Part shown: one piece after another, positions 1 through 64,000 of the stretch
How positions within the stretch are numbered: position 1 is the first letter of the stretch
Layout of the letters: the number at the start of each line of letters is the position of its first letter
Assembly: GCA_002999035.1 (NCBI GenBank)
Contig: CP027241.1
Span: forward strand, 623,001 to 687,000
Direction: 5' to 3'
Source: Lachnospiraceae bacterium oral taxon 500
GTDB taxonomy: Bacteria; Bacillota; Clostridia; Lachnospirales; Vallitaleaceae
Length of the DNA: 64,000 nt
The notes under the pieces: model-generated
What the model saw: only the letters and a program-made list of their open reading frames with translations
Database searches by the model: none
Told to the model about the DNA's origin: nothing
Made by a program: the position numbers and the translations under genes

Positions 1-1944
1 CCAGACCGGAATCGAAATCTGGCGGCAATCGGCATTGTTATTAAACGCTACCACAATCTTATCCCGCTCGTCAAACCGGCCGTAGGTCAAAACATTATAT
101 TCGCCGCCCAGCATCTTCAGCGAGCCGCTGCGCAGCGTCGGAATCGACTTGCGCAAAGCAATCAGCTGTTTATGTACATTGAGCAGCTCTTTATTCTCAT
201 TCCCCCAGGGATAGGTTCGGCGGTTGTCCGGATCCGTCCAGCCGCAGACGCCGGCCTCATCTCCATAATAAATGGTCGGTGCGCCCAGCCAGGTCATTTG
301 CAAAACGACCGCTTCTTTCATAATGCCGTAATTAAGCCCCTCACCGGCCGCCTCCGCTCCGGCCGAAGCCGTCCGGCCAACCCGATGGTTGGTTCGGGTT
401 AAAAAGCGGGAATGATCATGATTGGACAGCTCATTCATCGCCACCTGCAAAGCCGAAATACTGAACTTCGCCATATTATAAGTCATTGTATCGCAAAAAG
501 ACTGATAATTTCCAAACAAATCCCCTCGGTGCTCATCCGAGTGTTTTTCCATACCGGTAAAAAACCACGAAACCGGCTCCATAAAAGCATCATAATTCAT
601 GACCGAATCCCATTGGTCGCCGTTTTTCAGCCAATCCGACGGATCACCGTAATGTTCCGCCAAAATCAGAGCTTCCGGATTCGCCTCTTTGACCGCACTG
701 CGGAAATCCCGCCAAAACTGATGATTGAACTCCTTGCTGTATCCCAGATCAGCCGCTACATCCAGTCGCCAGCCGTCGGTTTTATACGGCGCGCCGACCC
801 ATTTTTGTGCTACCTTCATAATCTTACGGTACAGTCCCGGTGAACCCTCATAATTTAGCTTCGGCAGAGTATCGTAGCCCCACCAGCCGTCATAATTGCT
901 GTTGTTCGGCCAGCTGTCCGTCTCATGAAAGTGAAAATAACTATGATAGGGGCTGGTAGCCGAAGTATACGCCCCGGCCGGATACTGACCGCTGCCGCCG
1001 TAAAAGCCTTCCCGGTCAAGCCATTTATTAAACGAACCGCAGTGATTGAACACTCCGTCTAAGATAACCCGCATCCCGCGGCGGTGAATCTCCTCGACCA
1101 GCTCGGCAAAGAAAGCATTGCTGGCCTCAATATTGGCCGGACTAGTCGTGCGCCGCTGATAAAGACTGGCATATTCGTTGCCCTCCTCACCGGTCAGCGT
1201 AGCGCCGCCGTCTTCAACAATTACGCCGAAATGCGGATCTATTGCCTCATAGTCCTGTGTATCGTATTTATGATTGGACGGCGAAGTAAAAACCGGATTC
1301 AGGTAAATGACCTCCACTCCGATTTCCTGTAAATAGTCGAGCTTATCCCGTACCCCCTGTAAATCGCCGCCGTAAAACTCGCGAATTCCGTCAGCGGCCG
1401 GGAGTTTGTTCCAATCCTTGACCCGCTCAGCCAGCTCACCGATATAGCGATATTCTCCGTCAGCCACATCATTGGCCGGATTGCCGTTATAAAAGCGGTC
1501 AACAAAAATCTGGTACATAATTGCTCCCTTGGCCCAATCAGGCGTAGCCAGACCCGGCACCAGCTTAAAATCAAAATAATGATCTGCTTCTCTGGTCGCA
1601 CCTTTTTTATTATAAAACACCCGGTAGCGACCGGAGCTCAATTCAAAGTAGTACTGGAGCGGCTTAGTCACACCTTCCAGCATAATTTCATAATAATCAA
1701 ACAGCGCATCGGAACTTACCCGCTTCAGCGGCAGCCTTTTATCTTCATAGCGGAGATAAACTTTTTCCACATTATTTTTTTTCGTTCTCAGCCGCAGCTT
1801 AACCGGCTCACCGGGCTTTGGATCCTGCGGAATCCGGTAATTTTGCGTTTCATCACAAAAAATCCCATTTTCCTCCAGAACCGGGTGACGGGTGCTGATA
1901 TAAGCCAAAAACTTTTCAATTCCGAACATTCTTCTAATGTCCAT
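1..1944 (-). CDS. GH13 alpha-glycosidase (neopullulanase/cyclomaltodextrinase-like), 3' end outside window
   Basis: The minus-strand frame is open for 648 codons from an ATG at 1944 and runs off the left edge, so the C-terminus is missing. The start is set by AAGGAGG a few bases upstream. An N-terminal beta-sandwich-like region (about residues 1-130) precedes the (beta/alpha)8 barrel, which opens with IMYQIFVDRFYNG. GH13 signatures are visible: region I DGVFNH, region II DGWRLDVAAD (nucleophile Asp), region III ILAEHYGDP (acid/base Glu) and region IV LSNHDHSR (stabiliser Asp). No signal peptide is seen, so it is probably cytoplasmic and hydrolyses short alpha-glucans, cyclodextrins or pullulan pieces. 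The exact substrate cannot be read from sequence. Confidence 0.93.
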   Translation of the reverse strand, partial: MDIRRMFGIEKFLAYISTRHPVLEENGIFCDETQNYRIPQDPKPGEPVKLRLRTKKNNVEKVYLRYEDKRLPLKRVSSDALFDYYEIMLEGVTKPLQYYFELSSGRYRVFYNKKGATREADHYFDFKLVPGLATPDWAKGAIMYQIFVDRFYNGNPANDVADGEYRYIGELAERVKDWNKLPAADGIREFYGGDLQGVRDKLDYLQEIGVEVIYLNPVFTSPSNHKYDTQDYEAIDPHFGVIVEDGGATLTGEEGNEYASLYQRRTTSPANIEASNAFFAELVEEIHRRGMRVILDGVFNHCGSFNKWLDREGFYGGSGQYPAGAYTSATSPYHSYFHFHETDSWPNNSNYDGWWGYDTLPKLNYEGSPGLYRKIMKVAQKWVGAPYKTDGWRLDVAADLGYSKEFNHQFWRDFRSAVKEANPEALILAEHYGDPSDWLKNGDQWDSVMNYDAFMEPVSWFFTGMEKHSDEHRGDLFGNYQSFCDTMTYNMAKFSISALQVAMNELSNHDHSRFLTRTNHRVGRTASAGAEAAGEGLNYGIMKEAVVLQMTWLGAPTIYYGDEAGVCGWTDPDNRRTYPWGNENKELLNVHKQLIALRKSIPTLRSGSLKMLGGEYNVLTYGRFDERDKIVVAFNNNADCRQISIPVW

Positions 1945-2755
1945 AAAATCCTCCTTACAGAATTTCTCTCTTTAAGCCTCACCACTCTTTGCCGAAAATG
2001 ACTGTCTGCGCCGGTTCTTTGCAGCAGATGCCAACGCCAGCCTGCGTGCAGCTATTCGGACGGCCTTTCACCCACAGGCGCCCTAAATGCCATATTCAGG
2101 CCGAAGGGCAGACAAAAACAGACTGCCAGAGCAGTCCTCTATTTGATTATATTACAATACCAACTCATAAAAATCAAGCGCAAAATAAATTTTTTACAGT
2201 TCAGGCAAACGGATAGTTATGATTGATATGCCGAGGGAGCTTGCTCACTCAAGGCATATCAAGCGTAACTATCCATTTGCTTAACGCATACATGAGCAAT
2301 TTGACGAAAGCCATTTCGGCAAATTGCGAATGTCTTGCCTGAACTGTTAAAAATGCAAAGGCAAGCAGGTGTTTATACTTGATATGCCGAGGGAGCTAAT
2401 ATCTCTTATTTTCATTTTTTAAAGAGGCAAAAAGAAACACACCCTAATCGTTCGAAAAAAACGAAAGGCAAACATTAAGAACTCATTCCGCAGAAGAGGT
2501 TTACCAAAAAGTTTGTCAAAATAAAAAATCGGGTCGAAGATTGAAGCATAATATAATGCCCCCTTACCTGTCAAACCCGATTCCAATAAGCTCCGAAGCA
2601 GTCACTCAAGACAAATGCTGCAAGTTTTCAGCAAAGTGCAGAAATACAGAGTGTATTATTATTTAAGCAAGCTAAGAACTTTCTCTCTCAAGAAATCCAC
2701 AACGTTAACTGCGCCTGAAGTAGAAAAACACTCTGCATTTCCCAACCTCATAATT
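1945..2755. other. Intergenic stretch with a palindromic repeat element
   Basis: About 810 bases between the GH13 start and the end of the SIS-domain gene. Apart from the MITE-like element at 2197-2390 it is mostly AT-rich. Short inverted matches around an AATCGGGT/ACCCGATT pair (about 2528-2583) may form a hairpin downstream of the operon on the minus strand. No convincing coding frame is present. Confidence 0.5.
2197..2390. repeat. MITE-like palindromic repeat, copy 1 (compound)
   Basis: The core runs from GGCATATCAAG at about 2253 to CTTGATATGCC near 2388, so its ends are inverted repeats. It contains a hairpin built from GCAATTTG and CAAATTGC and the block CTTGCCTGAACTGT. To its left a partial inverted copy (from TTCAGGCAA near 2204) pairs with the core, giving a larger nested palindrome. 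A second copy lies at 11630-11754. There is no coding capacity. Confidence 0.65.
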
Positions 2756-3736
2756 TTAGTACTCCACTTTCCACATATAGCGTCTGGTTGTATAATCAAT
2801 TCCCGTTGCTTTCGACAGCGCTTTTGTATATATATTATTTAAAAGCGGCGAAAATAATAAATGATTAAAATATTCAGAAACGGAATCTTTTAGATTATCC
2901 AGTCCCAGTTCTTTTGCATCCATAATATAAACCTTATTACCAGCATATTTATCTAAAAATCGAATCACTCTCTCATCTGCTTTTCTCGTCCTTCCATTTG
3001 CCACCAAAAGAAAAAATGCTTGATTCTTATCTGTGATCTCAAATGGTCCATGAAAAAAATCACAACTGTTAAACGTCGGCGATTCAATTTGAAGCATTTC
3101 CAATAAATTACAAGTAGAAAAAATATGTCCAGAACCGTACGCCGGCCCACTTGCCAGAACCGCAATCGACTTTTCATCTTTCATCTGTTCCGCCCATTTT
3201 TCAGCTAATGGCCTACAATACTCTCGAGCTCTTATATATGCTGGCTGAATTTTAGTAAATGCATCCATCGCATCTAAATAATTAGGGTATCCTTCAATCA
3301 TGTCCACGATAGCCATCGCAATGCGCAGAGCGTTTCCCGCGTTTGTTCTACTCTGATCCTTATCATCTTCCCAGATACTTCCATATTGCAAATTATAGTC
3401 ACATATCTTTGTTAGCTCCGACGCCTCAACATATTGGCTTATCGTAACGGCACCAAGACGCTTTGCCACTTTTGCTGCCTCAATGGTTTCTTGAGTCCCC
3501 CGCATTGATGTAACAACTACAATTGAATTTTTTCCGACTCTCTTTGGCGGTGCATATACAAACTCACTGCTGGTAATCATTTGTGACTGAACAAGCGTAG
3601 ACTCTCTATCCATAAAATACTGCGCTGCATAGTGTCCGTCATGGGAGCCTCCCGCCGCCACCCATATTACGCTTTTAAGCCCACCGTTTGACTCCATATC
3701 TTTAATAATATTCTCAATATGTTCTCTGATTTCCAC
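2756..3736 (-). CDS. frlB: SIS-domain sugar deglycase (FrlB-like)
   Basis: A 326-residue protein with two SIS (phosphosugar isomerase) halves: the first around AAGGSHDGHYAAQYF and VVVTSMRGTQET, the second around AVLASGPAYGSGHIFS. The length and the TRRYMWKVEY C-terminus fit the FrlB family, which cleaves fructoselysine 6-phosphate (or a related Amadori product phosphate) to glucose 6-phosphate and the amine. The start is a GTG at 3736 behind AAAGGAG. It is last in a minus-strand operon with a sugar ABC importer and a PfkB kinase, the same gene set as the Bacillus subtilis frlBONMD locus with frlR. The family call is firm; the substrate is inferred from context. Confidence 0.8.
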   Translation of the reverse strand: MEIREHIENIIKDMESNGGLKSVIWVAAGGSHDGHYAAQYFMDRESTLVQSQMITSSEFVYAPPKRVGKNSIVVVTSMRGTQETIEAAKVAKRLGAVTISQYVEASELTKICDYNLQYGSIWEDDKDQSRTNAGNALRIAMAIVDMIEGYPNYLDAMDAFTKIQPAYIRAREYCRPLAEKWAEQMKDEKSIAVLASGPAYGSGHIFSTCNLLEMLQIESPTFNSCDFFHGPFEITDKNQAFFLLVANGRTRKADERVIRFLDKYAGNKVYIMDAKELGLDNLKDSVSEYFNHLLFSPLLNNIYTKALSKATGIDYTTRRYMWKVEY

Positions 3737-3810
3737 TTTTTACACTCTCCTTTGCAAATTTCAGTATTATTTTTTATTTAGAAAAACATTATTGATACCT
3801 TCAGTATATC

Positions 3811-4632
3811 TCAACCCTTCACCCCGCCAGCCGTCAGCCCTCTGATAAACTGCTTTTGTAAAAGCAGAAAAGTAATAATCAACGGAACTGATGCAATCAC
3901 CATTCCTGCCAGAAGTATATTCCAATTTGTTGTTGTTGTACCCTGAAGATTCACAAGCCCCACCGGAATTGTTTTCTTTGCTGTCGATTCCAACAACACA
4001 TTGGCAAACATCAAATCATTCCATACCGCACGAAAACTGACGATTGCACAAGATGCGATAATCGGTTTGCTCAAAGGTATAATAATACCCCAAAATATCT
4101 GTCGAGTTTTTGCACCATCTATGTATGCCGATTCATCTAAACTGATACTAATTCCTTTATAGAATGTCATCAACAGAAAAGTTGCAAACGGAATACGAAA
4201 TGCCCCTGTAATAATGATCATTCCAATGTATGAATCATAAAGTTGAAGTACTTTTGCCATCTTAAATAACGAAATAACTGCCGACTGTGGCGCAAGCATT
4301 AGTCCACCCAAAATAACAACAACCCACAATTTCTTCGTCCAAAATTTGATTCTCGAAATAGGATACGCAGCTAAACAGGCGAATAGCGTTGAAAATATAG
4401 TAGACCCTATTGTGATAATGACACTATTTTTCAAATACACCCCAATTCCCGCATTCCAAGCATCCATATAGTTATGAAACTGCCATACTTTAGGGAGTTT
4501 CCATGGCTCAAGAAATAATTCTCGATTCGTTTTTAATCCGGTCAATACCATCCAGATTAGCGGAAGAATAATCATAAGTGCAAACAGGATTAAAAGTATG
4601 ACAGTCCCTACCCGTGCAATTTTCTTTCTCAT
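3811..4632 (-). CDS. Sugar ABC transporter permease (CUT1, MalG-type)
   Basis: A 273-residue integral membrane protein with a first transmembrane helix at about residues 9-31, several later hydrophobic helices and the permease EAA-loop signature ESAYIDGAKTRQIFWGIIIP that docks on the ATPase. The ending RGLTAGGVKG is usual for CUT1 permeases. It lies 11 bases downstream of the partner permease and 74 bases before the SIS gene. No cognate ATPase is encoded nearby, so a shared MsmX-type ATPase elsewhere is likely, as in B. subtilis. By position it would match frlM of an Amadori-sugar importer. Confidence 0.88.
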   Translation of the reverse strand: MRKKIARVGTVILLILFALMIILPLIWMVLTGLKTNRELFLEPWKLPKVWQFHNYMDAWNAGIGVYLKNSVIITIGSTIFSTLFACLAAYPISRIKFWTKKLWVVVILGGLMLAPQSAVISLFKMAKVLQLYDSYIGMIIITGAFRIPFATFLLMTFYKGISISLDESAYIDGAKTRQIFWGIIIPLSKPIIASCAIVSFRAVWNDLMFANVLLESTAKKTIPVGLVNLQGTTTTNWNILLAGMVIASVPLIITFLLLQKQFIRGLTAGGVKG

Positions 4633-4643
4633 ACTCTCCCCTC

Positions 4644-5525
4644 CTATCTTTCTGACAAATCATATCCTCTCATCTGTATTAAACCTAATGTGAATGTAAT
4701 CAGAAAAACAAAAAATGCAATCGCCGATGCGTAACCCATTCGATCATTTTTGAATCCAACCTGATATAAATAAGTGGCAAGCGTCTGCGTCGCCCGTCCC
4801 GGACCACCACTAGTCATAACGTAGACTTCATCATAAACCCTGACCGCTCCTGTAATAATAATAATCATATTAATCATGATTGTGTCTTTCATCAACGGAA
4901 CCGTAATACGAAAAAATTTCTGAACCATATTTGCTCCGTCAATTTCTGCCGCTTCATAGACATCTTCTGAAATACTCTGCATTGTCACAATAAATAAGAC
5001 CACTGTATAGCCAATATATTGCCATTGGGAAGCTGCGGCAATGCCATATATCGCACTTCTGGCGTTACCTAAAATATCAACGCCGGATGTGTCAATTCCT
5101 ATCAATTCAAGCAGTGGATTCAGTAATCCGATTGACGGATTATATAACATCTTAAACATTAACCCCGTTACCGTAATCATCAAAAGTGAAGGGATAAAAT
5201 ATATCGTTCGAAAAAGGGACTGCCATTTTCTCAAAAACCGGCTTTCCAAAACTGCCGCGATTATTAGCGAAACCCCAATTTGACAAGCCACCGACATAAC
5301 GGCAAAAACTATGTTATTTTTAAGCGCAATACGGATTGTATCGTCCTCAAATAACTGCTTATAATATTTAAACCCCACAAACTCCGTTTCCGTCCCCATA
5401 GCTCCCCATTTATATAAGCTGTTCACAAAGTTTAACACAATGGGCAGATAAAGAAACACAAGAATCACTGCTATGGCCGGCGCAAGATATATAAACGCAG
5501 TTTTTCTACTATTTTTTCTTCCCAT
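4644..5525 (-). CDS. Sugar ABC transporter permease (CUT1, MalF-type)
   Basis: A 293-residue membrane protein with an N-terminal helix at about residues 10-31 and an EAA loop reading YEAAEIDGANMVQKFFRITV. It is the larger-type partner of the permease 11 bases downstream; together they form the membrane channel. The solute-binding protein lies 38 bases upstream in the same operon. Position corresponds to frlN of the B. subtilis locus. No anomalies were noticed. Confidence 0.88.
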   Translation of the reverse strand: MGRKNSRKTAFIYLAPAIAVILVFLYLPIVLNFVNSLYKWGAMGTETEFVGFKYYKQLFEDDTIRIALKNNIVFAVMSVACQIGVSLIIAAVLESRFLRKWQSLFRTIYFIPSLLMITVTGLMFKMLYNPSIGLLNPLLELIGIDTSGVDILGNARSAIYGIAAASQWQYIGYTVVLFIVTMQSISEDVYEAAEIDGANMVQKFFRITVPLMKDTIMINMIIIITGAVRVYDEVYVMTSGGPGRATQTLATYLYQVGFKNDRMGYASAIAFFVFLITFTLGLIQMRGYDLSER

Positions 5526-5563
5526 GCTTTACTCCTTTTGAAAAAAGTGCAACTTTGAATCTG

Positions 5564-6874
5564 TTATTTCTGTTCCGCTTTCACTTGAGCCGCTGCCTTT
5601 TGAACATCTTTCATTACATCCTTTGCCGATTTTCCGTCAAGCCCTTCTTGCAGGCTGATCATATATTGATCCGCAATTGATGCTTCAACAGCACAATCAA
5701 GCCAGTCTGCAACATTGGTATAATTTTCTGCCTCTTTATACGCCTCAACAAGAGCAAGTGTTGCATTCTCTGAATTAATCCCACCAAGCAGCGCATTAGG
5801 AAGCCCTGACTCTTTTGTCTGCCTATCTGCCATCTCTTTACTCGTCATAAACTTCAGAAACTTAACAGCTATTTCCGGGTACTTACAAGAACTTGACACC
5901 AACCACGCTTCTCCTCCTCCGCCAACAGTCCCCTCATCACCAGCCGCACCTTCCATAATCGGAATCTTAAAAAAGCCCCAATTTTCTGCACCCATAATGT
6001 TATCATATTGGGTGAAATCTTGTGTTGCTTCAAGAATGATTGCAGCTTTTCCAATACCAAATTCTTCACGCACTTGATAGTAGTCTTTAGAATTTACATT
6101 ATTTCCAAAATATCCCTTGCTATTTAAGTCAAGAAATGTCTGCACTGCTTTGATATAAGATTCGTCAGCAAATTCACCAGTCATAGGATTATAATCTTTC
6201 TCTAAGGTAGCAGCCGGAATCATTTTGGCATTCAGCATACCTATCCACCACGATGCATACCAAGGAGCAGAGTTTCCAAACGCAATCGGAGTCACACCGG
6301 TTTCCTTTAACCGTTCACATACGGTAAGAAATTGATCCCAAGTATCTGGAATTTCAAGTTGTTTTTCTTCAAACACTTTTTTATTGTACAACATATACAT
6401 AATGCCGCTTCTATACGGAATTGCGTAGGTCTTCCCGTCAATTGTTGAATTATTGAGAAATGCAGGCATAAAGCTGTCCTTCCATGTCTTATCTTCTTCA
6501 AGATATGGTGTCAGGTCAAGTGCCTTACCCCCACGCGCAAATCGCTTTACCCGCTCACCGGTCCAAGACATATAAATATCAGGCATGTCCCCACCAGAAG
6601 CAATAACTGCCAATTTATCTTTGATTGCCTCATCTGAAACATTTTCCATTTTAATCTCAATATTCTGATTCTCTTTTTCAAACTCGGCCACTGCATCTTT
6701 AAAAAATTGTGCATATGGCTCTTCCGGATACTTATTAAGAAAAGTCAATGTAATCTTTTCTTCTGAAAGCCGCTCATTTTCTCTTCCGGAATCATTTTTG
6801 GGGGTAGTTGTACAACACGCTAATGCCAATATACTCATGACCGCTGCAAGTATCAGTATCAAATTTTTTTTCAT
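5564..6874 (-). CDS. Extracellular sugar/Amadori-compound binding lipoprotein
   Basis: A 436-residue type-1 CUT1 solute-binding protein. It begins with a lipoprotein signal peptide (MKKNLILILAAVMSILALAC) whose lipobox Cys is followed by another Cys, so it is anchored outside the membrane. The mature part has typical family segments, such as FEKENQNIEIKMENVSDEA near the N-terminus and GEAWLVSSSCKYPEIAVKFL in the C-lobe. It would deliver ligand to the two permeases immediately downstream; the position matches frlO. The ligand, probably a fructosamine, is inferred from the kinase and deglycase in the same operon. Confidence 0.87.
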   Translation of the reverse strand: MKKNLILILAAVMSILALACCTTTPKNDSGRENERLSEEKITLTFLNKYPEEPYAQFFKDAVAEFEKENQNIEIKMENVSDEAIKDKLAVIASGGDMPDIYMSWTGERVKRFARGGKALDLTPYLEEDKTWKDSFMPAFLNNSTIDGKTYAIPYRSGIMYMLYNKKVFEEKQLEIPDTWDQFLTVCERLKETGVTPIAFGNSAPWYASWWIGMLNAKMIPAATLEKDYNPMTGEFADESYIKAVQTFLDLNSKGYFGNNVNSKDYYQVREEFGIGKAAIILEATQDFTQYDNIMGAENWGFFKIPIMEGAAGDEGTVGGGGEAWLVSSSCKYPEIAVKFLKFMTSKEMADRQTKESGLPNALLGGINSENATLALVEAYKEAENYTNVADWLDCAVEASIADQYMISLQEGLDGKSAKDVMKDVQKAAAQVKAEQK

Positions 6875-6900
6875 AATCCTTCCCCTTTCAGTAAACTAAT

Positions 6901-7785
6901 TTAAACATTAAAATATTCCGACAATTCCTGTGAGTTGATGTTATAGCTCACCCCTAGTGACCCATCTATAACTACCACTTTTGCCGCATACTCTGCCGCA
7001 CACTGCAGTGATGCCTTTATCTTATTCTCAGCAGGACCCAGCTCGTCAGCTGCCGCCGATAAATAATTCATTAAGAACGCACTAATAAATGAATCTCCGG
7101 CTCCCATCGTATCAATCGCTTTCACTCTACAAATTTCCTGGCTGTAAAACTGTTGACCATCATAAGCTATCGTTGGTTTTTCGCCACGAGTTCCAACGGC
7201 AAGAGAGCACCCCAAGCCGACAACTTCTTTTAATATATTTTTTGTTTCTGCTTCGCTCAAATGGCTACTGGATAGAAAGCTAATTTCCACATAAGGGGAA
7301 ATTTCCAGAATATCTTTGTCGGAAAAGTTATCATAAAAATCATAACAAATCTTAATTCCTTGTTCTGCCAACATTTTTACCTTTTCATTAGAAACCCTTG
7401 CCCCCCGACTAATGCATGCAATATCATAAGTTTTAATATAGGCAACTTCCTCCATGGTAAATTGGATAGGAAAACGATCCGTAACCCCATTAAAATTTAC
7501 TTCCCCAAAAACCCTATCACCGTTTACCAATTCTACTTTCGAATAACCGCTTGACCCAATTTCATGATGCGAATGCTTTGTATCAACTCCGGCTTGTTGT
7601 AAGGTATTTTCTAAAATCGCACCGGCCTTATCATTTGCAAAAACTCCCATAAACGCCGTTTCTGCTCCTTGCTTTTTCGCATGATACGCAATATTGAACT
7701 CGTTACCGCCCGGATACATCCGGTTTTGATGACAATAGATATCCATTGTTGCAATTCCTATTCCAATAATTTTTGGTTGCCTCAT
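6901..7785 (-). CDS. frlD: PfkB-family sugar kinase (FrlD-like fructoselysine 6-kinase)
   Basis: A 294-residue ribokinase-family protein. The N-terminal PGGNEFNIAYHAKKQGAETAF matches PfkB signature 1 (glycine-rich, sugar binding) and AIDTMGAGDSFISAF is signature 2 with the catalytic Asp. It would phosphorylate the imported Amadori sugar at O6 to make the substrate of the SIS deglycase. It is the first gene of the operon behind a strong promoter at 7832-7860, with the binding protein 26 bases downstream. It is about ten residues longer than my recollection of B. subtilis FrlD. Specificity is inferred from context. Confidence 0.8.
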   Translation of the reverse strand: MRQPKIIGIGIATMDIYCHQNRMYPGGNEFNIAYHAKKQGAETAFMGVFANDKAGAILENTLQQAGVDTKHSHHEIGSSGYSKVELVNGDRVFGEVNFNGVTDRFPIQFTMEEVAYIKTYDIACISRGARVSNEKVKMLAEQGIKICYDFYDNFSDKDILEISPYVEISFLSSSHLSEAETKNILKEVVGLGCSLAVGTRGEKPTIAYDGQQFYSQEICRVKAIDTMGAGDSFISAFLMNYLSAAADELGPAENKIKASLQCAAEYAAKVVVIDGSLGVSYNINSQELSEYFNV

Positions 7786-7831
7786 TGCTCTTAAACCTTT
7801 CTATCATCTCGGATTAACACGTCTTATTACA

Positions 7832-7860
7832 AGAATACATAACACCTTCATTTTTGTCAA
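7832..7860 (-). promoter_or_regulatory. SigA-type promoter of the kinase-transporter-deglycase operon
   Basis: Reading the minus strand, TTGACA (7855-7860) and TATTCT (7832-7837) are separated by 17 bases, a near-consensus housekeeping promoter. It lies 47 bases upstream of the kinase start and downstream of the GntR terminator, so the catabolic genes can be transcribed separately from their regulator. Confidence 0.7.
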
Positions 7861-7921
7861 TACTTTTATCAAAAAAATTATTTTTTATATATTCCTTCTA
7901 AATATTTGCTACTTTTTTGTA

Positions 7922-7957
7922 CAAAAAAGAGATTTTTCTCAAAATCTCTTTCAAAAA
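7922..7957 (-). terminator. Rho-independent terminator after the GntR gene
   Basis: A perfect stem AAGAGATTTT / AAAATCTCTT with a 4-base loop is followed on the minus strand by a T-run. It lies between the GntR stop at 7979 and the operon promoter. Confidence 0.75.
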
Positions 7958-7978
7958 AGTCATATTATCTTGTATTTT

Positions 7979-8707
7979 CTAAACATACCATTTAAAAAAA
8001 CGGTCATTATCTCCCCTTACAATATCTTTAACAGTATGTATCGGGTCTCCATTTAAATCAAACACACACATCTCTGATTCAATCACCGGTGTTCCCAATG
8101 ATAAATCTAAATATCTCGCAATTTCTTCCGTGGCATAGCTAATCTTTACACTCCGACGGCCTTTATTAGAAGGAATCATGTGATATTTCATCATAAGAAT
8201 CTCATATAAAGATTGAGTTAAGTCCTCTGCTTCTAATTTATTTAAACTTGCCATAAAATGATTTTCTTCAACACTTATTGGAATCCCGTTAACACACCGT
8301 ATTCGCTTGACCACCATAATCTGATCATCATCCCGAAGTCTAAAAAACTCTTTGTCAAGTTTACTTTTTACCCTTTTTAAGCCCGTCTCCAGAACAATTG
8401 TCTTCAGTTCTACGTTCTGTATCTTGGCATCCTCAGTAAAGCTCGTTACGCCAATCGGCAAGCGCAACATATCTGAATGCGCCACAAAACTTCCTTTTCC
8501 ATGAACTTTAAAAATATAGCCTTCACTTTCCAGTTCCGCCAAAGCATTACGCACTGTAACACGGCTCATTTCGTAGTCTTTCTGCATCTGAGTTTCTGAT
8601 GGAATTTTCTCTCCAGGTTCCAGTACGCCGGTTCGAATATCTTTTTTTATCTGGTTTTTTAATTGCAAATAAAGAGGCATTGCATTCGTCTTCACTATAG
8701 TTCCCAT
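7979..8707 (-). CDS. frlR: GntR/HutC-family transcriptional regulator (FrlR-like)
   Basis: A 242-residue protein. The N-terminal winged helix-turn-helix (about residues 8-75, with GEKIPSETQMQKDYEMSRVT and VRNALAELESEGYIFKVHG) is typical of GntR. The rest is a UTRA ligand-binding domain, which in this subfamily senses a phosphorylated sugar. It lies directly upstream of, and in the same direction as, the Amadori operon but has its own terminator. It probably represses that operon until the phosphorylated substrate appears. Confidence 0.85.
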   Translation of the reverse strand: MGTIVKTNAMPLYLQLKNQIKKDIRTGVLEPGEKIPSETQMQKDYEMSRVTVRNALAELESEGYIFKVHGKGSFVAHSDMLRLPIGVTSFTEDAKIQNVELKTIVLETGLKRVKSKLDKEFFRLRDDDQIMVVKRIRCVNGIPISVEENHFMASLNKLEAEDLTQSLYEILMMKYHMIPSNKGRRSVKISYATEEIARYLDLSLGTPVIESEMCVFDLNGDPIHTVKDIVRGDNDRFFKWYV

Positions 8708-8751
8708 CCTATATCCTCCGTTCTCGTATTATACTTGTATCATCTGAAACT

Positions 8752-8779
8752 ATAATATAACATCACACAGATAATTGCA
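8752..8779 (-). promoter_or_regulatory. Possible promoter of the GntR gene
   Basis: On the minus strand TTGCAA (8774-8779) is followed after 16 bases by TATTAT (8752-8757), about 45 bases from the GntR start codon. The match is moderate and the surroundings are AT-rich. Confidence 0.4.
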
Positions 8780-9252
8780 ACCCAAGAGCTTCAATTTCTT
8801 TCTTTAATAGCATCTCCTGTAATCAGGAGCAGTTCGCAACTTCTAATTTCAGGAACTTATTAAAAAGAGAAAAATGGTAAAACTCAGAAAAATGATAAGG
8901 CAAATTCTCAAAGTAAGTTCTATGGAACTGGAAATCGGAACAAAAATAGAAATACTTTTGGCGGCATGATAAAAATGCTGTTTGTTTCAATGCTTGGTAG
9001 AGAAGAATCGATCCTTTTCATAAAAAGAGTCTTTATTTAAAACGATCCCCTCTCTGGAATCAGAAAAAGCGATAACATTGATGAACAAATCTAACCTTAT
9101 AGAGTCTTTTTTTAATAACAGGCTCTCTAACTGTTATAAATAGGGAGGCTTGCTTACTTTGAAAATTAAGCGCGATTAAAATCTTTCAAAATCCAGAAAA
9201 TAAAAAGATAGAGTCACTTTAATACCCTATCTTCTCAAAAAGCATGACAACA
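8780..9252. other. Intergenic stretch without a recognised gene
   Basis: About 470 AT-rich bases between the GntR promoter and the end of the AlbA_2-type gene. A small perfect hairpin CTCCTG/CAGGAG occurs near 8812-8827. I see no supported coding frame. Confidence 0.4.
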
Positions 9253-10698
9253 TCACTTATCACAACACACAAATCTCTGCTTTTGGCTCTTCGGTCTATC
9301 CGGTATGGTCAACTGTACCAGCCCTTTTTCAATCAATGGATTGATATACGCCTGCATGGCGTATGCCGTCGTACCTATGCCCAGATATTCGGTAATCTCC
9401 TGCCGGCTGCGGGGCGTTTTCAAAAATAGGAGCAGTTCCGCTTCCTTATCTGTCATCTTCTCCGGCTGGGCTTTAACGGTATCATTGTACAATGTTACCG
9501 TAAACGTTCCCCGCTCATCTGTAAAAACCGGTTCTCTCAGACCGAATTCTTTCATCTCACGGCGAATCGTCGGAATCCCGGAATATCGGTTTTCCGTCAA
9601 ATGCATAACTTCCAAGGCCGTTACCAGCACCGGATTTCTGGTATCCGGCTGCATTTTCCCTAATTGATCGGTTCTCAGCCGGCCATAAATGCCGCCGGGA
9701 TTGCGAATTTCCATCCGATCCGGATACATCAAAATCTGTATCGGCATTCCTTCCGCATGAATACTGTAATCCCTGTGGACTAAGCTATTCAGTACCGCTT
9801 CCCGAACTGCCGTAATCGGATAGTCGGTCTGATCCTCTCTTTTACCCGTTTGCGGATTGATAATTGTCTTTTGCCGCATATTTTTACGGACAAAGGCAAT
9901 AGCTTGCTCCAGCATTTCCGGGATATTTCCCTCTATTCTTTGATTATCAATAAAGCGTTCCCCAGACGCACCCAACTCGCCGATCTCTTCCCCCGGCAAA
10001 TGCACGGCGGTAATACATAGTTGAGGAAAATAGCCTTGTGGATAGAGGCAAAACAGCAAGACAGAACTCAATGTTACCGCACCGTCTCTGGTAATACTCA
10101 TCAACTCCTCAATCGTTTCATCCGGCAATAAGCTTAAATTAGGCTTTTTCGCTTTTAAACGGCTGATATAATCAGCCAGCAACACTTTGTCCAATACAGC
10201 TAACGATGCTCTCGGCACCGGCCGGATATCATCCTGATATTTTTTACGGAATGCTTCATAACTGTATACTTCATATTCCGTCATCGGTTCATCGCTGTCG
10301 CCCACCCGAACATAAGAGCCTTTGAGCCGGCCGCGTCCCTGATAGTAGCATGGCCTTTCCGCCAAGTCTAATCCCGGAATCTCAGCAGATACAAAAAACT
10401 TTCCCTCTTTTTCTGCCATCGTCAGCAGCGGCCGAACCACCGGCTCCATTTGAAGGCATTGTTCATTGATCTTTTTTTGAATATCCTGTGGGTCATATAC
10501 GCCACATTCTTTGAAATCATTCTCCTCATCCACTCCAAAAACAAGAACTCCACCATCGTCCTGATTGGAAAAAGCAGACAGCGTATCATACAGTTTTTTG
10601 GGACATCCCGATTCCGCCGCCTTAACCTCCAGCGTCTGTGCTTCACATTTTTTTGTCTGGATATCTTTTAGCTTTTCCAGCAATTCCTCGCTTGTCAT
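9253..10698 (-). CDS. AlbA_2 (Schlafen-like) / HATPase_c_4 putative transcriptional regulator
   Basis: 481 residues. The N-terminal part (about 1-150, with LEVKAAESGCP and GGVLVFGVDEEN) matches the AlbA_2 DNA-binding fold. The middle has the HATPase_c_4 signature AVREAVLNSLVHRDYS and MEIRNPGGIYG. The C-terminus looks like a winged helix (SRQEITEYLGIG). The family is often annotated as a RecG-like helicase but lacks helicase motifs. An upstream ATG at 10746 is possible; I chose the ATG at 10698 because AGGAGG lies a few bases before it. That start codon is embedded in the last unit of a repeated 12-mer array, suggesting autoregulation. Confidence 0.82.
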   Translation of the reverse strand: MTSEELLEKLKDIQTKKCEAQTLEVKAAESGCPKKLYDTLSAFSNQDDGGVLVFGVDEENDFKECGVYDPQDIQKKINEQCLQMEPVVRPLLTMAEKEGKFFVSAEIPGLDLAERPCYYQGRGRLKGSYVRVGDSDEPMTEYEVYSYEAFRKKYQDDIRPVPRASLAVLDKVLLADYISRLKAKKPNLSLLPDETIEELMSITRDGAVTLSSVLLFCLYPQGYFPQLCITAVHLPGEEIGELGASGERFIDNQRIEGNIPEMLEQAIAFVRKNMRQKTIINPQTGKREDQTDYPITAVREAVLNSLVHRDYSIHAEGMPIQILMYPDRMEIRNPGGIYGRLRTDQLGKMQPDTRNPVLVTALEVMHLTENRYSGIPTIRREMKEFGLREPVFTDERGTFTVTLYNDTVKAQPEKMTDKEAELLLFLKTPRSRQEITEYLGIGTTAYAMQAYINPLIEKGLVQLTIPDRPKSQKQRFVCCDK

Positions 10699-10905
10699 TT
10701 TAGTTATTCCTCCTGCTATTTCATATTCTATCCATTTCTCCTCCAATTGTCAATAAAAATTTTAGTTTTTAACTCTTTATTTTAGTTTTTAAGTTTTATA
10801 TTTTAGTTATTTTGTCCTTAATTTTTGTTTTTTATCAAAATTTGAGTTTTTATTTTAGTTTTTTGTTTTAAAATTTTAGTTTCTTGTTGCAAAATTTTAG
10901 TTTTT
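10697..10905 (-). promoter_or_regulatory. Phased array of ATTTTAGTTTTT repeats (putative operator)
   Basis: On the plus strand the 12-mer ATTTTAGTTTTT, or a version with one or two mismatches, begins at 10697, 10759, 10779, 10800, 10821, 10840, 10852, 10873 and 10894. Most steps are 19-21 bases (two helical turns). The unit at 10697-10708 overlaps the ATG (10696-10698) of the AlbA_2 gene. Units in phase on one DNA face next to a DNA-binding protein gene suggest cooperative binding by its product. Confidence 0.65.
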
Positions 10906-10936
10906 GAGTTCCGGTTTTCATTTCCAAACCAAAAAG

Positions 10937-11452
10937 CTATTCTTTCGCTTGCTTCAGTTCCTTCCATACGCCGCCTGCCAGAAACAGACCGGCAAAAGTG
11001 AGAAGCGCCCCCAACGCCAGGGAAATAATCGGCATAATATCATCAATCAGGAGCATCTCACCGCTTTTGATTTTGGGCATCTTATATTTCCCGTTTCTTG
11101 ACCGATATACCTCAATCTCCTTTGTATCCCCCGCCTCCGTGCGGGTTTCATATTCCGCTTTTCCCTTGTATTCCTGTGTGCCCGCAGAATAAGTAAGTTC
11201 TGCCTCCCAGTACATTTCAGGTCTGCCGTAATTGTTTTTTCTTTCCTTAACCTCAACATAGGTTACCTTAGCCGGAACGGTAATGATCTCTTCCGTATCC
11301 CGATAATCGTGGTATTCCAAAAGATTGCCAATTAGCCCAACCAAACCCAGCGCCAAAAAAACAAGTCCTACTCCCGCAACACTCAGATCTCCCCAAAACT
11401 GATTTTTCAGTCTCCCCTTCCGCCGTTCACGCCGTTCTGCTTTTTTACTCAT
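10937..11452 (-). CDS. DUF3592-like membrane protein
   Basis: 171 residues from the ATG at 11452 (AAAGGA upstream; longer in-frame starts lack a site). A basic, Arg/Lys-rich N-terminus leads into a transmembrane helix (about residues 28-48, VAGVGLVFLALGLVGLIGNL). An extracytoplasmic beta-rich domain follows (VPAKVTYVEVKER, YKGKAEYETRTEAG), then a second helix near the C-terminus (IISLALGALLTFAGLFLAGG). This layout is that of DUF3592 proteins. Function unknown; it appears monocistronic. Confidence 0.7.
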   Translation of the reverse strand: MSKKAERRERRKGRLKNQFWGDLSVAGVGLVFLALGLVGLIGNLLEYHDYRDTEEIITVPAKVTYVEVKERKNNYGRPEMYWEAELTYSAGTQEYKGKAEYETRTEAGDTKEIEVYRSRNGKYKMPKIKSGEMLLIDDIMPIISLALGALLTFAGLFLAGGVWKELKQAKE

Positions 11453-11860
11453 GCTTAACGTCCTTTCTACAACTAACAATATGTACTTAACTAAGCTTTC
11501 TGCCCGGCAGGCATCCATTCCTAATCGAAATACTGTGCATTTCTGCCCGAACGGTCAGTCTGCTTTTGAAAAATGCTCCAACAATGAAAAAATTGAGCTA
11601 TTAATACTTATATTGTAACACATTTCAGCGACATATCAAGCGTAACTATCCATTTGCGGAACATGCTGATAATTCACTAAAAGCGAATTATCAGGGGCTT
11701 GCCTGAACTGTAAGAAATTTAACGCGCGCGGGCATTTATCCTTGATATGCCGGGAGAGCTTGCCGGAACCCTAACTTTTTTTGCTTTGTTGGCAAAACAA
11801 CAGACGCGTCGGAAACAAGAGCCTATAATGAAAGCAGAAAATAACAAGGAGGACACAAAA
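11453..11860. other. Divergent intergenic region with a MITE-like element
   Basis: About 400 bases between the divergent DUF3592-like and DUF438 genes. It contains repeat copy 2 (11630-11754) and the ribosome site AAGGAGG before the DUF438 gene. In-frame upstream codons exist from 11747, but they read through the repeat and lack a ribosome site. Confidence 0.5.
11630..11754. repeat. MITE-like palindromic repeat, copy 2
   Basis: It begins with CATATCAAG followed by CGTAACTATCCATTTGC, identical over 26 bases (11632-11657) to copy 1. It ends with CTTGATATGCC, the inverted complement of its start. The central hairpin (CTGATAATTC / GAATTATCAG) differs completely from that of copy 1, while the flanking CTTGCCTGAACTGT block is shared. 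Confidence 0.65.
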
Positions 11861-13366
11861 ATGAGTAAAACTATTGATTTTAGCCGCTCAGTTTACGAGT
11901 TGGTAACAGAATACCCGGAGCTAGTGGATATCATGGCCGAATTGGGCTTTACAGAAATTAAAAAGCCCGCTATGCTTCATTCGGTTGGTAAGCTGATGAC
12001 TATTCCCAAGGGAGCTAAGATAAAAAATATTCCGATGGAAAAAGTGTTGATGGCTTTGATACAGCACGGCTTCACCCTATCGGGAGAAATGCCGGCAACA
12101 GCAATGGACGAAGTGCCGGAAACAGTGGCTGCCGTTGCAGCGGAGGAGGCTCCCGTCTCCCGCACCGAGCAGCTTAAAGCATATCTGCGCCGGCTGGGCG
12201 CAGGCGAATCCTTGGAAAGCGTCCGGGCGGACTTCGTAGAAAATTTCCAGGATGTAGAAGCATCCGAAATCATGCAGGCCGAGCAGGAACTGATGCGCGA
12301 GGGCACGCCTTTGGCGGAGGTGCAAAAACTGTGTGACATCCACTCCGCTCTGTTCCACGGTGCTACACGCGAGGAAAAAATTGCCAATGCCGAAAAAGAG
12401 GTGATGGCCTCTGTCCGGCGAGCCAAGGAACTGGCTGCGCAAAAGGACTACGGCAATAAAAACGAACGGGCGGCAGTACTTGCAGCCATCCCCGGTCATC
12501 CCCTGCATACTCTGACCCGGGAAAACGCAGTTTTGTCCGGCTGGTTGACGGAAGCAAAGGCGAAACTGGATGCTCACGAAGAGCTGGGCGAGCTTTTCGC
12601 CCGCATCCGGGAGCTTTCTGTCCACTACGCCAAAAAGGGCGACCTGCTGTACCCACTGCTGAAAGTAAAGTATGAAATCTCCGGTCCTTCCAATGTCATG
12701 TGGACCGTCGACGACGAAATCCGGGATGAACTGGCTGAACTCAGTAAACTTGATGCCCACACCCCGGCATGGGAGGAGCGGCTGCGGGCCGTCCTTCAGC
12801 GGGCAGAGGAAATGATTTATAAGGAAAATAACATCCTCTTTCCCATCTGTTCCGTAAATTTCTCAGAGACAGAATGGCATGGCATTTATCGGGATTCCCT
12901 GGACTATGCTGACTGCCTGGGCGTGAAAGCCGAAGTCTGGCCGGAAGCAGCGACGCCGGCGGCAGCCGCTCCCGCATCCGAAGGTGAAATCGTGATGCCC
13001 GGCGGACATATGACATTGGAGCAGCTCACCGCTCTGCTAAACACCATTCCCTTGGAAATCTCCTTTGTCGATGCCGATAACTATAACCGTTTCTTCAATG
13101 AGGGCCCCAAGGTCTTTAAGCGCCCCGGCATGGCGATTGACCGGGATGTTTTCTCCTGCCACCCGCCGAAGATTGAGCCCATGGTACGCTCGATTATTGA
13201 TGATTTTCGCAACGACCGGCGGGACAGTGTTCCTGTCTGGATGCAAAAAAATGGACGCATCTTCCTCGTCACTTATATGGCGGTTCGGGATAAAACCCGA
13301 AAATATCTGGGAACGGTAGAAATTGTACAGGATATGGAGTTTGCCAAAGAACATTTTGCACATTAA
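11861..13366 (+). CDS. DUF1858-DUF438-hemerythrin-PAS sensor protein
   Basis: 501 residues from the ATG at 11861 (AAGGAGG upstream). A DUF1858 domain (about 8-75: VYELVTEYPELVDIMAELGF) is followed by a DUF438 region (about 115-190), a hemerythrin HHE-like helical region (about 190-360, with HSALFHGATREEK, HPLHTLTREN and HYAKKGDLLYPLL) and a C-terminal PAS domain (about 400-495). Relatives are proposed to sense oxygen, NO or redox state through a metal or haem cofactor. It carries no output domain and no neighbour partner, so its target is unknown. A terminator follows directly. Confidence 0.88.
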   Translation: MSKTIDFSRSVYELVTEYPELVDIMAELGFTEIKKPAMLHSVGKLMTIPKGAKIKNIPMEKVLMALIQHGFTLSGEMPATAMDEVPETVAAVAAEEAPVSRTEQLKAYLRRLGAGESLESVRADFVENFQDVEASEIMQAEQELMREGTPLAEVQKLCDIHSALFHGATREEKIANAEKEVMASVRRAKELAAQKDYGNKNERAAVLAAIPGHPLHTLTRENAVLSGWLTEAKAKLDAHEELGELFARIRELSVHYAKKGDLLYPLLKVKYEISGPSNVMWTVDDEIRDELAELSKLDAHTPAWEERLRAVLQRAEEMIYKENNILFPICSVNFSETEWHGIYRDSLDYADCLGVKAEVWPEAATPAAAAPASEGEIVMPGGHMTLEQLTALLNTIPLEISFVDADNYNRFFNEGPKVFKRPGMAIDRDVFSCHPPKIEPMVRSIIDDFRNDRRDSVPVWMQKNGRIFLVTYMAVRDKTRKYLGTVEIVQDMEFAKEHFAH

Positions 13367-13371
13367 AAATA

Positions 13372-13405
13372 AGCCGGACGGCTCTTCCCTGAGCGCCGGC
13401 CTTTT
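13372..13405 (+). terminator. Terminator of the DUF438 gene
   Basis: A GC-rich imperfect stem formed by GCCGGACGGCTC and GAGCGCCGGC is followed by a T-run, directly after the stop codon at 13366. Confidence 0.8.
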
Positions 13406-13467
13406 TGCTCCGTATTTATAGCTTTAGAAGTTTCTGCCTCCATCCAAGCAGCAGCCAGAAAAACGTC

Positions 13468-13511
13468 AAAAAGCTGCAAACCTTTGTCTACAAAGGCTTA
13501 CAGCTTTTTTG
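13468..13511 (-). terminator. Terminator hairpin downstream of the split tRNA-Arg
   Basis: A long stem (AAAAGCTG...CAGCTTTT with AACCTTTGT...ACAAAGG inside) is flanked by T-runs in both orientations, two bases beyond the tRNA 3' half. It was probably the terminator of the ancestral tRNA gene. Confidence 0.65.
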
Positions 13512-13513
13512 CC

Positions 13514-13554
13514 GTTCCCGAGGTGATTTGAACACCCGACCTACCGCTTAGGAG
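13514..13554 (-). pseudogene. 3' half of a split tRNA-Arg(CCT)
   Basis: The minus strand reads from the anticodon loop CTCCTAAG through GCGGTAGG, a T-arm GGGTGTTCAAATCACC and the acceptor strand CGGGAAC. No 5' half is attached: beyond CTTAGGAG the plus strand turns into island sequence. The acceptor strand pairs perfectly (with one G-U) with GTTCTCG of the 5' half at 37647-37686, so these were one gene. Confidence 0.85.
13547..13554. other. Island left att core (CTTAGGAG)
   Basis: The 8-base core CTTAGGAG lies in the anticodon loop/stem of tRNA-Arg(CCT). It recurs at 19973-19980, inside the intact tRNA near 37530 and at 37647-37654, where sequence identity between junctions breaks. It fits a tyrosine-integrase crossover at an anticodon loop. 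Confidence 0.65.
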
Positions 13555-13792
13555 TATGGCTTACCACCTCGTGCGGTTGCCGACTACATGACTTCCTATT
13601 CAAGAAAACCCTTGATTTTATGGGCTTTTTCGGGCGTTGTATCTGATATGCCAAAATGTTTCATGCAACGTTTTTCGCCTAATTATAAAGTGTCCAATTA
13701 GCAAATTCTTAGCAAGAATGTGGTGTTCAATCTAAATCAGATATGGAACCGGGAACGCCTAACTATTGATATTTTATTCCGTAGGAGGCCTT

Positions 13793-13972
13793 ATGTCAAA
13801 TTGTGAAAACAGAACTTACACCGTCGAGGATATTGCCAAAATGCTGAATATCGGCAGGACAGCAGCTTACAACCTCACGAAAGAGGGGCATTTCAAAATT
13901 GTCCGCATAGGAAATACCATCAGGGTTTCCAAAAAGTCCTTTGATGAATGGTTAGATAACTTGGATACTTAA
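13793..13972 (+). CDS. Excisionase-family helix-turn-helix protein
   Basis: 59 residues from the ATG at 13793 (TAGGAGG upstream). It is a compact MerR-like/Xis HTH: YTVEDIAKMLNIGRTAAYNL, then a wing RIGNTIRVSKKSFDEWLDNL. It closely resembles the HTH proteins at 22822-23064 and 22060-22275 in the right part of the island, so it may be a recombination directionality factor. No integrase gene lies in this part of the island. A terminator follows at 13991-14025. Confidence 0.8.
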   Translation: MSNCENRTYTVEDIAKMLNIGRTAAYNLTKEGHFKIVRIGNTIRVSKKSFDEWLDNLDT

Positions 13973-13990
13973 CAGAATATCATTCCCCCA

Positions 13991-14025
13991 ACGCCATAGG
14001 TAATCAAAACCCTATGGCGTTTTTC
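13991..14025 (+). terminator. Terminator after the Xis-like gene
   Basis: A perfect stem CGCCATAGG / CCTATGGCG is followed by TTTTT. Confidence 0.8.
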
Positions 14026-14144
14026 CGTAAACCCGATAACAATACTTTTTCACTTTTATAAAATCTGCGAATTCAGTTGCCATACCAAGATTCTGCATGG
14101 TATAATAAACTATTAAATAGCTTAACGGAAAGGAGGAGATTAAC

Positions 14145-15299
14145 ATTACTATTGTAGATTTGTTTTGTGGCTGCGGTGGAATGTCATTAGGGTTTCAAGA
14201 AGCTGGTTTTAATATTTTAGCTGGTTTTGAACATTGGAGTACCGCTATTTCTTGTTATAAAAAGAATTTTTCACATCCAGTTGAAGATGTTGATCTTTCC
14301 AATGTAGACCTTTCCGTAAAAACCATAAAAAAATATAACCCTGATATTATAATAGGAGGACCTCCTTGTCAAGATTTCTCTGGTGCTGGAAATAGGATTG
14401 AGGGTGATCGCGCAAACTTAACTGTTGCATACGCAAAGATTATCCAAAAAATTTCTCCACAATATTTTGTAATGGAAAATGTCGAGCGTGCATCCAGCAG
14501 TGAAGCATATAAAAAGGCTCGTAAAATTTTCAAAGAAGCTGGATATGGCTTGACGGAAAAAGTTCTCGACGCAAGTTTCTGTGGTGTCCCGCAAAAGAGA
14601 AAACGCTTTTTTTGCATTGGATATAAAAATGGGCAAGATAGTTTTTTAGACGGATTGCTTTCTACCAATCAATCCGTATTTCCTTTAACGGTACGAGAAT
14701 ACTTTCAACAAGAAAATTATACTTTATCAACAGAGTATTACTACTGTCATCCTCGCTCATATAAACGACGCGGCATTTTTTCTGTTTATGAACCATCTCC
14801 TACCATAAGAGGTGTTAATCGTCCCAAGCCCGGAAATTATAAGAAACATACCGGAGATTTGGTCGAACCTGATGGAGTACGTAATTTAACCGCATTGGAA
14901 CGCTCTCTTATACAAACCTTTCCTCAAAATTTTATTTGGGATGACTCATCTGCTTCAACCGAGCAAATGATTGGAAACGCAGTACCAGTTAAGTTAGCTA
15001 ATTATGTAGCAACTTGTTTAATGCGTTTTATTAAAGGAGACACTGACTTACATAATCTGCGTTTTATAGACTGGCTTAAAAATGAAAAAAACCTTTCTTC
15101 AGAAGTTGCTGGAGATACATTATCAAGAATAGGGCGTGCAAAAAGAATCTTGGATTTTGGTTCAGAAAACTGTGAAAGCTACTTAAAATGTTTACGTAAA
15201 GAACCGCATTTTGAAAATATTGTTCCATCAGTACAAGCGCAAATTCGACGGGCAATAAGACTTTATTTTGAATATATTTCTGAGTACAAGGAGGTATAA
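14145..15299 (+). CDS. DNA (cytosine-5) methyltransferase of a restriction-modification pair
   Basis: 384 residues if started at the ATT codon at 14145. AGGAGG (14131-14136) is 8 bases before it, and the N-terminus then reads TIVDLFCGCGGMSLGF as in the family. No ATG or GTG is available, and the TTG at 14160 is too far from the site and would remove motif I residues. Motif I FCGCGG, motif IV GGPPCQDFSG (catalytic Cys about residue 75), motif VI MENVERA, motif VIII VPQKRKRFF and motif X GNAVPVKLANYVA are all visible. About 85 further residues form an unassigned C-terminal extension. The nuclease partner starts 2 bases later. The pair is more AT-rich than flanking chromosome, suggesting transfer. 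Confidence 0.9.
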   Translation: MTIVDLFCGCGGMSLGFQEAGFNILAGFEHWSTAISCYKKNFSHPVEDVDLSNVDLSVKTIKKYNPDIIIGGPPCQDFSGAGNRIEGDRANLTVAYAKIIQKISPQYFVMENVERASSSEAYKKARKIFKEAGYGLTEKVLDASFCGVPQKRKRFFCIGYKNGQDSFLDGLLSTNQSVFPLTVREYFQQENYTLSTEYYYCHPRSYKRRGIFSVYEPSPTIRGVNRPKPGNYKKHTGDLVEPDGVRNLTALERSLIQTFPQNFIWDDSSASTEQMIGNAVPVKLANYVATCLMRFIKGDTDLHNLRFIDWLKNEKNLSSEVAGDTLSRIGRAKRILDFGSENCESYLKCLRKEPHFENIVPSVQAQIRRAIRLYFEYISEYKEV

Positions 15300-15301
15300 C
15301 T

Positions 15302-17275
15302 GTGAGTGAAGCTAAATTTCAAATGTCTATAAATTTACAGGTACTAAATCATTTGGGGTTGAACCTCTATAGCAATACTTCCGCAGTATTATCAGAAGTA
15401 GTTGCAAATGCATGGGATGCAGACGCTACCGATGTGAAAATCCAAATTGACAGAGATACTATTTCTATTACAGATAATGGTATTGGTATGAATTTATTGG
15501 ATATAAACAATAAATATTTAACTGTTGGGTATCAAAAACGTAGTGAGAGTGGCGAGTCACCTATATTCCATAGACCTGTGATGGGAAGAAAAGGCATAGG
15601 GAAACTATCTCTGTTTTCTATTGCCAATATTGTTGAGGTTTATTCTAAAAAGGGCGGAGAAGTTAACGGATTTAGAATCGATACAAATTCTTTAAGGGAA
15701 ACTATTAAAACCAATGGTACCTACTATCCCGTAGAATTGCCTACTGATGACATATCATTCGCGGATAACGGTACAAAAATTATTTTAAGTGATCTCAAGA
15801 AAAAAAGAACGGCTGCTTTATCAACTCATTTACGACAACGTTTAGCTCGTAGATTTGCTATTATTGGTGCAAAAAATAATTTTAATGTATCAATAAATGA
15901 TGAAGATATTGTTGTGTCTGATCGTAATTATCTTTCTAAGGCACAATGTGTATGGATGTTTCTTCCAGAAAAAGATTCAGATGAATTTAAGAAAGATTTA
16001 AAATCACAAACAAGACCAGAAAAAATCAAATTGATAAAAAAATTACCCTCTGAAATCACAATTGGAGAAGTTCCTTACCGTATTACCGGATGGATTGCTA
16101 CTTGTTCGGAACCAAAAGAATTGAACGATGATGAAAATCTCAACCGCATAGTAATTATGGTTCGAGGGAAAATGGCAAAAGAAGATATTTTTTCTGAAAT
16201 CGGAACAACTGCACTCTATTCAAAATATGTTTACGGTGAATTATCGGCAGATTTTCTGGATTTAGATGATGAGGCTGATATAACTACAAGTAGCCGACAA
16301 GATTTTTTTGAAGATGATGAGCGTTATGTGGCTTTAAAGGAATTCATTAAAAAAGCACTTTCTTCTGTCCGAAATGATTGGGAAGAAACCAGAAGCACCA
16401 GCGGCGTTGACGAGGCATGTAAATATGTAGTTGTTAGCGACTGGTACAACGAACTAAAAGGTGATGATAAAAAATCTGCTAAAAAACTATTTGGGAAAAT
16501 CAATCAATTAACTGTTGAAAAAGAGGAGAAAAAAGAGCTCTTTAAACATGGAGTTCTAGCTTTTGAGTCTTTTAAACTAAAAAATGAATTGAGTCAACTA
16601 GAGAAAATTTCAGCAGAAAACATTGCTGAATTTTTACAAGTTGCTGGACGCCTTGATGATATAGAAGCAACCATGTATTATCAAATAGTACAAGAAAGGC
16701 TTGCTGTTATCAAGAAAATGCAAAATGTTGTATCCGATGGCAGTCTTGAAAAAGTTATACAAGACCATTTGAGCAAAAATTTGTGGTTGCTTGATCCTTC
16801 ATGGGATAGAGGAACTGAAGCTCCAATTGTAGAACAAGCATTCAAAACTCAATTTGAAACTATAGACGCGGGTCTCACCCAAGAAGAATTAGATGCTCGC
16901 CTTGATATTCGATATAAAAAAGCATCTAATAAACATTTAATAATTGAGTTGAAAAAAGGCGACCGAACTGTAAAATCACAAGAAATAACAGCCCAGGTAT
17001 ATAAGTATTTCTCTGCCACAAAAAAAGTAATGGCTACCTTAAACCAACCAGAACCATTTGAAATCATTGTACTGTTAGGCAATCACTTAGATGGAAAAAA
17101 CTATGATGAAGAAGTATATCAAGCAACCAAAGACGCATTAAAAGCCTATCATTGTAGAATTATGTACTACGATGAACTTTTAAGAAATGCTCAAAACTTA
17201 TATAGTGATTTTCTTGAACAGAATAAGAACCTTTCAACTTTGAGTGATATTATTAATGAATTAGAAATTGGCTAA
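15302..17275 (+). CDS. GHKL-ATPase / PD-(D/E)XK-like putative restriction endonuclease
   Basis: 657 residues starting at GTG 15302 (AAGGAGG upstream), coupled to the methyltransferase. The N-terminus is a GHKL ATPase: EVVANAWDADA (N box), ITDNGIGMN and GRKGIGKLSLFS. The C-terminal region (about 500-620) has LDIRYKKASNKHLIIELKKG, a D...ELK arrangement typical of PD-(D/E)XK nucleases (ELK near residue 549). The architecture recalls the BbrUII/HgiDII-type restriction enzymes that accompany C5 methyltransferases. I recall that family only by name, so specificity is open. Confidence 0.78.
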   Translation: MSEAKFQMSINLQVLNHLGLNLYSNTSAVLSEVVANAWDADATDVKIQIDRDTISITDNGIGMNLLDINNKYLTVGYQKRSESGESPIFHRPVMGRKGIGKLSLFSIANIVEVYSKKGGEVNGFRIDTNSLRETIKTNGTYYPVELPTDDISFADNGTKIILSDLKKKRTAALSTHLRQRLARRFAIIGAKNNFNVSINDEDIVVSDRNYLSKAQCVWMFLPEKDSDEFKKDLKSQTRPEKIKLIKKLPSEITIGEVPYRITGWIATCSEPKELNDDENLNRIVIMVRGKMAKEDIFSEIGTTALYSKYVYGELSADFLDLDDEADITTSSRQDFFEDDERYVALKEFIKKALSSVRNDWEETRSTSGVDEACKYVVVSDWYNELKGDDKKSAKKLFGKINQLTVEKEEKKELFKHGVLAFESFKLKNELSQLEKISAENIAEFLQVAGRLDDIEATMYYQIVQERLAVIKKMQNVVSDGSLEKVIQDHLSKNLWLLDPSWDRGTEAPIVEQAFKTQFETIDAGLTQEELDARLDIRYKKASNKHLIIELKKGDRTVKSQEITAQVYKYFSATKKVMATLNQPEPFEIIVLLGNHLDGKNYDEEVYQATKDALKAYHCRIMYYDELLRNAQNLYSDFLEQNKNLSTLSDIINELEIG

Positions 17276-17469
17276 TAGACACTACTCTGTGGAACAATCC
17301 ACACCTTTTCTCCTTGGAAAAATTCTCCGTCTATACGCTGTATAATAACACAATTAGGAAAAAATTTTGACCGTTCAACAATCACATATTTTGCTTGAGT
17401 ATCCAATTTGGGCGGACATTCGCCTAAAATTGAGTAGCCATATGTGCACTTGATTTTATATTGTTTCAC
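17272..17469 (-). CDS. Small hypothetical protein
   Basis: 65 residues from a GTG at 17469 with GGAGGG six bases upstream. It is convergent with the nuclease gene and overlaps its end by four bases. Contains CTYGYSILGECPPKL and a beta-rich C-terminus. I do not recognise it and it has no membrane segment. It could be a small control protein of the R-M pair, but nothing in the sequence proves that. Confidence 0.5.
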   Translation of the reverse strand: MKQYKIKCTYGYSILGECPPKLDTQAKYVIVERSKFFPNCVIIQRIDGEFFQGEKVWIVPQSSVY

Positions 17470-17530
17470 AAACAACCCTCCAATAATCTTAATTAGAAAT
17501 TATATTTTGCGCAACTTATATTCTTTATAT

Positions 17531-17562
17531 ATGCCATAGGTTAACCACCTATGGCATTTTTT
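17531..17562 (+). terminator. Terminator hairpin upstream of a group II intron fragment
   Basis: A perfect stem ATGCCATAGG / CCTATGGCAT is followed by T6 and then directly by intron sequence. Insertion just after a terminator is characteristic of group IIC introns. Confidence 0.75.
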
Positions 17563-17563
17563 A

Positions 17564-17935
17564 GTATGACGGGCATGCCGTCAATCTGTGGTGCAAGTCC
17601 ACAAGGGGCATAGTTGCCGACGAACCCCATAGCGACTCCCAAGGTTTACATCGTGAGATGTAGGCGAGAAGAAGGGATAGCGAAATCGTAGCCTGACGAA
17701 CAGAAACCTGATATTAAGGCGTTTACGGCGGATGAGCTGGCGAAAAGCAGCAAAGTCCAAAAGGCAACCGTAACCCGTAGGCGTAAATCAGGCAGGTAGA
17801 CGAGGAAAGACCGGCAGGCTTATCCCGTGAGGTCTCACAGACGACGAAACTCGCCGTAGTAACAACGAACTGTGAGAAGTCAGCAGAAGCCGTAGTAGAT
17901 ATGATTCTGAAATGGATGATACCGAAGGGCTGAAC
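17564..17935 (+). mobile_element. 5' fragment of a group II intron (plus orientation)
   Basis: It starts with GTATGACGGGC after a terminator and carries group II domain I-like segments (GGTGCAAGTCCAC, GAGAAGTCAGCAGAAGCC, CGAAGGGCTGAA). The same blocks occur in the minus-strand introns at 19.4 and 24.3 kb. It breaks off after GGCTGAAC, exactly where the maturase leader would begin, and meets the 3' end of an oppositely oriented intron. Confidence 0.7.
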
Positions 17936-19792
17936 CCCCGACCTCTCACACCACCGTGCGCACCGTTCGGTACACGGCGGTTCTTTAGTTTTCACCTACT
18001 TGCAGATAATAGCCGACTAAGGACATATATCCGAGGTTGGCTATTTCTTTATTGGTTAGTGCCGTATTCAGCATCAGCGCAGACCGCCATATTCCTTTGC
18101 GACTGTTCGCTATCTCCAATACAGCCCATTCGGGTATGTTCAGGCTCCTCAACTTCTTTATTCTCGTTCGTACTTTCTTCCATTGTTTCCAATAGATTGC
18201 CCGAATACGATGCCTCATCCATTCATCTGTTTCCCGCAACAGTCGTTTCATATCTGCCAGCTTGAAATAATTCACCCAGCCTCTTATATACTGTTGTAGT
18301 TTCAAAATGCGGCTTTCATTACTCCATCCGTTGTTCCTATCCGTTAACTCCCGTAGTTTCTTTTTCCTCTTTTTCACCGATTTTGGATGTACTCGGAATC
18401 GAAATCCTTTACGGTTGTAAAACGTATATCCCAGATACTTTACCTTGCTGATGTGAGCCACACAAGTTTTCTCCCTGTTTACTTTAAGGAACAGTTTATC
18501 CTCAATATATGGTAGGATATTTCGGAGCGTACGTTCGGCACTTTTCCTGCTCTTACAGAAGATCATACAATCATCCGCATATCGCACGAATCGGTGCCCT
18601 CTCGTCTCCAACTCCTTGTCCAACTCGTTCAGCATTATGTTAGAAAGCAGCGGACTTACCGGTCCACTTTGCGGAACGCCGACTTCTGTCCTTTCAAATA
18701 GACCGTTTGCCACTACTCCGGCATTCATGTATTTATGAATGAGTGAGATCATTCTTCCATCTTTGACGGTTCTTGATAAGACCTCGATCAGTTTACTCTG
18801 ACATACTGTATCAAAGAACTTCTCCAAATCCATATCCACTACATAGACATAGCCGTCGTCGGCATTCTTTTGGCATTCTTTTGGCATTGTTTCAGTGCGT
18901 CATGCGCCCCTTTGTTCGGGCGAAAGCCGAAACTGTTTTTAGAAAACTGTCTTTCAAACATCGGGGATAATACCTGTGCGATTGGCTGCTGATACACTCT
19001 GTCAACCACTGTAGGTATTCCCAACTTCCTAAACGTTCCCTTCTCCTCTTTGGGTATTTCTACCCGTCTGACCGGATTCGGTTTGTATTTTCCGTCTCGT
19101 ATCCGTTGGTTAAGCTCCTTGCCGTGTTTTCGCAAGTACGATAGAAGTTCATCCACGTCCATTCCGTCCACACCGCCCGAACCTTTCTTCGATTTTACTT
19201 GCTTGTATGCCCGATTAAGATTATCCCTCTGTAAAATCTTTTCCAACAGTCCGGTCATCTGCCAGTCTGTGATGATGTCGGTGTTTTCAGCAATCCTTGA
19301 ACAAGCGGACGCCTCTGCATGCTCTCTCTGTTCCGCAGATATGACCTTCCTTATGAAGTTGTCTGTCCTTACATTTGTCCTTGGTTACTTTCATTTCCTA
19401 ACATCTCCTAAAGTTCAGCCCTTTCCGAGACGCTTGCAATCCTCTCGGTACTATGGCTTCTGCTGACTTCTCGCCATTCGTTGTTACTACGGCTTCATAC
19501 TCTGTTTTCACCGCTGACGAGACCTCCCCGGGTACCACGCGTTTCTTTCCCTCTATCTATCTGCCACATTTACTATGTACGGTTCCGTACAGTTATTGGG
19601 CTTCGATGTGTTTTGCCATCTTACCCCCATACATAGCCTGATGTGGTTTCTGTTCGTCAGACCGGAGGTTTGCCTTCCGCTTCCTTCAGATTCCACCTCG
19701 CGATGGACACCCTTGCTGTTTGGCTATATCCTTCCCACTGCCGGGCGGATTCGGGACTTTCACCCGTTAGAAACGTGCGCCGCCGGGCGCAC
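17936..19792 (-). mobile_element. Group II intron (IIC-like) with broken maturase and truncated 3' end
   Basis: The 5' end GTGCGCCCGG lies immediately after the duplicated DUF438 terminator (minus strand), the usual IIC site. A domain V-like segment (GAACCGCCGTGTACCG ... CGCACGGTGG) lies near 17945-17990. After GAGAGGTCGG the domain VI seen in the two 692-bp introns of this window is absent; sequence switches to the head-to-head fragment. With the maturase frameshift, this copy should be unable to move on its own. Confidence 0.8.
17985..19258 (-). pseudogene. ltrA: Group II intron reverse transcriptase/maturase, frameshifted
   Basis: The N-terminal part (18839-19258) has the RT start MTGLLEKILQRDNLNRAYKQ and SFGFRPNKGAHDAL. 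The C-terminal part (17985-18887) has VDMDLEKFFDTV, the catalytic FVRYADDCMIF and a maturase domain X. The parts are out of frame because an 11-base unit (AAAAGAATGCC on the minus strand) is tandemly duplicated at about 18863-18884; removing one copy restores ...KQCQKNADDGYVYVVDMD. No endonuclease domain is seen, consistent with IIC introns. Confidence 0.9.
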
Positions 19793-19980
19793 AAATAAGC
19801 CGGACGGCTCTTCCCTGAGCGCCGGCCTTTTTGCTCCGTATTTATAGCTTTAGAAGTTTCTGCCTCCATCCAGGCAGCAGCCAGAAAAACGTCAAAAAGC
19901 TGCAAACCTTTGTCTACAAAGGCTTACAGCTTTTTTGCCGTTCCCGAGGTGATTTGAACACCCGACCTACCGCTTAGGAG
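19793..19980. repeat. 188-bp direct repeat, copy 2 (internal island junction)
   Basis: A near-identical copy of 13367-13554 including the DUF438 terminator, the tRNA terminator and the tRNA-Arg 3' half. The intron is inserted at its left border. It ends at CTTAGGAG (19973-19980), after which sequence differs from copy 1. Confidence 0.9.
19940..19980 (-). pseudogene. Second 3' half of tRNA-Arg(CCT)
   Basis: It carries the same T-arm and acceptor strand as 13514-13554, again without a 5' half. Together with the left copy it brackets the restriction-modification segment, marking it as a separable unit of the island. Confidence 0.85.
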
Positions 19981-20342
19981 AGGCACTCCTAAAGGTCAAT
20001 CAGCTACCTTCTAAGTTTAAATAATCCCCGTATTTACTGGGTTTTCACGGCATCAGGATGTTATCCTGTACCTCAGTATTTCTGCTGATTTTAAGGTGTT
20101 TTATGCACTTGAATTTGCAGGTGATTAGCAAAAAAGCAGGAGTTTGGAAAATACTAAATAGTAAAAACAAGCCGCTGCTGTGTGGATGCGTCCTTTCTGG
20201 TGTTAGGACGGCTCTCCTGATCTGCTCTGTAACTTCTCAAGAACAGTATGTAAATAATAGACTGAAAGAAAGAGGACAACCCATGTTGGATTGTCCTCTT
20301 GTGTTTCTTTTGGTGCAGATGCTTGCTCTATGATCTATTACT
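19981..20342. other. Attachment-site-proximal non-coding region
   Basis: About 360 bases between the att core and the first ICE gene. It holds a hairpin (AGGACAACCC ... GATTGTCCT, 20272-20300) followed by a T-rich tail. A 91-codon plus-strand frame lacks a ribosome site and family resemblance. Confidence 0.5.
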
Positions 20343-20579
20343 TCAATCTGCACACACTTTTCTTTTATGACTCATTATATCTTTTCTTTGCAACGCTTCC
20401 TGTATAACGGTATAAGGCACATCGAATACATAGCGTGAAAAATCTTCTAACTGTTTTTTAGGATAGGCAGACAGACAAAGGCGTTTCATCTCAAACCAGA
20501 CGGCCCGCTTATGATAGGTCAGGTCGGATATATCCTGACATCCCATTTTGACCTGCATATCCGAAAAAATATCTTTCAA
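20343..20579 (-). CDS. Small hypothetical protein next to integrase
   Basis: 78 residues, starting at TTG 20579 behind GGAGTG. Contains MGCQDISDLTYHKRAVWFEM and a helical C-terminus. I cannot name the family. Similar small proteins accompany integrase modules of clostridial conjugative elements. It could be an accessory recombination or regulatory protein. Confidence 0.55.
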   Translation of the reverse strand: MKDIFSDMQVKMGCQDISDLTYHKRAVWFEMKRLCLSAYPKKQLEDFSRYVFDVPYTVIQEALQRKDIMSHKRKVCAD

Positions 20580-20666
20580 TCAATCACTCCAATCTTAATA
20601 CGATATAGCAGAAGGAGCCATTGCTCCATAGATGACTACGCATCCATTTGCAACGGCTCCTCAGTG

Positions 20667-22046
20667 TCATATGGTTTTCGCCAGTGATTTCAAAAGGGCT
20701 GCCATTTCTGGATTGGCAAGAAGTTTCTGAAGCAGCTCCTGTTCAGTCTGTGTTTCTTTAGGTTCGGTTGTTTCCTCCGGTTCTTCAACTGCTGGGGTTG
20801 ATTTGCTCTGGTAGAACTGCTCCTCAAATCGTTGCGCATTTAAACGTCTGTCCTCGTCTATGATATGAGAATACACATCGGCTACCATCTTGACCTGTGC
20901 GTGGCCGGAATCCCCCTGTACGGATTTCATATCACCACCGTTGAGTTTCAGCTTATAAGTGATACTTGAATGTCTGAAACTGTGAAATACGACAGGCGGC
21001 AAGTCGTGATCTTTGATCAGCTTTCCTAAAGCTCGATTGATAACCTGTCCTTCAATCGGTCTGCCGCAGGAAGAAGCGAATACGAGATTAAAGTCCAAGT
21101 ATTCGTCTCCAAACAGTGCCTTGTAGTTTTCAATTTCCTCGCGTCGATCAACAAGCATTTCCGCAACTGTTTTCGGAAGAAATATCTTTCGGATACTGGT
21201 TTTTGTTTTCGGCTCTTTCAGCACCAGCGCTGTGTGTGTACTTGCCAGCGCAGGCGGGAATTTAAAGACAACTCCTTTTTCACCCAACTGTTCCAACGCA
21301 TTGCGATTAACACGCTGAAGCTCTTTGTTGACAAAGATGTAGGCACATCCATTTTTTATGCTGTCCTCTGAAATGTCGACACAGTCCCAGGTCAGTCCGA
21401 GAAGCTCACCCATTCGCAATGAGCAGGAAAAAGCAAGATTCAGTGCCAATGCCAGATTGTCATTGTCACAAACTTCCAATGCTTTGAACAGTGTTTCTGC
21501 TGTCCAGATTGCACGCTCTTTATGTTCTTCTTTTGGAAGGGTAGCATTAAGAACAGGATTCCTTGACATCAGTTCCCATTTTACTGCCTGATTAAAGGCA
21601 TTGCGGAGCAACTTATGAATCTCTCTGACCGTATGAGCCGTGAGATATTCATTGTTCGGCCTGCGGTTATTTACCACCTTTGCCTTGACCGATAATAAGC
21701 TCTGATAGAATTTGTCCATCGTTCTCGGTGTCAGATCTTCCAGTTTAATATCTCCAATCAGCGGAGTAATATAATTGAAGATCAGGCTTCGCCTTGCTTC
21801 ATAGGTCGATAATGCCCAGGTATTCACACCATAAATAGACATGTATTCTTCCAGAAGATCACTGACCGTCTTAGCGGAAGGGGCAATAAAAGTACCTGTC
21901 TCCTGTTCAAATTCAACCTGCACTTTGCGCTTTTTGGCTTCGGCATTAGTAGCAAATGTTTCCCACTTTTGCCTCTTTACGCCGTTTTCATCCGTATAGC
22001 TGTAAACCACAGAATAGCGGTTTTTTCTCTTAACAATAGATGCCAT
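20667..22046 (-). CDS. int: Tyrosine site-specific integrase of the ICE
   Basis: 459 residues from the ATG at 22046 (AAGGAGG upstream). The N-terminal arm-binding domain (SIVKRKNRYSVVYSYTDENG) is followed by a SAM-like core-binding domain and the catalytic domain. Visible active-site residues are the first Arg in SLRMGELLGLTWD (about 212), HSFRHSS (about 356-362), GHAQ and the nucleophile Tyr in VYSHI (about 393). It is related to Tn916-type integrases. It lies about 690 bp from the CTTAGGAG junction and is the only integrase in the island, so it probably drives integration into tRNA-Arg. Confidence 0.93.
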   Translation of the reverse strand: MASIVKRKNRYSVVYSYTDENGVKRQKWETFATNAEAKKRKVQVEFEQETGTFIAPSAKTVSDLLEEYMSIYGVNTWALSTYEARRSLIFNYITPLIGDIKLEDLTPRTMDKFYQSLLSVKAKVVNNRRPNNEYLTAHTVREIHKLLRNAFNQAVKWELMSRNPVLNATLPKEEHKERAIWTAETLFKALEVCDNDNLALALNLAFSCSLRMGELLGLTWDCVDISEDSIKNGCAYIFVNKELQRVNRNALEQLGEKGVVFKFPPALASTHTALVLKEPKTKTSIRKIFLPKTVAEMLVDRREEIENYKALFGDEYLDFNLVFASSCGRPIEGQVINRALGKLIKDHDLPPVVFHSFRHSSITYKLKLNGGDMKSVQGDSGHAQVKMVADVYSHIIDEDRRLNAQRFEEQFYQSKSTPAVEEPEETTEPKETQTEQELLQKLLANPEMAALLKSLAKTI

Positions 22047-22059
22047 GTAAAACACCTCC

Positions 22060-22275
22060 TTATTCTCTTGTTTCGAGCCATGCATCAAAACTGCTTTTTA
22101 CGATTCTGATGCCACGATTCAATCGAACACTCTGAAACACATTCTGATTTATCAGCTTATATGCAGTGGGGCGGCTTATTCCAAGAATCTGCCGAATTTC
22201 TGCAACAGTATAGCTTTTCTTATTCGGAGCAGTTTTTGAAACTCCATTTAATTCAGCGATGCGATCTTCAAACAT
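22060..22275 (-). CDS. Excisionase-family HTH protein
   Basis: 71 residues with the HTH SYTVAEIRQILGISRPTAYK and wing SVRLNRGIRIVKSSFDAWLE. It starts MFEDRIAELN, as does the related gene at 22822-23064, suggesting duplication. It lies 13 bases upstream of the integrase, the usual place of xis, and its start overlaps the end of the next gene. Confidence 0.82.
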   Translation of the reverse strand: MFEDRIAELNGVSKTAPNKKSYTVAEIRQILGISRPTAYKLINQNVFQSVRLNRGIRIVKSSFDAWLETRE

Positions 22276-22682
22276 GCTGCCACCTCCTCATTTTTGATAA
22301 CTTTCTTATAGTGAGATTGCGAATTGTACCAATCTTCAAAGCTATCTATGTAAATACGGGTATACATGCCAACCTTTACCGTTTTGAAGGGTTTCTTCTT
22401 CATCAAGTCATATAGGGTTCCTTCAGCAATCCCAAGTAAGCGGGCAGTTTCCTGAATTGACATTGTGATGGATTTCCAATTCTTTCCCGGTGCTTCACCA
22501 ATTATTTTCTTATAATGAAGCTGGTTAGCGTACCAGTTTTCAAAGCTCTCGATCATCACACGCATCTTACCGCCTATGATGACCGTATCAAAATAGTTCT
22601 TTTTCACGAGCCAGTATGATTCCGTCTTGCCAAGCCCAAGAAGCCGACGCATTTCTCGCACGGACATGCTTTTCTTTTTCAT
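22248..22682 (-). CDS. Tandem double-HTH protein (excisionase-like, possibly DUF6462)
   Basis: 144 residues made of two similar HTH units: MSVREMRRLLGLGKTESYWL (about 6-25) and MSIQETARLLGIAEGTLYDL (about 74-93). Each is followed by a wing and by SFENWYANQLHYKK or SFEDWYNSQSHYKK. The internal repeat suggests gene duplication and fusion, perhaps to bind two adjacent sites. Genes of this type sit in integrase modules of clostridial ICEs. Confidence 0.8.
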   Translation of the reverse strand: MKKKSMSVREMRRLLGLGKTESYWLVKKNYFDTVIIGGKMRVMIESFENWYANQLHYKKIIGEAPGKNWKSITMSIQETARLLGIAEGTLYDLMKKKPFKTVKVGMYTRIYIDSFEDWYNSQSHYKKVIKNEEVAACLKIASLN

Positions 22683-22732
22683 TGTGTTTTCCTCCGATTC
22701 ATTTTTTTCGGCTCGTCAGCCGTTAGGGTATG

Positions 22733-22766
22733 CTATATAGCCAAGCATCTCTGCTTGGCTATATAG
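22733..22766 (-). terminator. Perfect hairpin between HTH genes
   Basis: The 15-base arms CTATATAGCCAAGCA and TGCTTGGCTATATAG are exactly complementary with a 4-base loop, and a short T-rich tract lies nearby. Terminator or mRNA processing site. Confidence 0.6.
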
Positions 22767-22821
22767 TAGGGAAAACCGAAGAAAAAGTGAAATGTGCAAA
22801 TTCGATAGTTCAAGGGATTTT

Positions 22822-23064
22822 TCACACTTGACAAGTATCCATCTGTTTATCAAGCCACTCGTCAAAGCTCTTTTTTGAAATACGGATATTGCCGCCGATA
22901 CGGACACTGTGGAATACGCCGGATTTCACAAGATTATAGGCAGAATTCCTGCCGATGCCTAAAATGTCCTGGATCTCATCTACTGTATAAATTCTTTTCT
23001 CATATGGAATACTCGGCATAGCTTCTGTATCCTTATTTAATGCTGCAATTCTATCCTCAAACAT
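22822..23064 (-). CDS. Excisionase-family HTH protein
   Basis: 80 residues with HTH YTVDEIQDILGIGRNSAYNL and wing SVRIGGNIRISKKSFDEWLD. It is the closest relative in the window of the HTH at 13793-13972. Its start overlaps the end of the MazF-like gene by eight bases, so the two are translationally coupled. Confidence 0.82.
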   Translation of the reverse strand: MFEDRIAALNKDTEAMPSIPYEKRIYTVDEIQDILGIGRNSAYNLVKSGVFHSVRIGGNIRISKKSFDEWLDKQMDTCQV

Positions 23065-23443
23065 GAGAAATCCTCCTTTCTGCTTTCAGCTCTTTTTCTG
23101 CGCCCATGCTGATGAATAGGGGTAAAACAATCTTTTCCATAGATTGTTTATCAAGCTGTGTTACCTTCTCTTTGAGACGGCTTTTGTCAATCGTGCGCAC
23201 CTGTTCAAAGAGAATAATTGAATTTTCGGGAAGCCCGTCAACATCTTCCAAATAGTAATGTGTCGGCAGCTTCGTTTTCTTTCGTACTCGGCTCGTAATG
23301 GCAGCAACAATGACCGTAGGGCTGAACCTGTTTCCTGTATCATTGGAAAGAATGAGGACAGGTCTTGTGCCGCCCTGTTCAGAGCCGATATGCGGATCAA
23401 GTTTTGCGTAGTAAATATCTCCACGCCTGACAGTTCTTTTCAT
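23057..23443 (-). CDS. MazF/PemK-family endoribonuclease-like toxin
   Basis: 128 residues from the ATG at 23443 (TTGGAGGG upstream). It begins VRRGDIYYAKLDPHIGSEQG and continues GTRPVLILSNDTGNRFSPTV, the PemK/MazF core with its conserved RPVLI. No MazE-type antitoxin is adjacent on the upstream side; the downstream partner is an excisionase-like HTH. It may act as a stabilisation toxin or, as in other ICE modules, a regulator coupled to excision. Confidence 0.82.
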   Translation of the reverse strand: MKRTVRRGDIYYAKLDPHIGSEQGGTRPVLILSNDTGNRFSPTVIVAAITSRVRKKTKLPTHYYLEDVDGLPENSIILFEQVRTIDKSRLKEKVTQLDKQSMEKIVLPLFISMGAEKELKAERRISHV

Positions 23444-23970
23444 TTGAATGCCCTCCAATCTATATTTGACATACGGTTTCTGTCTATGTAATAAGCCAGG
23501 CAAAAGGCTTTTCGAGGTCGGGAGCATATAAAACAAAGCTCTGTTCTCAGTAATAACCTTGTGTCTGGCTTTATGGTCATGGCATTTCTATTTGTCCTCG
23601 ACACCCCGAAATGCAAATGCGCAAAAGCGCAGGGAAGTCGCCAAACGGTCAGCAGCGAACTGACTCCACGGGAGTTTCACCCCAACTGACGGTCTGCCAG
23701 AGCCGCCCTCATTGCCTGCGGCGGATTGGATACCGCTCGGACTGTGACTGGACGGGAGTACCATTATGCTCTTTGTGGGTTATGGCGAAACCGGGGGCTA
23801 CCCGATATTTGGAGTCAGTATAGGCTCGCTCACCACCTTTCATCGCTATTTGCTTGTCGGCAGGTCTTGGCGTACTGCTCCGCACGCTTATGCTCATCAC
23901 AATCACAAAGAGGAAGTATTTGGCGAATGACTATTTGGTTGTCAAGGAACAATCCTGTTTTCGCCACACA
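23444..23970. other. Unassigned region between MazF-like gene and intron
   Basis: About 530 bases. One minus-strand frame opens out of the intron and ends LCDCDEHKRAEQYAKTCRQA, which could be the C-terminal remnant of a lost gene. Around 23600-23720 there are GC-rich segments that could fold. I can assign no product. Confidence 0.35.
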
Positions 23971-24662
23971 ATCGGGTAGGAGGTAGATAATTATTTTATC
24001 TACCGACCTCCCACACCACCGTGCGTACCGTTCGGTACACGGCGGTTCTTTAGTTTTCACATATTTTCATATAGTACTCTGTGAATGTCGGATAGCCGAG
24101 TTCACGGAGTTTCCGTCTGAAAATCTGTGATGGTGTCGCTTCTTTCAGTAATCCTCTGATGATCGGACACTTCTGCATACTCTTTCTGTTCCGCAGATAC
24201 CATTTGCAGATAGTCCTCTATATGAAGTTGTCTGTCCTTAACTCCATCATTGGTTACATTCACTTACTAACACCTCCTAAAGTTCAGTCCTTCCCATTCT
24301 GTTTGCAACCATAATGGTACTATGACTTTTGCTGACTTCTTGCCATTCGTTGTTACTATGGCTTCTTACTCTGTTTCCACCACTGACAAGACCTCCCTCG
24401 GTACCACACGTTTCTTTCTCTCCACCTATCTGCCACATTTACCATAGCTAATTCCGAGTAGTTATTGGACTTCAGTTTGTCATGCAACCTTATCCTTAGC
24501 CATAGCCTGATGTGATTTCTATTCGTCAGACCGGAGATTTGCCATCCGACTTCCTTCAGACTCCACCTCACGATGGACACCCTTGTCTTCGGCTATATCC
24601 TTCCCACTACTAGGGCGGATTAGGGACTTTCACCTTTTAGAAACGTGCGCCGCAAGGCACAC
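23971..24662 (-). mobile_element. ORF-less group II intron, copy A (692 bp)
   Basis: 5' end GTGTGCCTTGCGGC, domain V-like GAACCGCCGTGTACCG..., domain VI hairpin around GGTAGATA/TATCTACC and 3' end CCTACCCGAT. The maturase is reduced to an N-terminal stub (from GTG after TTTAGGAGG) joined to the last residues of the C-terminus (FRRKLRELGYPTFTEYYMK, out of frame). It lies directly after the sigma-like gene's terminator. It appears identical to 36757-37448 and has the same length. Confidence 0.85.
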
Positions 24663-24665
24663 AAG

Positions 24666-24701
24666 GAAAACAGGGTGGAGGATTTCGTCCTCTCACCCTG
24701 T
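24666..24701 (-). terminator. Terminator of the sigma-like gene (intron target)
   Basis: Stem ACAGGGTGAGAGGA / TCCTCCACCCTGT with T-rich tail on the minus strand, two bases before the group II intron 5' end. Confidence 0.75.
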
Positions 24702-24717
24702 CGCCAATGGGAAACTA

Positions 24718-25158
24718 TCAATTTCCCCTCATATTAAAATATTTTTTTATTTTTTCTTTCAGCCTGTCCATGCGTCTGTAAACCGCCTTTTCGGTAATCT
24801 TCAGATACCTGGCAATTTCATGAGTGCTATACCCCTGGATCTTCATCAGAACGATCTGCAGGGTAAGCCTGTCCACTGTGATCAGTACATGATACAATTC
24901 CTGATTTTCAATATGATCCAAAAAATCCTGTACTGTTTTCGGTTCTGCCTGATCTGTGGATGCTGCAACAGTATCAAGGTATGTACCTGTTTCCTGCACA
25001 CGTTCATAATATCGTCTGTCTGAATTAAATGCCTGACGGTCATAAAGACGGATTGCTTCAATTATATCTTCAGAAACACCGCTGTCTCTTAAAATCTTTT
25101 CCTCTTTCTCTTTCCAGAGCTTCCATTTGCGCTCTGCTTTTCCATGGTTATATGCCAT
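24718..25158 (-). CDS. Sigma-70 region 4-like protein of the ICE
   Basis: 146 residues from the ATG at 25158 (TTGGAGGTAAGG upstream). The first part is charged and helical (HGKAERKWKLWKEKEEKILR). The C-terminus has a sigma region 4 HTH, YSTHEIARYLKITEKAVYRR. Sigma-like proteins of this size are common in clostridial conjugative elements, where they probably direct transcription of element genes. Region 2 is not evident, so it may act as a DNA-binding regulator rather than a full sigma factor. Confidence 0.72.
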   Translation of the reverse strand: MAYNHGKAERKWKLWKEKEEKILRDSGVSEDIIEAIRLYDRQAFNSDRRYYERVQETGTYLDTVAASTDQAEPKTVQDFLDHIENQELYHVLITVDRLTLQIVLMKIQGYSTHEIARYLKITEKAVYRRMDRLKEKIKKYFNMRGN

Positions 25159-25558
25159 TTTCCTTACCTCCAATCTGATTTGTTTGAACATTCAGATTGG
25201 AAAGGGTGGAGAACGGCAGCCAATACCGGAAGAAGGCTTGTCCTTTTTCCCGACAAATATCGACAAACAAAAAACCGCAAAGGCTGTTAAACCTTTGCGG
25301 CAGTGAGAAAAATAAGAACTACGTTGTAGATATAAAACTTCTACATTAGGGGCGTGAGAGTGCCACCAACAGCAGAAGATTTTTTTGACAGGCTATCCTC
25401 ATTCCTGTATGAAATTATGTAGGTAGTTGCTGCTGTGGATAAGCAGCGGGGCGGCTGAAGCAGACCAGCACATAAAAAATCCCTCCAAACCCAAAACGGG
25501 TTCAGAGGGAAGATGTGTAATAAGGCATGATGAAGCCGCCCACCGAAACACCGTTTTT
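25159..25558. other. Non-coding region with several hairpins
   Basis: About 400 bases with at least three stems: CCGCAAAGG/CCTTTGCGG (about 25270-25295), CCCTC/GAGGG with AACCC/GGGTT (about 25481-25512) and GCCCACCGAA/TTCGGTGGGC (25538-25571). The last includes the DtxR-family gene's stop codon. No coding frame is supported. Confidence 0.5.
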
Positions 25559-25984
25559 TTATTCGGTGGGCTTATCCTTTATCTCTTTTGACCGGGCAGA
25601 AATCTCGCTTTCCTGATTTCTAAAGGCGGCCTTTTTCAACCGTTCAAAGCTTTCATTACTGATTACATGTTCTATACGGCAGGCATCGACCTCTGCAGTT
25701 TCTGGATCAACACCTGCTGCGATAAGCTGTTCTGTAAAGAAGCAATGACGTTCATAAATCTTTTCGGCAACCTCGCGGCCCACATCGGTCAAATGGAGAA
25801 GGTGATCTTCATCCATTGTGATAAAGCCGCCGTCTTTCAGGGTGTTGACCGCCACACAAACACTCGGTTTTGACACTCCCATGTGCCGGGCAACATCCAC
25901 GGAGCGCACCATGCCGAGTTTCTTTTGGAGAACAAGGATGGCTTCCAGATAGTCCTCCCCTGACGGAGTTATTGCTGACTTCAT
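25559..25984 (-). CDS. DtxR/MntR-family metal-dependent regulator
   Basis: 141 residues. The N-terminal HTH (ITPSGEDYLEAILVLQKKLG, then VDVARHMGVSKPSVCVAVNT) and the metal-binding dimerisation region (ERHCFFTEQLIAAGVD, DACRIEHVISNESF) are those of DtxR/MntR repressors. No SH3-like third domain is present, as in MntR. The frame is open about 24 codons upstream without a clear alternative start. It lies at the downstream end of the ECF/ABC transporter set and a DtxR-like palindrome lies before that set, so it probably regulates the set by iron or manganese. Confidence 0.87.
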   Translation of the reverse strand: MKSAITPSGEDYLEAILVLQKKLGMVRSVDVARHMGVSKPSVCVAVNTLKDGGFITMDEDHLLHLTDVGREVAEKIYERHCFFTEQLIAAGVDPETAEVDACRIEHVISNESFERLKKAAFRNQESEISARSKEIKDKPTE

Positions 25985-26089
25985 AAACTCTTTTTGCTCT
26001 TGTTCCTGCCTTTTTTGTATTTCCGTAATCGCTTCACGGACAATTAAAGAGAAAATCTTGGTGTGCCCCCTTTCTTTGAACTCGATTTC

Positions 26090-27565
26090 CTACATTTCTT
26101 GAATTACGGAGAAGAAATCCCGCAAGCGTTGTCGGTTATCAGCAGACCATCCGCCGCTCCATTTAATCCTCCCCATCTCCATGAAAATAAAGAAATTGCA
26201 GCACTCGGCAATCAGTTCTGGATCATGTGTGATGATGAACAGCGTCTTACCCATCGCAGAAAGTTGGCGGATATTTTCCGCCACTTCAATCATGTGGTGA
26301 TAGTCAAGTCCACTTGTCGGTTCATCAAATACTAATATTTTCTTTCTCGACGACAATGCGCTTGCCACAGCAACACGCTGTTTTTGGCCGCCGGAGAGAG
26401 AAAGCGGATGCAACTCCTTTAGGGGAAGTAAATCCATACTTTTTAAGATGTTTTCAGCTTCTGGTCGATTTTTTTCCTCACTTCCCGGCATACCAATCAA
26501 GACTTCTTCTTCCACACTCTCTGTAAAAAGCTGGTGGTTCACATCCTGCATGACAAGGTAACTGTTTTTCAATCTCTTTTTGCGGTTTAATACTTCACCT
26601 TCTATACTAATCTCACCGGTAGCTTTCCTCTCCAATCCGCAAAGGCACCGGGCAAAAGTTGTTTTCCCGGTACCATTGTTACCGATAATGCCGACAACAG
26701 CCCCCGCAGGAATAGATAAAGACGGTATATCCAAATCCAGTACGCCATTATAGGAAAAATGAAAGTTTTTCATTTCCAATATGCCGTTTCCATGACACAT
26801 GGGTGGCACTCTCTCGAATGTTACTGGCACAATGGAACGAAGTCCTCTCTGCTTAATTACCTCTACCGGAAGGTTCCAAAACTGCTTTGCGGGAACATCC
26901 TCCACAATTTGCCCATCCTCCATATAGATCACCCTATCAGCAACCGCTTTCAGATAATTCAAGCGATGTTCCGCAATGATTACAGTTTTTCCATTGTTCT
27001 TCCACACAGCGATAATATCCGCAAGTATCTGTATAGAACGGCAGTCCAGATTTGAGGCAGGCTCGTCTAAGACCATCACATCGGGGTCGGGCATTGTAAC
27101 AGAAGCACAGGCGATTTTTTGCTTTTCACCGCCGGAGAGGTGAAACAAATTCCGTTCCAGCAAATTATCAAGGTCAAAATCATGAGATATTTGTTCCAAA
27201 CGCTTTTTAATATCGGGAACAGGCCAGCCCATATTCTCGCAGCCAAATACGGTCTCACTGGTAGAATCCACATTAAAAAACTGAGAGCGCGGATTTTGAA
27301 ATACCGATCCTACCAGCTTTGCCGTTTCGCAAACAGGCTGTTTGGAAACCTTTTTTCCTGCGACAAGCACTTCTCCTTCTAAAGTCCCGTCATAGTAATA
27401 GGGAATCAGGCCATTGATTAACCGTGTGATCGTTGTTTTTCCGCAACCAGATTTTCCGCACAAAAGGACTACCTGACCTTTGGGAACATGAAAACTAATC
27501 TGCCGCAGGCTGTTTTTCTGTGCGCTGTCTTTATAGCCAAACGATACATTCTGAAATTTAATCAT
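26090..27565 (-). CDS. Duplicated ECF-type ABC ATPase (EcfA-EcfA fusion)
   Basis: 491 residues from the ATG at 27565 (GGGAGG upstream; longer starts lack a site). It has two complete nucleotide-binding domains. First half: Walker A LLCGKSGCGKTTITR, signature LSGGEKQKIA, Walker B VMVLDEPASNLD. Second half: Walker A IIGNNGTGKTTFAR, signature LSGGQKQRVA, Walker B ILVFDEPTSGLD. It energises the EcfT and S components directly upstream. Twin ATPases in one chain are typical of dedicated ECF systems. Confidence 0.92.
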   Translation of the reverse strand: MIKFQNVSFGYKDSAQKNSLRQISFHVPKGQVVLLCGKSGCGKTTITRLINGLIPYYYDGTLEGEVLVAGKKVSKQPVCETAKLVGSVFQNPRSQFFNVDSTSETVFGCENMGWPVPDIKKRLEQISHDFDLDNLLERNLFHLSGGEKQKIACASVTMPDPDVMVLDEPASNLDCRSIQILADIIAVWKNNGKTVIIAEHRLNYLKAVADRVIYMEDGQIVEDVPAKQFWNLPVEVIKQRGLRSIVPVTFERVPPMCHGNGILEMKNFHFSYNGVLDLDIPSLSIPAGAVVGIIGNNGTGKTTFARCLCGLERKATGEISIEGEVLNRKKRLKNSYLVMQDVNHQLFTESVEEEVLIGMPGSEEKNRPEAENILKSMDLLPLKELHPLSLSGGQKQRVAVASALSSRKKILVFDEPTSGLDYHHMIEVAENIRQLSAMGKTLFIITHDPELIAECCNFFIFMEMGRIKWSGGWSADNRQRLRDFFSVIQEM

Positions 27566-27576
27566 AGCAGACCTCC

Positions 27577-28299
27577 CTAACAGATAAGATAGACAAGAAA
27601 TACGCCTGTCATTAAAAGTAGTAAGCATATATCACATGCCTTGAATCCAATTGTACAGTAATTGCTTCGCTCATTCTGACGGCCAAGACCTCTCGTAACA
27701 GCAGCGGCAGACAATTCATCACCGATTTTTACCAAAGAAACGATCAATGGCACAAGGCGATATTCTGCCATCGCAATAGGGCCTTTTCGAATTCCAATTC
27801 CCCGAAGCCGCATAGCGTCTTGAATGGAAGCATATTCATCTCCTACGGTTGGGAAAAAGCGAAACATGACGGAGACGGGAATGATCAATTTCTGACTGAT
27901 GTGCATTCGTTTCATAGCCGCAATAAATTCGCTTACCCGTGTTGTTCTGAGCATATAATACGCAAACATAAATCCGGGGACAATTCGGGTAATCATGTGA
28001 CTGAAAAATCGAATCAGGAACCCGCCGAGGCTCATGCCGGATATATACTGTAAGAAAAATTCCGCATTCCACGAAACCACATATAACACAAGGTAAATAA
28101 CCGCTGTTTTCGTCATTCTTGCGTTCAGTAGAAACAAGAACGCAAGAATGGCCAGAAATGGTTTTAAGTAGACGGAAACACCTTCCGTCAGCGATGTCAA
28201 CATGACAATATTGAAAATCAGCAGAGCATAGAGCTTTGTCCTTGGGTCGAAGGAAACAACGGATAGTTGACTGTATTTTCCCACTTTGTTTGCCATCAT
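27577..28299 (-). CDS. ECF transporter transmembrane component EcfT
   Basis: About 240 residues, from ATG 28299 or 28296. It begins SFDPRTKLYALLIFNIVMLT as in EcfT proteins and has the ATPase-coupling helices with RMHISQKLIIPVSVMFRFFP and an AMRLRGIG motif (A-R-G type). Its start overlaps the stop codon of the S component gene, implying coupled translation. It links the ATPase to the substrate-binding S component. Confidence 0.88.
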   Translation of the reverse strand: MMANKVGKYSQLSVVSFDPRTKLYALLIFNIVMLTSLTEGVSVYLKPFLAILAFLFLLNARMTKTAVIYLVLYVVSWNAEFFLQYISGMSLGGFLIRFFSHMITRIVPGFMFAYYMLRTTRVSEFIAAMKRMHISQKLIIPVSVMFRFFPTVGDEYASIQDAMRLRGIGIRKGPIAMAEYRLVPLIVSLVKIGDELSAAAVTRGLGRQNERSNYCTIGFKACDICLLLLMTGVFLVYLIC

Positions 28300-28880
28300 A
28301 TGATCCCCGCACGCTTGAAATGCTTTTTTAAGATAGCGCGGCCAATATACGCGCCTACGATTGCGCCCACAATCACACACACAATGTCAACGGGAATCAT
28401 ATAGCTTTTCACTACGGCAGACACGGCCTCCACATAGGCGTCCCCCTGACTGGCGCGGTAGCTTTCCAGATAAGCATCTTTATAAAGGAACATGATAACC
28501 TGGGAACCAATGACCCACTCGCTGAACACGCAATAAGCAATCAGCATATGTTTCCAGCTTTTGTATTGCCCGACTCTCAGGATAAAATCAGCGGCAAGCC
28601 CGCAGATCAGGCTCGTGCCAATGGCGTAAGGCCCATATCCCATCACGAAAGTCGCAATTCCCATAAGCAGACAAAGAATCGTGACCATTCCGAATTTATC
28701 TGTCTTAGTAAAAAACAGGATGCAGGGGATTCCTCCGAGGACGGCAAGCACCACCGAATAAAATACCGTCATGACCGGTATAAATCCAGTAATCCCGGCA
28801 ATAAAAAATGCGATGAAATAAAGTACTGCAAAAATACCGATATTGACAAGATCCTTAACTCCAATTCGTTTCTTTTCCAT
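28296..28880 (-). CDS. MptD-family ECF transporter substrate-binding (S) component
   Basis: 194 residues with about five or six hydrophobic helices, beginning VKDLVNIGIFAVLYFIAFFI. It matches my memory of the family annotated as MptD-type putative S components. The natural substrate is unknown; by context with DtxR regulation and the paired exporter-like ABC proteins it may be a metal chelate. It overlaps the EcfT start. Confidence 0.8.
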   Translation of the reverse strand: MEKKRIGVKDLVNIGIFAVLYFIAFFIAGITGFIPVMTVFYSVVLAVLGGIPCILFFTKTDKFGMVTILCLLMGIATFVMGYGPYAIGTSLICGLAADFILRVGQYKSWKHMLIAYCVFSEWVIGSQVIMFLYKDAYLESYRASQGDAYVEAVSAVVKSYMIPVDIVCVIVGAIVGAYIGRAILKKHFKRAGII

Positions 28881-28904
28881 TTTCGTTGTCCTTTCTATTG
28901 TTAA

Positions 28905-30635
28905 TTATATTTTCCATCCGATTGCCTGTTTGCGTCGGCCAATGAAATCGGAATAGATTCCGCCTTGTTCCATGAGCTGCTCGTGCGTACCCTGCTGGAC
29001 AATCTTTCCTTTATTCAGTACAACGATCTGATCCGCGTTCCGAACCGTTTTCAGTCGATGGGCAATCATAATGACCGTTTTATCTTTGGTAAGAGCTTCA
29101 ATCGCCGCCTGCAAACGGTCTTCGTTTTCCGGGTCAACGTTCGCCGTTGCCTCATCAAAGATAACAATGGGGGCGTCCTTTAACATGGCTCTGGCAATGG
29201 AAATCCTTTGCTTTTCACCGCCGGAAAGGGAAGCGCCGCCTTCGCCGATTACGGTGTTATAACCATCCGGCAGAGTTGAAATGAAATCATCACAGCAAGC
29301 CTTCTTTGCGGCTTCAATAACCTCCTCATGGGTGGCTTCCGGTTTTCCAAACTTAATATTATTCTCAATCGTATCATCAAAGAGATAGACATTCTGGAAT
29401 ACCATACTGATGTTTCTCAGCAGACTGTCAAAGGTATATTCCTTCACATCCTGTCCGCCGATGGAGATGCCGCCGCTGTTTACATCCCAAAAGCGGGCAA
29501 TCAGATTGCAAAGGGTCGTCTTGCCGGAACCGGAAGGCCCGACAATCGCAGTCAAACTCTTATCCGGGATTGTCAGAGAAACCGATTTTAGAACAGGCCG
29601 TTTCTCATAAGAGAATGTTACGTCATGAAACTGAATGTTGTGGGAATCCGGTGTAATGGTACGTCCTTTTTCATCCATAACCGGAACATCATCAATCTCG
29701 TTTGCCCGGTTGATGGAATTTTCTGTAATACGCAGATTTGCCATGCTGCTGCCTGCGATTTTAAGTTGTTCATATACCATAAAGGACGCAACCATCATCA
29801 TCAAACAGTATACCAGCGACATACTGCCATCCAGATAAAAGCAGACCGAAGCAAATATGACCAGCACGCTGAACAGATACAGAATTACCTGTTGGATTGC
29901 TACATATGGATTCATCGCTTTTTCCAGTACCATGTTTTTACGGAAGCTTTCATCAATGGCATTGTCAACCTTTTTCCCTTTGTTAAAATCAAGGTTGAAG
30001 GCTTTTACAACGCTCATTCCCTGAATCGTCTCCAGAACCGTTTCCACAAGCATGGCCTGTGCTGCCTGTCTCTTCGGCACGTCTGATCTGGATTTCTTCT
30101 CCATGAGAGAGACCACGACAAGGAACAGGATAATCCCCACAAACACGATCATACCGATACGCCAGTCAAAAATGAGAATCGCAAGGCAGAAAACAAACGA
30201 GGTCAGAAAACCACCAAGAGAAGTAACCAAAACAACAGGTGCGGCACTTTCTACATCACTCAAAATCGTGGTGGCGATTGCCGTGATATTGCCCAAACTG
30301 TTTTGGTTGAAATAGCCCATAGGAACCACTTTCAATTTATCACCAATCTGCACACGTTTATCAGCAACCATAAAATATCCGGCGTGGGTACGCTGAAGCT
30401 GCGATATGTACTGTGTCACGATTCTACCGGCAATGCTTAATACCATAATCCCAAATGCAGCCAACGAAGCAGAGTTATCTGTATTTCCTGTTACCAGTGC
30501 ATCCAGAATCATGAAAAGTGCGCCAAGTTGAGCCGCATAAAAAACTGCATTGATAAATCCCCAAATAATCGAATTGCGGATATTCTTTTGTTCAGAACCA
30601 GCAAAGCTCCAAATCTTCTTAAATACGCCAATCAT
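28905..30635 (-). CDS. ABC half-transporter with fused permease and ATPase (second of a pair)
   Basis: 576 residues: six transmembrane helices in the first 320 residues, then an ATPase with Walker A IVGPSGSGKTTLCN, signature LSGGEKQRISIARAML and Walker B IVIFDEATANVD. It is encoded 2 bases downstream of a similar half-transporter and presumably forms a heterodimer. Such pairs beside an MptD-type ECF set resemble YbtPQ/IrtAB siderophore importers, which have an exporter fold. Drug or peptide export remains possible. Confidence 0.85.
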   Translation of the reverse strand: MIGVFKKIWSFAGSEQKNIRNSIIWGFINAVFYAAQLGALFMILDALVTGNTDNSASLAAFGIMVLSIAGRIVTQYISQLQRTHAGYFMVADKRVQIGDKLKVVPMGYFNQNSLGNITAIATTILSDVESAAPVVLVTSLGGFLTSFVFCLAILIFDWRIGMIVFVGIILFLVVVSLMEKKSRSDVPKRQAAQAMLVETVLETIQGMSVVKAFNLDFNKGKKVDNAIDESFRKNMVLEKAMNPYVAIQQVILYLFSVLVIFASVCFYLDGSMSLVYCLMMMVASFMVYEQLKIAGSSMANLRITENSINRANEIDDVPVMDEKGRTITPDSHNIQFHDVTFSYEKRPVLKSVSLTIPDKSLTAIVGPSGSGKTTLCNLIARFWDVNSGGISIGGQDVKEYTFDSLLRNISMVFQNVYLFDDTIENNIKFGKPEATHEEVIEAAKKACCDDFISTLPDGYNTVIGEGGASLSGGEKQRISIARAMLKDAPIVIFDEATANVDPENEDRLQAAIEALTKDKTVIMIAHRLKTVRNADQIVVLNKGKIVQQGTHEQLMEQGGIYSDFIGRRKQAIGWKI

Positions 30636-30637
30636 TC

Positions 30638-32386
30638 TTAATCACCGTCCTTTGCTCCAATATGCGCGTTCCACATCTCCTGATACAAAGGAGACCTGTG
30701 CAGCAATTCATCATGCGTTCCTATATCTTCAATTCTGCCCTCTTTTACAACAACAATCTGATCGGAATCGGTAATGGTGGAGAGCCGGTGTGCGATTACG
30801 ATCAAGGTTTTTCCAGAAACCAGCTTTCCAATGGCCGTCTGTAAAACAGCCTCATTTTCCGGGTCAAGATATGCGGTGGCCTCATCTAAAATTACGATAG
30901 GAGCATTTTTCAGCATAGCGCGGGCAATGGCAATTCGCTGGCGTTCACCGCCAGATAAATGACCACCGGCGCTGCCGACACGAGTGTCATATCCCTGTTC
31001 CAGTTCCCGAATAAATTCATCGCAGCCCGCATCTCTTGCGGCCTGTTCTACTTCGGCATCCGTAGCGCCTTTCCGTCCCATGCGTATATTTTCCCGCACC
31101 GTATCATCAAACAGATAATTGTCCTGTGATACATAGGCAATATGATCTGCAAGCTGGTTCTGCGGTATTTTTTTCAGGTCGCAGCCGCCAAGCGTGATCT
31201 CGCCTCCGCCCACATCCCAAAATCCTGCAATCAGCTTTGCAATGGTGCTTTTTCCGCTACCAGACGGTCCAACCAATGCGGTCACAGTTCCGGGTCTGAT
31301 TTTCAGCGTAATTCCATGCAAAATCTCTTTCTTATCCGCATGATAGGAAAATGTCACCTGATTCATTTCAATGGTCAAATCCTTCAACTCGACTTCTTCC
31401 ATCGGGCGAACCAGTTCTTCCTTATCCAAAATTCCGCAGACCTCGCCGACTACCGTTCCCATTGCGGCGATACTGTCCATATAATTGCTGGCGGCGAGGA
31501 TAGGGCCGATGATTCCTAAAGAAATAATAATAACTGTAATAAAATCCGTCATAGCAAGACTGCCACCCGCATAAAATAGGAACCCAATGGGCAGTACGGT
31601 TAAAAGTGTTGCAGGACAAATGGCAGTATAAGCAGACATGGGCCACTGGCAGCTTTTCATCCAGTTATAGAAATAAGACGCATCATAATTTACTGCATCT
31701 GTATATTTTTGATATGATTTTGCGCTTTGACTGAATGCTTTTATCACCTCAATACCGTTTACATACTCTACAACGGCATTATTCATCTGCTGGCTTGCTT
31801 GAACGGAACCCTCATACTTTGCCGGATAGGTGCGAAACATAATCATTACAAAACACATTCCCAGGGGTAGAGTAATCAGAATAACTAAAGCCATCCGCCA
31901 GTCCAAAACAAAAACATAAATCAGCAGGATAACGGGAATCAACATATTCGCCGATATTTCCGGTATCATATGAGCCAATGTTGTTTCCAATCCCTCGACA
32001 CGGTCAACAATGGTATCCTTCAGCCGCCCGGAAGGGGTGTCTAAAATCACACCCATAGGTAGGCGGGAGAGTTTTGAAAGCAGTTTTTTGCGAATTTCTT
32101 TCAAAACCTCAAAGGTGGCGGTATGCGATACGGATGTTGACCAAATGGAAAACAGCACTTTCAGCAAATATCCAGCTGCCGCCATCAGGCAGTATGCGGC
32201 AAAGAATGAAATCTCTTTTGTGCCGCCGATCAGTGCGATCAGCATTCTTGCAACAGCAAAATAAGGAATAATTCCAGCCGCAACACCCAAGATTGCCAGA
32301 ACGATTGATAGTGCATATTTTTTCTTTTGTTTCCCCGCCAATCCCATTAACCGGGATAACGGATTTTCTAATTTCCTTTTGTCCAT
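30638..32386 (-). CDS. ABC half-transporter with fused permease and ATPase (first of a pair)
   Basis: 582 residues from the ATG at 32386 (AAGGAGG upstream; the longer start lacks one). Six helices, then Walker A LVGPSGSGKSTIAK, signature LSGGERQRIAIARAML and Walker B IVILDEATAYLD. It is first in an operon running to the DtxR-family gene: half-transporter pair, S component, EcfT, EcfA. The palindrome at 32409-32430 lies just before it. Iron-siderophore or related metal uptake is inferred, not shown. Confidence 0.85.
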   Translation of the reverse strand: MDKRKLENPLSRLMGLAGKQKKKYALSIVLAILGVAAGIIPYFAVARMLIALIGGTKEISFFAAYCLMAAAGYLLKVLFSIWSTSVSHTATFEVLKEIRKKLLSKLSRLPMGVILDTPSGRLKDTIVDRVEGLETTLAHMIPEISANMLIPVILLIYVFVLDWRMALVILITLPLGMCFVMIMFRTYPAKYEGSVQASQQMNNAVVEYVNGIEVIKAFSQSAKSYQKYTDAVNYDASYFYNWMKSCQWPMSAYTAICPATLLTVLPIGFLFYAGGSLAMTDFITVIIISLGIIGPILAASNYMDSIAAMGTVVGEVCGILDKEELVRPMEEVELKDLTIEMNQVTFSYHADKKEILHGITLKIRPGTVTALVGPSGSGKSTIAKLIAGFWDVGGGEITLGGCDLKKIPQNQLADHIAYVSQDNYLFDDTVRENIRMGRKGATDAEVEQAARDAGCDEFIRELEQGYDTRVGSAGGHLSGGERQRIAIARAMLKNAPIVILDEATAYLDPENEAVLQTAIGKLVSGKTLIVIAHRLSTITDSDQIVVVKEGRIEDIGTHDELLHRSPLYQEMWNAHIGAKDGD

Positions 32387-32408
32387 AATAAACCTCCTTG
32401 TTCTCACC

Positions 32409-32430
32409 ATGGTTAGATTTAGCTAACCAT
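32409..32430. promoter_or_regulatory. Candidate DtxR-like operator
   Basis: A perfect inverted repeat ATGGTTAG-N6-CTAACCAT, 22 bases upstream of the ABC gene start. It resembles the DtxR/IdeR box, which is built from GGTTAG and CTAACC half-sites, and a DtxR-family gene is at the end of the same operon. Confidence 0.5.
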
Positions 32431-32438
32431 TTTGCAAA

Positions 32439-32487
32439 AAAGAAAAGCCGATAATTTGAGGAATTACGTTCCATCAAATTATCGGCT
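32439..32487 (-). terminator. Terminator of the TetR-KTR operon
   Basis: A 16-base stem (AGCCGATAATTTGA ... TCAAATTATCGGCT) is followed on the minus strand by TTTTCTTTTTT. The KTR gene's stop codon lies inside the stem. Confidence 0.8.
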
Positions 32488-32688
32488 CGGCGTCGCTGCG
32501 TCTGGCTCGGATGATAATTGAATGACCATATTTTTAATATCTACAATGCTTTCCCGGTTGCACTTCCGGCAATATAACGGCCATCGGTGCGCCTCGGTAT
32601 CCGGGTGGATTTTTGTACGAGTCTTTGCTCCGCAAGCAGGGCAATAAACCCATCCATCGGTGTCTACCCAAGTTTCAGTGTCAGTCAA
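32479..32688 (-). CDS. Cysteine-rich KTR-domain zinc-ribbon protein
   Basis: 69 residues with a CPAC...CRKC zinc ribbon (VYCPACGAKTRTKIHPD, then LYCRKCNRES). Small proteins of this type accompany regulators in conjugative transposons. Its start overlaps the end of the TetR gene by four bases, so it is translated from the same message. Role unknown; a nucleic-acid or protein-binding adaptor is plausible. Confidence 0.75.
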   Translation of the reverse strand: MTDTETWVDTDGWVYCPACGAKTRTKIHPDTEAHRWPLYCRKCNRESIVDIKNMVIQLSSEPDAATPSR

Positions 32689-33344
32689 GAAACACTCCCC
32701 CTTTCTCCATTCACTTGCTCTGCTTCATCACCCTCAAAAATCGTTTTCCAACCAGTGTTGTAAAATTTTCTTAACTTGCCGATATGCTCAGATGCCCGTT
32801 CCTGCGGCATGTTATGGATCACGATTTCAAATAAACCTGAGTAAAAGGCGTATGATAAGATGTGTGCTAATTCTGGTGTTAATCTTCCAGAAGAAAAAGC
32901 ATCGTTATTCGTTTGCTCAATAAATTTCGTGGTACAATCTGTATCAATTTCAACAAGTCTGTGTAAAAATTCCTGATAGACTTTCGTTTCCCCACTCATC
33001 AAAAGGATTTTGAATATATCAAAATTTTCATAGATATACCCGAAAAACTTTTGAAATCCTTCGTCTGCATACGACCTTTCATTCGCTTTCTGCACTTCGC
33101 CCGGCAGAGCTTTGAAGCCTTCCAAAGCATTTTTTAAATAATTGCAAAGACCATCTGCCACAGGTTCTACTAAAGCACGATACAGGCTTTCTTTGTCGGG
33201 GTAACGGATGTAGATGACACCTTTGGTATATCCGGCCTTTTCCGCAATGATGCGCAGAGAAGTATTTTCATAACCGTTGGCTAAAAATTCTTCTTTTGCA
33301 CACTCCAACAGTTTCTCTGTTACACCTTCTATGCGCTTTGCCAT
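32685..33344 (-). CDS. TetR-family transcriptional regulator
   Basis: 219 residues from the ATG at 33344 (GTGGAGGTGATG upstream). The N-terminal HTH reads LRIIAEKAGYTKGVIYIRYP with the following DKESLYRALV typical of TetR. The C-terminal ligand domain is unassigned. A promoter with two 15-base direct repeats lies upstream. It is likely to control the adjacent ABC transporter genes and itself. Confidence 0.87.
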   Translation of the reverse strand: MAKRIEGVTEKLLECAKEEFLANGYENTSLRIIAEKAGYTKGVIYIRYPDKESLYRALVEPVADGLCNYLKNALEGFKALPGEVQKANERSYADEGFQKFFGYIYENFDIFKILLMSGETKVYQEFLHRLVEIDTDCTTKFIEQTNNDAFSSGRLTPELAHILSYAFYSGLFEIVIHNMPQERASEHIGKLRKFYNTGWKTIFEGDEAEQVNGERGSVS

Positions 33345-33363
33345 TACATCACCTCCACAAGTT

Positions 33364-33422
33364 AATTCTACTGGTATCAATTCCACCGGTATCAATATAC
33401 CATGAAGTACTTTCGCTGTCAA
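33364..33422 (-). promoter_or_regulatory. TetR promoter with direct-repeat operator
   Basis: On the minus strand TTGACA (33417-33422) and TATATT (33394-33399) are 17 bases apart. Immediately downstream are two copies of GATACCGGTGGAATT / GATACCAGTAGAATT (33379-33393 and 33364-33378), placed where a bound repressor would block elongation or initiation. Confidence 0.65.
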
Positions 33423-33869
33423 TAGGGCAGTTCAAATTGTTATTACAATACCTAACAAAAAACAATATGGCAGATTAAAAAACTCTGTAGGTGCTTTCCG
33501 TGTGTTCACCAGCTCACTCAGCCCAACCGGTTTGCTGCCCATAACTAAGGGCACCATCTAACACTTGGTTCACTATACAACAATCAAGCATAAACTTTCT
33601 GTTTTACAAACAACTTATTTAAAGATATTGTAAATTAAGCATCAAACTTCTATTAGGTGGCTAAAATCAAAAGGCGAAAAAGCACGAGAGATTTTGTTTG
33701 GAAGTGGAATCCCTTTATTTTATGAAAAAGAGCATCGAGAATCTGAAATTTTATCTCTATATATAAGATATAAAATCTCTTATTACCAGAAATTTCACAT
33801 CGTTTCATAAGAACTCTGACCTCTGTACAATAGAAACGTAACATTATATTGCTACAAGGTGGTGAGCTT
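33423..33869. other. Divergent intergenic region
   Basis: About 450 bases between the TetR promoter and the XRE gene. It ends with AAGGTGGTGAG, the ribosome site for the XRE gene. A short unrelated-looking GC-richer patch lies around 33500-33560. No gene is supported. Confidence 0.4.
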
Positions 33870-34229
33870 ATGGACGAAAGAAACAACGATTTTGACTTTG
33901 ATTTTATGCCCATTGGACAGGCGATCAAAAAAGCCCGTGAAGCCAGAGGAATGACCAGGGAGCAGCTTGCCGGGATTATTGGCTATGCTCCACGACACAT
34001 TCAGTCCATTGAGAACGAGGGACAACATCCCAGTATTGAGCTGTTTATTCAGCTGATTACCATGTTCGATGTGTCTGTTGATGAATACATATTTCCTGAA
34101 AAAGAAGTTAAGAAAAGTTCCGCCCGCAGACGCCTAGACGCACAACTCGACAAACTCAATGATAGAGAACTGTCCGTCATAGAAGCAACTGTGAACGGGT
34201 TATGTATGGCAAAAGAGCCAGAGGAATAA
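33870..34229 (+). CDS. XRE-family HTH regulator
   Basis: 119 residues from the ATG at 33870. The Cro/C1 HTH is clear (about 15-70): IGQAIKKAREARGMTREQLA, then YAPRHIQSIENEGQHPS. The C-terminus is charged (SSARRRLDAQLDKLNDRELS). It is the only plus-strand gene in the ICE remnant. Similar genes regulate conjugation modules or cargo; its target is not evident. Confidence 0.85.
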   Translation: MDERNNDFDFDFMPIGQAIKKAREARGMTREQLAGIIGYAPRHIQSIENEGQHPSIELFIQLITMFDVSVDEYIFPEKEVKKSSARRRLDAQLDKLNDRELSVIEATVNGLCMAKEPEE

Positions 34230-34256
34230 AATCCTCTGGTTTTCTTTTGCTGATTT

Positions 34257-36020
34257 TTAATAGGCTGGAACACCGTATCCATAGATAAAGCTGCTTCCAA
34301 CGGTATATTGTCTTTGTTTTACCACATCGCCGGAATTTCCTTCTACGGTGTAGACAACTCCGTTTTCGCATTTCTCTACAATACCTACATGGTCGGTTGA
34401 ACCATCGCCTTCCCAATCGAAGAAAATAATATCTCCCGCAGTAGGCTCATAATTTCTGTCCTGCCATTGGTTCCGTTCTTTAAACCAGTTTGCGCCGCTG
34501 ACACATCCTGCAAATTTCGGGATAAATCCACCTTCGATATAGCCGCATTGTTCTGCACACCATGAAACAAAGCAGGCGCACCATTCTTCCCGACTGCTGA
34601 AACCATACCATGACCAGTAGGGCTGTCCGCCCTCATTGCCAAGCTGCGTCAGGGCAACTTCCACGATTACCTGATTACCACCGCCGGTAAATGCCCGTCC
34701 AAATGGATAATAGCGCAGCACATGAGAAACATATTGGGTATCCCCATAGCTGGCCCATCCCAATCGCTCTGCCTGTATGGTAGAAAACTCTACCGCATTG
34801 GCATAAGTGTAGCCGCCGTAATTGGTCTGCGCCCATGAAATATAGCCATTTCCAAAGTTATATCCCTGCAGGGCGAGTTTAATCCGATCCATGTCCACGG
34901 GGTTTTCTACTTCTGCGGCATTCAGACAGGCCGCTAAATTCTGGATACCAACATTGATGGAATATTCCGGGTCTGTAATGCCATTCGGTGTATTTGGGTA
35001 CTGTGTATTATACCCACATTCCGACGCCTGCATGGGGTCGTTTCCCTGTCCCCCAGACTCCTGCATCATGACAGCCTTGATAAGTTCCACATATTCAGGA
35101 ATCCCATGCTGCCTTGCATATTCCTGGATCAGCGGATCGTAGGCTTCTACTTCTGCACTGACAGGGGTATAGGAATTACTTTCACTGCCGCCGCCAAACA
35201 GAGAGATTGCGCACCCAAGCAATACCACGATCAAAATGATCACTATTGCAATCCAGCCGCCTGCAACAATCGCTGCTATCAATGCTTTTGTTCCTGCAAT
35301 GATTGCTTTGACAGCCGCTATGGTAGCTTTCACGGTTGTTTTAGCCGCCGCTGCAGATGCCTTTGCGGAGACTCTTGCCGCCTGCGCTGCTTTCTGTGCA
35401 GTTTTGGCAGAAGCCTTTGCCGCTGCCTGCGCGGTTTTGGTAGCCTGCTGTGTGGTCTTTATGGCCGCTTTAGAAGTCACCTGTGCTGTTTTTACGCTTC
35501 TTTCGGTTATTTTTACAGAGCCTTTTGCCGCTGTCTTAACGGTTTTTCCTGCGCTTCTGGCAGACTGCTTAATTGTTCTTTTGGTATCTGTTGATGTTTT
35601 TATGGTCTGGACAGAAGTATCCGAAACAGGAGAACGGCCTGCAGTTCCACAATGGATCTGCAAGCCGTTCTGTCCAGACACATTCCTTGCTGACCTCTGC
35701 TCAGCAGCTTTGGCAGCCCGCTTCTGCTTAAAATCAGCCATTTTGTCCTTTGCCTTAACGACAGTTTCTTTGGTAGTCTTAACGCCTTTTTGCCCTTGCT
35801 TATTGAACTGGTGGATACCCTCATCTTTTACCCGGTCAGAAGCATGGGCGATTTTATCCGCAGCATATTCCGTAGCAGAGCCTTCATTGGCGTAATATCC
35901 TTCTTCCGCTTTCTCCTTTGTCTTTGCATAGGCAGCTTTCATACGCTCTGAAGCAACGGCGGCTTTATCTATGGTCTTAATCGTGCCTTTGACTGCATCC
36001 CTGGTTTTAATATCTGCCAT
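34257..36020 (-). CDS. CwlT-like bifunctional peptidoglycan hydrolase (lysozyme-like plus CHAP)
   Basis: 587 residues. The N-terminal 245 residues are Lys/Ala/Thr-rich and repetitive (many KTAQ/KAA units, probably helical). One transmembrane helix follows (about 250-275, GGWIAIVIILIVVLLGC). The exported part has a bacteriophage-type lytic transglycosylase domain (ELIKAVMMQESGGQG, catalytic Glu about 322) and a C-terminal CHAP domain (EEWCACFVSWCAEQCG, Cys about 482; STDHVGIVE, His). It is the VirB1-equivalent that opens the wall for conjugation in Tn916-like elements, here without the rest of the apparatus. Confidence 0.87.
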   Translation of the reverse strand: MADIKTRDAVKGTIKTIDKAAVASERMKAAYAKTKEKAEEGYYANEGSATEYAADKIAHASDRVKDEGIHQFNKQGQKGVKTTKETVVKAKDKMADFKQKRAAKAAEQRSARNVSGQNGLQIHCGTAGRSPVSDTSVQTIKTSTDTKRTIKQSARSAGKTVKTAAKGSVKITERSVKTAQVTSKAAIKTTQQATKTAQAAAKASAKTAQKAAQAARVSAKASAAAAKTTVKATIAAVKAIIAGTKALIAAIVAGGWIAIVIILIVVLLGCAISLFGGGSESNSYTPVSAEVEAYDPLIQEYARQHGIPEYVELIKAVMMQESGGQGNDPMQASECGYNTQYPNTPNGITDPEYSINVGIQNLAACLNAAEVENPVDMDRIKLALQGYNFGNGYISWAQTNYGGYTYANAVEFSTIQAERLGWASYGDTQYVSHVLRYYPFGRAFTGGGNQVIVEVALTQLGNEGGQPYWSWYGFSSREEWCACFVSWCAEQCGYIEGGFIPKFAGCVSGANWFKERNQWQDRNYEPTAGDIIFFDWEGDGSTDHVGIVEKCENGVVYTVEGNSGDVVKQRQYTVGSSFIYGYGVPAY

Positions 36021-36053
36021 AGAAGCCCTCCTTTCTTAGAAGCTGTACTTTCC

Positions 36054-36756
36054 TCATGCAGCCTTTTTTGCTACCACAACAAGCCTTCCATTTGTGGCCG
36101 AATACTCACAGGTAGAAAGGGTAATCAGCCTGTCACCATAGTCTGCGGTAACACCCGTATCATACAGGGCAAGCTCTTTACACGTTTCGATATAGGCATC
36201 AAATTCTTCCTCATTCTCCGCATTCACAAAATCATAATAGCGGTAGCCGCTGGAGCTGTAAGCAACCGTCTTAAATACAGCAACGATCTCATACGCTGCC
36301 TGCTCTGTCAGAGTGTCAAACTGAATGGTTTTGTGTTCCTCATAAAAGCTCTTGGATTTATAATCCTCCAAAGCTCCAAACATGCGGTTGCCGCTGATGT
36401 GATGCCCGTAAATGATGAGATTGTCACTGGTAAGCAGATCACAGTTTTCCTGAATATACGGAGTACCTAAATCACTGTACTGCTTCTCAAAGTTGTGTTT
36501 GAGATAATAATTCGGTTCATCCTTTGTCTGCATAACAGGGTAGTTAATGGATGTGCCGGAAATGGAAATCCAGCCCACCATATCTTCATTTTGCAAATAC
36601 AGCTCCTTGTATTTGGACAGGACATCTTGGCCTTCGCTAACGGGAACATCAGCAGGAACCGGTTCCTCATCGGGAGCCTGTGCCACCACTTCTGCAATCT
36701 CGTCAAATACTTCCGTCTGTTCGTCCAGCTGTTCATAGTGATCATAGATGTGGTAA
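36054..36756 (-). pseudogene. srtB: Class B sortase, 5' end replaced by a group II intron
   Basis: The catalytic part is complete: IIYGHHISGNRMFGALED (His), ITLSTCEYSATNGRL (Cys and Arg). The frame stays open upstream of the first possible start (GTG 36689) right up to the intron border at 36756 (YHIYDHYEQLDEQTEVFDE). So the N-terminal signal/anchor segment normally present is missing. A soluble cytoplasmic remnant could be made but should not reach its substrate. Confidence 0.85.
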
Positions 36757-37448
36757 ATCGGGTAGGAGGTAGATAATTATTTTATCTACCGACCTCCCAC
36801 ACCACCGTGCGTACCGTTCGGTACACGGCGGTTCTTTAGTTTTCACATATTTTCATATAGTACTCTGTGAATGTCGGATAGCCGAGTTCACGGAGTTTCC
36901 GTCTGAAAATCTGTGATGGTGTCGCTTCTTTCAGTAATCCTCTGATGATCGGACACTTCTGCATACTCTTTCTGTTCCGCAGATACCATTTGCAGATAGT
37001 CCTCTATATGAAGTTGTCTGTCCTTAACTCCATCATTGGTTACATTCACTTACTAACACCTCCTAAAGTTCAGTCCTTCCCATTCTGTTTGCAACCATAA
37101 TGGTACTATGACTTTTGCTGACTTCTTGCCATTCGTTGTTACTATGGCTTCTTACTCTGTTTCCACCACTGACAAGACCTCCCTCGGTACCACACGTTTC
37201 TTTCTCTCCACCTATCTGCCACATTTACCATAGCTAATTCCGAGTAGTTATTGGACTTCAGTTTGTCATGCAACCTTATCCTTAGCCATAGCCTGATGTG
37301 ATTTCTATTCGTCAGACCGGAGATTTGCCATCCGACTTCCTTCAGACTCCACCTCACGATGGACACCCTTGTCTTCGGCTATATCCTTCCCACTACTAGG
37401 GCGGATTAGGGACTTTCACCTTTTAGAAACGTGCGCCGCAAGGCACAC
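36757..37448 (-). mobile_element. ORF-less group II intron, copy B (692 bp)
   Basis: Base-for-base like copy A (23971-24662) as far as I can compare, with the same internal maturase deletion. Its 5' end abuts the terminator of the intact tRNA-Arg. Its 3' end lands inside the sortase gene, which is not a terminator context and suggests recombination after insertion. Confidence 0.85.
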
Positions 37449-37449
37449 A

Positions 37450-37496
37450 AGAAAACGCCGAAAACCTTGAAAAATCAACGTTTTCGGCGGAGTTTT
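37450..37496 (-). terminator. Terminator of the intact tRNA-Arg (intron target)
   Basis: Stem CGCCGAAAAC / GTTTTCGGCG with a T-rich tail on the minus strand, ending two bases before the group II intron. Confidence 0.8.
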
Positions 37497-37499
37497 TGG

Positions 37500-37573
37500 C
37501 GTCGCTAAGAGGATTTGAACCTCCGACCTACCGCTTAGGAGGCGGTCGCTCTATCCAGCTGAGCTATAGCGAC
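37500..37573 (-). tRNA. tRNA-Arg (anticodon CCT), intact
   Basis: A full cloverleaf. The acceptor strands GTCGCTA and TAGCGAC pair perfectly. The D-arm region is AGCTCAGCTGGATAGAGC, the anticodon arm ACCGCCTCCTAAGCGGT and the T-arm GGAGGTTCAAATCCTC. The loop CTCCTAA gives anticodon CCT (AGG codons). CCA is not encoded. A terminator follows. Confidence 0.93.
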
Positions 37574-37646
37574 ATTTAGAAAATCTATATTTAATTTTAC
37601 TTGTTACCGTTTTCCTTTTCCTCCGGGGTGTATGTTTCAACACTTT

Positions 37647-37686
37647 CTTAGGAGGCGGTCGCTCTATCCAGCTGAGCTACGAGAAC
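37647..37686 (-). pseudogene. 5' half of a split tRNA-Arg(CCT)
   Basis: The minus strand has the acceptor strand GTTCTCG, the same D-arm as the intact tRNA and the anticodon arm up to CTCCTAAG, then stops abruptly. Its acceptor strand pairs with the 3' half at 13514-13554, not with any nearby sequence. Confidence 0.85.
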
Positions 37687-37740
37687 ATTTATGAACGCGA
37701 GGTGACGCGGCGAAACTTCAAACTATTTCGGCTGCTGCGG

Positions 37741-37810
37741 CAAACTTCCTCTATATAAGTCTGACGAGGACATATCCGAACTTGGGATACCGGTATGCCG
37801 CGGCTCACCA
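37741..37810 (-). pseudogene. Decayed fragment of an ApbE gene
   Basis: About 70 bases align with 38197-38270 inside the intact apbE gene. Read in frame, GEPRHTGIPSSDMSSSDLY matches GEPWHIGIQNPDTSSPDSY of the intact protein. No further similarity extends on either side, so it is a relic of a second copy. Confidence 0.6.
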
Positions 37811-37891
37811 GAAAAAGGAACATTCCGCTCTGAAACCGCGCCCTCAAACGTCTATTATCGTAGCATAGGAAAAGACAAAAGTCAATATTTT

Positions 37892-38992
37892 TTATTCCTT
37901 TGGCAAATACTCCGCAAAGCCTGACGAATACATAATTTCGCCATTACTTAACACCCACATCGCCTCTACCCCGGCAAGGCTCTCAATAAAACGGCGGCTT
38001 TCCTCCGGCGGCATGTTAAAAGCGGCGGTGGAGTAAGCGTCCGCCTTGCCGGAATCGGCGCATAAAATTGACACCGACTGAAAATAATCGGCCGGCAGCA
38101 GCGTATCCTCGTCAATAATATGATGATAGCGCTTGCCCTGCACCTCATAAAAACGCTGATAATTACCGCTGGTAACCAGACTTTCGGTTTTCAGCCAAAC
38201 TTCCTCTATATATGAGTCCGGTGAGGAGGTATCCGGGTTTTGGATACCAATATGCCACGGCTCACCATTCGGTTTGGCACCGACCGCCCGGACATTGCCG
38301 CCGACATTTAACAAAAAAGCCGTCATTCCGGCTGCTCTCATCTCCTTCGCCACCCGCTCGACGGCATAGCCCTTGGCCAAAGCGCCGACATCTATGCTCA
38401 TCTCCGGATCGCGCAGAAAAACAGTTCCCGCCTCTTCATCCAAAATCAAATCATCAATATTGGTATGTGCTGCTGCCGCCCGAAGCTTTGCCATATCCGG
38501 GAGCTTTGCCTGCTCCGGGTTTTCCATGCCCGCCTGTCGGAACTCATGCCAAATCCGCAGCACACTGCCAAAAGCAATATTGACCGCGCCGCCGCTCTGC
38601 TCATACATTTCCTTGCCAAACTTCAACAGGTCAAAAATAGCCGGTTCCACCAGCAAAGGCTCTTGACCGGCCGCTTGATTGACTGTCCATAATGTATCAA
38701 TATAGGCGGATTCCTGATAGATATCATAAATTTTGGCGTAATATTCCAATCTGGCTCGAATATAGGCCAAATTTTCCCGGAACTCCTGCTCACTGGCCGC
38801 ATAGCCGCTGATTTGGGTAACGGTATCAAATAAATCAAAAAACTGTTCCTGATATTTTTGGGGTTCTGGTTTTGCCGGCTGTGCGCAAGCCGTCAGCAGC
38901 CACAGCCCGGCCAGCAAAACCAGAGCCGCCCTCCCCGGCCGGAAGCAGCAGCCGGTTTTTTCCCTTATCCTCATCCTAATTTTTCGCTCCAT
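37892..38992 (-). CDS. apbE: ApbE-family FAD:protein FMN transferase lipoprotein
   Basis: 366 residues with a signal peptide ending in the lipobox LLTAC (Cys about 36), so it is anchored outside the membrane. ApbE motifs are visible: GGAVNIAFGSVLRIW, IDVGALAKGYAVERVA, FLLNVGGNVRAVG and HHIIDEDTLLPAD. The family uses FAD to attach FMN to a Thr of respiratory or extracellular electron-transfer proteins. Its start overlaps the end of the ArsC-like gene by 22 bases. No target protein is encoded nearby. Confidence 0.9.
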   Translation of the reverse strand: MERKIRMRIREKTGCCFRPGRAALVLLAGLWLLTACAQPAKPEPQKYQEQFFDLFDTVTQISGYAASEQEFRENLAYIRARLEYYAKIYDIYQESAYIDTLWTVNQAAGQEPLLVEPAIFDLLKFGKEMYEQSGGAVNIAFGSVLRIWHEFRQAGMENPEQAKLPDMAKLRAAAAHTNIDDLILDEEAGTVFLRDPEMSIDVGALAKGYAVERVAKEMRAAGMTAFLLNVGGNVRAVGAKPNGEPWHIGIQNPDTSSPDSYIEEVWLKTESLVTSGNYQRFYEVQGKRYHHIIDEDTLLPADYFQSVSILCADSGKADAYSTAAFNMPPEESRRFIESLAGVEAMWVLSNGEIMYSSGFAEYLPKE

Positions 38993-39321
38993 TCCGTTTC
39001 CTTAAAGCCCACCAAAACCCAATCTCCGCCAATCAGGAGCGGCCGTTTGACCAACATGCCGTCACTGGCCAAAAGCTTTAACTGCTCATCCTCGCTCATT
39101 TGCGGGAGTCTGTCTTTTAAGTTCATTTCCTTATATAAAAGCCCGCTGGTGTTAAAAAAACGTTTCACCGGCAGGCCGCTGACCGCCAGCCAGTCCTTTA
39201 ATTCCTCATAACCGGGATTTTCCGTTTTAATTGCTCTTTCCTGATAACTGATGTTCTTTTCGTCCAGCCACTTCTTAGCCTTTTGGCATGTAGTACACTT
39301 ACTATAACAAATAAACTGCAT
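38971..39321 (-). CDS. ArsC/Spx-family thioredoxin-fold protein
   Basis: 116 residues from the ATG at 39321 (AAAGGA upstream). The N-terminal FICYSKCTTCQKAKKWLDEK has the CTTC pair of the Spx/ArsC-like (YffB) group. GLPVKRFFNTSGLLYKE and LLASDGMLVKRPLLI complete the fold. Sequences of this type are usually annotated as arsenate reductase-like, but redox regulation is equally possible. It is cotranscribed with apbE. Confidence 0.85.
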   Translation of the reverse strand: MQFICYSKCTTCQKAKKWLDEKNISYQERAIKTENPGYEELKDWLAVSGLPVKRFFNTSGLLYKEMNLKDRLPQMSEDEQLKLLASDGMLVKRPLLIGGDWVLVGFKETEWSEKLG

Positions 39322-39348
39322 TTTATTTTCCTTTCTTATTAAATACTC

Positions 39349-39443
39349 AACTTTCCCATAGTCTTTTTTGGCTCTATCCCGCTCAGAGAGTGAGTCCATG
39401 CATCGAGCCTAAAAAGGACCGTTCTGTCGGACATGGGAAAGTT
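39349..39443. repeat. Long intergenic hairpin element
   Basis: The outer arms AACTTTCCCAT (39349-39359) and ATGGGAAAGTT (39433-39443) are perfect. A second pair, CTTTTTTGGCTC and GAGCCTAAAAAG (39363-39374 and 39415-39426), has one mismatch, and a CTCA/TGAG mini-stem lies in the loop. It fills the space between the response-regulator stop and the ArsC-like start. It may be a terminator-like structure or a mobile palindrome. Confidence 0.6.
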
Positions 39444-39446
39444 AAG

Positions 39447-40073
39447 TTAAATATTCGGATTAATCCAGCCGCCGGCAATGGCGTAAGCCACCAGCCCCGC
39501 CCGGCCGCTCTTACCGGTCTTGCGCAGCAGGCTCTCGACATGGCGCTTTACCGTACTTTCGGTCACATACAGACTGTCGGCAATCTCCTTGTTGGAATGG
39601 TCCTGACAAATCAGGCGCAGGACCTCAATTTCCCTTTCCGTCAGCGGCGTTTGCCCCTCTTCAACCGGAATTTGATTGTTTTCCTCAGGAAACACCATCC
39701 GTCCCTCGTAAACAACTTCCTGCAAAATCTGAACAAACCTTTCCTCGGGATAGCTTTTCAGCAAAAAAGCGTCAACCCCGATCTCCCTGGCTCTGGGAAT
39801 ATAGGAAATCTCATCAAAGCCGGTCATCAGCAAAATCTTAATCTGCGGAAACTTTTCTTTAATCCGCTTGGCCATTTCCAGCCCATTGGTTGCTTTTTCC
39901 TTGGTTTGAATATCCAAAAAAATCGCATCCGGCTTTTTCCGTTCGCACCAAAGATCGGCAATCTCCGCCTGAATCAGACTGCCAACAATTTCATACCTAT
40001 CCGCATCACCGAAGCAATTTTCCAAAAAACGCAGCGTTACCGCCTGATCATCGACAAACAATAACTTAATCAC
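39447..40073 (-). CDS. NarL/LuxR-family response regulator
   Basis: 208 residues, starting at GTG 40073 behind AAGGAG. The receiver domain has LLFVDDQAVTLRF and the phospho-acceptor Asp in DAIFLDIQTKEK (about residue 52). The C-terminal HTH is typical LuxR: LTEREIEVLRLICQDHSNKE then STVKRHVESLLRKTGKSGR. It lies 116 bases downstream of the histidine kinase and forms the output of the sensory operon. Confidence 0.92.
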   Translation of the reverse strand: MIKLLFVDDQAVTLRFLENCFGDADRYEIVGSLIQAEIADLWCERKKPDAIFLDIQTKEKATNGLEMAKRIKEKFPQIKILLMTGFDEISYIPRAREIGVDAFLLKSYPEERFVQILQEVVYEGRMVFPEENNQIPVEEGQTPLTEREIEVLRLICQDHSNKEIADSLYVTESTVKRHVESLLRKTGKSGRAGLVAYAIAGGWINPNI

Positions 40074-40189
40074 GAAAGTTCTCCTTCCTGCAGCAGTCTT
40101 TTTGATATCCGATTTCTTCTATCATTTTTTTATTTGGAGTTTGTCTTTTCCCTTAATTTTCTATTTGTTTTTTATTTATAGACTTTGGC

Positions 40190-41620
40190 TTATACTCTTA
40201 TCTCTGCCGCTTCTTCCTCTGCTTGCGCCAATTCTACCGACAATTTAAACCGCGGCTCGGTTTGAATCACTAACTTTCCGGCCGACTCCTCCACCCGCCG
40301 CTGAATAGAACGCAAGCCACCACCCCAGCGGATTTCTCCGGTCGTCGGCCGACCGTCGTTTTCAATGGTCAGCCGTATTTTATCCGTTTGCTCAATTTGG
40401 ATATAAATATTTTCCGCACCGCCGTGACGGACGGCATTGGTCACCGCCTCCCGAATAATCTCCACGACTTTTTGCGCCAGAACCGGATCCTCCGGGAGCT
40501 GACCCTGCGTATGAAAACGAATCCCCAAGGGCAAAAAAGCATTGATAATATCCCGATAGCCCTGAAGCGGTTCTTCTTCCTCCGGAAAGTTTAAATCTGT
40601 TAAAAGATTGTCAATTTGCGCCTGTAAAAGCGTATAATCAACACTTTTCTTATTGCTCAACTCTCTCTGCAAAATGGAAATCCTCTGCCCCAGCACATCA
40701 TGGACATGATTCCACATCCGGCTCAGGGCCTCCTGCTGACGAAGTTCTTCCAAGTTAGCCAGCGCCGCCTGCAATCGGCTTTTTTGCGCTTCCAGCTGTG
40801 CCTGATAAGCCTTTAGCTGCCGGGTGATACTCTCCTGTTCGGTTACATCGGTAGCAATAATCTGATAAGTTTCCTGACCGCGCAGCCAAAAGCTTTTGCG
40901 AACAAACTGCCACACCTCCCGCCGGGGAGTTTCCACTAAATATTGCTCAGCGCCTTCCTCCGCCGAGGGGCGGTACCAATCTTTAGTCAAACCCGGCAGC
41001 CGCTCCCAAAACTTCTCGGCATTGCGTGAGTTTCCGCCGGTCAAATCCCTCATCAGTGCCAGCATTTGCCGGTTGATCAAGCGGATATTGCCGTTTTTTT
41101 CGGCGAACAAAATCCCGCTGTGCTGCGCGTCCAGCGCTTCCTTAACCGAGTATTCGGTAATTTCCGTCTCCTGCCTTTGCCGTTCGGCATAGTAACTGAT
41201 GCCTGCCCGCAGAATCAGAAGTGCCAGCGAAAGCACAAAATAAAAACCATAAAACCTGCCGATTACCCGCTCACTGGCCGGCATATTCAGCAGCACCAAA
41301 CCGATCCCGGCCGGCACCATCAAGCGCCGGGTTTTGACATATACAAAAATCCCCCAAATCGAAATCACAAATGCCAGCAAGGAAAACCAATGTTCATATT
41401 CCCACAAAACCAGCATCGAAGCCGACAGCTCGGCGTTAACATGCCGGAGCAGCACCGACACCGCCGCCAGATAAAGCAAAATCAAAAACTCAAAGCTCTT
41501 ACGCAGCCTTCGGAAAACAATACTGGATGCATAAAACGCCTGCATCAGCACTGCCATCAACGATAAAAACAGAAAAAACAGCAAAATATTCTGGTCAAAA
41601 TACCGGTACAGGCCAATCAT
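40190..41620 (-). CDS. Membrane PAS-histidine kinase (NarL-partner type)
   Basis: 476 residues. The first 210 residues have about six or seven hydrophobic helices. A PAS-like segment (HSGILFAEKNGNIRLINRQM) and a coiled coil follow. The phospho-acceptor region is WNHVHDVLGQRISILQREL, and the ATPase has REAVTNAVRHGG (N box) and GGGLRSIQRRVEE (G box). Its ATG overlaps the stop of the upstream solute-binding/7TM protein by four bases, so the two are made together and may form one receptor complex. Confidence 0.88.
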   Translation of the reverse strand: MIGLYRYFDQNILLFFLFLSLMAVLMQAFYASSIVFRRLRKSFEFLILLYLAAVSVLLRHVNAELSASMLVLWEYEHWFSLLAFVISIWGIFVYVKTRRLMVPAGIGLVLLNMPASERVIGRFYGFYFVLSLALLILRAGISYYAERQRQETEITEYSVKEALDAQHSGILFAEKNGNIRLINRQMLALMRDLTGGNSRNAEKFWERLPGLTKDWYRPSAEEGAEQYLVETPRREVWQFVRKSFWLRGQETYQIIATDVTEQESITRQLKAYQAQLEAQKSRLQAALANLEELRQQEALSRMWNHVHDVLGQRISILQRELSNKKSVDYTLLQAQIDNLLTDLNFPEEEEPLQGYRDIINAFLPLGIRFHTQGQLPEDPVLAQKVVEIIREAVTNAVRHGGAENIYIQIEQTDKIRLTIENDGRPTTGEIRWGGGLRSIQRRVEESAGKLVIQTEPRFKLSVELAQAEEEAAEIRV

Positions 41621-44058
41621 AACATTCCCTCCCGAACCCGCAGCAAAACAGAAAAGGCATCTCCCAGTTCTTTATAGTTGACATCCGGCACCATATTTAA
41701 TTTGGTCTGTAAGCTTTGCCGCTGACTGCTGTTATCACTTTCAATCAAAAAATACAAAAACAATTCGTCTTTCTCCTGAAACAGCCGAATCGTCATCGTA
41801 GTGATGTCTTCTGTTAAAGCCCATTCATAAAACAAATGACAAAGTTCATAAACTTGCGCCGCTGCCGGAAAAGGAATCCCTGCTTCCAATCCGCAAAAAA
41901 ACTGATATCCGGAAAAAGTTCCCAAATTGATTTCATCAATCAGCCGGCTGAGATCGGCCGGCGGGCAAAGCCCCTGTTGTTTGGATTTAATCAGCAGCTC
42001 GCATCGCCTTTTGCAGTAAATCGCCAGTCTTTGCAGCTGAATCAGTCCCTTCTCCCCGAGCGGAGGACAGGCCTTCATCTCCTGCAGCAAAACTGTCATT
42101 TTATTTATCTTATCCTCAACCAGCCGGTTGACTTCCTCGGTCAGTTCATTTTGCTCGCGCACAAAAATCAAGCGGCTTTCGACCTGCTCTTTTTTGGATA
42201 AAATCAGATTTTCTTCTTCCAGTTCCCTGGTTACCCGTTCCAGGTTTTGCTTTAAGGAACTTAATTCCCGAATATTTTCCCTGGTTACAATCCGTCCTCC
42301 CCGAATGGCCGTTGACCAAAGCAAACTGTCAGCAGCCGCTACAAAAGCCGGCTCCTGACTTTCCGACCAGTCCCTTTCCGGCGGAAAAACCGGCGGTTCC
42401 TCCGATGTTTCCGCTCCGGCCGACCGGAATTGAAGCTGCCCGGCGCGGTCAAGTATCCGCATATCCAAAAGACTGTGCTCAAACAATTCATGATAGCCGC
42501 GGTTGGAAGGAATTAAACCGCTTTTTAAAAGAGCCGTCCAAAACAACAAAATAATACTGCCCATCCCCAAAGCCAGCGAAATTTCGCGGAAAAAAGGTAT
42601 CTTTAAATTATAGCAGGCACTGTAAGCTACGCCCAAAATCAGAACCAAAACCGGCAGCACCGCCATCTTCCGGTTAGGCGCATCCCAGCTTTTCCGGGCC
42701 AGATACAGCCACATTCCGGCTTGCGTCAAAAGAACCCACAGCGCCGCCGAATAATATCCCCAGTTATGCTTATAGCGTTTATACCATAGACTGCGATCCG
42801 AACTCAAAAACCGGAAAAACTGCTGATGCAGGTCATTGGTTAAAACCAGCAGCAAAAGCAGGCCGGAAACAGCGCAAATCGCCAGCAGTCGAAGCGGAAA
42901 CACAGTTTTGTCATACTGATCCAAATTAAGCGCAATAAATATTCCCGCCGGCGGCAATGCTAAAATAAACAAGTAGTAGGAATACCACAGCGCCCGGATA
43001 TAATCGGCGCCGCCATAAAAAGAATACTTAAAAATCCCGACACTGATCCAGCCGATAACCAACAGTCCGTTCAGCACTAAGCCCCGGCGTACGCCCATAT
43101 GAATAACTGTCCGGTTGACCCGATTAATCCAAAAAATCGTTAAAATAATTATCACCGCTGCCGCTGTCTGATGCTCCCAGCCGGTAATCGGTGCATACCG
43201 GTGATTTTTCCTGACCCCGCGCTCCAACGGAACATTGATTTCACCAAAGTCATAAAACTCCTCCAGGCGAGATGCAGCAAACAAAGCCGCAACGTTTTCC
43301 GTCTGAAAGTTTTTCTCCGGCGACAAATAATTCAAATCCTTATAAATCTGACGGATGGCGGCTACTTCTCCAGCCTCCAGCGGGTGACGCGAAAAAAGTC
43401 CCACCTGAAAAACCAGTGTCCCTTCCTCCGGGAAAACAGGTTTCATCTCCCTGCGCTGCAAAGTATACAGATAATTAGAATAAAGCGTAATCTGAACCGG
43501 GGCAATGATATTATCCCAAAACAGCCGGTCCGACTCGTATATCCCGCTTAAATACGACTGCGCCGCCAAACGGTCAAAACTGCCGGTCAAACCATAAGCA
43601 ATCGCCCGCCAAATATACGCCTGTTCCGGGCTGCGCTCCGGCAGACTGACCGCGGTTCGGCCCACCGCCACATCCCGCCAGCTCCTGACCGGCTCAGCCA
43701 ACTGTCCCTGGTTCGTAACCAGTATCACCGCATCGTTATAAAGCGGATAAAAATAAAATTCAGCACCTGCTCTGATCAGCGGTAAGGCCTGAACATCGTA
43801 CGCCAGCACAATTTCGCCGCCCTCCAAAAAATGAGACAAATGCCTTTCCGGGCGGCGCCGGATTTTATATCCGGGAAAAGCCTTTTTGGCCGCCACCAGA
43901 ACCGGACTGGGAGTTTCTTCAAAAAACAAAATCTCCGGCTGCCCGGGCAACAAGCCGGCATCGAGGCCCATTTCCCGGCCGCCGGTCAAAGCCCAAAGAA
44001 CCAACATCAGTAATCCGGCTGCCACTGCTCCGATTTTAATCAATTTTTCTTTTCTCAT
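41617..44058 (-). CDS. Solute-binding domain fused to 7TM and degenerate kinase-like region
   Basis: 813 residues. After an N-terminal signal anchor, residues about 35-290 look like a periplasmic type-2 binding protein (PEILFFEETPSPVLVAAKKA, GRTAVSLPERSPEQAY). Then come a helix near 300 and six to seven more to about 530, a PAS-like stretch (YHELFEHSLLDMRILDRAG), a long coiled coil (LKQNLERVTRELEEENLILS) and a C-terminal 150 residues that fold like, but lack the His, N and G boxes of, a histidine kinase. It probably senses a ligand and controls the coupled kinase. I do not know a named family with this order. Confidence 0.75.
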   Translation of the reverse strand: MRKEKLIKIGAVAAGLLMLVLWALTGGREMGLDAGLLPGQPEILFFEETPSPVLVAAKKAFPGYKIRRRPERHLSHFLEGGEIVLAYDVQALPLIRAGAEFYFYPLYNDAVILVTNQGQLAEPVRSWRDVAVGRTAVSLPERSPEQAYIWRAIAYGLTGSFDRLAAQSYLSGIYESDRLFWDNIIAPVQITLYSNYLYTLQRREMKPVFPEEGTLVFQVGLFSRHPLEAGEVAAIRQIYKDLNYLSPEKNFQTENVAALFAASRLEEFYDFGEINVPLERGVRKNHRYAPITGWEHQTAAAVIIILTIFWINRVNRTVIHMGVRRGLVLNGLLVIGWISVGIFKYSFYGGADYIRALWYSYYLFILALPPAGIFIALNLDQYDKTVFPLRLLAICAVSGLLLLLVLTNDLHQQFFRFLSSDRSLWYKRYKHNWGYYSAALWVLLTQAGMWLYLARKSWDAPNRKMAVLPVLVLILGVAYSACYNLKIPFFREISLALGMGSIILLFWTALLKSGLIPSNRGYHELFEHSLLDMRILDRAGQLQFRSAGAETSEEPPVFPPERDWSESQEPAFVAAADSLLWSTAIRGGRIVTRENIRELSSLKQNLERVTRELEEENLILSKKEQVESRLIFVREQNELTEEVNRLVEDKINKMTVLLQEMKACPPLGEKGLIQLQRLAIYCKRRCELLIKSKQQGLCPPADLSRLIDEINLGTFSGYQFFCGLEAGIPFPAAAQVYELCHLFYEWALTEDITTMTIRLFQEKDELFLYFLIESDNSSQRQSLQTKLNMVPDVNYKELGDAFSVLLRVREGML

Positions 44059-44362
44059 TTACCTTCCCCTGTTTTTCCTGCCGCCGCAACATACGTTTTA
44101 AAGTCGTTTCGGAACATCTTTATTTTACACAATTTTATAGAAAATGTAAAACAGATTTTCAAAAACCAAACCAAAAAATCAAAAACTAATGTAAAAAATT
44201 CATTTTCCATTAAATTTTCCCATGAAAACTGCCGATAAGCTTTTTGTGAAGTATAACATCATCCCTCCCGATATGCCGCTTTTGTTTTTTCTTACCTTGT
44301 GGGTGTGGACAGTTTATTTTATGTGAAGTATCTGTTTTAACCGATTTAACTTAGGAGGTATC
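44059..44362. other. Divergent regulatory region between two sensory genes
   Basis: About 300 AT-rich bases between the divergent 7TM sensor gene and the solute-binding lipoprotein gene. The right end has TTAGGAGGT, the ribosome site of the lipoprotein gene. Exact promoters could not be fixed with confidence. Confidence 0.45.
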
Positions 44363-45829
44363 ATGAAACCACGGCGTTTTTTAGTTTTTGTTCTCATTTT
44401 CAGTTTGTTTTTGGCGGCCTGCTCGCCCGCGCAAAAGGATCACGCAATCCAAAGCGTTAAAGTCCTTGAACCGATTCAGCTGACCCTATGGCATTATTAT
44501 GTCGGCCAAAATCAGCAAACACTGGAAGATGCGATCGTTGAATTTAATCAGACTCTCGGGACGGAAGAAAATATTATTATCGAAAGTGTTTCTCACGGAA
44601 GTGTCGCCGAATTGGAAGCTTCTTTGTCCAATTCGGCCAAAGGTGTCATCAATTCCGCCCCCATGCCGGATATTTTTTCCTGTTATCCGGATAAAGCGCT
44701 TGAAATTGATGCGCTGGGAATGATTGCCGACCTAAACCCATATTTTACAGATGAAGAAAAAGCCGGCTATGTGTCCAGCTTTTTGGCTGACGGTTATTTT
44801 GATAACCGTCTTTTAATCCTGCCGATTGCCAAAAGCACGGAACTCCTTTATATCAATGCTACCGCCTGGAATGAATTTGCAGACGCAACCGGTCTTTCCC
44901 ATACGGCTCTGGAAACATGGGAAAGCATTTGGACCACTGCCCAAAAATATTATGACTGGACGGATCGGCAAACGCCGGATACTCCCAATGACGGACGGAT
45001 CATGTTGGGAATGGATTCCGTTCAAAATTATATTCTAGCTGGCTGCAAGCAGTCAGGCGTTGATATGGTTGATGCCGAGACCAAAAACATTATTTTAAAT
45101 CTGCCGGTGCTGCGTAAGCTGTTCGACCTTTATATCAGCGCCACAGCGATGCATTATTTCGGCGGCAGCGGAAAGTTTCGCTCGGATAATATCAAATCCG
45201 GCGAACTAATTTCCTATATCGGCTCTACCTCCAGCGCCTCTTATTTCCCGACTTGGATTCAAAAGGATACTACTCGTCAGAACATTCAGTTTTTGGCTTT
45301 GCCCTACCCGCTTTGGCAGGGAGGCGAACCGACCGTGATGCAGCAGGGAGCCGGTATGTGTATTACCAAATCAACCGCGGAAAAAGAACGGGCCGCCGCT
45401 CTGTTTCTCAAATGGTTTACCGGGAAAGAACAAAATATGGCTTTTGCCATGAACAGCGGCTATCTGCCGGTAAAGGCAGACATCTACCGGGGTGAGGATT
45501 TTAAAGATGCCCTGCAAAAGCTGGATCAAGGCAATGAGAGTCAAAAAAATGTAGCCATGGTTTATGATATTGCTTTTCAGCAAGTCTCCGGTTACACTGC
45601 TTATGCTGTCAGGCCGTTTAAAAACAGCTATATGCTGCGGCCGCTTTTACTTTCCACCCTGACAAGTGCAGCAGAATCCGCCCAACAAGCGGCTGATACC
45701 TTAAAGAAACAGAAAATGTCCTCGGCGCAAATCCTATCCTCTTTAAATCTTGAGCAGCGTTTTGCCGATTGGATAGAGTCTCTGGAAAAGGCTTTACAAA
45801 ATGAAGGAATTTCTTATCAGAAAATTTAA
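44363..45829 (+). CDS. Solute-binding lipoprotein (CUT1-type) without permease genes
   Basis: 488 residues with signal peptide and lipobox FLAAC (Cys about 20). The body is that of extracellular sugar-binding proteins: QLTLWHYYVGQNQQTLEDAI, PMPDIFSCYPDKALEID, GAGMCITKSTAEKERAAALF. No permease or ATPase gene is near; the next gene, 129 bases on, is a membrane GGDEF-EAL protein. A role in presenting ligand to that receptor is inferred. Confidence 0.85.
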   Translation: MKPRRFLVFVLIFSLFLAACSPAQKDHAIQSVKVLEPIQLTLWHYYVGQNQQTLEDAIVEFNQTLGTEENIIIESVSHGSVAELEASLSNSAKGVINSAPMPDIFSCYPDKALEIDALGMIADLNPYFTDEEKAGYVSSFLADGYFDNRLLILPIAKSTELLYINATAWNEFADATGLSHTALETWESIWTTAQKYYDWTDRQTPDTPNDGRIMLGMDSVQNYILAGCKQSGVDMVDAETKNIILNLPVLRKLFDLYISATAMHYFGGSGKFRSDNIKSGELISYIGSTSSASYFPTWIQKDTTRQNIQFLALPYPLWQGGEPTVMQQGAGMCITKSTAEKERAAALFLKWFTGKEQNMAFAMNSGYLPVKADIYRGEDFKDALQKLDQGNESQKNVAMVYDIAFQQVSGYTAYAVRPFKNSYMLRPLLLSTLTSAAESAQQAADTLKKQKMSSAQILSSLNLEQRFADWIESLEKALQNEGISYQKI

Positions 45830-45843
45830 TTCTTCTATCATGC

Positions 45844-45933
45844 CTGTTCCATTGTTACTGCACGACCACCTCGACGGAATGTCCTTGCGGAACAATTCCG
45901 TCAAACACAAAAAACACAGAAAACATGGAACAG
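45844..45933 (+). repeat. Nested hairpin between lipoprotein and GGDEF-EAL genes
   Basis: Outer arms CTGTTCCAT (45844-45852) and ATGGAACAG (45925-45933) and inner arms GACGGAAT (45873-45880) and ATTCCGTC (45895-45902) are all perfect. There is no strong T-run. It may lower expression of the downstream enzyme relative to the abundant binding protein. Confidence 0.6.
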
Positions 45934-45958
45934 TTAAAATATTTAGAAAGGATCCCAT

Positions 45959-48916
45959 ATGAAACGCTCCATATCACTTCGGACGCAAATTATTTTATTG
46001 ATGACTTTTCTGGTAATCTTGCAGAATATTTCTTTAGTAATGTCTTTATCATTTTCTAATGCTTTTTTTCTGCTGGATTCGGAATCCTTTCGTCTGTTTA
46101 ATAATACCACTACGGCCCGCAAACAAGCACTGAATAATGAGCTGGGGCAGGTCGTCCGCTTAGTGGCCGATGATACCCGCCTGTTTACTCAGGTACTGCA
46201 AAAAGTTTCTGCCAACACTAATAAGAACCGTCTGTCCGAACTGGATGTTTATAACAAAATTGCCACAACCGGTGCGGAATATTTAATCCACCTGCTGCAA
46301 AGCAGTAATATCAACGGTGCTTTCTTTATGCTGGCCTCCGATGACAAACAGCCGATGCCTTCGGTTTACATTCGCAGCGCTGCGCCCAAGGATTCTTATG
46401 CTTTGCCGGAAAACTTTCTGCTTGAACTTGGCCCCGTTTCTGTTTCTCAAAAGTATTTGATTCCGACCAGCTCGCATCATAGCCTGTCCGCGCCTTTTGA
46501 CTTTAACAGCTCCGACTCTGAAAAATGGGATTTTTATTATCAGCCCACCAAAGCCGCTCTTGACTTTCCCAAAGCGGAAATTGAGCGCTATGGCTATTGG
46601 ACTACCCCATCGAGCCTACTGTCTCATTTGCCGACCAGCGTGTTTTATACTCTGCCGCTGCTGAACTCAAGCGGTTATCCGATTGGTGTGATCGGTATTG
46701 AAATCACCCAAAATTATTTTTCCCAGCACTACTTGCCATTGATTGATCTGCCCTATCAGGACAGTTTTTATGCAATCACTCCGATGAATGACCAGATTTT
46801 GACTTTGGACTGGTTTATTTCCAGCAGTCCACTGGCACAAATAGCTTTAAAAAAGCAAAAAAATCTGCATTTAACTTCCGCCAAGATTTCCGACAATATT
46901 TATGTCTCTTATTTGGATGAAATCGGCAATGTCTACTGCTTTGTCCAGCCGCTGACGCTGTACAGCCAAAACTCACCCTTTATCCAAGACAGCTGGAACC
47001 TGGTCAGTTTTGTACCAAAGGACACTCTGCACGGCACCTCCTCTCAGGTGCGCCGAACAGTGCTTATCAGTATTGGTTTAACTACTCTGGCGGCTTTTAT
47101 TGTCATCTTTTTTATGGCTCGTTTTTCCACTCGCAAAATCTTCGGAATGTCCAAATATTTAACTGAACTGGATCCCTATCAGGCCATTCAGCTCAAGCGA
47201 ACCGGCATGCGCGAGTTTGATGAGTTAGCCGAGGCGGTAGAAAAACTGAATCAAAGCGTCATTCACGCTTCGGAAACCACTTCCCGGATCTTAAAGCTGT
47301 CGCTCCTGCCGATCGGCGGCTTTGAGCTGACAGTCGAATCAGATCAGGTGCTGATCACCGACTATATTTATTCTCTGCTTCAATTAAACCCGGAGACAAA
47401 GCTTTCGATTGAGGAATGGAAAAAGCATTATGCTTTGCTGACAGCTTCGCCGGCACCGGACTATGACAATATTTATCATTTTTCCGTCCGCAATAAATCA
47501 GACGGAATTTGGCTGCGGATTTTAGAAAGTAAAACCCCGACCGGCAGTGTCGGCGTCATTTTGGATGTCACCAGAGATATTGAAGAACACCGCCGACTGG
47601 TTCATGAACTGGACTTTGATGCCATGACGCATCTTTATAACCGGCAGGCCTTCAAACGGGAAGCCATCGCCAAAATCCTGTATGAACCGAATAAAATCGG
47701 CGCCATGATTTTTTGTGATTTGGATAATCTGAAATATATCAATGATAATTTCGGTCATGAAATCGGTGACCGCCTGATTCTGAGAGCCAGTGAAATGTTC
47801 CATGAGTTCGGCACCTACGGCGGCATTGTCTCCCGGATTTCCGGCGATGAGTTTGCCATTTATCTGCACGGCTTTTCTTCCAAATCGGAAATCAGAAAAC
47901 TGATTAACCGGCAGTTTAAGCGGAACGAACGTTACGAACTGCGAACACCGGACGGCTCCTCCCACCGCATTCGTTTTTCCTCGGGTATCGCCTGGTACCC
48001 GGAAGATTCCGACGATGTCGGCGACTTGCTCAAACTGGCCGATTTTGCCATGTATGAAGCCAAGCATAAGGAAAAAGGTGTTTTATATGAGTTTAATAAA
48101 AAATCCTATGAAAGTAAGTCCTATTTGCTGGAAAATCGAGAAGCTATTCACCGCTTGATTGATGAACGGCTGATTCATTTTAATTTTCAGCCGATCGTTG
48201 ATTTGCGCACCGGCTCCATTTACGCCTATGAAGCATTAATGCGCTCTTCCAGCGATGCTTTTAAAAATCCGCTGGAGATTCTGTCGGTCGCTGCTGCACA
48301 GTCTCAGCTGGCGCAATTGGAACGGCTGGTCTATTCAGTTGTTTTGGAAACCCTTGACCGGCATGCTGATGAATTAAATGGCCTGCATATTTTTATTAAC
48401 AGTATTCCCAGCCATCTAATTAGCCCAGAAGAAATCATGACGCTGGAAGAAACCTATGGTTATCTTTTCCCGCAGTTAGTGATTGAGGTAACGGAACGGG
48501 AATCTGGCAGTTTAGAGGAGCAGCTAAGCGACAAGTTTTCTTTCCTGCGCGATTACGGCATGAAGCTGGCACTGGATGATTTTGGCAGCGGTTATTCCAA
48601 CGAATCCCGAATTTTGACAATCCGGCCCAATATTGTTAAAATCGACATGATGCTGATTCAGGGTATCCATGAGGATCCCGACAAGCAGCAGCTGATCGCT
48701 AATTTAGTTTCTTTCTGTCATGCCCGAAACATCTTATTAATCGCTGAGGGCGTGGAGGAGGAAGATGACCTGGCTAAGCTGATAGAGTTAAATGTTGATC
48801 TGGTACAGGGCTTTTATGTGGCAAAACCCACCCCCGGCTTTGACCCGATTCCTACCGCCATCCGCGATCAGATCCAAGAGCTGCATGCCCGGTATCATTC
48901 GGGGAATAACGCTTAA
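45959..48916 (+). CDS. Membrane GGDEF-EAL c-di-GMP enzyme with extracellular sensor
   Basis: 985 residues. Helices at about 10-32 and 366-388 bracket a large extracytoplasmic, Cache-like domain. A HAMP-like linker, a PAS-like region, GGDEF (SRISGDEFAIY, about 628) and EAL (YAYEALMRSS, about 757) follow. The EAL catalytic set looks intact (VIEVTERESG, LALDDFGSGYSN, IVKIDMMLI, LIAEGVEEEDD, VQGFYVAKP). The GGDEF variant SGDEF is compatible with activity; no RxxD inhibitory site is seen. It can therefore make or break c-di-GMP in response to an outside signal. Confidence 0.92.
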   Translation: MKRSISLRTQIILLMTFLVILQNISLVMSLSFSNAFFLLDSESFRLFNNTTTARKQALNNELGQVVRLVADDTRLFTQVLQKVSANTNKNRLSELDVYNKIATTGAEYLIHLLQSSNINGAFFMLASDDKQPMPSVYIRSAAPKDSYALPENFLLELGPVSVSQKYLIPTSSHHSLSAPFDFNSSDSEKWDFYYQPTKAALDFPKAEIERYGYWTTPSSLLSHLPTSVFYTLPLLNSSGYPIGVIGIEITQNYFSQHYLPLIDLPYQDSFYAITPMNDQILTLDWFISSSPLAQIALKKQKNLHLTSAKISDNIYVSYLDEIGNVYCFVQPLTLYSQNSPFIQDSWNLVSFVPKDTLHGTSSQVRRTVLISIGLTTLAAFIVIFFMARFSTRKIFGMSKYLTELDPYQAIQLKRTGMREFDELAEAVEKLNQSVIHASETTSRILKLSLLPIGGFELTVESDQVLITDYIYSLLQLNPETKLSIEEWKKHYALLTASPAPDYDNIYHFSVRNKSDGIWLRILESKTPTGSVGVILDVTRDIEEHRRLVHELDFDAMTHLYNRQAFKREAIAKILYEPNKIGAMIFCDLDNLKYINDNFGHEIGDRLILRASEMFHEFGTYGGIVSRISGDEFAIYLHGFSSKSEIRKLINRQFKRNERYELRTPDGSSHRIRFSSGIAWYPEDSDDVGDLLKLADFAMYEAKHKEKGVLYEFNKKSYESKSYLLENREAIHRLIDERLIHFNFQPIVDLRTGSIYAYEALMRSSSDAFKNPLEILSVAAAQSQLAQLERLVYSVVLETLDRHADELNGLHIFINSIPSHLISPEEIMTLEETYGYLFPQLVIEVTERESGSLEEQLSDKFSFLRDYGMKLALDDFGSGYSNESRILTIRPNIVKIDMMLIQGIHEDPDKQQLIANLVSFCHARNILLIAEGVEEEDDLAKLIELNVDLVQGFYVAKPTPGFDPIPTAIRDQIQELHARYHSGNNA

Positions 48917-48960
48917 AACCTCAGCCAAAGCTGTCCTCTAAAAGGGAAGCAATAGGGAAC

Positions 48961-48990
48961 AAAAACCGCCGGCTCAGCCGGCGGTTTGCT
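48961..48990 (+). terminator. Terminator of the GGDEF-EAL gene
   Basis: Perfect stem AAACCGCCGGC / GCCGGCGGTTT with a 3-base loop, 45 bases after the stop codon. Confidence 0.75.
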
Positions 48991-49080
48991 CTGCCCCTGT
49001 AAGGGGCTGTTACTGGCTGCGCTTGTAAGCGCACCGAAGGTCTGCCTCTCGCATACTGCTTCAGCTACCGCTAAAGCAGT

Positions 49081-49315
49081 TTACTTCTTGCTTCCTTTTT
49101 CCGGCTCACCCGTGAACGCGTCTATATACTCTTTTAAACTGATTTGATCTTTTAACTTATCTTCCAGTAACTGATTCCTTATGTATTCCTGTATTTTCTT
49201 CGCATTTTTTCCTACCGTATCTACATAATATCCTCGACACCAAAAATTTCGATTCCCATACTTGTACTTTAAATTCGCTATATGATATTTGCATTCCCAA
49301 AGCTCTCGAACTAGT
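49081..49315 (-). pseudogene. tnpA: IS200/IS605-type TnpA transposase, 3' remnant
   Basis: About 78 codons read IANLKYKYGNRNFWCRGYYV, then DTVGKNAKKIQEYIRNQ and LKEYIDAFTGE before the stop. This is the C-terminal part of Y1 transposases, including the RGYYVDTVGKN segment that carries the catalytic Tyr. The HUH-containing N-terminus is missing; the frame is cut a few bases from the CRISPR array. Hairpin-rich sequence at about 49010-49080 may be the element's end. Confidence 0.8.
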
Positions 49316-49341
49316 TTCTGTGAGAGTTATAATATCTCTTA

Positions 49342-49639
49342 GTTTTATATCATTCTAAATTAACAAAGCTCTCAAACTAAGACACACGCATGCGACCGAT
49401 CTTGTGGTTTGACATCATTCTAAATTAACAAAGCTCTCAAACTTATCCGTCATATATGCGCCATGCTTGCGAGTTTTACATCATTCTAAATTAACAAAGC
49501 TCTCAAACTATACCATCAATCTCGCTATCTTGGATGATGTTTTACATCATTCTAAATTAACAAAGCTCTCAAACCACTTTATGGACGATATCAAAGTGCG
49601 AAAAGTTTTACATCATTCTAAATTAACAAAGCCTCAAAC
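49342..49639 (-). CRISPR. CRISPR array, 5 repeats and 4 spacers
   Basis: 36-base repeats start at 49342, 49407, 49473, 49539 and 49605. In crRNA direction (minus) they begin GTTTGAGAGCTTTG and end ATGATGTAAAAC. Spacers are 30, 30, 30 and 29 bases. The two repeats farthest from cas genes each have a point change (ATATC at 49342, GTTTG at 49407). The repeat next to the cas genes (49605-49639) lacks one base, leaving 35. Repeat type and length fit type II-A. Confidence 0.97.
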
Positions 49640-49690
49640 CTAAAATTAACATTGAGGTTATCACCGAGCATTACATTTTGCGAAATGTTG
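49640..49690 (-). promoter_or_regulatory. Presumed CRISPR leader, short
   Basis: 51 bases separate the csn2 remnant stop from the first repeat. The leader end reads TTAATTTTAG next to the repeat (minus strand). Orientation follows cas gene direction and the degenerate far-end repeats. Confidence 0.5.
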
Positions 49691-49876
49691 TTAATTCAAA
49701 GATGCATCAATTACACATAAGTCCTTATCTATTATAACACACTTTTCCTGTTTTAGGGTATAATTTTTTTGACCTTCCAGATTAATCAGGTGTATTTTTT
49801 CATAAAAACAAAATTCATATAATTGTCCTACCTGTTTTTCTGTAAGAAATTGTTTTAAATTCAGTATCCACACCAA
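49691..49876 (-). pseudogene. csn2: csn2 remnant (C-terminal about 60 residues)
   Basis: The frame reads ILNLKQFLTEKQVGQLYEFC, then FYEKIHLINLEGQKNYTLKQ and CVIIDKDLCVID. This pattern resembles the C-terminus of Csn2 (family length about 220). It sits exactly where csn2 belongs, 20 bases after cas2 and before the array, but the first about 160 residues are gone and no ribosome site or ATG precedes it. An internal deletion is the simplest reading. The identification rests on motif memory and position. Confidence 0.7.
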
Positions 49877-49896
49877 CTTTATGGCACATATAGAAC

Positions 49897-50187
49897 TTAT
49901 TGCACGTAAATAATTTCACCTACAATGAAATCCATCTTATTATATTGTTTTTCCGTAACTCTTAATACCTGCACCAGTCCTTCAGGCGGTTTATTTTTCT
50001 TTATATTATCAACCACTATGTCAGCAACAGAACTATTTTGTGCCAGTTTGCAATACACTGATTCCTGAACCATCATAAAGCCTGATTTAATTAAAAACTT
50101 ACGGAATGTACGATACTCTCTGCGATTTGACTCTGTTAGTACAGGCAAATCAAAAAATACTATTACTCTCATAAACCTATAACTCAT
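49897..50187 (-). CDS. cas2: CRISPR-associated Cas2
   Basis: 96 residues: [20 protein letters not shown] with the conserved catalytic-position Asp at the end of strand 1, [15 protein letters not shown] and a C-terminal GEIIYVQ. An internal Met at residue 6 is an alternative start. It overlaps the cas1 end by 11 bases. In type II systems Cas2 bridges two Cas1 dimers in the spacer integrase. Confidence 0.93.
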
Positions 50188-51049
50188 ACCTGTAAAATTT
50201 TATCTCCGAAACATCCTCACTATTAATTGCGTCAAACACACTTTTACAATAAATCTTTATTGCATTGTTGACGAATTCTGTTCTCCCGTTAATTTTCACC
50301 TCATTTTGAAGAATGGTCAACAGCTCCATCTTCTCGTCATGTTCAAATTTAACCGGTTGCATCTGTTTTACCTTAAGGTCTACAATCGGTCTAAACGGTT
50401 CCATCAAATCTGATGCCAGATTAAATTGATTAAACATATTATCATGAAAGAGACCAAGCTGTGTAAGGTATCCATTTGCTGTGATACAGCGGTTAAATGC
50501 TGATAATAACAGAGAGTAGCCATAATTAAGTGCCGCATTCATACTGTTTTCTTCCGTTCTGGTAAAATCCAGTCCAAACAACGCATTAAAATACACCTTT
50601 GCGGCATGCCCCTCCCTGTTTGAGGCATCTGCAAACTGAAGCTCGTTAATATAGCCGTACAACATATCCGCTTCTTCAAGGCTCCAAAATTCCAGATGTT
50701 CTGCCTGTTTGCGAATTTTTTCTGTAACTATCTCAGTCCACACAGCTTTTTTTACCTCCTCTTTCCATGTAATCTGTGTGCGTATCTTTGTGCTGGTATC
50801 ATGTGAGCCATAATAGCCAACCAATTCTGAAGACGGATTTCTCTTTTCATCACAAAAAATCACCTTTATTTTCTTTTTTGAGAGTTCATTTAAAAGGGCA
50901 GCAGTCAGAGAAACAGCGGTTGATTCAACAATTAATATTTCCATTTCACTCAGATGGATTTTCATGGTATCCATACGGCGAACCACCATATATCCCATTT
51001 GATAATCCAGTTTTGCATTACTCGATATCACAACTGTTCTCCAGCTCAT
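50177..51049 (-). CDS. cas1: CRISPR-associated Cas1 (type II)
   Basis: 290 residues, N-terminus [20 protein letters not shown] as in type II-A Cas1. A metal-binding Glu is in [16 protein letters not shown] context, with [20 protein letters not shown] (His, Glu/Asp) further on. It is intact and starts 9 bases after cas9. It catalyses spacer integration, though csn2 is damaged here. Confidence 0.95.
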
Positions 51050-51058
51050 ACCTCTCTC

Positions 51059-54000
51059 CTATCTGTCCGTTTTTTCAGTGAAAATCCATTCTTTCTTTTC
51101 ATACAGTCCAGTAACGGATTGACTGATGACTGCCGGCTTGTCTGCTGCTTTTAAGTGCTTACTGATTGATATTATCCCTGATCTATCAGACTCTCCGATT
51201 AATTTCAGATTTGTCTCTGTAGTTCCAATCCTCGTTAAGTGTAATATCCGTAATAATGCCTCACATTGCTGTTCCGGATCAAGCACAACAAACTTCTCTT
51301 TTCCATCTAATAATTTCTGCCCAAATGCATTCGGACGCTTTGCATAGACAGCATGAGCATGCTTATCTGCCAGTATATCATACAGCCTGCAGTTTTGTTC
51401 AGCACTTATCTCTTCCTCCAGTATATGCCACGTGACCGCCTTCTCAACCTTCTTAATGTATGTTGTCCAATTTTCAGGCAGGTAAAGGCTCATAGCATTT
51501 CTTAAAATCAACCTATCTCCTGTTTTTCCCGACAAATGGAACTGATATCCGTTAATTTCAAGAAGTGACTGAATCTTTAATTTCCTACGTAAGATATTCA
51601 CTTCACCATACCCCAGTACCTCTTCGCAGTATCTCTCCAGACCATTTGCCTCTCTTTCCACCTTTTCCTTGCAATATAAAGGCAGTCCTTCAATTGTGAC
51701 ATTCTCTTTTTTACCCTCTTTATGATGTACAATAAAGTAGTAAGCTATGGTCGCTGATGTAAAGCCACCATACTTTGTTACATCCTTCATCCTTGTATCA
51801 GATGTTTTTAATGGAAGATAGTTTTCAGGTTTTGCTTTCTTTGCAGAATACAGTGTTGCATTGGCTATACCTCCATGCTGTTCAAAGTTCATTCTTGTCA
51901 AAAGTGGAGTATTTTTCTGCATCATTTTTCTAACATTTACAATGGTTCCCTTCTCATCTTTCCTCTTTGCAATCCAAGCTGTCTCACAACCACGAATAAC
52001 ATCCCATTCAAACATCTTAGCCAGATTGTAACGATTCTTCTCCTTATCCTTCTCATAGTCCTTGCGGATAAAATTCCATGGATTTTTCGTAAATTTAGTA
52101 TGATATACATTTCCAACCACAATGTTCAGGTAAGCATCCTGTGCATGATGAAAATCATTTACAAGGCGGCTTTTCAAAAATCCGTTGTCCCGTCTGAAAT
52201 CTGATACATTTGATGCTTTTGCATATACAATATCAGTGCCTGTAAATAACTGTTCCAAGAGGGTTGCAACCCCCTTTGTTCCCTGTCCGGTTTCTACCAG
52301 CTGCCTTGCAATAAAATCTCCCAACTGTTTTTCCGTAAAAGGAGTATTTGATATAAGTCTTGTATATTTCTCATCTGTAATTAACTTTTGTTTATGGAGA
52401 GCGTTCCATAATTCCTGAACTTTAGGATTTGCCTTTATCTGTTTAGGTATAGGATATAGGTCTTTTTTAATATGCTGATTAGCCTGTCTGTTAACCAATA
52501 CGAGATTGTTCATAATACTGTCATCTTTAACATAGTGTCTTGGATAAATATGGTCTATATCATATAAATTATCATCATACAGCCTGCCCAAATCTATCTC
52601 TTCACCTGTATACATGTCTCGTCCCATCTGCATATAATACAGAAACAGCTTTTTACTTCTTAATTTACCGCTTTCATTCGCTTCTGAAAGTTCCTGCTTC
52701 CAATTATGATTTTCTGTATTCTTTATATTCTTATAAAGCTCTAAGAGCTGACTTCCCCTTGAAGCTTTTCTTCCCTTATCACCCTTTTCTTCCTCTGTTC
52801 TGGTCATTTCAACAAAAATTCTTTTAGGTGCATATCCCATTACCTGCTCAATTTCACGTATAAGCAACAACGTCTGCCAAATCATACGTTTTACCGGTAC
52901 TGAAAAATAGCTGTCCTGCAAATCTTCATAAGTAAAATCGCTTAATGACTTCATAGCAACTGTACTCTGTTTTGCCAGTTCTTCTTTGAAGGTAAAATCA
53001 TCACTGTTAATCAGCTCCATAAAGTTAAGGCTATACTCCCACATTGCCCGCCCCAATGACATAATCTCACCGGTAGACTTGTCACATCCGCTAAGTGTAA
53101 GAAGTGCTTTGGAGAATCTTCCCCAATCCTTAAATTTGTAGCCAAGAATTCTTTTTAACTGATTTTCATCTAATATACCCTGTTCCACATACTTTGTAAG
53201 CCGCTGTTTTAACATCTTTTTGGAATCACCAAAAACAGTACCCCAATAAATTATATCTTCTGCAGTAGCAAGGATAGCGTCTTCTTTTAGGCGTTCACCA
53301 AAAATTGCATACATTTTTCCATAAGAGGATAAAGAGTTATTAATAGTCTTATCTATTCCTGTCACCTGCTCTTCAGAGCTGATTAAGCTTTGTGCCACCA
53401 GATAAGAACAAAGCTGTTTCTTAGTTAAACGCTTTCCCTTCATAAAACAGTCTTTATAGATTTGCTGTTTTAGCTTTGTATCCAATCGTTCACCATCAAT
53501 ACAAAGGTTGTTGATTTCATTTAGTACACAATATCTCTCGTAAGCAAGAGACGCTTTTGGCATGACCTTTTCACCCTGAATATATGTACAGGTTCTGATA
53601 AGGTTACCGATAAAGGCTTCTGAGGTTGCACTCATATCCACTTTATCGTTGATATTCCAAGGCAGAACTGCCCCCTCTTCTTTCCTCACAATCCAACCGG
53701 TTTTACTATTTCCCCCAAGCGGTCCCACATAATATGGAATCTGAAATGTAAAAAGCTGTATTATCCTTTCTGAAACTGTCAACCCACTCTCATCCTTGTC
53801 TTTTAAGAATGGCAGATAATTTTCGGCATTTTTTAATATTCTTTCCATTTCTTTTTTATGTACCTGATTTGGGATGACACCATTGGCACCGGTCAACTGT
53901 TTAGGAAGAAACTGTTCTTTTTCAATCTTTTCCATAACATACTGAATATCTTCATCATCTGTAATATCTTTAAATGCCTTTTTTATTGTCGAATATATAT

Positions 54001-55153
54001 CATCCGCTTTTCTTCCCTTCATATTTCGTCTGTATTTATTACTTTCTGCAATTGCATCTGTTGAATTAAGGGAATTAACGTATGCCGAATAAGTTCCGTC
54101 TACATTTGAACGAAACATCATATCATATTCTTCCTTAGTCTTGTATTTACGAAACAACATTTTTAAAAGCTTTAAATCTTTGCAATGCTTTTCATATAAT
54201 TCCACTCTGGCACAGGAGAGATAGTCATATCCCTTGAGAGTTCCTGCTAAAACAGCATAGTCATAGATACTTTTAAGTTGTTCAATGACTGCATACTCTT
54301 CCTCAGTTAATTGTTCCATTAACTCCGCTATCTTATCTGAATAAGAAAAATCATGAAAACACAGAGGCACTTTCTCTTCCGTCTTTTCGTCAAAAATAAG
54401 CTTAGCATTTATACTCAATCCACATAAACACTTTAACAACTCATTTACGCTTTTATCTTTTTTAACTACACCAAATAACTCCTGCAGCTCTTCATGTTTT
54501 TTCTTTCTTCCGGTATCAGAATTGCTGATAATGTCTATTACCTGTTGAACAGACTTATGCTCTATTATCATCTCATAATCATTTTCAAACTTGTCCAAAA
54601 CCTCCTGATATACGGCATCTACCTGCTCAGTGTTTAACGCATCTCCTTCTGCATTTAATAGGAAATGACCTCTGTGCTTAAACATATTGGCAAGTGCCAG
54701 GTAAACTAAGCGAACATCGAATTTTGCCCCTGTATTTTCCAGATCAAGCAACGCCTTTCTAAGATGAAAGATTGTCGGATATTCAGTATAATAATCAGTA
54801 TCCTTATAATTTTCATCATCAAAGATTCCATTTTTTGAGTTTAATTTTTTATCTTTGTCCTCAAGGAAATATTTACTGTTTTCCATACGGATAAAGAAAT
54901 TTGGATCAATTTTATTTATTGCATCACCGAAATAGCTTTTTAGCAAACCAAGTCTAACAACCTGACGCTGTCGTCGTCTTCTGTTAACTCTATATTTCCA
55001 CCTCTCAGCTGCTGACTCTGCCGTTTCAAATTCACGAATGCCCCACATATCTTTTCCTTTTTTTCTCAACAACTCATACTTGGTATTTGTTACTGCCCAG
55101 CCTACAGAGCCGGTTCCCATATCCAGTCCTAAAAAGTACTCTTGTTTTTCCAT
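51059..55153 (-). CDS. cas9: Cas9 endonuclease, type II-A size
   Basis: 1364 residues. RuvC-I YFLGLDMGTGSVGWAVT (Asp11), Arg-rich bridge helix RVNRRRRQRQVVRLGLLKSY, a large recognition lobe, RuvC-II RIFVEMTRTEEEKG (Glu about 782), HNH YDIDHIYPRHYVKDDS (His about 868), RuvC-III HHAQDAYLNIVVGNVY (Asp about 1006) and a C-terminal PAM-interacting region. All catalytic residues are present and the length is close to SpCas9 (1368). PAM cannot be deduced by eye. Confidence 0.98.
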   Translation of the reverse strand: MEKQEYFLGLDMGTGSVGWAVTNTKYELLRKKGKDMWGIREFETAESAAERWKYRVNRRRRQRQVVRLGLLKSYFGDAINKIDPNFFIRMENSKYFLEDKDKKLNSKNGIFDDENYKDTDYYTEYPTIFHLRKALLDLENTGAKFDVRLVYLALANMFKHRGHFLLNAEGDALNTEQVDAVYQEVLDKFENDYEMIIEHKSVQQVIDIISNSDTGRKKKHEELQELFGVVKKDKSVNELLKCLCGLSINAKLIFDEKTEEKVPLCFHDFSYSDKIAELMEQLTEEEYAVIEQLKSIYDYAVLAGTLKGYDYLSCARVELYEKHCKDLKLLKMLFRKYKTKEEYDMMFRSNVDGTYSAYVNSLNSTDAIAESNKYRRNMKGRKADDIYSTIKKAFKDITDDEDIQYVMEKIEKEQFLPKQLTGANGVIPNQVHKKEMERILKNAENYLPFLKDKDESGLTVSERIIQLFTFQIPYYVGPLGGNSKTGWIVRKEEGAVLPWNINDKVDMSATSEAFIGNLIRTCTYIQGEKVMPKASLAYERYCVLNEINNLCIDGERLDTKLKQQIYKDCFMKGKRLTKKQLCSYLVAQSLISSEEQVTGIDKTINNSLSSYGKMYAIFGERLKEDAILATAEDIIYWGTVFGDSKKMLKQRLTKYVEQGILDENQLKRILGYKFKDWGRFSKALLTLSGCDKSTGEIMSLGRAMWEYSLNFMELINSDDFTFKEELAKQSTVAMKSLSDFTYEDLQDSYFSVPVKRMIWQTLLLIREIEQVMGYAPKRIFVEMTRTEEEKGDKGRKASRGSQLLELYKNIKNTENHNWKQELSEANESGKLRSKKLFLYYMQMGRDMYTGEEIDLGRLYDDNLYDIDHIYPRHYVKDDSIMNNLVLVNRQANQHIKKDLYPIPKQIKANPKVQELWNALHKQKLITDEKYTRLISNTPFTEKQLGDFIARQLVETGQGTKGVATLLEQLFTGTDIVYAKASNVSDFRRDNGFLKSRLVNDFHHAQDAYLNIVVGNVYHTKFTKNPWNFIRKDYEKDKEKNRYNLAKMFEWDVIRGCETAWIAKRKDEKGTIVNVRKMMQKNTPLLTRMNFEQHGGIANATLYSAKKAKPENYLPLKTSDTRMKDVTKYGGFTSATIAYYFIVHHKEGKKENVTIEGLPLYCKEKVEREANGLERYCEEVLGYGEVNILRRKLKIQSLLEINGYQFHLSGKTGDRLILRNAMSLYLPENWTTYIKKVEKAVTWHILEEEISAEQNCRLYDILADKHAHAVYAKRPNAFGQKLLDGKEKFVVLDPEQQCEALLRILHLTRIGTTETNLKLIGESDRSGIISISKHLKAADKPAVISQSVTGLYEKKEWIFTEKTDR

Positions 55154-55183
55154 GCTTTATCTCCTTTTATTTAAAATCTTGTA

Positions 55184-55211
55184 TTGACTTTTCCCACAAA
55201 TATGTTATTCT
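55184..55211 (+). promoter_or_regulatory. Promoter of the tracrRNA
   Basis: TTGACT (55184-55189) and TATTCT (55206-55211), 16 bases apart, pointing away from cas9. It predicts transcription start near 55218, just before the anti-repeat. Confidence 0.65.
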
Positions 55212-55217
55212 GTAATT

Positions 55218-55311
55218 GAATTAACAAAGCGAGTGCAAATAAGGATTTATCCGATATCGCCTCAGGGTCCGCATTGTGCGGTTAAAAGATCTATTTAATA
55301 GGTCTTTTTTT
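55218..55311 (+). ncRNA. tracrRNA
   Basis: The anti-repeat AATTAACAAAGC pairs perfectly over 12 bases with the crRNA repeat segment GCUUUGUUAAUU. After a bulge (tracr GAGUG against AGA), CAAAT pairs with the repeat start GUUUG. AAATAAGG and ATCCGATATCG match the nexus region of SpCas9-type tracrRNAs. A GC stem CCGCA/TGCGG and a terminator AGATCTAT/ATAGGTCT followed by T7 complete it. It is encoded on the strand opposite to cas9, between cas9 and the hydrolase gene. Confidence 0.87.
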
Positions 55312-55430
55312 ATTTATTTTCAAAATAACTCAATACGATTAAGTAAAAAACTACTATTTTTTTCTTTAAAAAAGCAGTAATGATTTTGCAGTCATTACCG
55401 CTTAAACCAAACGTTCTATTTAGTTTCCTA

Positions 55431-56483
55431 CTATTCTTTTCTCGTCCACTCCTCCAGCGCCTTCAATAAAATCCGGTCACTATCGATCTTTGCTGCTTCA
55501 TTAGCTTCATATTCGCCACCTACAGACATATTGGACAGCACCGGTGGACCAAAGAAAATATGTCCGGCTTTTTCATAAGTGACCAGCTTTTTCTCTGCAG
55601 GGTATCTTTTAATAATATCCTCTGCCATATCAGCCGATGGCCACATCTTATCTTCCTTACCGGCAAAAATCAAGAGGTTTGCTTTTGCCTTGCTTACATC
55701 AATCAATGCAGCTTCTTTGTTTTCAGCATTTTCCGTCACCGAGCGATAAATCGGCTCATATTCTATAGGTGCATTAAAGAACATCCGCATCATGAACTTA
55801 CCATAAGTCGAGCCTGATGCTGCCGTAAACGGCAGATAAGCCAGTTCCTTTCCCTGAAAGCTCCAGGATGAGTTGCTGCTTGAATAATCGAATGAAAGTC
55901 CCTGAAAGACATAGGTAGACGGCGCATATAAAACAACGTTATCTACCAGATCGGGATATTTTCCTGCCAAAAGAAGGCACATCTCTGCCCCTTTAGAGCC
56001 TCCCAATATAGTCAGTGGTTTAGCTGCCACTGCATTTTTTTCAATCTCAGCATAAGCTTCCGTGAAAAAATCCAGTGGTACTTTAACCAGTTCTTTTTGC
56101 TGATTGTCACGGCCGAAAAAGTAGAGGGAATAAACCTCATAGCCCTCCTTAGCCAGATTTACCGCCATGTTTATATTGCTGCTACCCTCGCTGCCGCCAA
56201 AGGTAATTACAGTTCCCTGATGAGTAATCTTCTCCGGGCGCAAATGATATCCGTTTAAGTAATTGCCCTTTACCACACTAATATTTATCCCGGGCAGGTT
56301 TGATTTTTCCGGCTCTTCCTGATTGATTTCACGATAGATGGAATTAGCCTCCAATGTACTTTCCCTGATTTTCTCTTTACCCTTGGTAATTTGACCATTA
56401 ATAAACCTCACTACAATCAGCAGAATAATTAGCACTGCTATTGTGATAAAAATGCCTTTGAGTACTTTCCACAATTTCTTCAT
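55431..56483 (-). CDS. Alpha/beta hydrolase, BAAT/acyl-CoA thioester hydrolase C-terminal type
   Basis: 350 residues with an N-terminal membrane anchor (about 5-27, VLKGIFITIAVLIILLIVVR). The extracytoplasmic domain has a nucleophile elbow GGSKGAEMC (Ser about 162), LVDNVVLYAPS and a late His in YEKAGHIFFGPP, giving a Ser-Asp-His triad. The family includes acyl-CoA thioesterases and bile-acid conjugating enzymes, but outside the membrane another ester or amide substrate is more likely. Monocistronic. Confidence 0.8.
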   Translation of the reverse strand: MKKLWKVLKGIFITIAVLIILLIVVRFINGQITKGKEKIRESTLEANSIYREINQEEPEKSNLPGINISVVKGNYLNGYHLRPEKITHQGTVITFGGSEGSSNINMAVNLAKEGYEVYSLYFFGRDNQQKELVKVPLDFFTEAYAEIEKNAVAAKPLTILGGSKGAEMCLLLAGKYPDLVDNVVLYAPSTYVFQGLSFDYSSSNSSWSFQGKELAYLPFTAASGSTYGKFMMRMFFNAPIEYEPIYRSVTENAENKEAALIDVSKAKANLLIFAGKEDKMWPSADMAEDIIKRYPAEKKLVTYEKAGHIFFGPPVLSNMSVGGEYEANEAAKIDSDRILLKALEEWTRKE

Positions 56484-56709
56484 TTTAGTCTTCTCCCATC
56501 CTCGGCTTGCACTAAATATTCTGCTACATATTGTTATTAAAACATAATATTCCGACAGCTTCAGTACGCTGTTTTTCTGTCTACATATTTACCAAAAACA
56601 ATGTAAATACTAATTAATATAATACAACGTTTCGCTTTTTGTGTCAACAAAAGCACTTTGCTTCTTATTTGCCTTTAATAAGTGTAAAATTCAACTTTTT
56701 TGATATATA

Positions 56710-57070
56710 TTGCTTAAAATTACATTTTCTTATCTACAGTCCTTGAACCATGTTTTGATTGTTTATGTATTTAAAACTCCCGTATTAAGAAATTTCTGTA
56801 TAATATGTATTACCCTCAATTGTATGTTGATTCCGCTTAGCGCACTTAAGGCTCCGATAGTGAATGATATTTTCGGTATGGGGAGTGAGCTTTTAAGCTT
56901 TGCAGGGATTTTTGCTTCTATTGGCGGCATTATGGGAGCAGTTCTTTTACCTTATATCGCTAAAATATTATCTCCGCTTAGAATTACAATTCTGGGAACA
57001 TTTCTGTTAATTATCGGAATGACTTGCATACCTGTGGGAAGGCTTGTTAAAGGCAATGCAATTCTGTATA
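56710..57070 (+). pseudogene. Major facilitator transporter fragment
   Basis: Residues such as PLSALKAPIVNDIFGMGSEL, LLSFAGIFASIGGIMGAVLL and LSPLRITILGTFLLIIGM are the middle helices of an MFS efflux protein (macrolide-efflux type). Both the first helices and everything after about the ninth are missing, and the frame runs into unrelated TPR-like sequence. Confidence 0.65.
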
Positions 57071-57821
57071 CAGTGAACGGAAAAGAAGAAGATGCCAAAA
57101 AGTCGGTAGCCTTACACGAAAAGCCTTAACCCTTCTTTCTCAAAATGATGATTCGGATTTAAATGAGTTTAATATAAGGATGAATATAGCAAAACTAAAA
57201 ATCGTCATTGATCCTGATGGTGCACTTGCAGAGTTTAATAAGATTAATTACCTCGGAATTGCTGGTACAGATATAGCACGCCTGTTGCACAAAAAAGGAG
57301 AAACTGATGAAGCTTTAGAGCGGTATACAAACGCTTTATTCTATAATCTCATGAGGGACTTGGATTTATCGCTGAATATTTCTTTAGCAATTGCATCTCG
57401 TGGGACTAAAAAAGACTTCAGAGAAGCCTGTGACTTAATAGATCGGAGTATTGCTTATTCAGATTCCGCCAGTTTGGAAAAAAACTGTTACACTTCAAAG
57501 CTTAAAGTTATCCTTCTTATAACAAAAGTATTGGCTCTATCTTGCCTAACTGAGTATGAAAGTATGAAAAGTACAATTGACGAGGCATATGCTTTGGCTA
57601 AAAAATATGATGACAACCCTAATAATTCTTTTCGCAACTTCATAAAATTTTGGCATGCAAAAGAAAATTTTAAGCCACTTGCAAGTGATGATCTGGGACA
57701 GAGTGCTGTCCGCAGCATAGATAATTTTTTTGCAACCAAACCGTATACTGTACAAAAGGAATTAGAGGAAAATGTCTTTGAAGCCAAAAAATATTGGGAA
57801 AGTATTAGAAAGCTATTATAG
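57070..57821 (+). pseudogene. C-terminal part of a TPR-type regulator, frameshifted
   Basis: The frame from 57180 gives 213 helical residues with TPR-like repeats (EALERYTNALFYNLMRDLDL, ACDLIDRSIAYSDSASLEKN). Upstream, NGKEEDAKKSVALHEK in one frame continues as ALTLLSQNDDSDLNEFN in the next; one base lost in the A-run near 57120 explains the break. The N-terminal DNA-binding part is absent. The original protein was probably an XRE-TPR regulator. Confidence 0.55.
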
Positions 57822-58006
57822 TTTGTGTCAAGTACTCGTTGGCAAATTCTTTTACCTGTAAATTTGCAACATCCTGTTGTAAATTTAAACTATTCATCAT
57901 AACTGTATCAAAACACCTTCCCTTGGTGGACATCTTAAAGGACGTCAGAATGCCATTTTAAGTGCCACCTGAGTGCCAAATTATAAATATAAGTTTTTGC
58001 ATGAGC

Positions 58007-58045
58007 AAAAAACGGAACCACCGCCAAGCGCATGGTTCCGTTTTT
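58007..58045 (-). terminator. Terminator of the five-gene glycan operon
   Basis: Stem AAACGGAACCA / TGGTTCCGTTT flanked by A and T runs, 14 bases after the DUF2264 stop on the minus strand. Confidence 0.75.
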
Positions 58046-58058
58046 AATTTTATTTCTC

Positions 58059-59921
58059 TTACGCTAAGTCAATCCAGACTTGCCGATTGTCCGCGAAATT
58101 AATCCTGATGCCGCTTCCCTCATCCGTGATAACCGGACGCTGCTGCCGTTTCTCGGCCGCCTGTCCGGAGCGATCGGCAAAGACCATGTCCACCAGCCGG
58201 TGCTCACCCGCCGGTAATTCATAACTCACCGTCGGAATAACCGTCAGCGGATAAAATAAATTAGTATTAGGAAAAGCATCAATCACCCGGCTATTGCCGC
58301 CGCTCAGGCTGACAATTCCGCTGATTCCGCCGGGCACACTGACAAAGACCCCGCCATTTTCTTCCTGCCGGCAAAGCAGCGAATATTTCTCTCCGGCTGC
58401 GTCCTCATTTTCAATAGCATACCCGCCGTCAGCCACTTTGACCGGATACGCAGTCTTGAGTCGGTGAATCCGAACATGCCAACTGCCGCCCGGCACTAAC
58501 CAGGTTATTACCGTAACTCCCGGCAAAATCTCATACTCCGAGCGAATCCATTCCTCTGTCAGACTGAATTGTTTTCGGCCCGCATACACCCGGTAAAACT
58601 CTTCCTCTGCCCGAGAAACTGCCAGTACCGAATCAAAGGCCCCCATCGCCAAATTGTTGCCCCGGGAAACACTGAAACCAAACTGGTTGGAATACACAAA
58701 CTTTTCATATTTTTCCACGCAGGCACCATGATTCATAGCGCAGTGCTGATCAACCGTAAATGCCTGCACATGGTGATTTTCATCATGCGTAATCAACATT
58801 CGGGCATGACTTAATTTTTTCTGCGGCTGATAGGAAAACTCCTCCGCCGGTGCCGCCCAAAACGGATGCTCCGCCGGCAGTGCCAGCATAATAAAGGACT
58901 TCAGCGCCCAATACGGCGAGCCGCCGCCGTTATAATTTTCACTCATAAACAGATTCGGATAATGATAGCCAACACTAAGGACTCCGGCATTATCAAAAAT
59001 CGGACGCTTCAGCCAGCTTTCCAAGTTCCGCAGCACCAGGTTTTTCAGGACGCCATAACCTGCCCCCTCACCGCCGGCAAAGGCCAGCGCTCCAAAAAAG
59101 GAATTGTGCGCGAATCGATAAGTCAGGCTCCGGCCAAAGGGCAGCTCGGCTCCGTCATTGGCAAACCAGTAGATAAAGTCCTGACAAAATTGATTCCCCT
59201 TCTCCAGCGTTGTCTGATAAAACTCCGGCTCACTGTCTTGCAAAAGTTTCGCCCGAATCAGACTATAAAAATGAATGGCAAACGCCACATAATAATCAAT
59301 TTGACCGTCATTGCCGTCATAATACCAGCCATCGCCGGTATAACAGCTCCGGATCAGCGCCAAATCATCCTCAACGCAAGCCTCTGACCACTCAAGACCC
59401 AGCAGCCGAAACGTCGTATTGACCAAAATCCGGAAATACCGCCAGTTATTGCCGTGAACCTTTTTAAAATTAATTTGATTCAGCCATTCATATAAGTTTT
59501 TCTGTGCCTGCGGCGAAAAATCACGATACAGTTTTTGCGGTGACAAGCTGATGGCCACTGCCAAGGCTGCCATTTCGACCATGCGCTGATCAAAATCATG
59601 AATATCGCCCCAATATTCGGGATGATTCGGATCCGTACCATTCTGAATACCGGTAATGCAAAGTTCCTGCCACTGTGCCGCTTCTTGACGTAAGTCCTCC
59701 GGCAAATCAGTATTGGCCGTATGCCATAAAGGCCCCAAGCCCCATAAAATACGGGCAAAACCTTCCATTCCGGCAATTTTTCGGCCATAATGAACCCCGG
59801 CTGCACTGACGTTTAAAAATGCTTTGCCCGGGCTGTAAAAATCCTTGAGCGGACGAATCATATCCAGCAGCAAACGAGCCGCATCGGCTCTGGTTTGCAG
59901 TCTAATCGTTTCCTGTTTCAT
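58059..59921 (-). CDS. DUF2264 family protein (candidate GH154 glycosidase)
   Basis: 620 residues, no signal peptide. N-terminal alpha/alpha-toroid-like domain with GLGPLWHTANTDLPEDLRQE, YWGDIHDFDQRMVEMAALAV, NNWRYFRILVN and YDGNDGQIDYYVAFAIHFYS; C-terminal beta-sandwich from about 370. This is the DUF2264 fold; I recall the family being linked to GH154 beta-glucuronidases. Acting in the cytoplasm it would release uronic acid, whose product could feed the KDG kinase and KDPG aldolase in the same operon. Hydrolase class is inferred. Confidence 0.78.
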   Translation of the reverse strand: MKQETIRLQTRADAARLLLDMIRPLKDFYSPGKAFLNVSAAGVHYGRKIAGMEGFARILWGLGPLWHTANTDLPEDLRQEAAQWQELCITGIQNGTDPNHPEYWGDIHDFDQRMVEMAALAVAISLSPQKLYRDFSPQAQKNLYEWLNQINFKKVHGNNWRYFRILVNTTFRLLGLEWSEACVEDDLALIRSCYTGDGWYYDGNDGQIDYYVAFAIHFYSLIRAKLLQDSEPEFYQTTLEKGNQFCQDFIYWFANDGAELPFGRSLTYRFAHNSFFGALAFAGGEGAGYGVLKNLVLRNLESWLKRPIFDNAGVLSVGYHYPNLFMSENYNGGGSPYWALKSFIMLALPAEHPFWAAPAEEFSYQPQKKLSHARMLITHDENHHVQAFTVDQHCAMNHGACVEKYEKFVYSNQFGFSVSRGNNLAMGAFDSVLAVSRAEEEFYRVYAGRKQFSLTEEWIRSEYEILPGVTVITWLVPGGSWHVRIHRLKTAYPVKVADGGYAIENEDAAGEKYSLLCRQEENGGVFVSVPGGISGIVSLSGGNSRVIDAFPNTNLFYPLTVIPTVSYELPAGEHRLVDMVFADRSGQAAEKRQQRPVITDEGSGIRINFADNRQVWIDLA

Positions 59922-59931
59922 GCTGCCCTCC

Positions 59932-60900
59932 CTACAAATACGATTTTAAAAGTTCAACACTGCCTTCGATCCCGACTCTGACCTTGGCCGGAATAAAGTA
60001 AGTATCGCCTTTCTTCATCTCATACTTTTCCTTGCCGGCCGACATGATGGCGCTGCCGCTGATCACCGTCAGCACCTTAAAGTTTTTATAGGCTTCGGCC
60101 AGCATCTCTTTTTCAACCAGCATATGATCGACATTGTAATTGCGGTGGCGCACCAATTCCTGAATCTGCGCACCTTCAAACTCCATTGTCTGTCTGGTAT
60201 CCGTCGAAGAAATCAGCGGTTTTTGCCCATACCGGATAATCTCAGCCGCTTTTTCCAAATGAATTTCTTTGGGATTGCCGTTCCGATCCCGTTCGTAATC
60301 ATAAATCCGGTATTTTGTTTCCGAGTTCTGCTGAATCTCGCAGACCAGCAGCGTGCCCTCATAGCTGGAATAAACCGTCCCCGGCTCAATATCAATAAAA
60401 TCGCCTTTTTTCACCGGAATAATCCGAAAAAGTCCTTCAAAGTCCTTATCCGCCGCCCGCCGTAAAAATTCCTCCCGGCCGACGCCGTCCGCCAGCCCCA
60501 TGATTACCTTGGCATCGGGCGAAGCATCCAAAATATACCATGACTTTGATTTGCCGTAGTCCTTTTCATGCCTCATCGCATACTTATCGTCCGGATGCAC
60601 GCGAATGGAAAGCAAGCCTTCAATATCCAGGTATTTGACCAGCAAAGGAAACTTATCGGGAAATTCGGAATAAACCTCTTCGCCGACTAATTCGCTGCCG
60701 TACTCCTGATAAACATCCTCTAAAGTTTTGCCCTTTAACGGCCCGTTCATAATCCGGCTGACACCGCTGGCTCTGGAGCAAAGCTCCCAGCTTTCGCCGT
60801 ATTTATCCCCATCGGGCAGGGCAATATCCAATTCCGTTGCAAATTTCTGTCCACCCCAAATTTTCTTCTTAAAGACTTTTTCAAACTTTAACGGATACAT
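59932..60900 (-). CDS. manA: Class I mannose-6-phosphate isomerase-like protein
   Basis: 322 residues from the ATG at 60900 (AAAGGAGAAGG upstream). Zn-binding cupin motifs: LSIRVHPDDKYAMRHE, then GTVYSSYEGTLLVCEIQQNS, and the N-terminal KKKIWGGQKFATEL. It interconverts mannose 6-phosphate and fructose 6-phosphate. Position 11 bases before the glycosidase gene suggests entry of a hexose from the same glycan. Usual length. Confidence 0.9.
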   Translation of the reverse strand: MYPLKFEKVFKKKIWGGQKFATELDIALPDGDKYGESWELCSRASGVSRIMNGPLKGKTLEDVYQEYGSELVGEEVYSEFPDKFPLLVKYLDIEGLLSIRVHPDDKYAMRHEKDYGKSKSWYILDASPDAKVIMGLADGVGREEFLRRAADKDFEGLFRIIPVKKGDFIDIEPGTVYSSYEGTLLVCEIQQNSETKYRIYDYERDRNGNPKEIHLEKAAEIIRYGQKPLISSTDTRQTMEFEGAQIQELVRHRNYNVDHMLVEKEMLAEAYKNFKVLTVISGSAIMSAGKEKYEMKKGDTYFIPAKVRVGIEGSVELLKSYL

Positions 60901-60922
60901 TTCCTTCTCCTTTCCAGCAATT

Positions 60923-61636
60923 TCAGCTAACAACCTCAAAAGTATTCACAAAAATACCGTCGGCCTGATACGCTTTCAGCATCGCCGCTTCTTCCCGGCG
61001 GCGAACAGTGTAAACATTGACTTTAATATCAAGCTGATGCGCCTGCTTAATCAACTCCGGTGAAACACATTCCACCGACGGATGAATGGCGCTGATTTTT
61101 AAGCCGCTTTGCCGCGCATAGGCAAAAACATCAATCAAATTGGAGCCGTACAGCAAGCCCAGCGGCAGCGTATCATCTATGGTTTGCACTTCCTTGAGCA
61201 AATAATGATCAAATGAAGAAATCAGTACTGGCCGCGGATACCGGCGTAAAAGCCCGACCACCGATTCGGCCAAATCACTGCCCGCTTCGAGTGCTAATTT
61301 CTTCAATTCGATATTAAGCAAAATATCGGCCGGAAGCTGACGCAACACATCTTCCAGCAGCGGCATCTTTTCGCCGGTATACTCCGGCGAAAACCAGCTG
61401 CCGGCATCCAGCCGGCTTAATTCTTCATAGGTATAATCTTTGAGCAGACCCTGACCGTTATTGGTTCGGCCCAGATAAAAGTCGTGCATAACCACTACTT
61501 GTCCGTCTTTTGTCCGCTGCACGTCCAGCTCAATTGCTTTGACTCCGACTTTCACTGCCGCCTGAAACGCGGCCATTGTGTTTTCCGGTGCATGCTCGGA
61601 TAAGCCCCGATGCGCAAAACAAATCATTTCCTTCAT
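60923..61636 (-). CDS. ugpQ: Glycerophosphodiester phosphodiesterase
   Basis: 237 residues: FAHRGLSEHAPENTMAAFQA (catalytic His and Glu), IELDVQRTKDGQVVVMHDF (Glu, Asp, second His) and NIELKK. No signal peptide, so cytoplasmic UgpQ type. It hydrolyses glycerophosphodiesters to glycerol 3-phosphate and an alcohol. Its presence in a sugar-acid operon is unusual and may point to a glycerophosphate-decorated glycan. Confidence 0.9.
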   Translation of the reverse strand: MKEMICFAHRGLSEHAPENTMAAFQAAVKVGVKAIELDVQRTKDGQVVVMHDFYLGRTNNGQGLLKDYTYEELSRLDAGSWFSPEYTGEKMPLLEDVLRQLPADILLNIELKKLALEAGSDLAESVVGLLRRYPRPVLISSFDHYLLKEVQTIDDTLPLGLLYGSNLIDVFAYARQSGLKISAIHPSVECVSPELIKQAHQLDIKVNVYTVRRREEAAMLKAYQADGIFVNTFEVVS

Positions 61637-61654
61637 TTCTCTGTCCTCTGCTTT

Positions 61655-62680
61655 TTATCTCTGTACCCGGCCGGAAGCATCACCCTTAATCAGATTCTCC
61701 ACTTCTTCCTTGGTTGCCAGATTAAAATCACCGAAAATCGTATGTTTCAACGCCGAAGCTCCAACCGCAAATTCCAGAGCCTCTTTAAAGCAGTCCTTCA
61801 TCAACAGGCCGTAAATCAAACCGGCCGAAAAAGAATCGCCGCCGCCGACCCGGTCAACAATCCGAATGTCATAATGCTTGGAATGGTAAAACTCCTGACC
61901 GTTATAAATCAGAGCCGACCAGCCGTTATCCGAAGCGGAATGGCTTTCCCGCAGGGTGGTAACTACATACTTAAAGCCAAAGCGTTCCTGCATTTGCCGG
62001 AAAATACTGTGATAGCCCGATAAATCCAGTTCACCTTTGGTCACGTCCGTTCCCTCCGGCTTAAAGCCCAACACTTTCTCTGCGTCTTCCTCATTGCCGA
62101 TGCAAACGTCAACATATTCCATCAGCTTAGTCATCACTGCCTGCGCTTCGGCCGGCATCCATAACTTTTTCCGGTAATTTAAATCAACCGAAACGGTTAC
62201 CCCTGCTTTTTTCGCCGCTTTTAACGCCGCCTCGGTAATCTGAGCCGCGCTTTTGCTGATGGCCGGAGTAATTCCGGAAAAATGGAACCAATCGGCATCT
62301 TTAAAAATCGCATCAAAATCAAAATCTTCGACCGTTGCCTCAGCAATCGAAGAATCCGCCCGGTCATAAATTACCTGCGATGCCCGCATCGACGCGCCAT
62401 GCTCTAAATAATAAATGCCCAAACGTTTGCCGCCTCTGGCTACATAATCGGTATGCACTCCATAGCGGCGCAGCTCATTGATGGCACATTGGCCGATAGC
62501 ATGCTCCGGCACCTTGGACACAAAATAAGCATCCAGGCCGTAATTGGCCAAAGAAGTACAAACATTGGCCTCGCCGCCGCCGTATATGACATCAAACTGA
62601 TTCGCCTGCACAAAACGCAAATGGTCAGCCGGTGACAGGCGCAGCATAATTTCTCCTAAAGTAACAACTTTCTTGCTCAT
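61655..62680 (-). CDS. kdgK: 2-keto-3-deoxygluconate kinase (PfkB family)
   Basis: 341 residues from the ATG at 62680 (GGAG 8 bases upstream; the ATG at 62686 is too close). Begins VTLGEIMLRLSPADHLRFVQ, then GGGEANVCTSLANYGLDAYF (PfkB signature 1) and VDRVGGGDSFSAGLIYGLL (signature 2, Asp base). The N-terminal GEIMLRLSP pattern is typical of KDG kinases. It makes KDPG for the aldolase encoded upstream. Confidence 0.88.
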   Translation of the reverse strand: MSKKVVTLGEIMLRLSPADHLRFVQANQFDVIYGGGEANVCTSLANYGLDAYFVSKVPEHAIGQCAINELRRYGVHTDYVARGGKRLGIYYLEHGASMRASQVIYDRADSSIAEATVEDFDFDAIFKDADWFHFSGITPAISKSAAQITEAALKAAKKAGVTVSVDLNYRKKLWMPAEAQAVMTKLMEYVDVCIGNEEDAEKVLGFKPEGTDVTKGELDLSGYHSIFRQMQERFGFKYVVTTLRESHSASDNGWSALIYNGQEFYHSKHYDIRIVDRVGGGDSFSAGLIYGLLMKDCFKEALEFAVGASALKHTIFGDFNLATKEEVENLIKGDASGRVQR

Positions 62681-62696
62681 TTTCATTCTCCTTTAT

Positions 62697-63341
62697 TTAC
62701 TTGCTTCTGGCTGCCTGAACGGCGTCAACAAATGCTTTGGCGGTAGCGGTTACGGCTGCAAAATCGCCGGTTTTTGCACCTTTGGTCAACTCACCGCCGA
62801 TTCCGACTGCAACTGCGCCGTTTTTAATCCACTGGGCGACATTATCCAGCGATACGCCGCCGGTCGGCATAAAATTACCCTGCGGCAGCGGCCCGCGAAA
62901 CGCGCTGATGATGCTGGGGCCAAAGGCACTGCCCGGGAATATTTTTAAGATTTCCGCACCGTACTCAAGCGCGGTAACCGCTTCTTTCGGCGTCATTACG
63001 CCCGGGAAATAGGGGATTGCATAGCGATTGCACAATTTAGCGGACGCTTCGTCAAAGCAGGGGCTGACAATATACTTTGCTCCTGCCAAAATGCAGGCTC
63101 TGGCTGTTTCCGAATCCAGCACCGTACCGGCTCCGATTACAACATCCGAATCCGCATATTCCGCTGTCAGTTCCTTAATAATATCAACTGCCCCCGGCAC
63201 TGTCATCGTAATTTCCAGCGCTTTAATACCGCCGGCTTTAATGGCCTCAATCACTTTTTTGCCTTCTTCCTTGGAATTAGCGCGAATAACCGCTACTACT
63301 CCGGAATCCGTCAGGGCTTTTATCGTTTCATACTTTTTCAT
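62697..63341 (-). CDS. eda: KDPG/KHG aldolase
   Basis: 214 residues, class I aldolase: VAVIRANSKEEGKKVIEAIK (Glu), GAGTVLDSETARACILAGAK, YIVSPCFDEA and FPGVMTPKEAVTALEYGAEI. The Schiff-base Lys lies in EILKIFPGSAFGPS. It cleaves KDPG to pyruvate and glyceraldehyde 3-phosphate. First gene of the operon, 16 bases before kdgK. Confidence 0.92.
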   Translation of the reverse strand: MKKYETIKALTDSGVVAVIRANSKEEGKKVIEAIKAGGIKALEITMTVPGAVDIIKELTAEYADSDVVIGAGTVLDSETARACILAGAKYIVSPCFDEASAKLCNRYAIPYFPGVMTPKEAVTALEYGAEILKIFPGSAFGPSIISAFRGPLPQGNFMPTGGVSLDNVAQWIKNGAVAVGIGGELTKGAKTGDFAAVTATAKAFVDAVQAARSK

Positions 63342-63478
63342 TTTTTCTCTCCTTGCAATTTAATCATCATTAATTCCGCTTTTCTATATTCGATAAGCAC
63401 TATTACTATTATATGATATTTTTCAAAAAAAGCCAGCATTTTTTATCTTTTTGTTTTTTCTTTTTTATATTTACCTTT

Positions 63479-64000
63479 TTACTTTAGCTCCTTGATCTTT
63501 TTCTCTATTTCTTCAATGCTCGGCAAACTACTCTTATATTCTGTTTCAAGTAATTTAGTAATCTCATATTTGCTTATACCTATAGGTTGCGATATTTGTT
63601 CTAATGAATATTCACAAACAACATCATTTTTATCTTTGCAAATAAGGAGTCCAATCGCAGCATTATCTCTATCGGTTTTTAGTTCTCTATTCACTGCTGT
63701 TACATAGAAATTAAGCTGTCCTAAATGTTCCGGCTTAAACTTCTCTGCTTTCAGTTCTATAACAATGTAAGAATGGAGTTTCAAATTGTAAAACAGCAAA
63801 TCAATATAAAAATCATCCCCATTTATATTTATATGATATTCTTTGCCTATGTAGGCAAAGCCCTCGCCAAGTTCAAGCAAAAAATCAGAAATCTTGTCAA
63901 CCAGTTCTTTTTGGAGTTCCTTTTCATCATATCCTTCACGAATGGTAAGAAAGTCAAAATTATATGGATCTTTTAATGTCTGTCTTGCAAGATCTGATTG
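63479..64000 (-). CDS. PDDEXK nuclease-domain protein (DUF1016/YhcG-like), 5' end outside window
   Basis: The frame is open from the right edge for 174 codons to the stop at 63479, so only the C-terminal nuclease domain is visible: LELGEGFAYIGKEYHININ, DFYIDLLFYNLKLHSYIVIE with ELK (D...ELKAEKF) and AAIGLLICKDKNDVVCEYSL. This is the YhcG C-terminal type of PD-(D/E)XK domain, often found on mobile or defence-related loci. Confidence 0.88.
   Translation of the reverse strand, partial: QSDLARQTLKDPYNFDFLTIREGYDEKELQKELVDKISDFLLELGEGFAYIGKEYHININGDDFYIDLLFYNLKLHSYIVIELKAEKFKPEHLGQLNFYVTAVNRELKTDRDNAAIGLLICKDKNDVVCEYSLEQISQPIGISKYEITKLLETEYKSSLPSIEEIEKKIKELK

Follow-up and report, generated by a model that had tools for sequence, protein, structure and literature searches.

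The window is a 64,000-nucleotide stretch of DNA that corresponds to positions 623001-687000 of C1, in a single-contig genome of 3,201,383 bases (3.20-Mb) that is 99.98% complete. It contains a type II-A CRISPR-Cas locus on the minus strand in the order cas9, cas1, cas2, a remnant of csn2, and, at 49639-49298, an array in which five repeats are followed by a 14-nt stub. Cas9, a Csn2 match, and an array of this repeat each occur once in the genome. The features of the locus and its surroundings are as follows.

51059-55153, minus strand: cas9, 1364 aa, open, with all Cas9 domains (TIGR01865, E=8e-255; Pfam REC, PI, HNH, and RuvC)
50177-51049, minus strand: cas1, 290 aa, full length (TIGR03639, E=2.5e-90)
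49897-50187, minus strand: truncated cas2, 96 aa, made of 91 native residues and 5 from out-of-frame csn2 DNA
49913-49917, minus strand: deletion junction between cas2 codon 91 and csn2 codon 153, with ~500 bp missing compared to relatives; precise to a few bases
49691-49915, minus strand: csn2 3' remnant, 74 codons and a stop, matched by profiles and by a model of relatives
49640-49646, minus strand: leader end ATTTTAG (ATTTGAG in 47 of 61 parsed relatives)
49605-49639, minus strand: first repeat, 35 nt, one A missing at the leader-side end
49342-49574, minus strand: repeats 2-5 and their spacers, repeat 5' ends unaltered
49298-49311, minus strand: truncated sixth repeat, 14 nt, at the trailer end of the array
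49081-49299, minus strand: 3' part of an IS200-like tnpA that directly adjoins the truncated repeat (PF01797, E=3.7e-6), frame open
55184-55211, plus strand: predicted tracrRNA promoter, TTGACT-16-TATTCT with a TG before the second hexamer, from a promoter-site scan
55213-55316, plus strand: predicted tracrRNA, with hairpins, a T-run, and an anti-repeat that can form 14 bp with the repeat
48917-58058, no strand: low-GC island containing the locus; the same-genus genome G020 has the site without the island

An earlier sequence-only reading of this DNA had called Cas9 and Cas1 intact, and the profile matches bear this out, as both are full length. By eye, Cas1 (50177-51049) displays a C at an otherwise conserved E in the stretch FNR[E]I.

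One deletion truncates cas2 and removes most of csn2

Only the C-terminus of Csn2 is left between cas2 and the array, as the sequence-only reading had proposed. The profile search that it recommended matched the fragment to Csn2, covering positions 126-181 of 181 in PF09711 (E=1.1e-7) and 162-222 of 222 in TIGR01866 (E=1.4e-13). The proposed size of about 60 codons needs correction. The homology, which covers 153-223 of the 224 positions in a model built from 14 relatives, spans 49694-49915 (74 codons); it extends past the 61-codon open reading frame and starts where the shortened cas2 has not yet ended. The II-A signature gene is therefore incomplete here, its first ~152 codons, two thirds of the protein, being gone. 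The remnant is probably untranslated, because it contains no in-frame ATG and the first ATG beyond the cas2 stop (49889) is out of the csn2 frame. Its earliest candidate start is a TTG at 49876.

Cas2 had also been taken to be intact, and on this point the earlier reading was mistaken. In a model of relatives, cas2 homology ends at residue 91 of 106. The last five residues of the protein, IIYVQ, are read from csn2 DNA in another frame; the csn2 frame at this place encodes NYLRAI. In other words, there is a single breakpoint, at which cas2 breaks off after codon 91 (of 106) and csn2 takes over from codon 153 (of ~224) in another frame. The same two points lie 500 bp apart by coordinate arithmetic in the locus of a relative (L037). 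The junction is known from one assembled genome, and its position is certain to a few bases only.

What does Cas2 lose by this truncation? The protein lacks its last 15 residues; of the two genes, cas1 is complete and cas2 is not. The core fold of Cas2 is present, as indicated by matches to PF09827 (E=1.1e-17) and to TIGR01573 (E=4.9e-20, up to residue 85 of 96). The C-terminal strand that binds Cas1 is absent, since the alignments of the window Cas2 to the structures 5xvn_E and 6qxf_K end at residue 91. The Cas2 of the relative L037 aligned to residue 106. A portion of PMC12216489 describes residues 92-113 of S. pyogenes Cas2 as essential for Cas1 binding; the natural truncation of the window Cas2 starts at residue 92. 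According to the same portion, the Cas1 sheet of E. faecalis and S. thermophilus is extended by the C-terminal strand of Cas2, and E. coli no longer acquires spacers when the C-terminus of its Cas2 is altered. An excerpt of PMC6620040 states that acquisition in vivo requires Cas9, Cas1, Cas2, and Csn2, and that Cas1-Cas2 suffices in vitro. Because Cas1-Cas2 integrates without Csn2 in vitro, the loss of Csn2 alone is no proof of a block.

cas2 and csn2 in related loci

Relatives of the locus were collected by a Cas9-alignment scan of genome contigs, which found 338, of which the best 80 were fetched; a query with a single Cas9 protein had found none. Within the best 80 of 338, the nearest Cas9 loci encode proteins 38-55% identical to the window Cas9. 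Both genes are held fully by 65 of the best 80, and in 65 of 65 cas2 matches over 1-106 and csn2 from 1-3 to 221-223. Thus, the Cas9 lineage of the window travels with csn2 (65 of the best 80 loci), as expected of II-A. The comparison of the cas2-array interval in relatives, another check named in the sequence-only reading, returned a complete csn2 in every fully held locus (65/65 among the best 80 of 338). The fragment is Csn2, and no relative examined carries such a short Csn2 as a normal gene; neither of the two outcomes that were to count against that reading was seen.

The remaining 15 of the best 80 comprise ten without a match, four whose csn2 is cut at a contig end with cas2 complete (L090, L099, L102, and L106), and L095. 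In nine of the ten, judged by length, the contig ends within cas9 or shortly beyond it. The tenth, L109, shows no cas1, cas2, or csn2 match in 5.8 kb beyond cas9; its Cas9 (2364-6566) continues in frame into a C-terminal rubredoxin domain (NF045768, E=3.1e-22, below cut-off), which is either a deletion fusion or a misassembly of the MAG. L095 (CALWWW010000055.1, an Oscillospiraceae MAG) matches neither cas1 nor cas2 and retains csn2 171-222. At 9980-10213, its cas9 stop overlaps the cas1 start (MSWRTG), which runs straight into csn2 codons ~171-222. A single deletion there left next to nothing of cas1, nothing of cas2, and only a minor part of csn2, and the contig stops 21 nt past csn2.

In 19 separately fetched loci of the order (L035-L053), 11 of which share sequence with the best-80 set, cas2 is complete in 19 and csn2 near-complete in 18. 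The csn2 of L051 (genome G225) matches over 23-221 due to an in-frame TGA at codon 22 (7670-7850). L051 otherwise has a complete cas2, a leader end of ATTTGAG, and repeats 1 and 2 that agree. Csn2 scored above the cut-off in 33 of 392 order genomes: 31 near full length (including G225 with its TGA), the window, and G228. The csn2 of G228 is split over two contigs (L180 and L181), and the sequence at the breaks resembles a transposon by eye, which would fit an insertion sequence within the gene. In a sample of the phylum, 5 of 398 genomes exceeded the Csn2 cut-off, four of them near full length and the fifth being the window.

The leader-repeat junction

A section of PMC5382924 gives ATTTGAG or CTRCGAG as the leader-end motifs of II-A loci, with only CG in a third group, and lists ATTTGAG as the commonest (87 of 167 II-A loci). 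Among 61 distinct parsed relatives, the leader-end 7-mer is ATTTGAG in 47 and G occupies position 5 in 60; a few differ from ATTTGAG elsewhere in the 7-mer. In the 61st, L105, the parse is shifted; by eye it reads ATTTGAG, and its lone repeat difference is the shifted last base. Thirteen loci that were unparsed at the junction were kept out of the 61, and four of them (L038 and L078 from the same genome, L067, and L072) also have G at position 5 by eye. The window leader end, ATTTTAG, matches neither ATTTGAG nor CTRCGAG.

The repeat next to it is altered as well, and the sequence-only reading mentions neither change. Repeat 1 equals repeat 2 in 60 of the 61 parsed relatives but not in the window, where repeat 1 is one A short (GTTTGAGGC for GTTTGAGAGC) and repeats 2-5 keep that A. 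Ordinary II-A acquisition copies the leader-end repeat, and the change in repeat 1 therefore postdates the last leader-end acquisition that was kept. Spacer crRNAs in the usual type II scheme take nothing from the 5' part of repeat 1, so this change should spare interference.

Parts of PMC6895254 and PMC5382924 report that the leader-repeat junction directs integration, and mutation of the junction abolished integration at both repeat borders in the text of PMC6895254. That text also reports that length changes in the upstream part of the repeat are tolerated for the second integration site in S. thermophilus. Given this tolerance, the 1-nt loss from the repeat may be mild by itself. The trailer end of the array comes 14 nt into the sixth repeat, which gives way there to an IS200-like tnpA of which 72 codons remain. 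The tnpA remnant matches NF033573 (E=1.3e-7, below the cut-off of that model), and its frame is open.

Interference components and array transcription

Six Cas9 residues, D11, E782, H868, N892, H1003, and D1006, are invariant with six relatives; they are presumably the equivalents of the SpCas9 catalytic residues. A tracrRNA is predicted whose anti-repeat is complementary to the 36-nt repeats, as in II-A systems. Its promoter call rests on position, because promoter-like sites are common in the region (31 vs 22.0, sd 4.1, in shuffles). The tracrRNA hairpin was not among the results of a generic terminator scan, and an RNA-family search of 48500-56500 gave no match at the gathering score.

How might the array be transcribed? 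Promoter scans identified no array promoter with confidence. In the csn2 genes of 73 relatives, which are related and so not independent, TATAAT occurs in the last 45 nt of 26 (vs 15.7, sd 2.8), and 0 of 200 synonymous shuffles reached 26. A promoter score of at least 9 was found near the csn2 end in 33 of the 73 (vs 23.1, sd 3.2), and 0 of 200 shuffles reached 33. The mean promoter score was unexceptional, being reached by 15 of 200 shuffles. A speculative and rather doubtful idea is that in this II-A group the csn2 3' end carries the array promoter, such that acquisition-killing deletions that keep a transcribed array must stop inside csn2. It would account for this locus and L095 each keeping only the last ~52-74 csn2 codons, and, if true, it would mean that the csn2 tail is kept by selection as a DNA element and is not the leftover of a protein. 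Against it, the window has TGTAAT at that site (with TGT-TATAAT ~20 bases upstream), and the L095 contig shows no array. Literature searches covered csn2 truncation, csn2 pseudogenes, Cas9 loci without adaptation genes, and promoters in csn2; among the matches listed, judged by titles and abstract starts, none describes this deletion or a csn2-borne array promoter.

Spacer targets

The 19-20-nt ends of five spacers were searched for as exact matches in viral contigs. A candidate for spacer 4, one 19-nt viral match (L138), was rejected because only 4 of the 10 other bases of the spacer agree and because a single hit of this kind is, by estimate, near chance in a collection of that size. Comparison of the array with phages and plasmids gave no convincing spacer target by eye among the matches listed, and the best of these look like repeats or short chance matches. 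No self-target was found in the genome: outside the locus there are two matches, with E values of 0.15 and 0.28. The viral contigs searched do not contain the exact 36-nt repeat. In MT835488.1 ('Bacteriophage sp.' from human faeces), positions 64217-64391 hold six array matches, the best at ~76%; this sequence may carry a related CRISPR array.

Origin and age of the locus

The island that contains the locus has a GC content of 34-40% vs mostly 41-52% around it. In G020, the flanking GGDEF/EAL and DUF2264 genes are 199 bp apart (L148, 5897/6097), and in the window ~9.1 kb lies between them. The comparison of the site covers G020; in G021 (89% complete), the DUF2264 gene was not found. Among 40 order genomes with a Cas9 match, that of the window is the only one from its family, and two other genomes of the genus are without this Cas9. 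A search of the family gave distant Cas1 proteins only (32% identity), in two of 21 other genomes. Most likely, the locus was acquired horizontally as part of the low-GC island. The same island holds a 139-codon piece of an MFS transporter at 56710-57129 (PF07690, below cut-off), probably another truncated gene.

Conserved sites have changed at 1 of 147 positions in cas9 (rank 38 of 81), 1 of 90 in cas1 (rank 20 of 78), 0 of 24 in cas2, and 0 of 4 in csn2. A relaxed-selection test gave no signal for any of these four genes. Long decay of the locus thus finds no support here, as the remaining genes show no excess change at conserved sites. The damage would thus be recent or too small to see, and some constraint conceivably remains on the sequence of cas1, cas2, and csn2.

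Interpretation

These findings converge on a model, which appears highly probable, of a horizontally acquired II-A locus in which the destruction of the acquisition machinery goes back mainly to one ~500-bp deletion. At the deletion, cas2 codon 91 is followed out of frame by csn2 codon 153. Judging from II-A homologues, a Cas2 without its C-terminal strand should be unable to hold Cas1, no Csn2 would be left to complete the capture complex, and the altered leader-repeat junction would be a poorer integration site. No new spacers would be expected from the combined loss of the Cas2 tail and Csn2 with a poorer junction. If the array is transcribed, Cas9 and the tracrRNA could still use the existing four or five spacers, which would then serve as a fixed memory. 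The sequence-only reading had suggested that acquisition was lost and interference kept. Its first half is strengthened, because the Cas2 tail, Csn2, the leader end, and the first repeat are all affected: acquisition is very probably lost, spacer acquisition in vivo is predicted to be absent, and the array is probably frozen. Its second half, the retention of interference, is plausible from the genes and predicted elements that remain.

An alternative, possible though on the unlikely side, is that interference too has already fallen silent, with the whole locus in decay, and that the deletion is merely the first visible damage. Such a state would fit a short array (five repeats and a stub) cut at its trailer end at the IS200-like remnant, and the TGTAAT of the window at the place of the TATAAT seen in 26 of 73 csn2 genes of relatives. 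It would also fit the failure to find a spacer target in viral contigs or among the phage and plasmid matches listed, and the two other genus genomes without this Cas9. However, cas9 is open over 1364 codons and ranks 38 of 81 for changes at conserved sites (1 of 147), the predicted tracrRNA has a promoter-like site and a T-run hairpin, and repeats 2-5 are intact at the end that forms crRNA.

The sequence-only reading had also raised a drift toward a II-C-like state, which the truncation of Cas2 by the same deletion speaks against. II-C loci are without csn2 and keep Cas1-Cas2; here Cas2 is broken too, so a shift to II-C is not supported. A csn2 remnant is present and cas2 is truncated, whereas a II-C locus would have no csn2 and complete cas1 and cas2. 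It is very improbable that the system is evolving in this direction and acquiring with Cas1-Cas2 alone. Cas1 and 91 Cas2 residues are left, and Cas1-Cas2 integrates in vitro without Csn2 (reported in part of PMC6620040), but the Cas2 segment reported as essential for Cas1 binding is gone, the leader end and first repeat are altered, and the loss in repeat 1 is absent from repeat 2. An assembly or sequencing artefact is scarcely credible either: the junction is known from assembled sequence alone, but it is clean, it lies in a single-contig genome that is 99.98% complete, and further changes are found ~275 bp off at the array start. Finally, that the 61-codon open reading frame is a functional mini-Csn2 can hardly be entertained, because, despite an open frame and 0 of 4 conserved-site changes, it has no in-frame ATG, the first post-cas2 ATG is out of frame, two thirds of the protein is absent, and such a protein is not a normal gene in any relative examined.

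Comparison with known systems

Under the preferred model of acquisition lost mainly through one deletion, the locus represents a clean natural case in which acquisition would be lost, yet cas9, the predicted tracrRNA, and the working halves of the repeats are intact. The II-A loci of Lachnospiraceae and relatives (e.g., L058-L063, Cas9 53-55% identical) share with the window the order cas9-cas1-cas2-(csn2)-array and 36-nt repeats of the GTTTGAGA type. Unlike the window, they have a Cas2 of 106 aa and a full Csn2 of ~224 aa and, where parsed, a G at leader-end position 5 and identical repeats 1 and 2. The change in repeat 1, which was not copied into repeat 2, would be a sign, readable in sequence alone, that no spacer gained later by ordinary leader-end acquisition has been retained.

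The edge of the deletion falls almost exactly at the border, defined in the laboratory, between the Cas2 core and the Cas1-binding tail. Because it stops at this border, the deletion is a natural test of the need for the tail. The SpCas2 structure PDB 5zyf (92-residue chain) likewise ends near residue 91-92, and the chain length suggests that it is a laboratory protein. The window Cas2 aligns with 5zyf over residues 6-91 but occurs in nature and has five further residues; a dimer of the SpCas2 N-terminal domain is mentioned in an excerpt of PMC6620040. As a warning for annotation, 'cas2 present' need not equal a working acquisition module.

Natural loss of function is likewise found in the degrading II-A loci of Mycoplasma gallisepticum from house finches. 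As told in part of PMC11893278, cas1 or cas2 is inactivated in three isolates, but these also have an inactive Cas9, whereas cas9 is spared in the window. The main events there are cas9 stop codons or the loss of all cas genes, so interference goes. L095 resembles the window in that its deletion ends inside csn2 and leaves C-terminal codons beside an open cas9. It differs in that cas1 is nearly gone, cas2 is gone, and no array is visible, the contig ending 21 nt after the csn2 stop. Thus, decay within a II-A locus is a known kind of event, and what is specific here is one deletion that cost Cas2 its Cas1-binding tail and Csn2 the greater part of its length.
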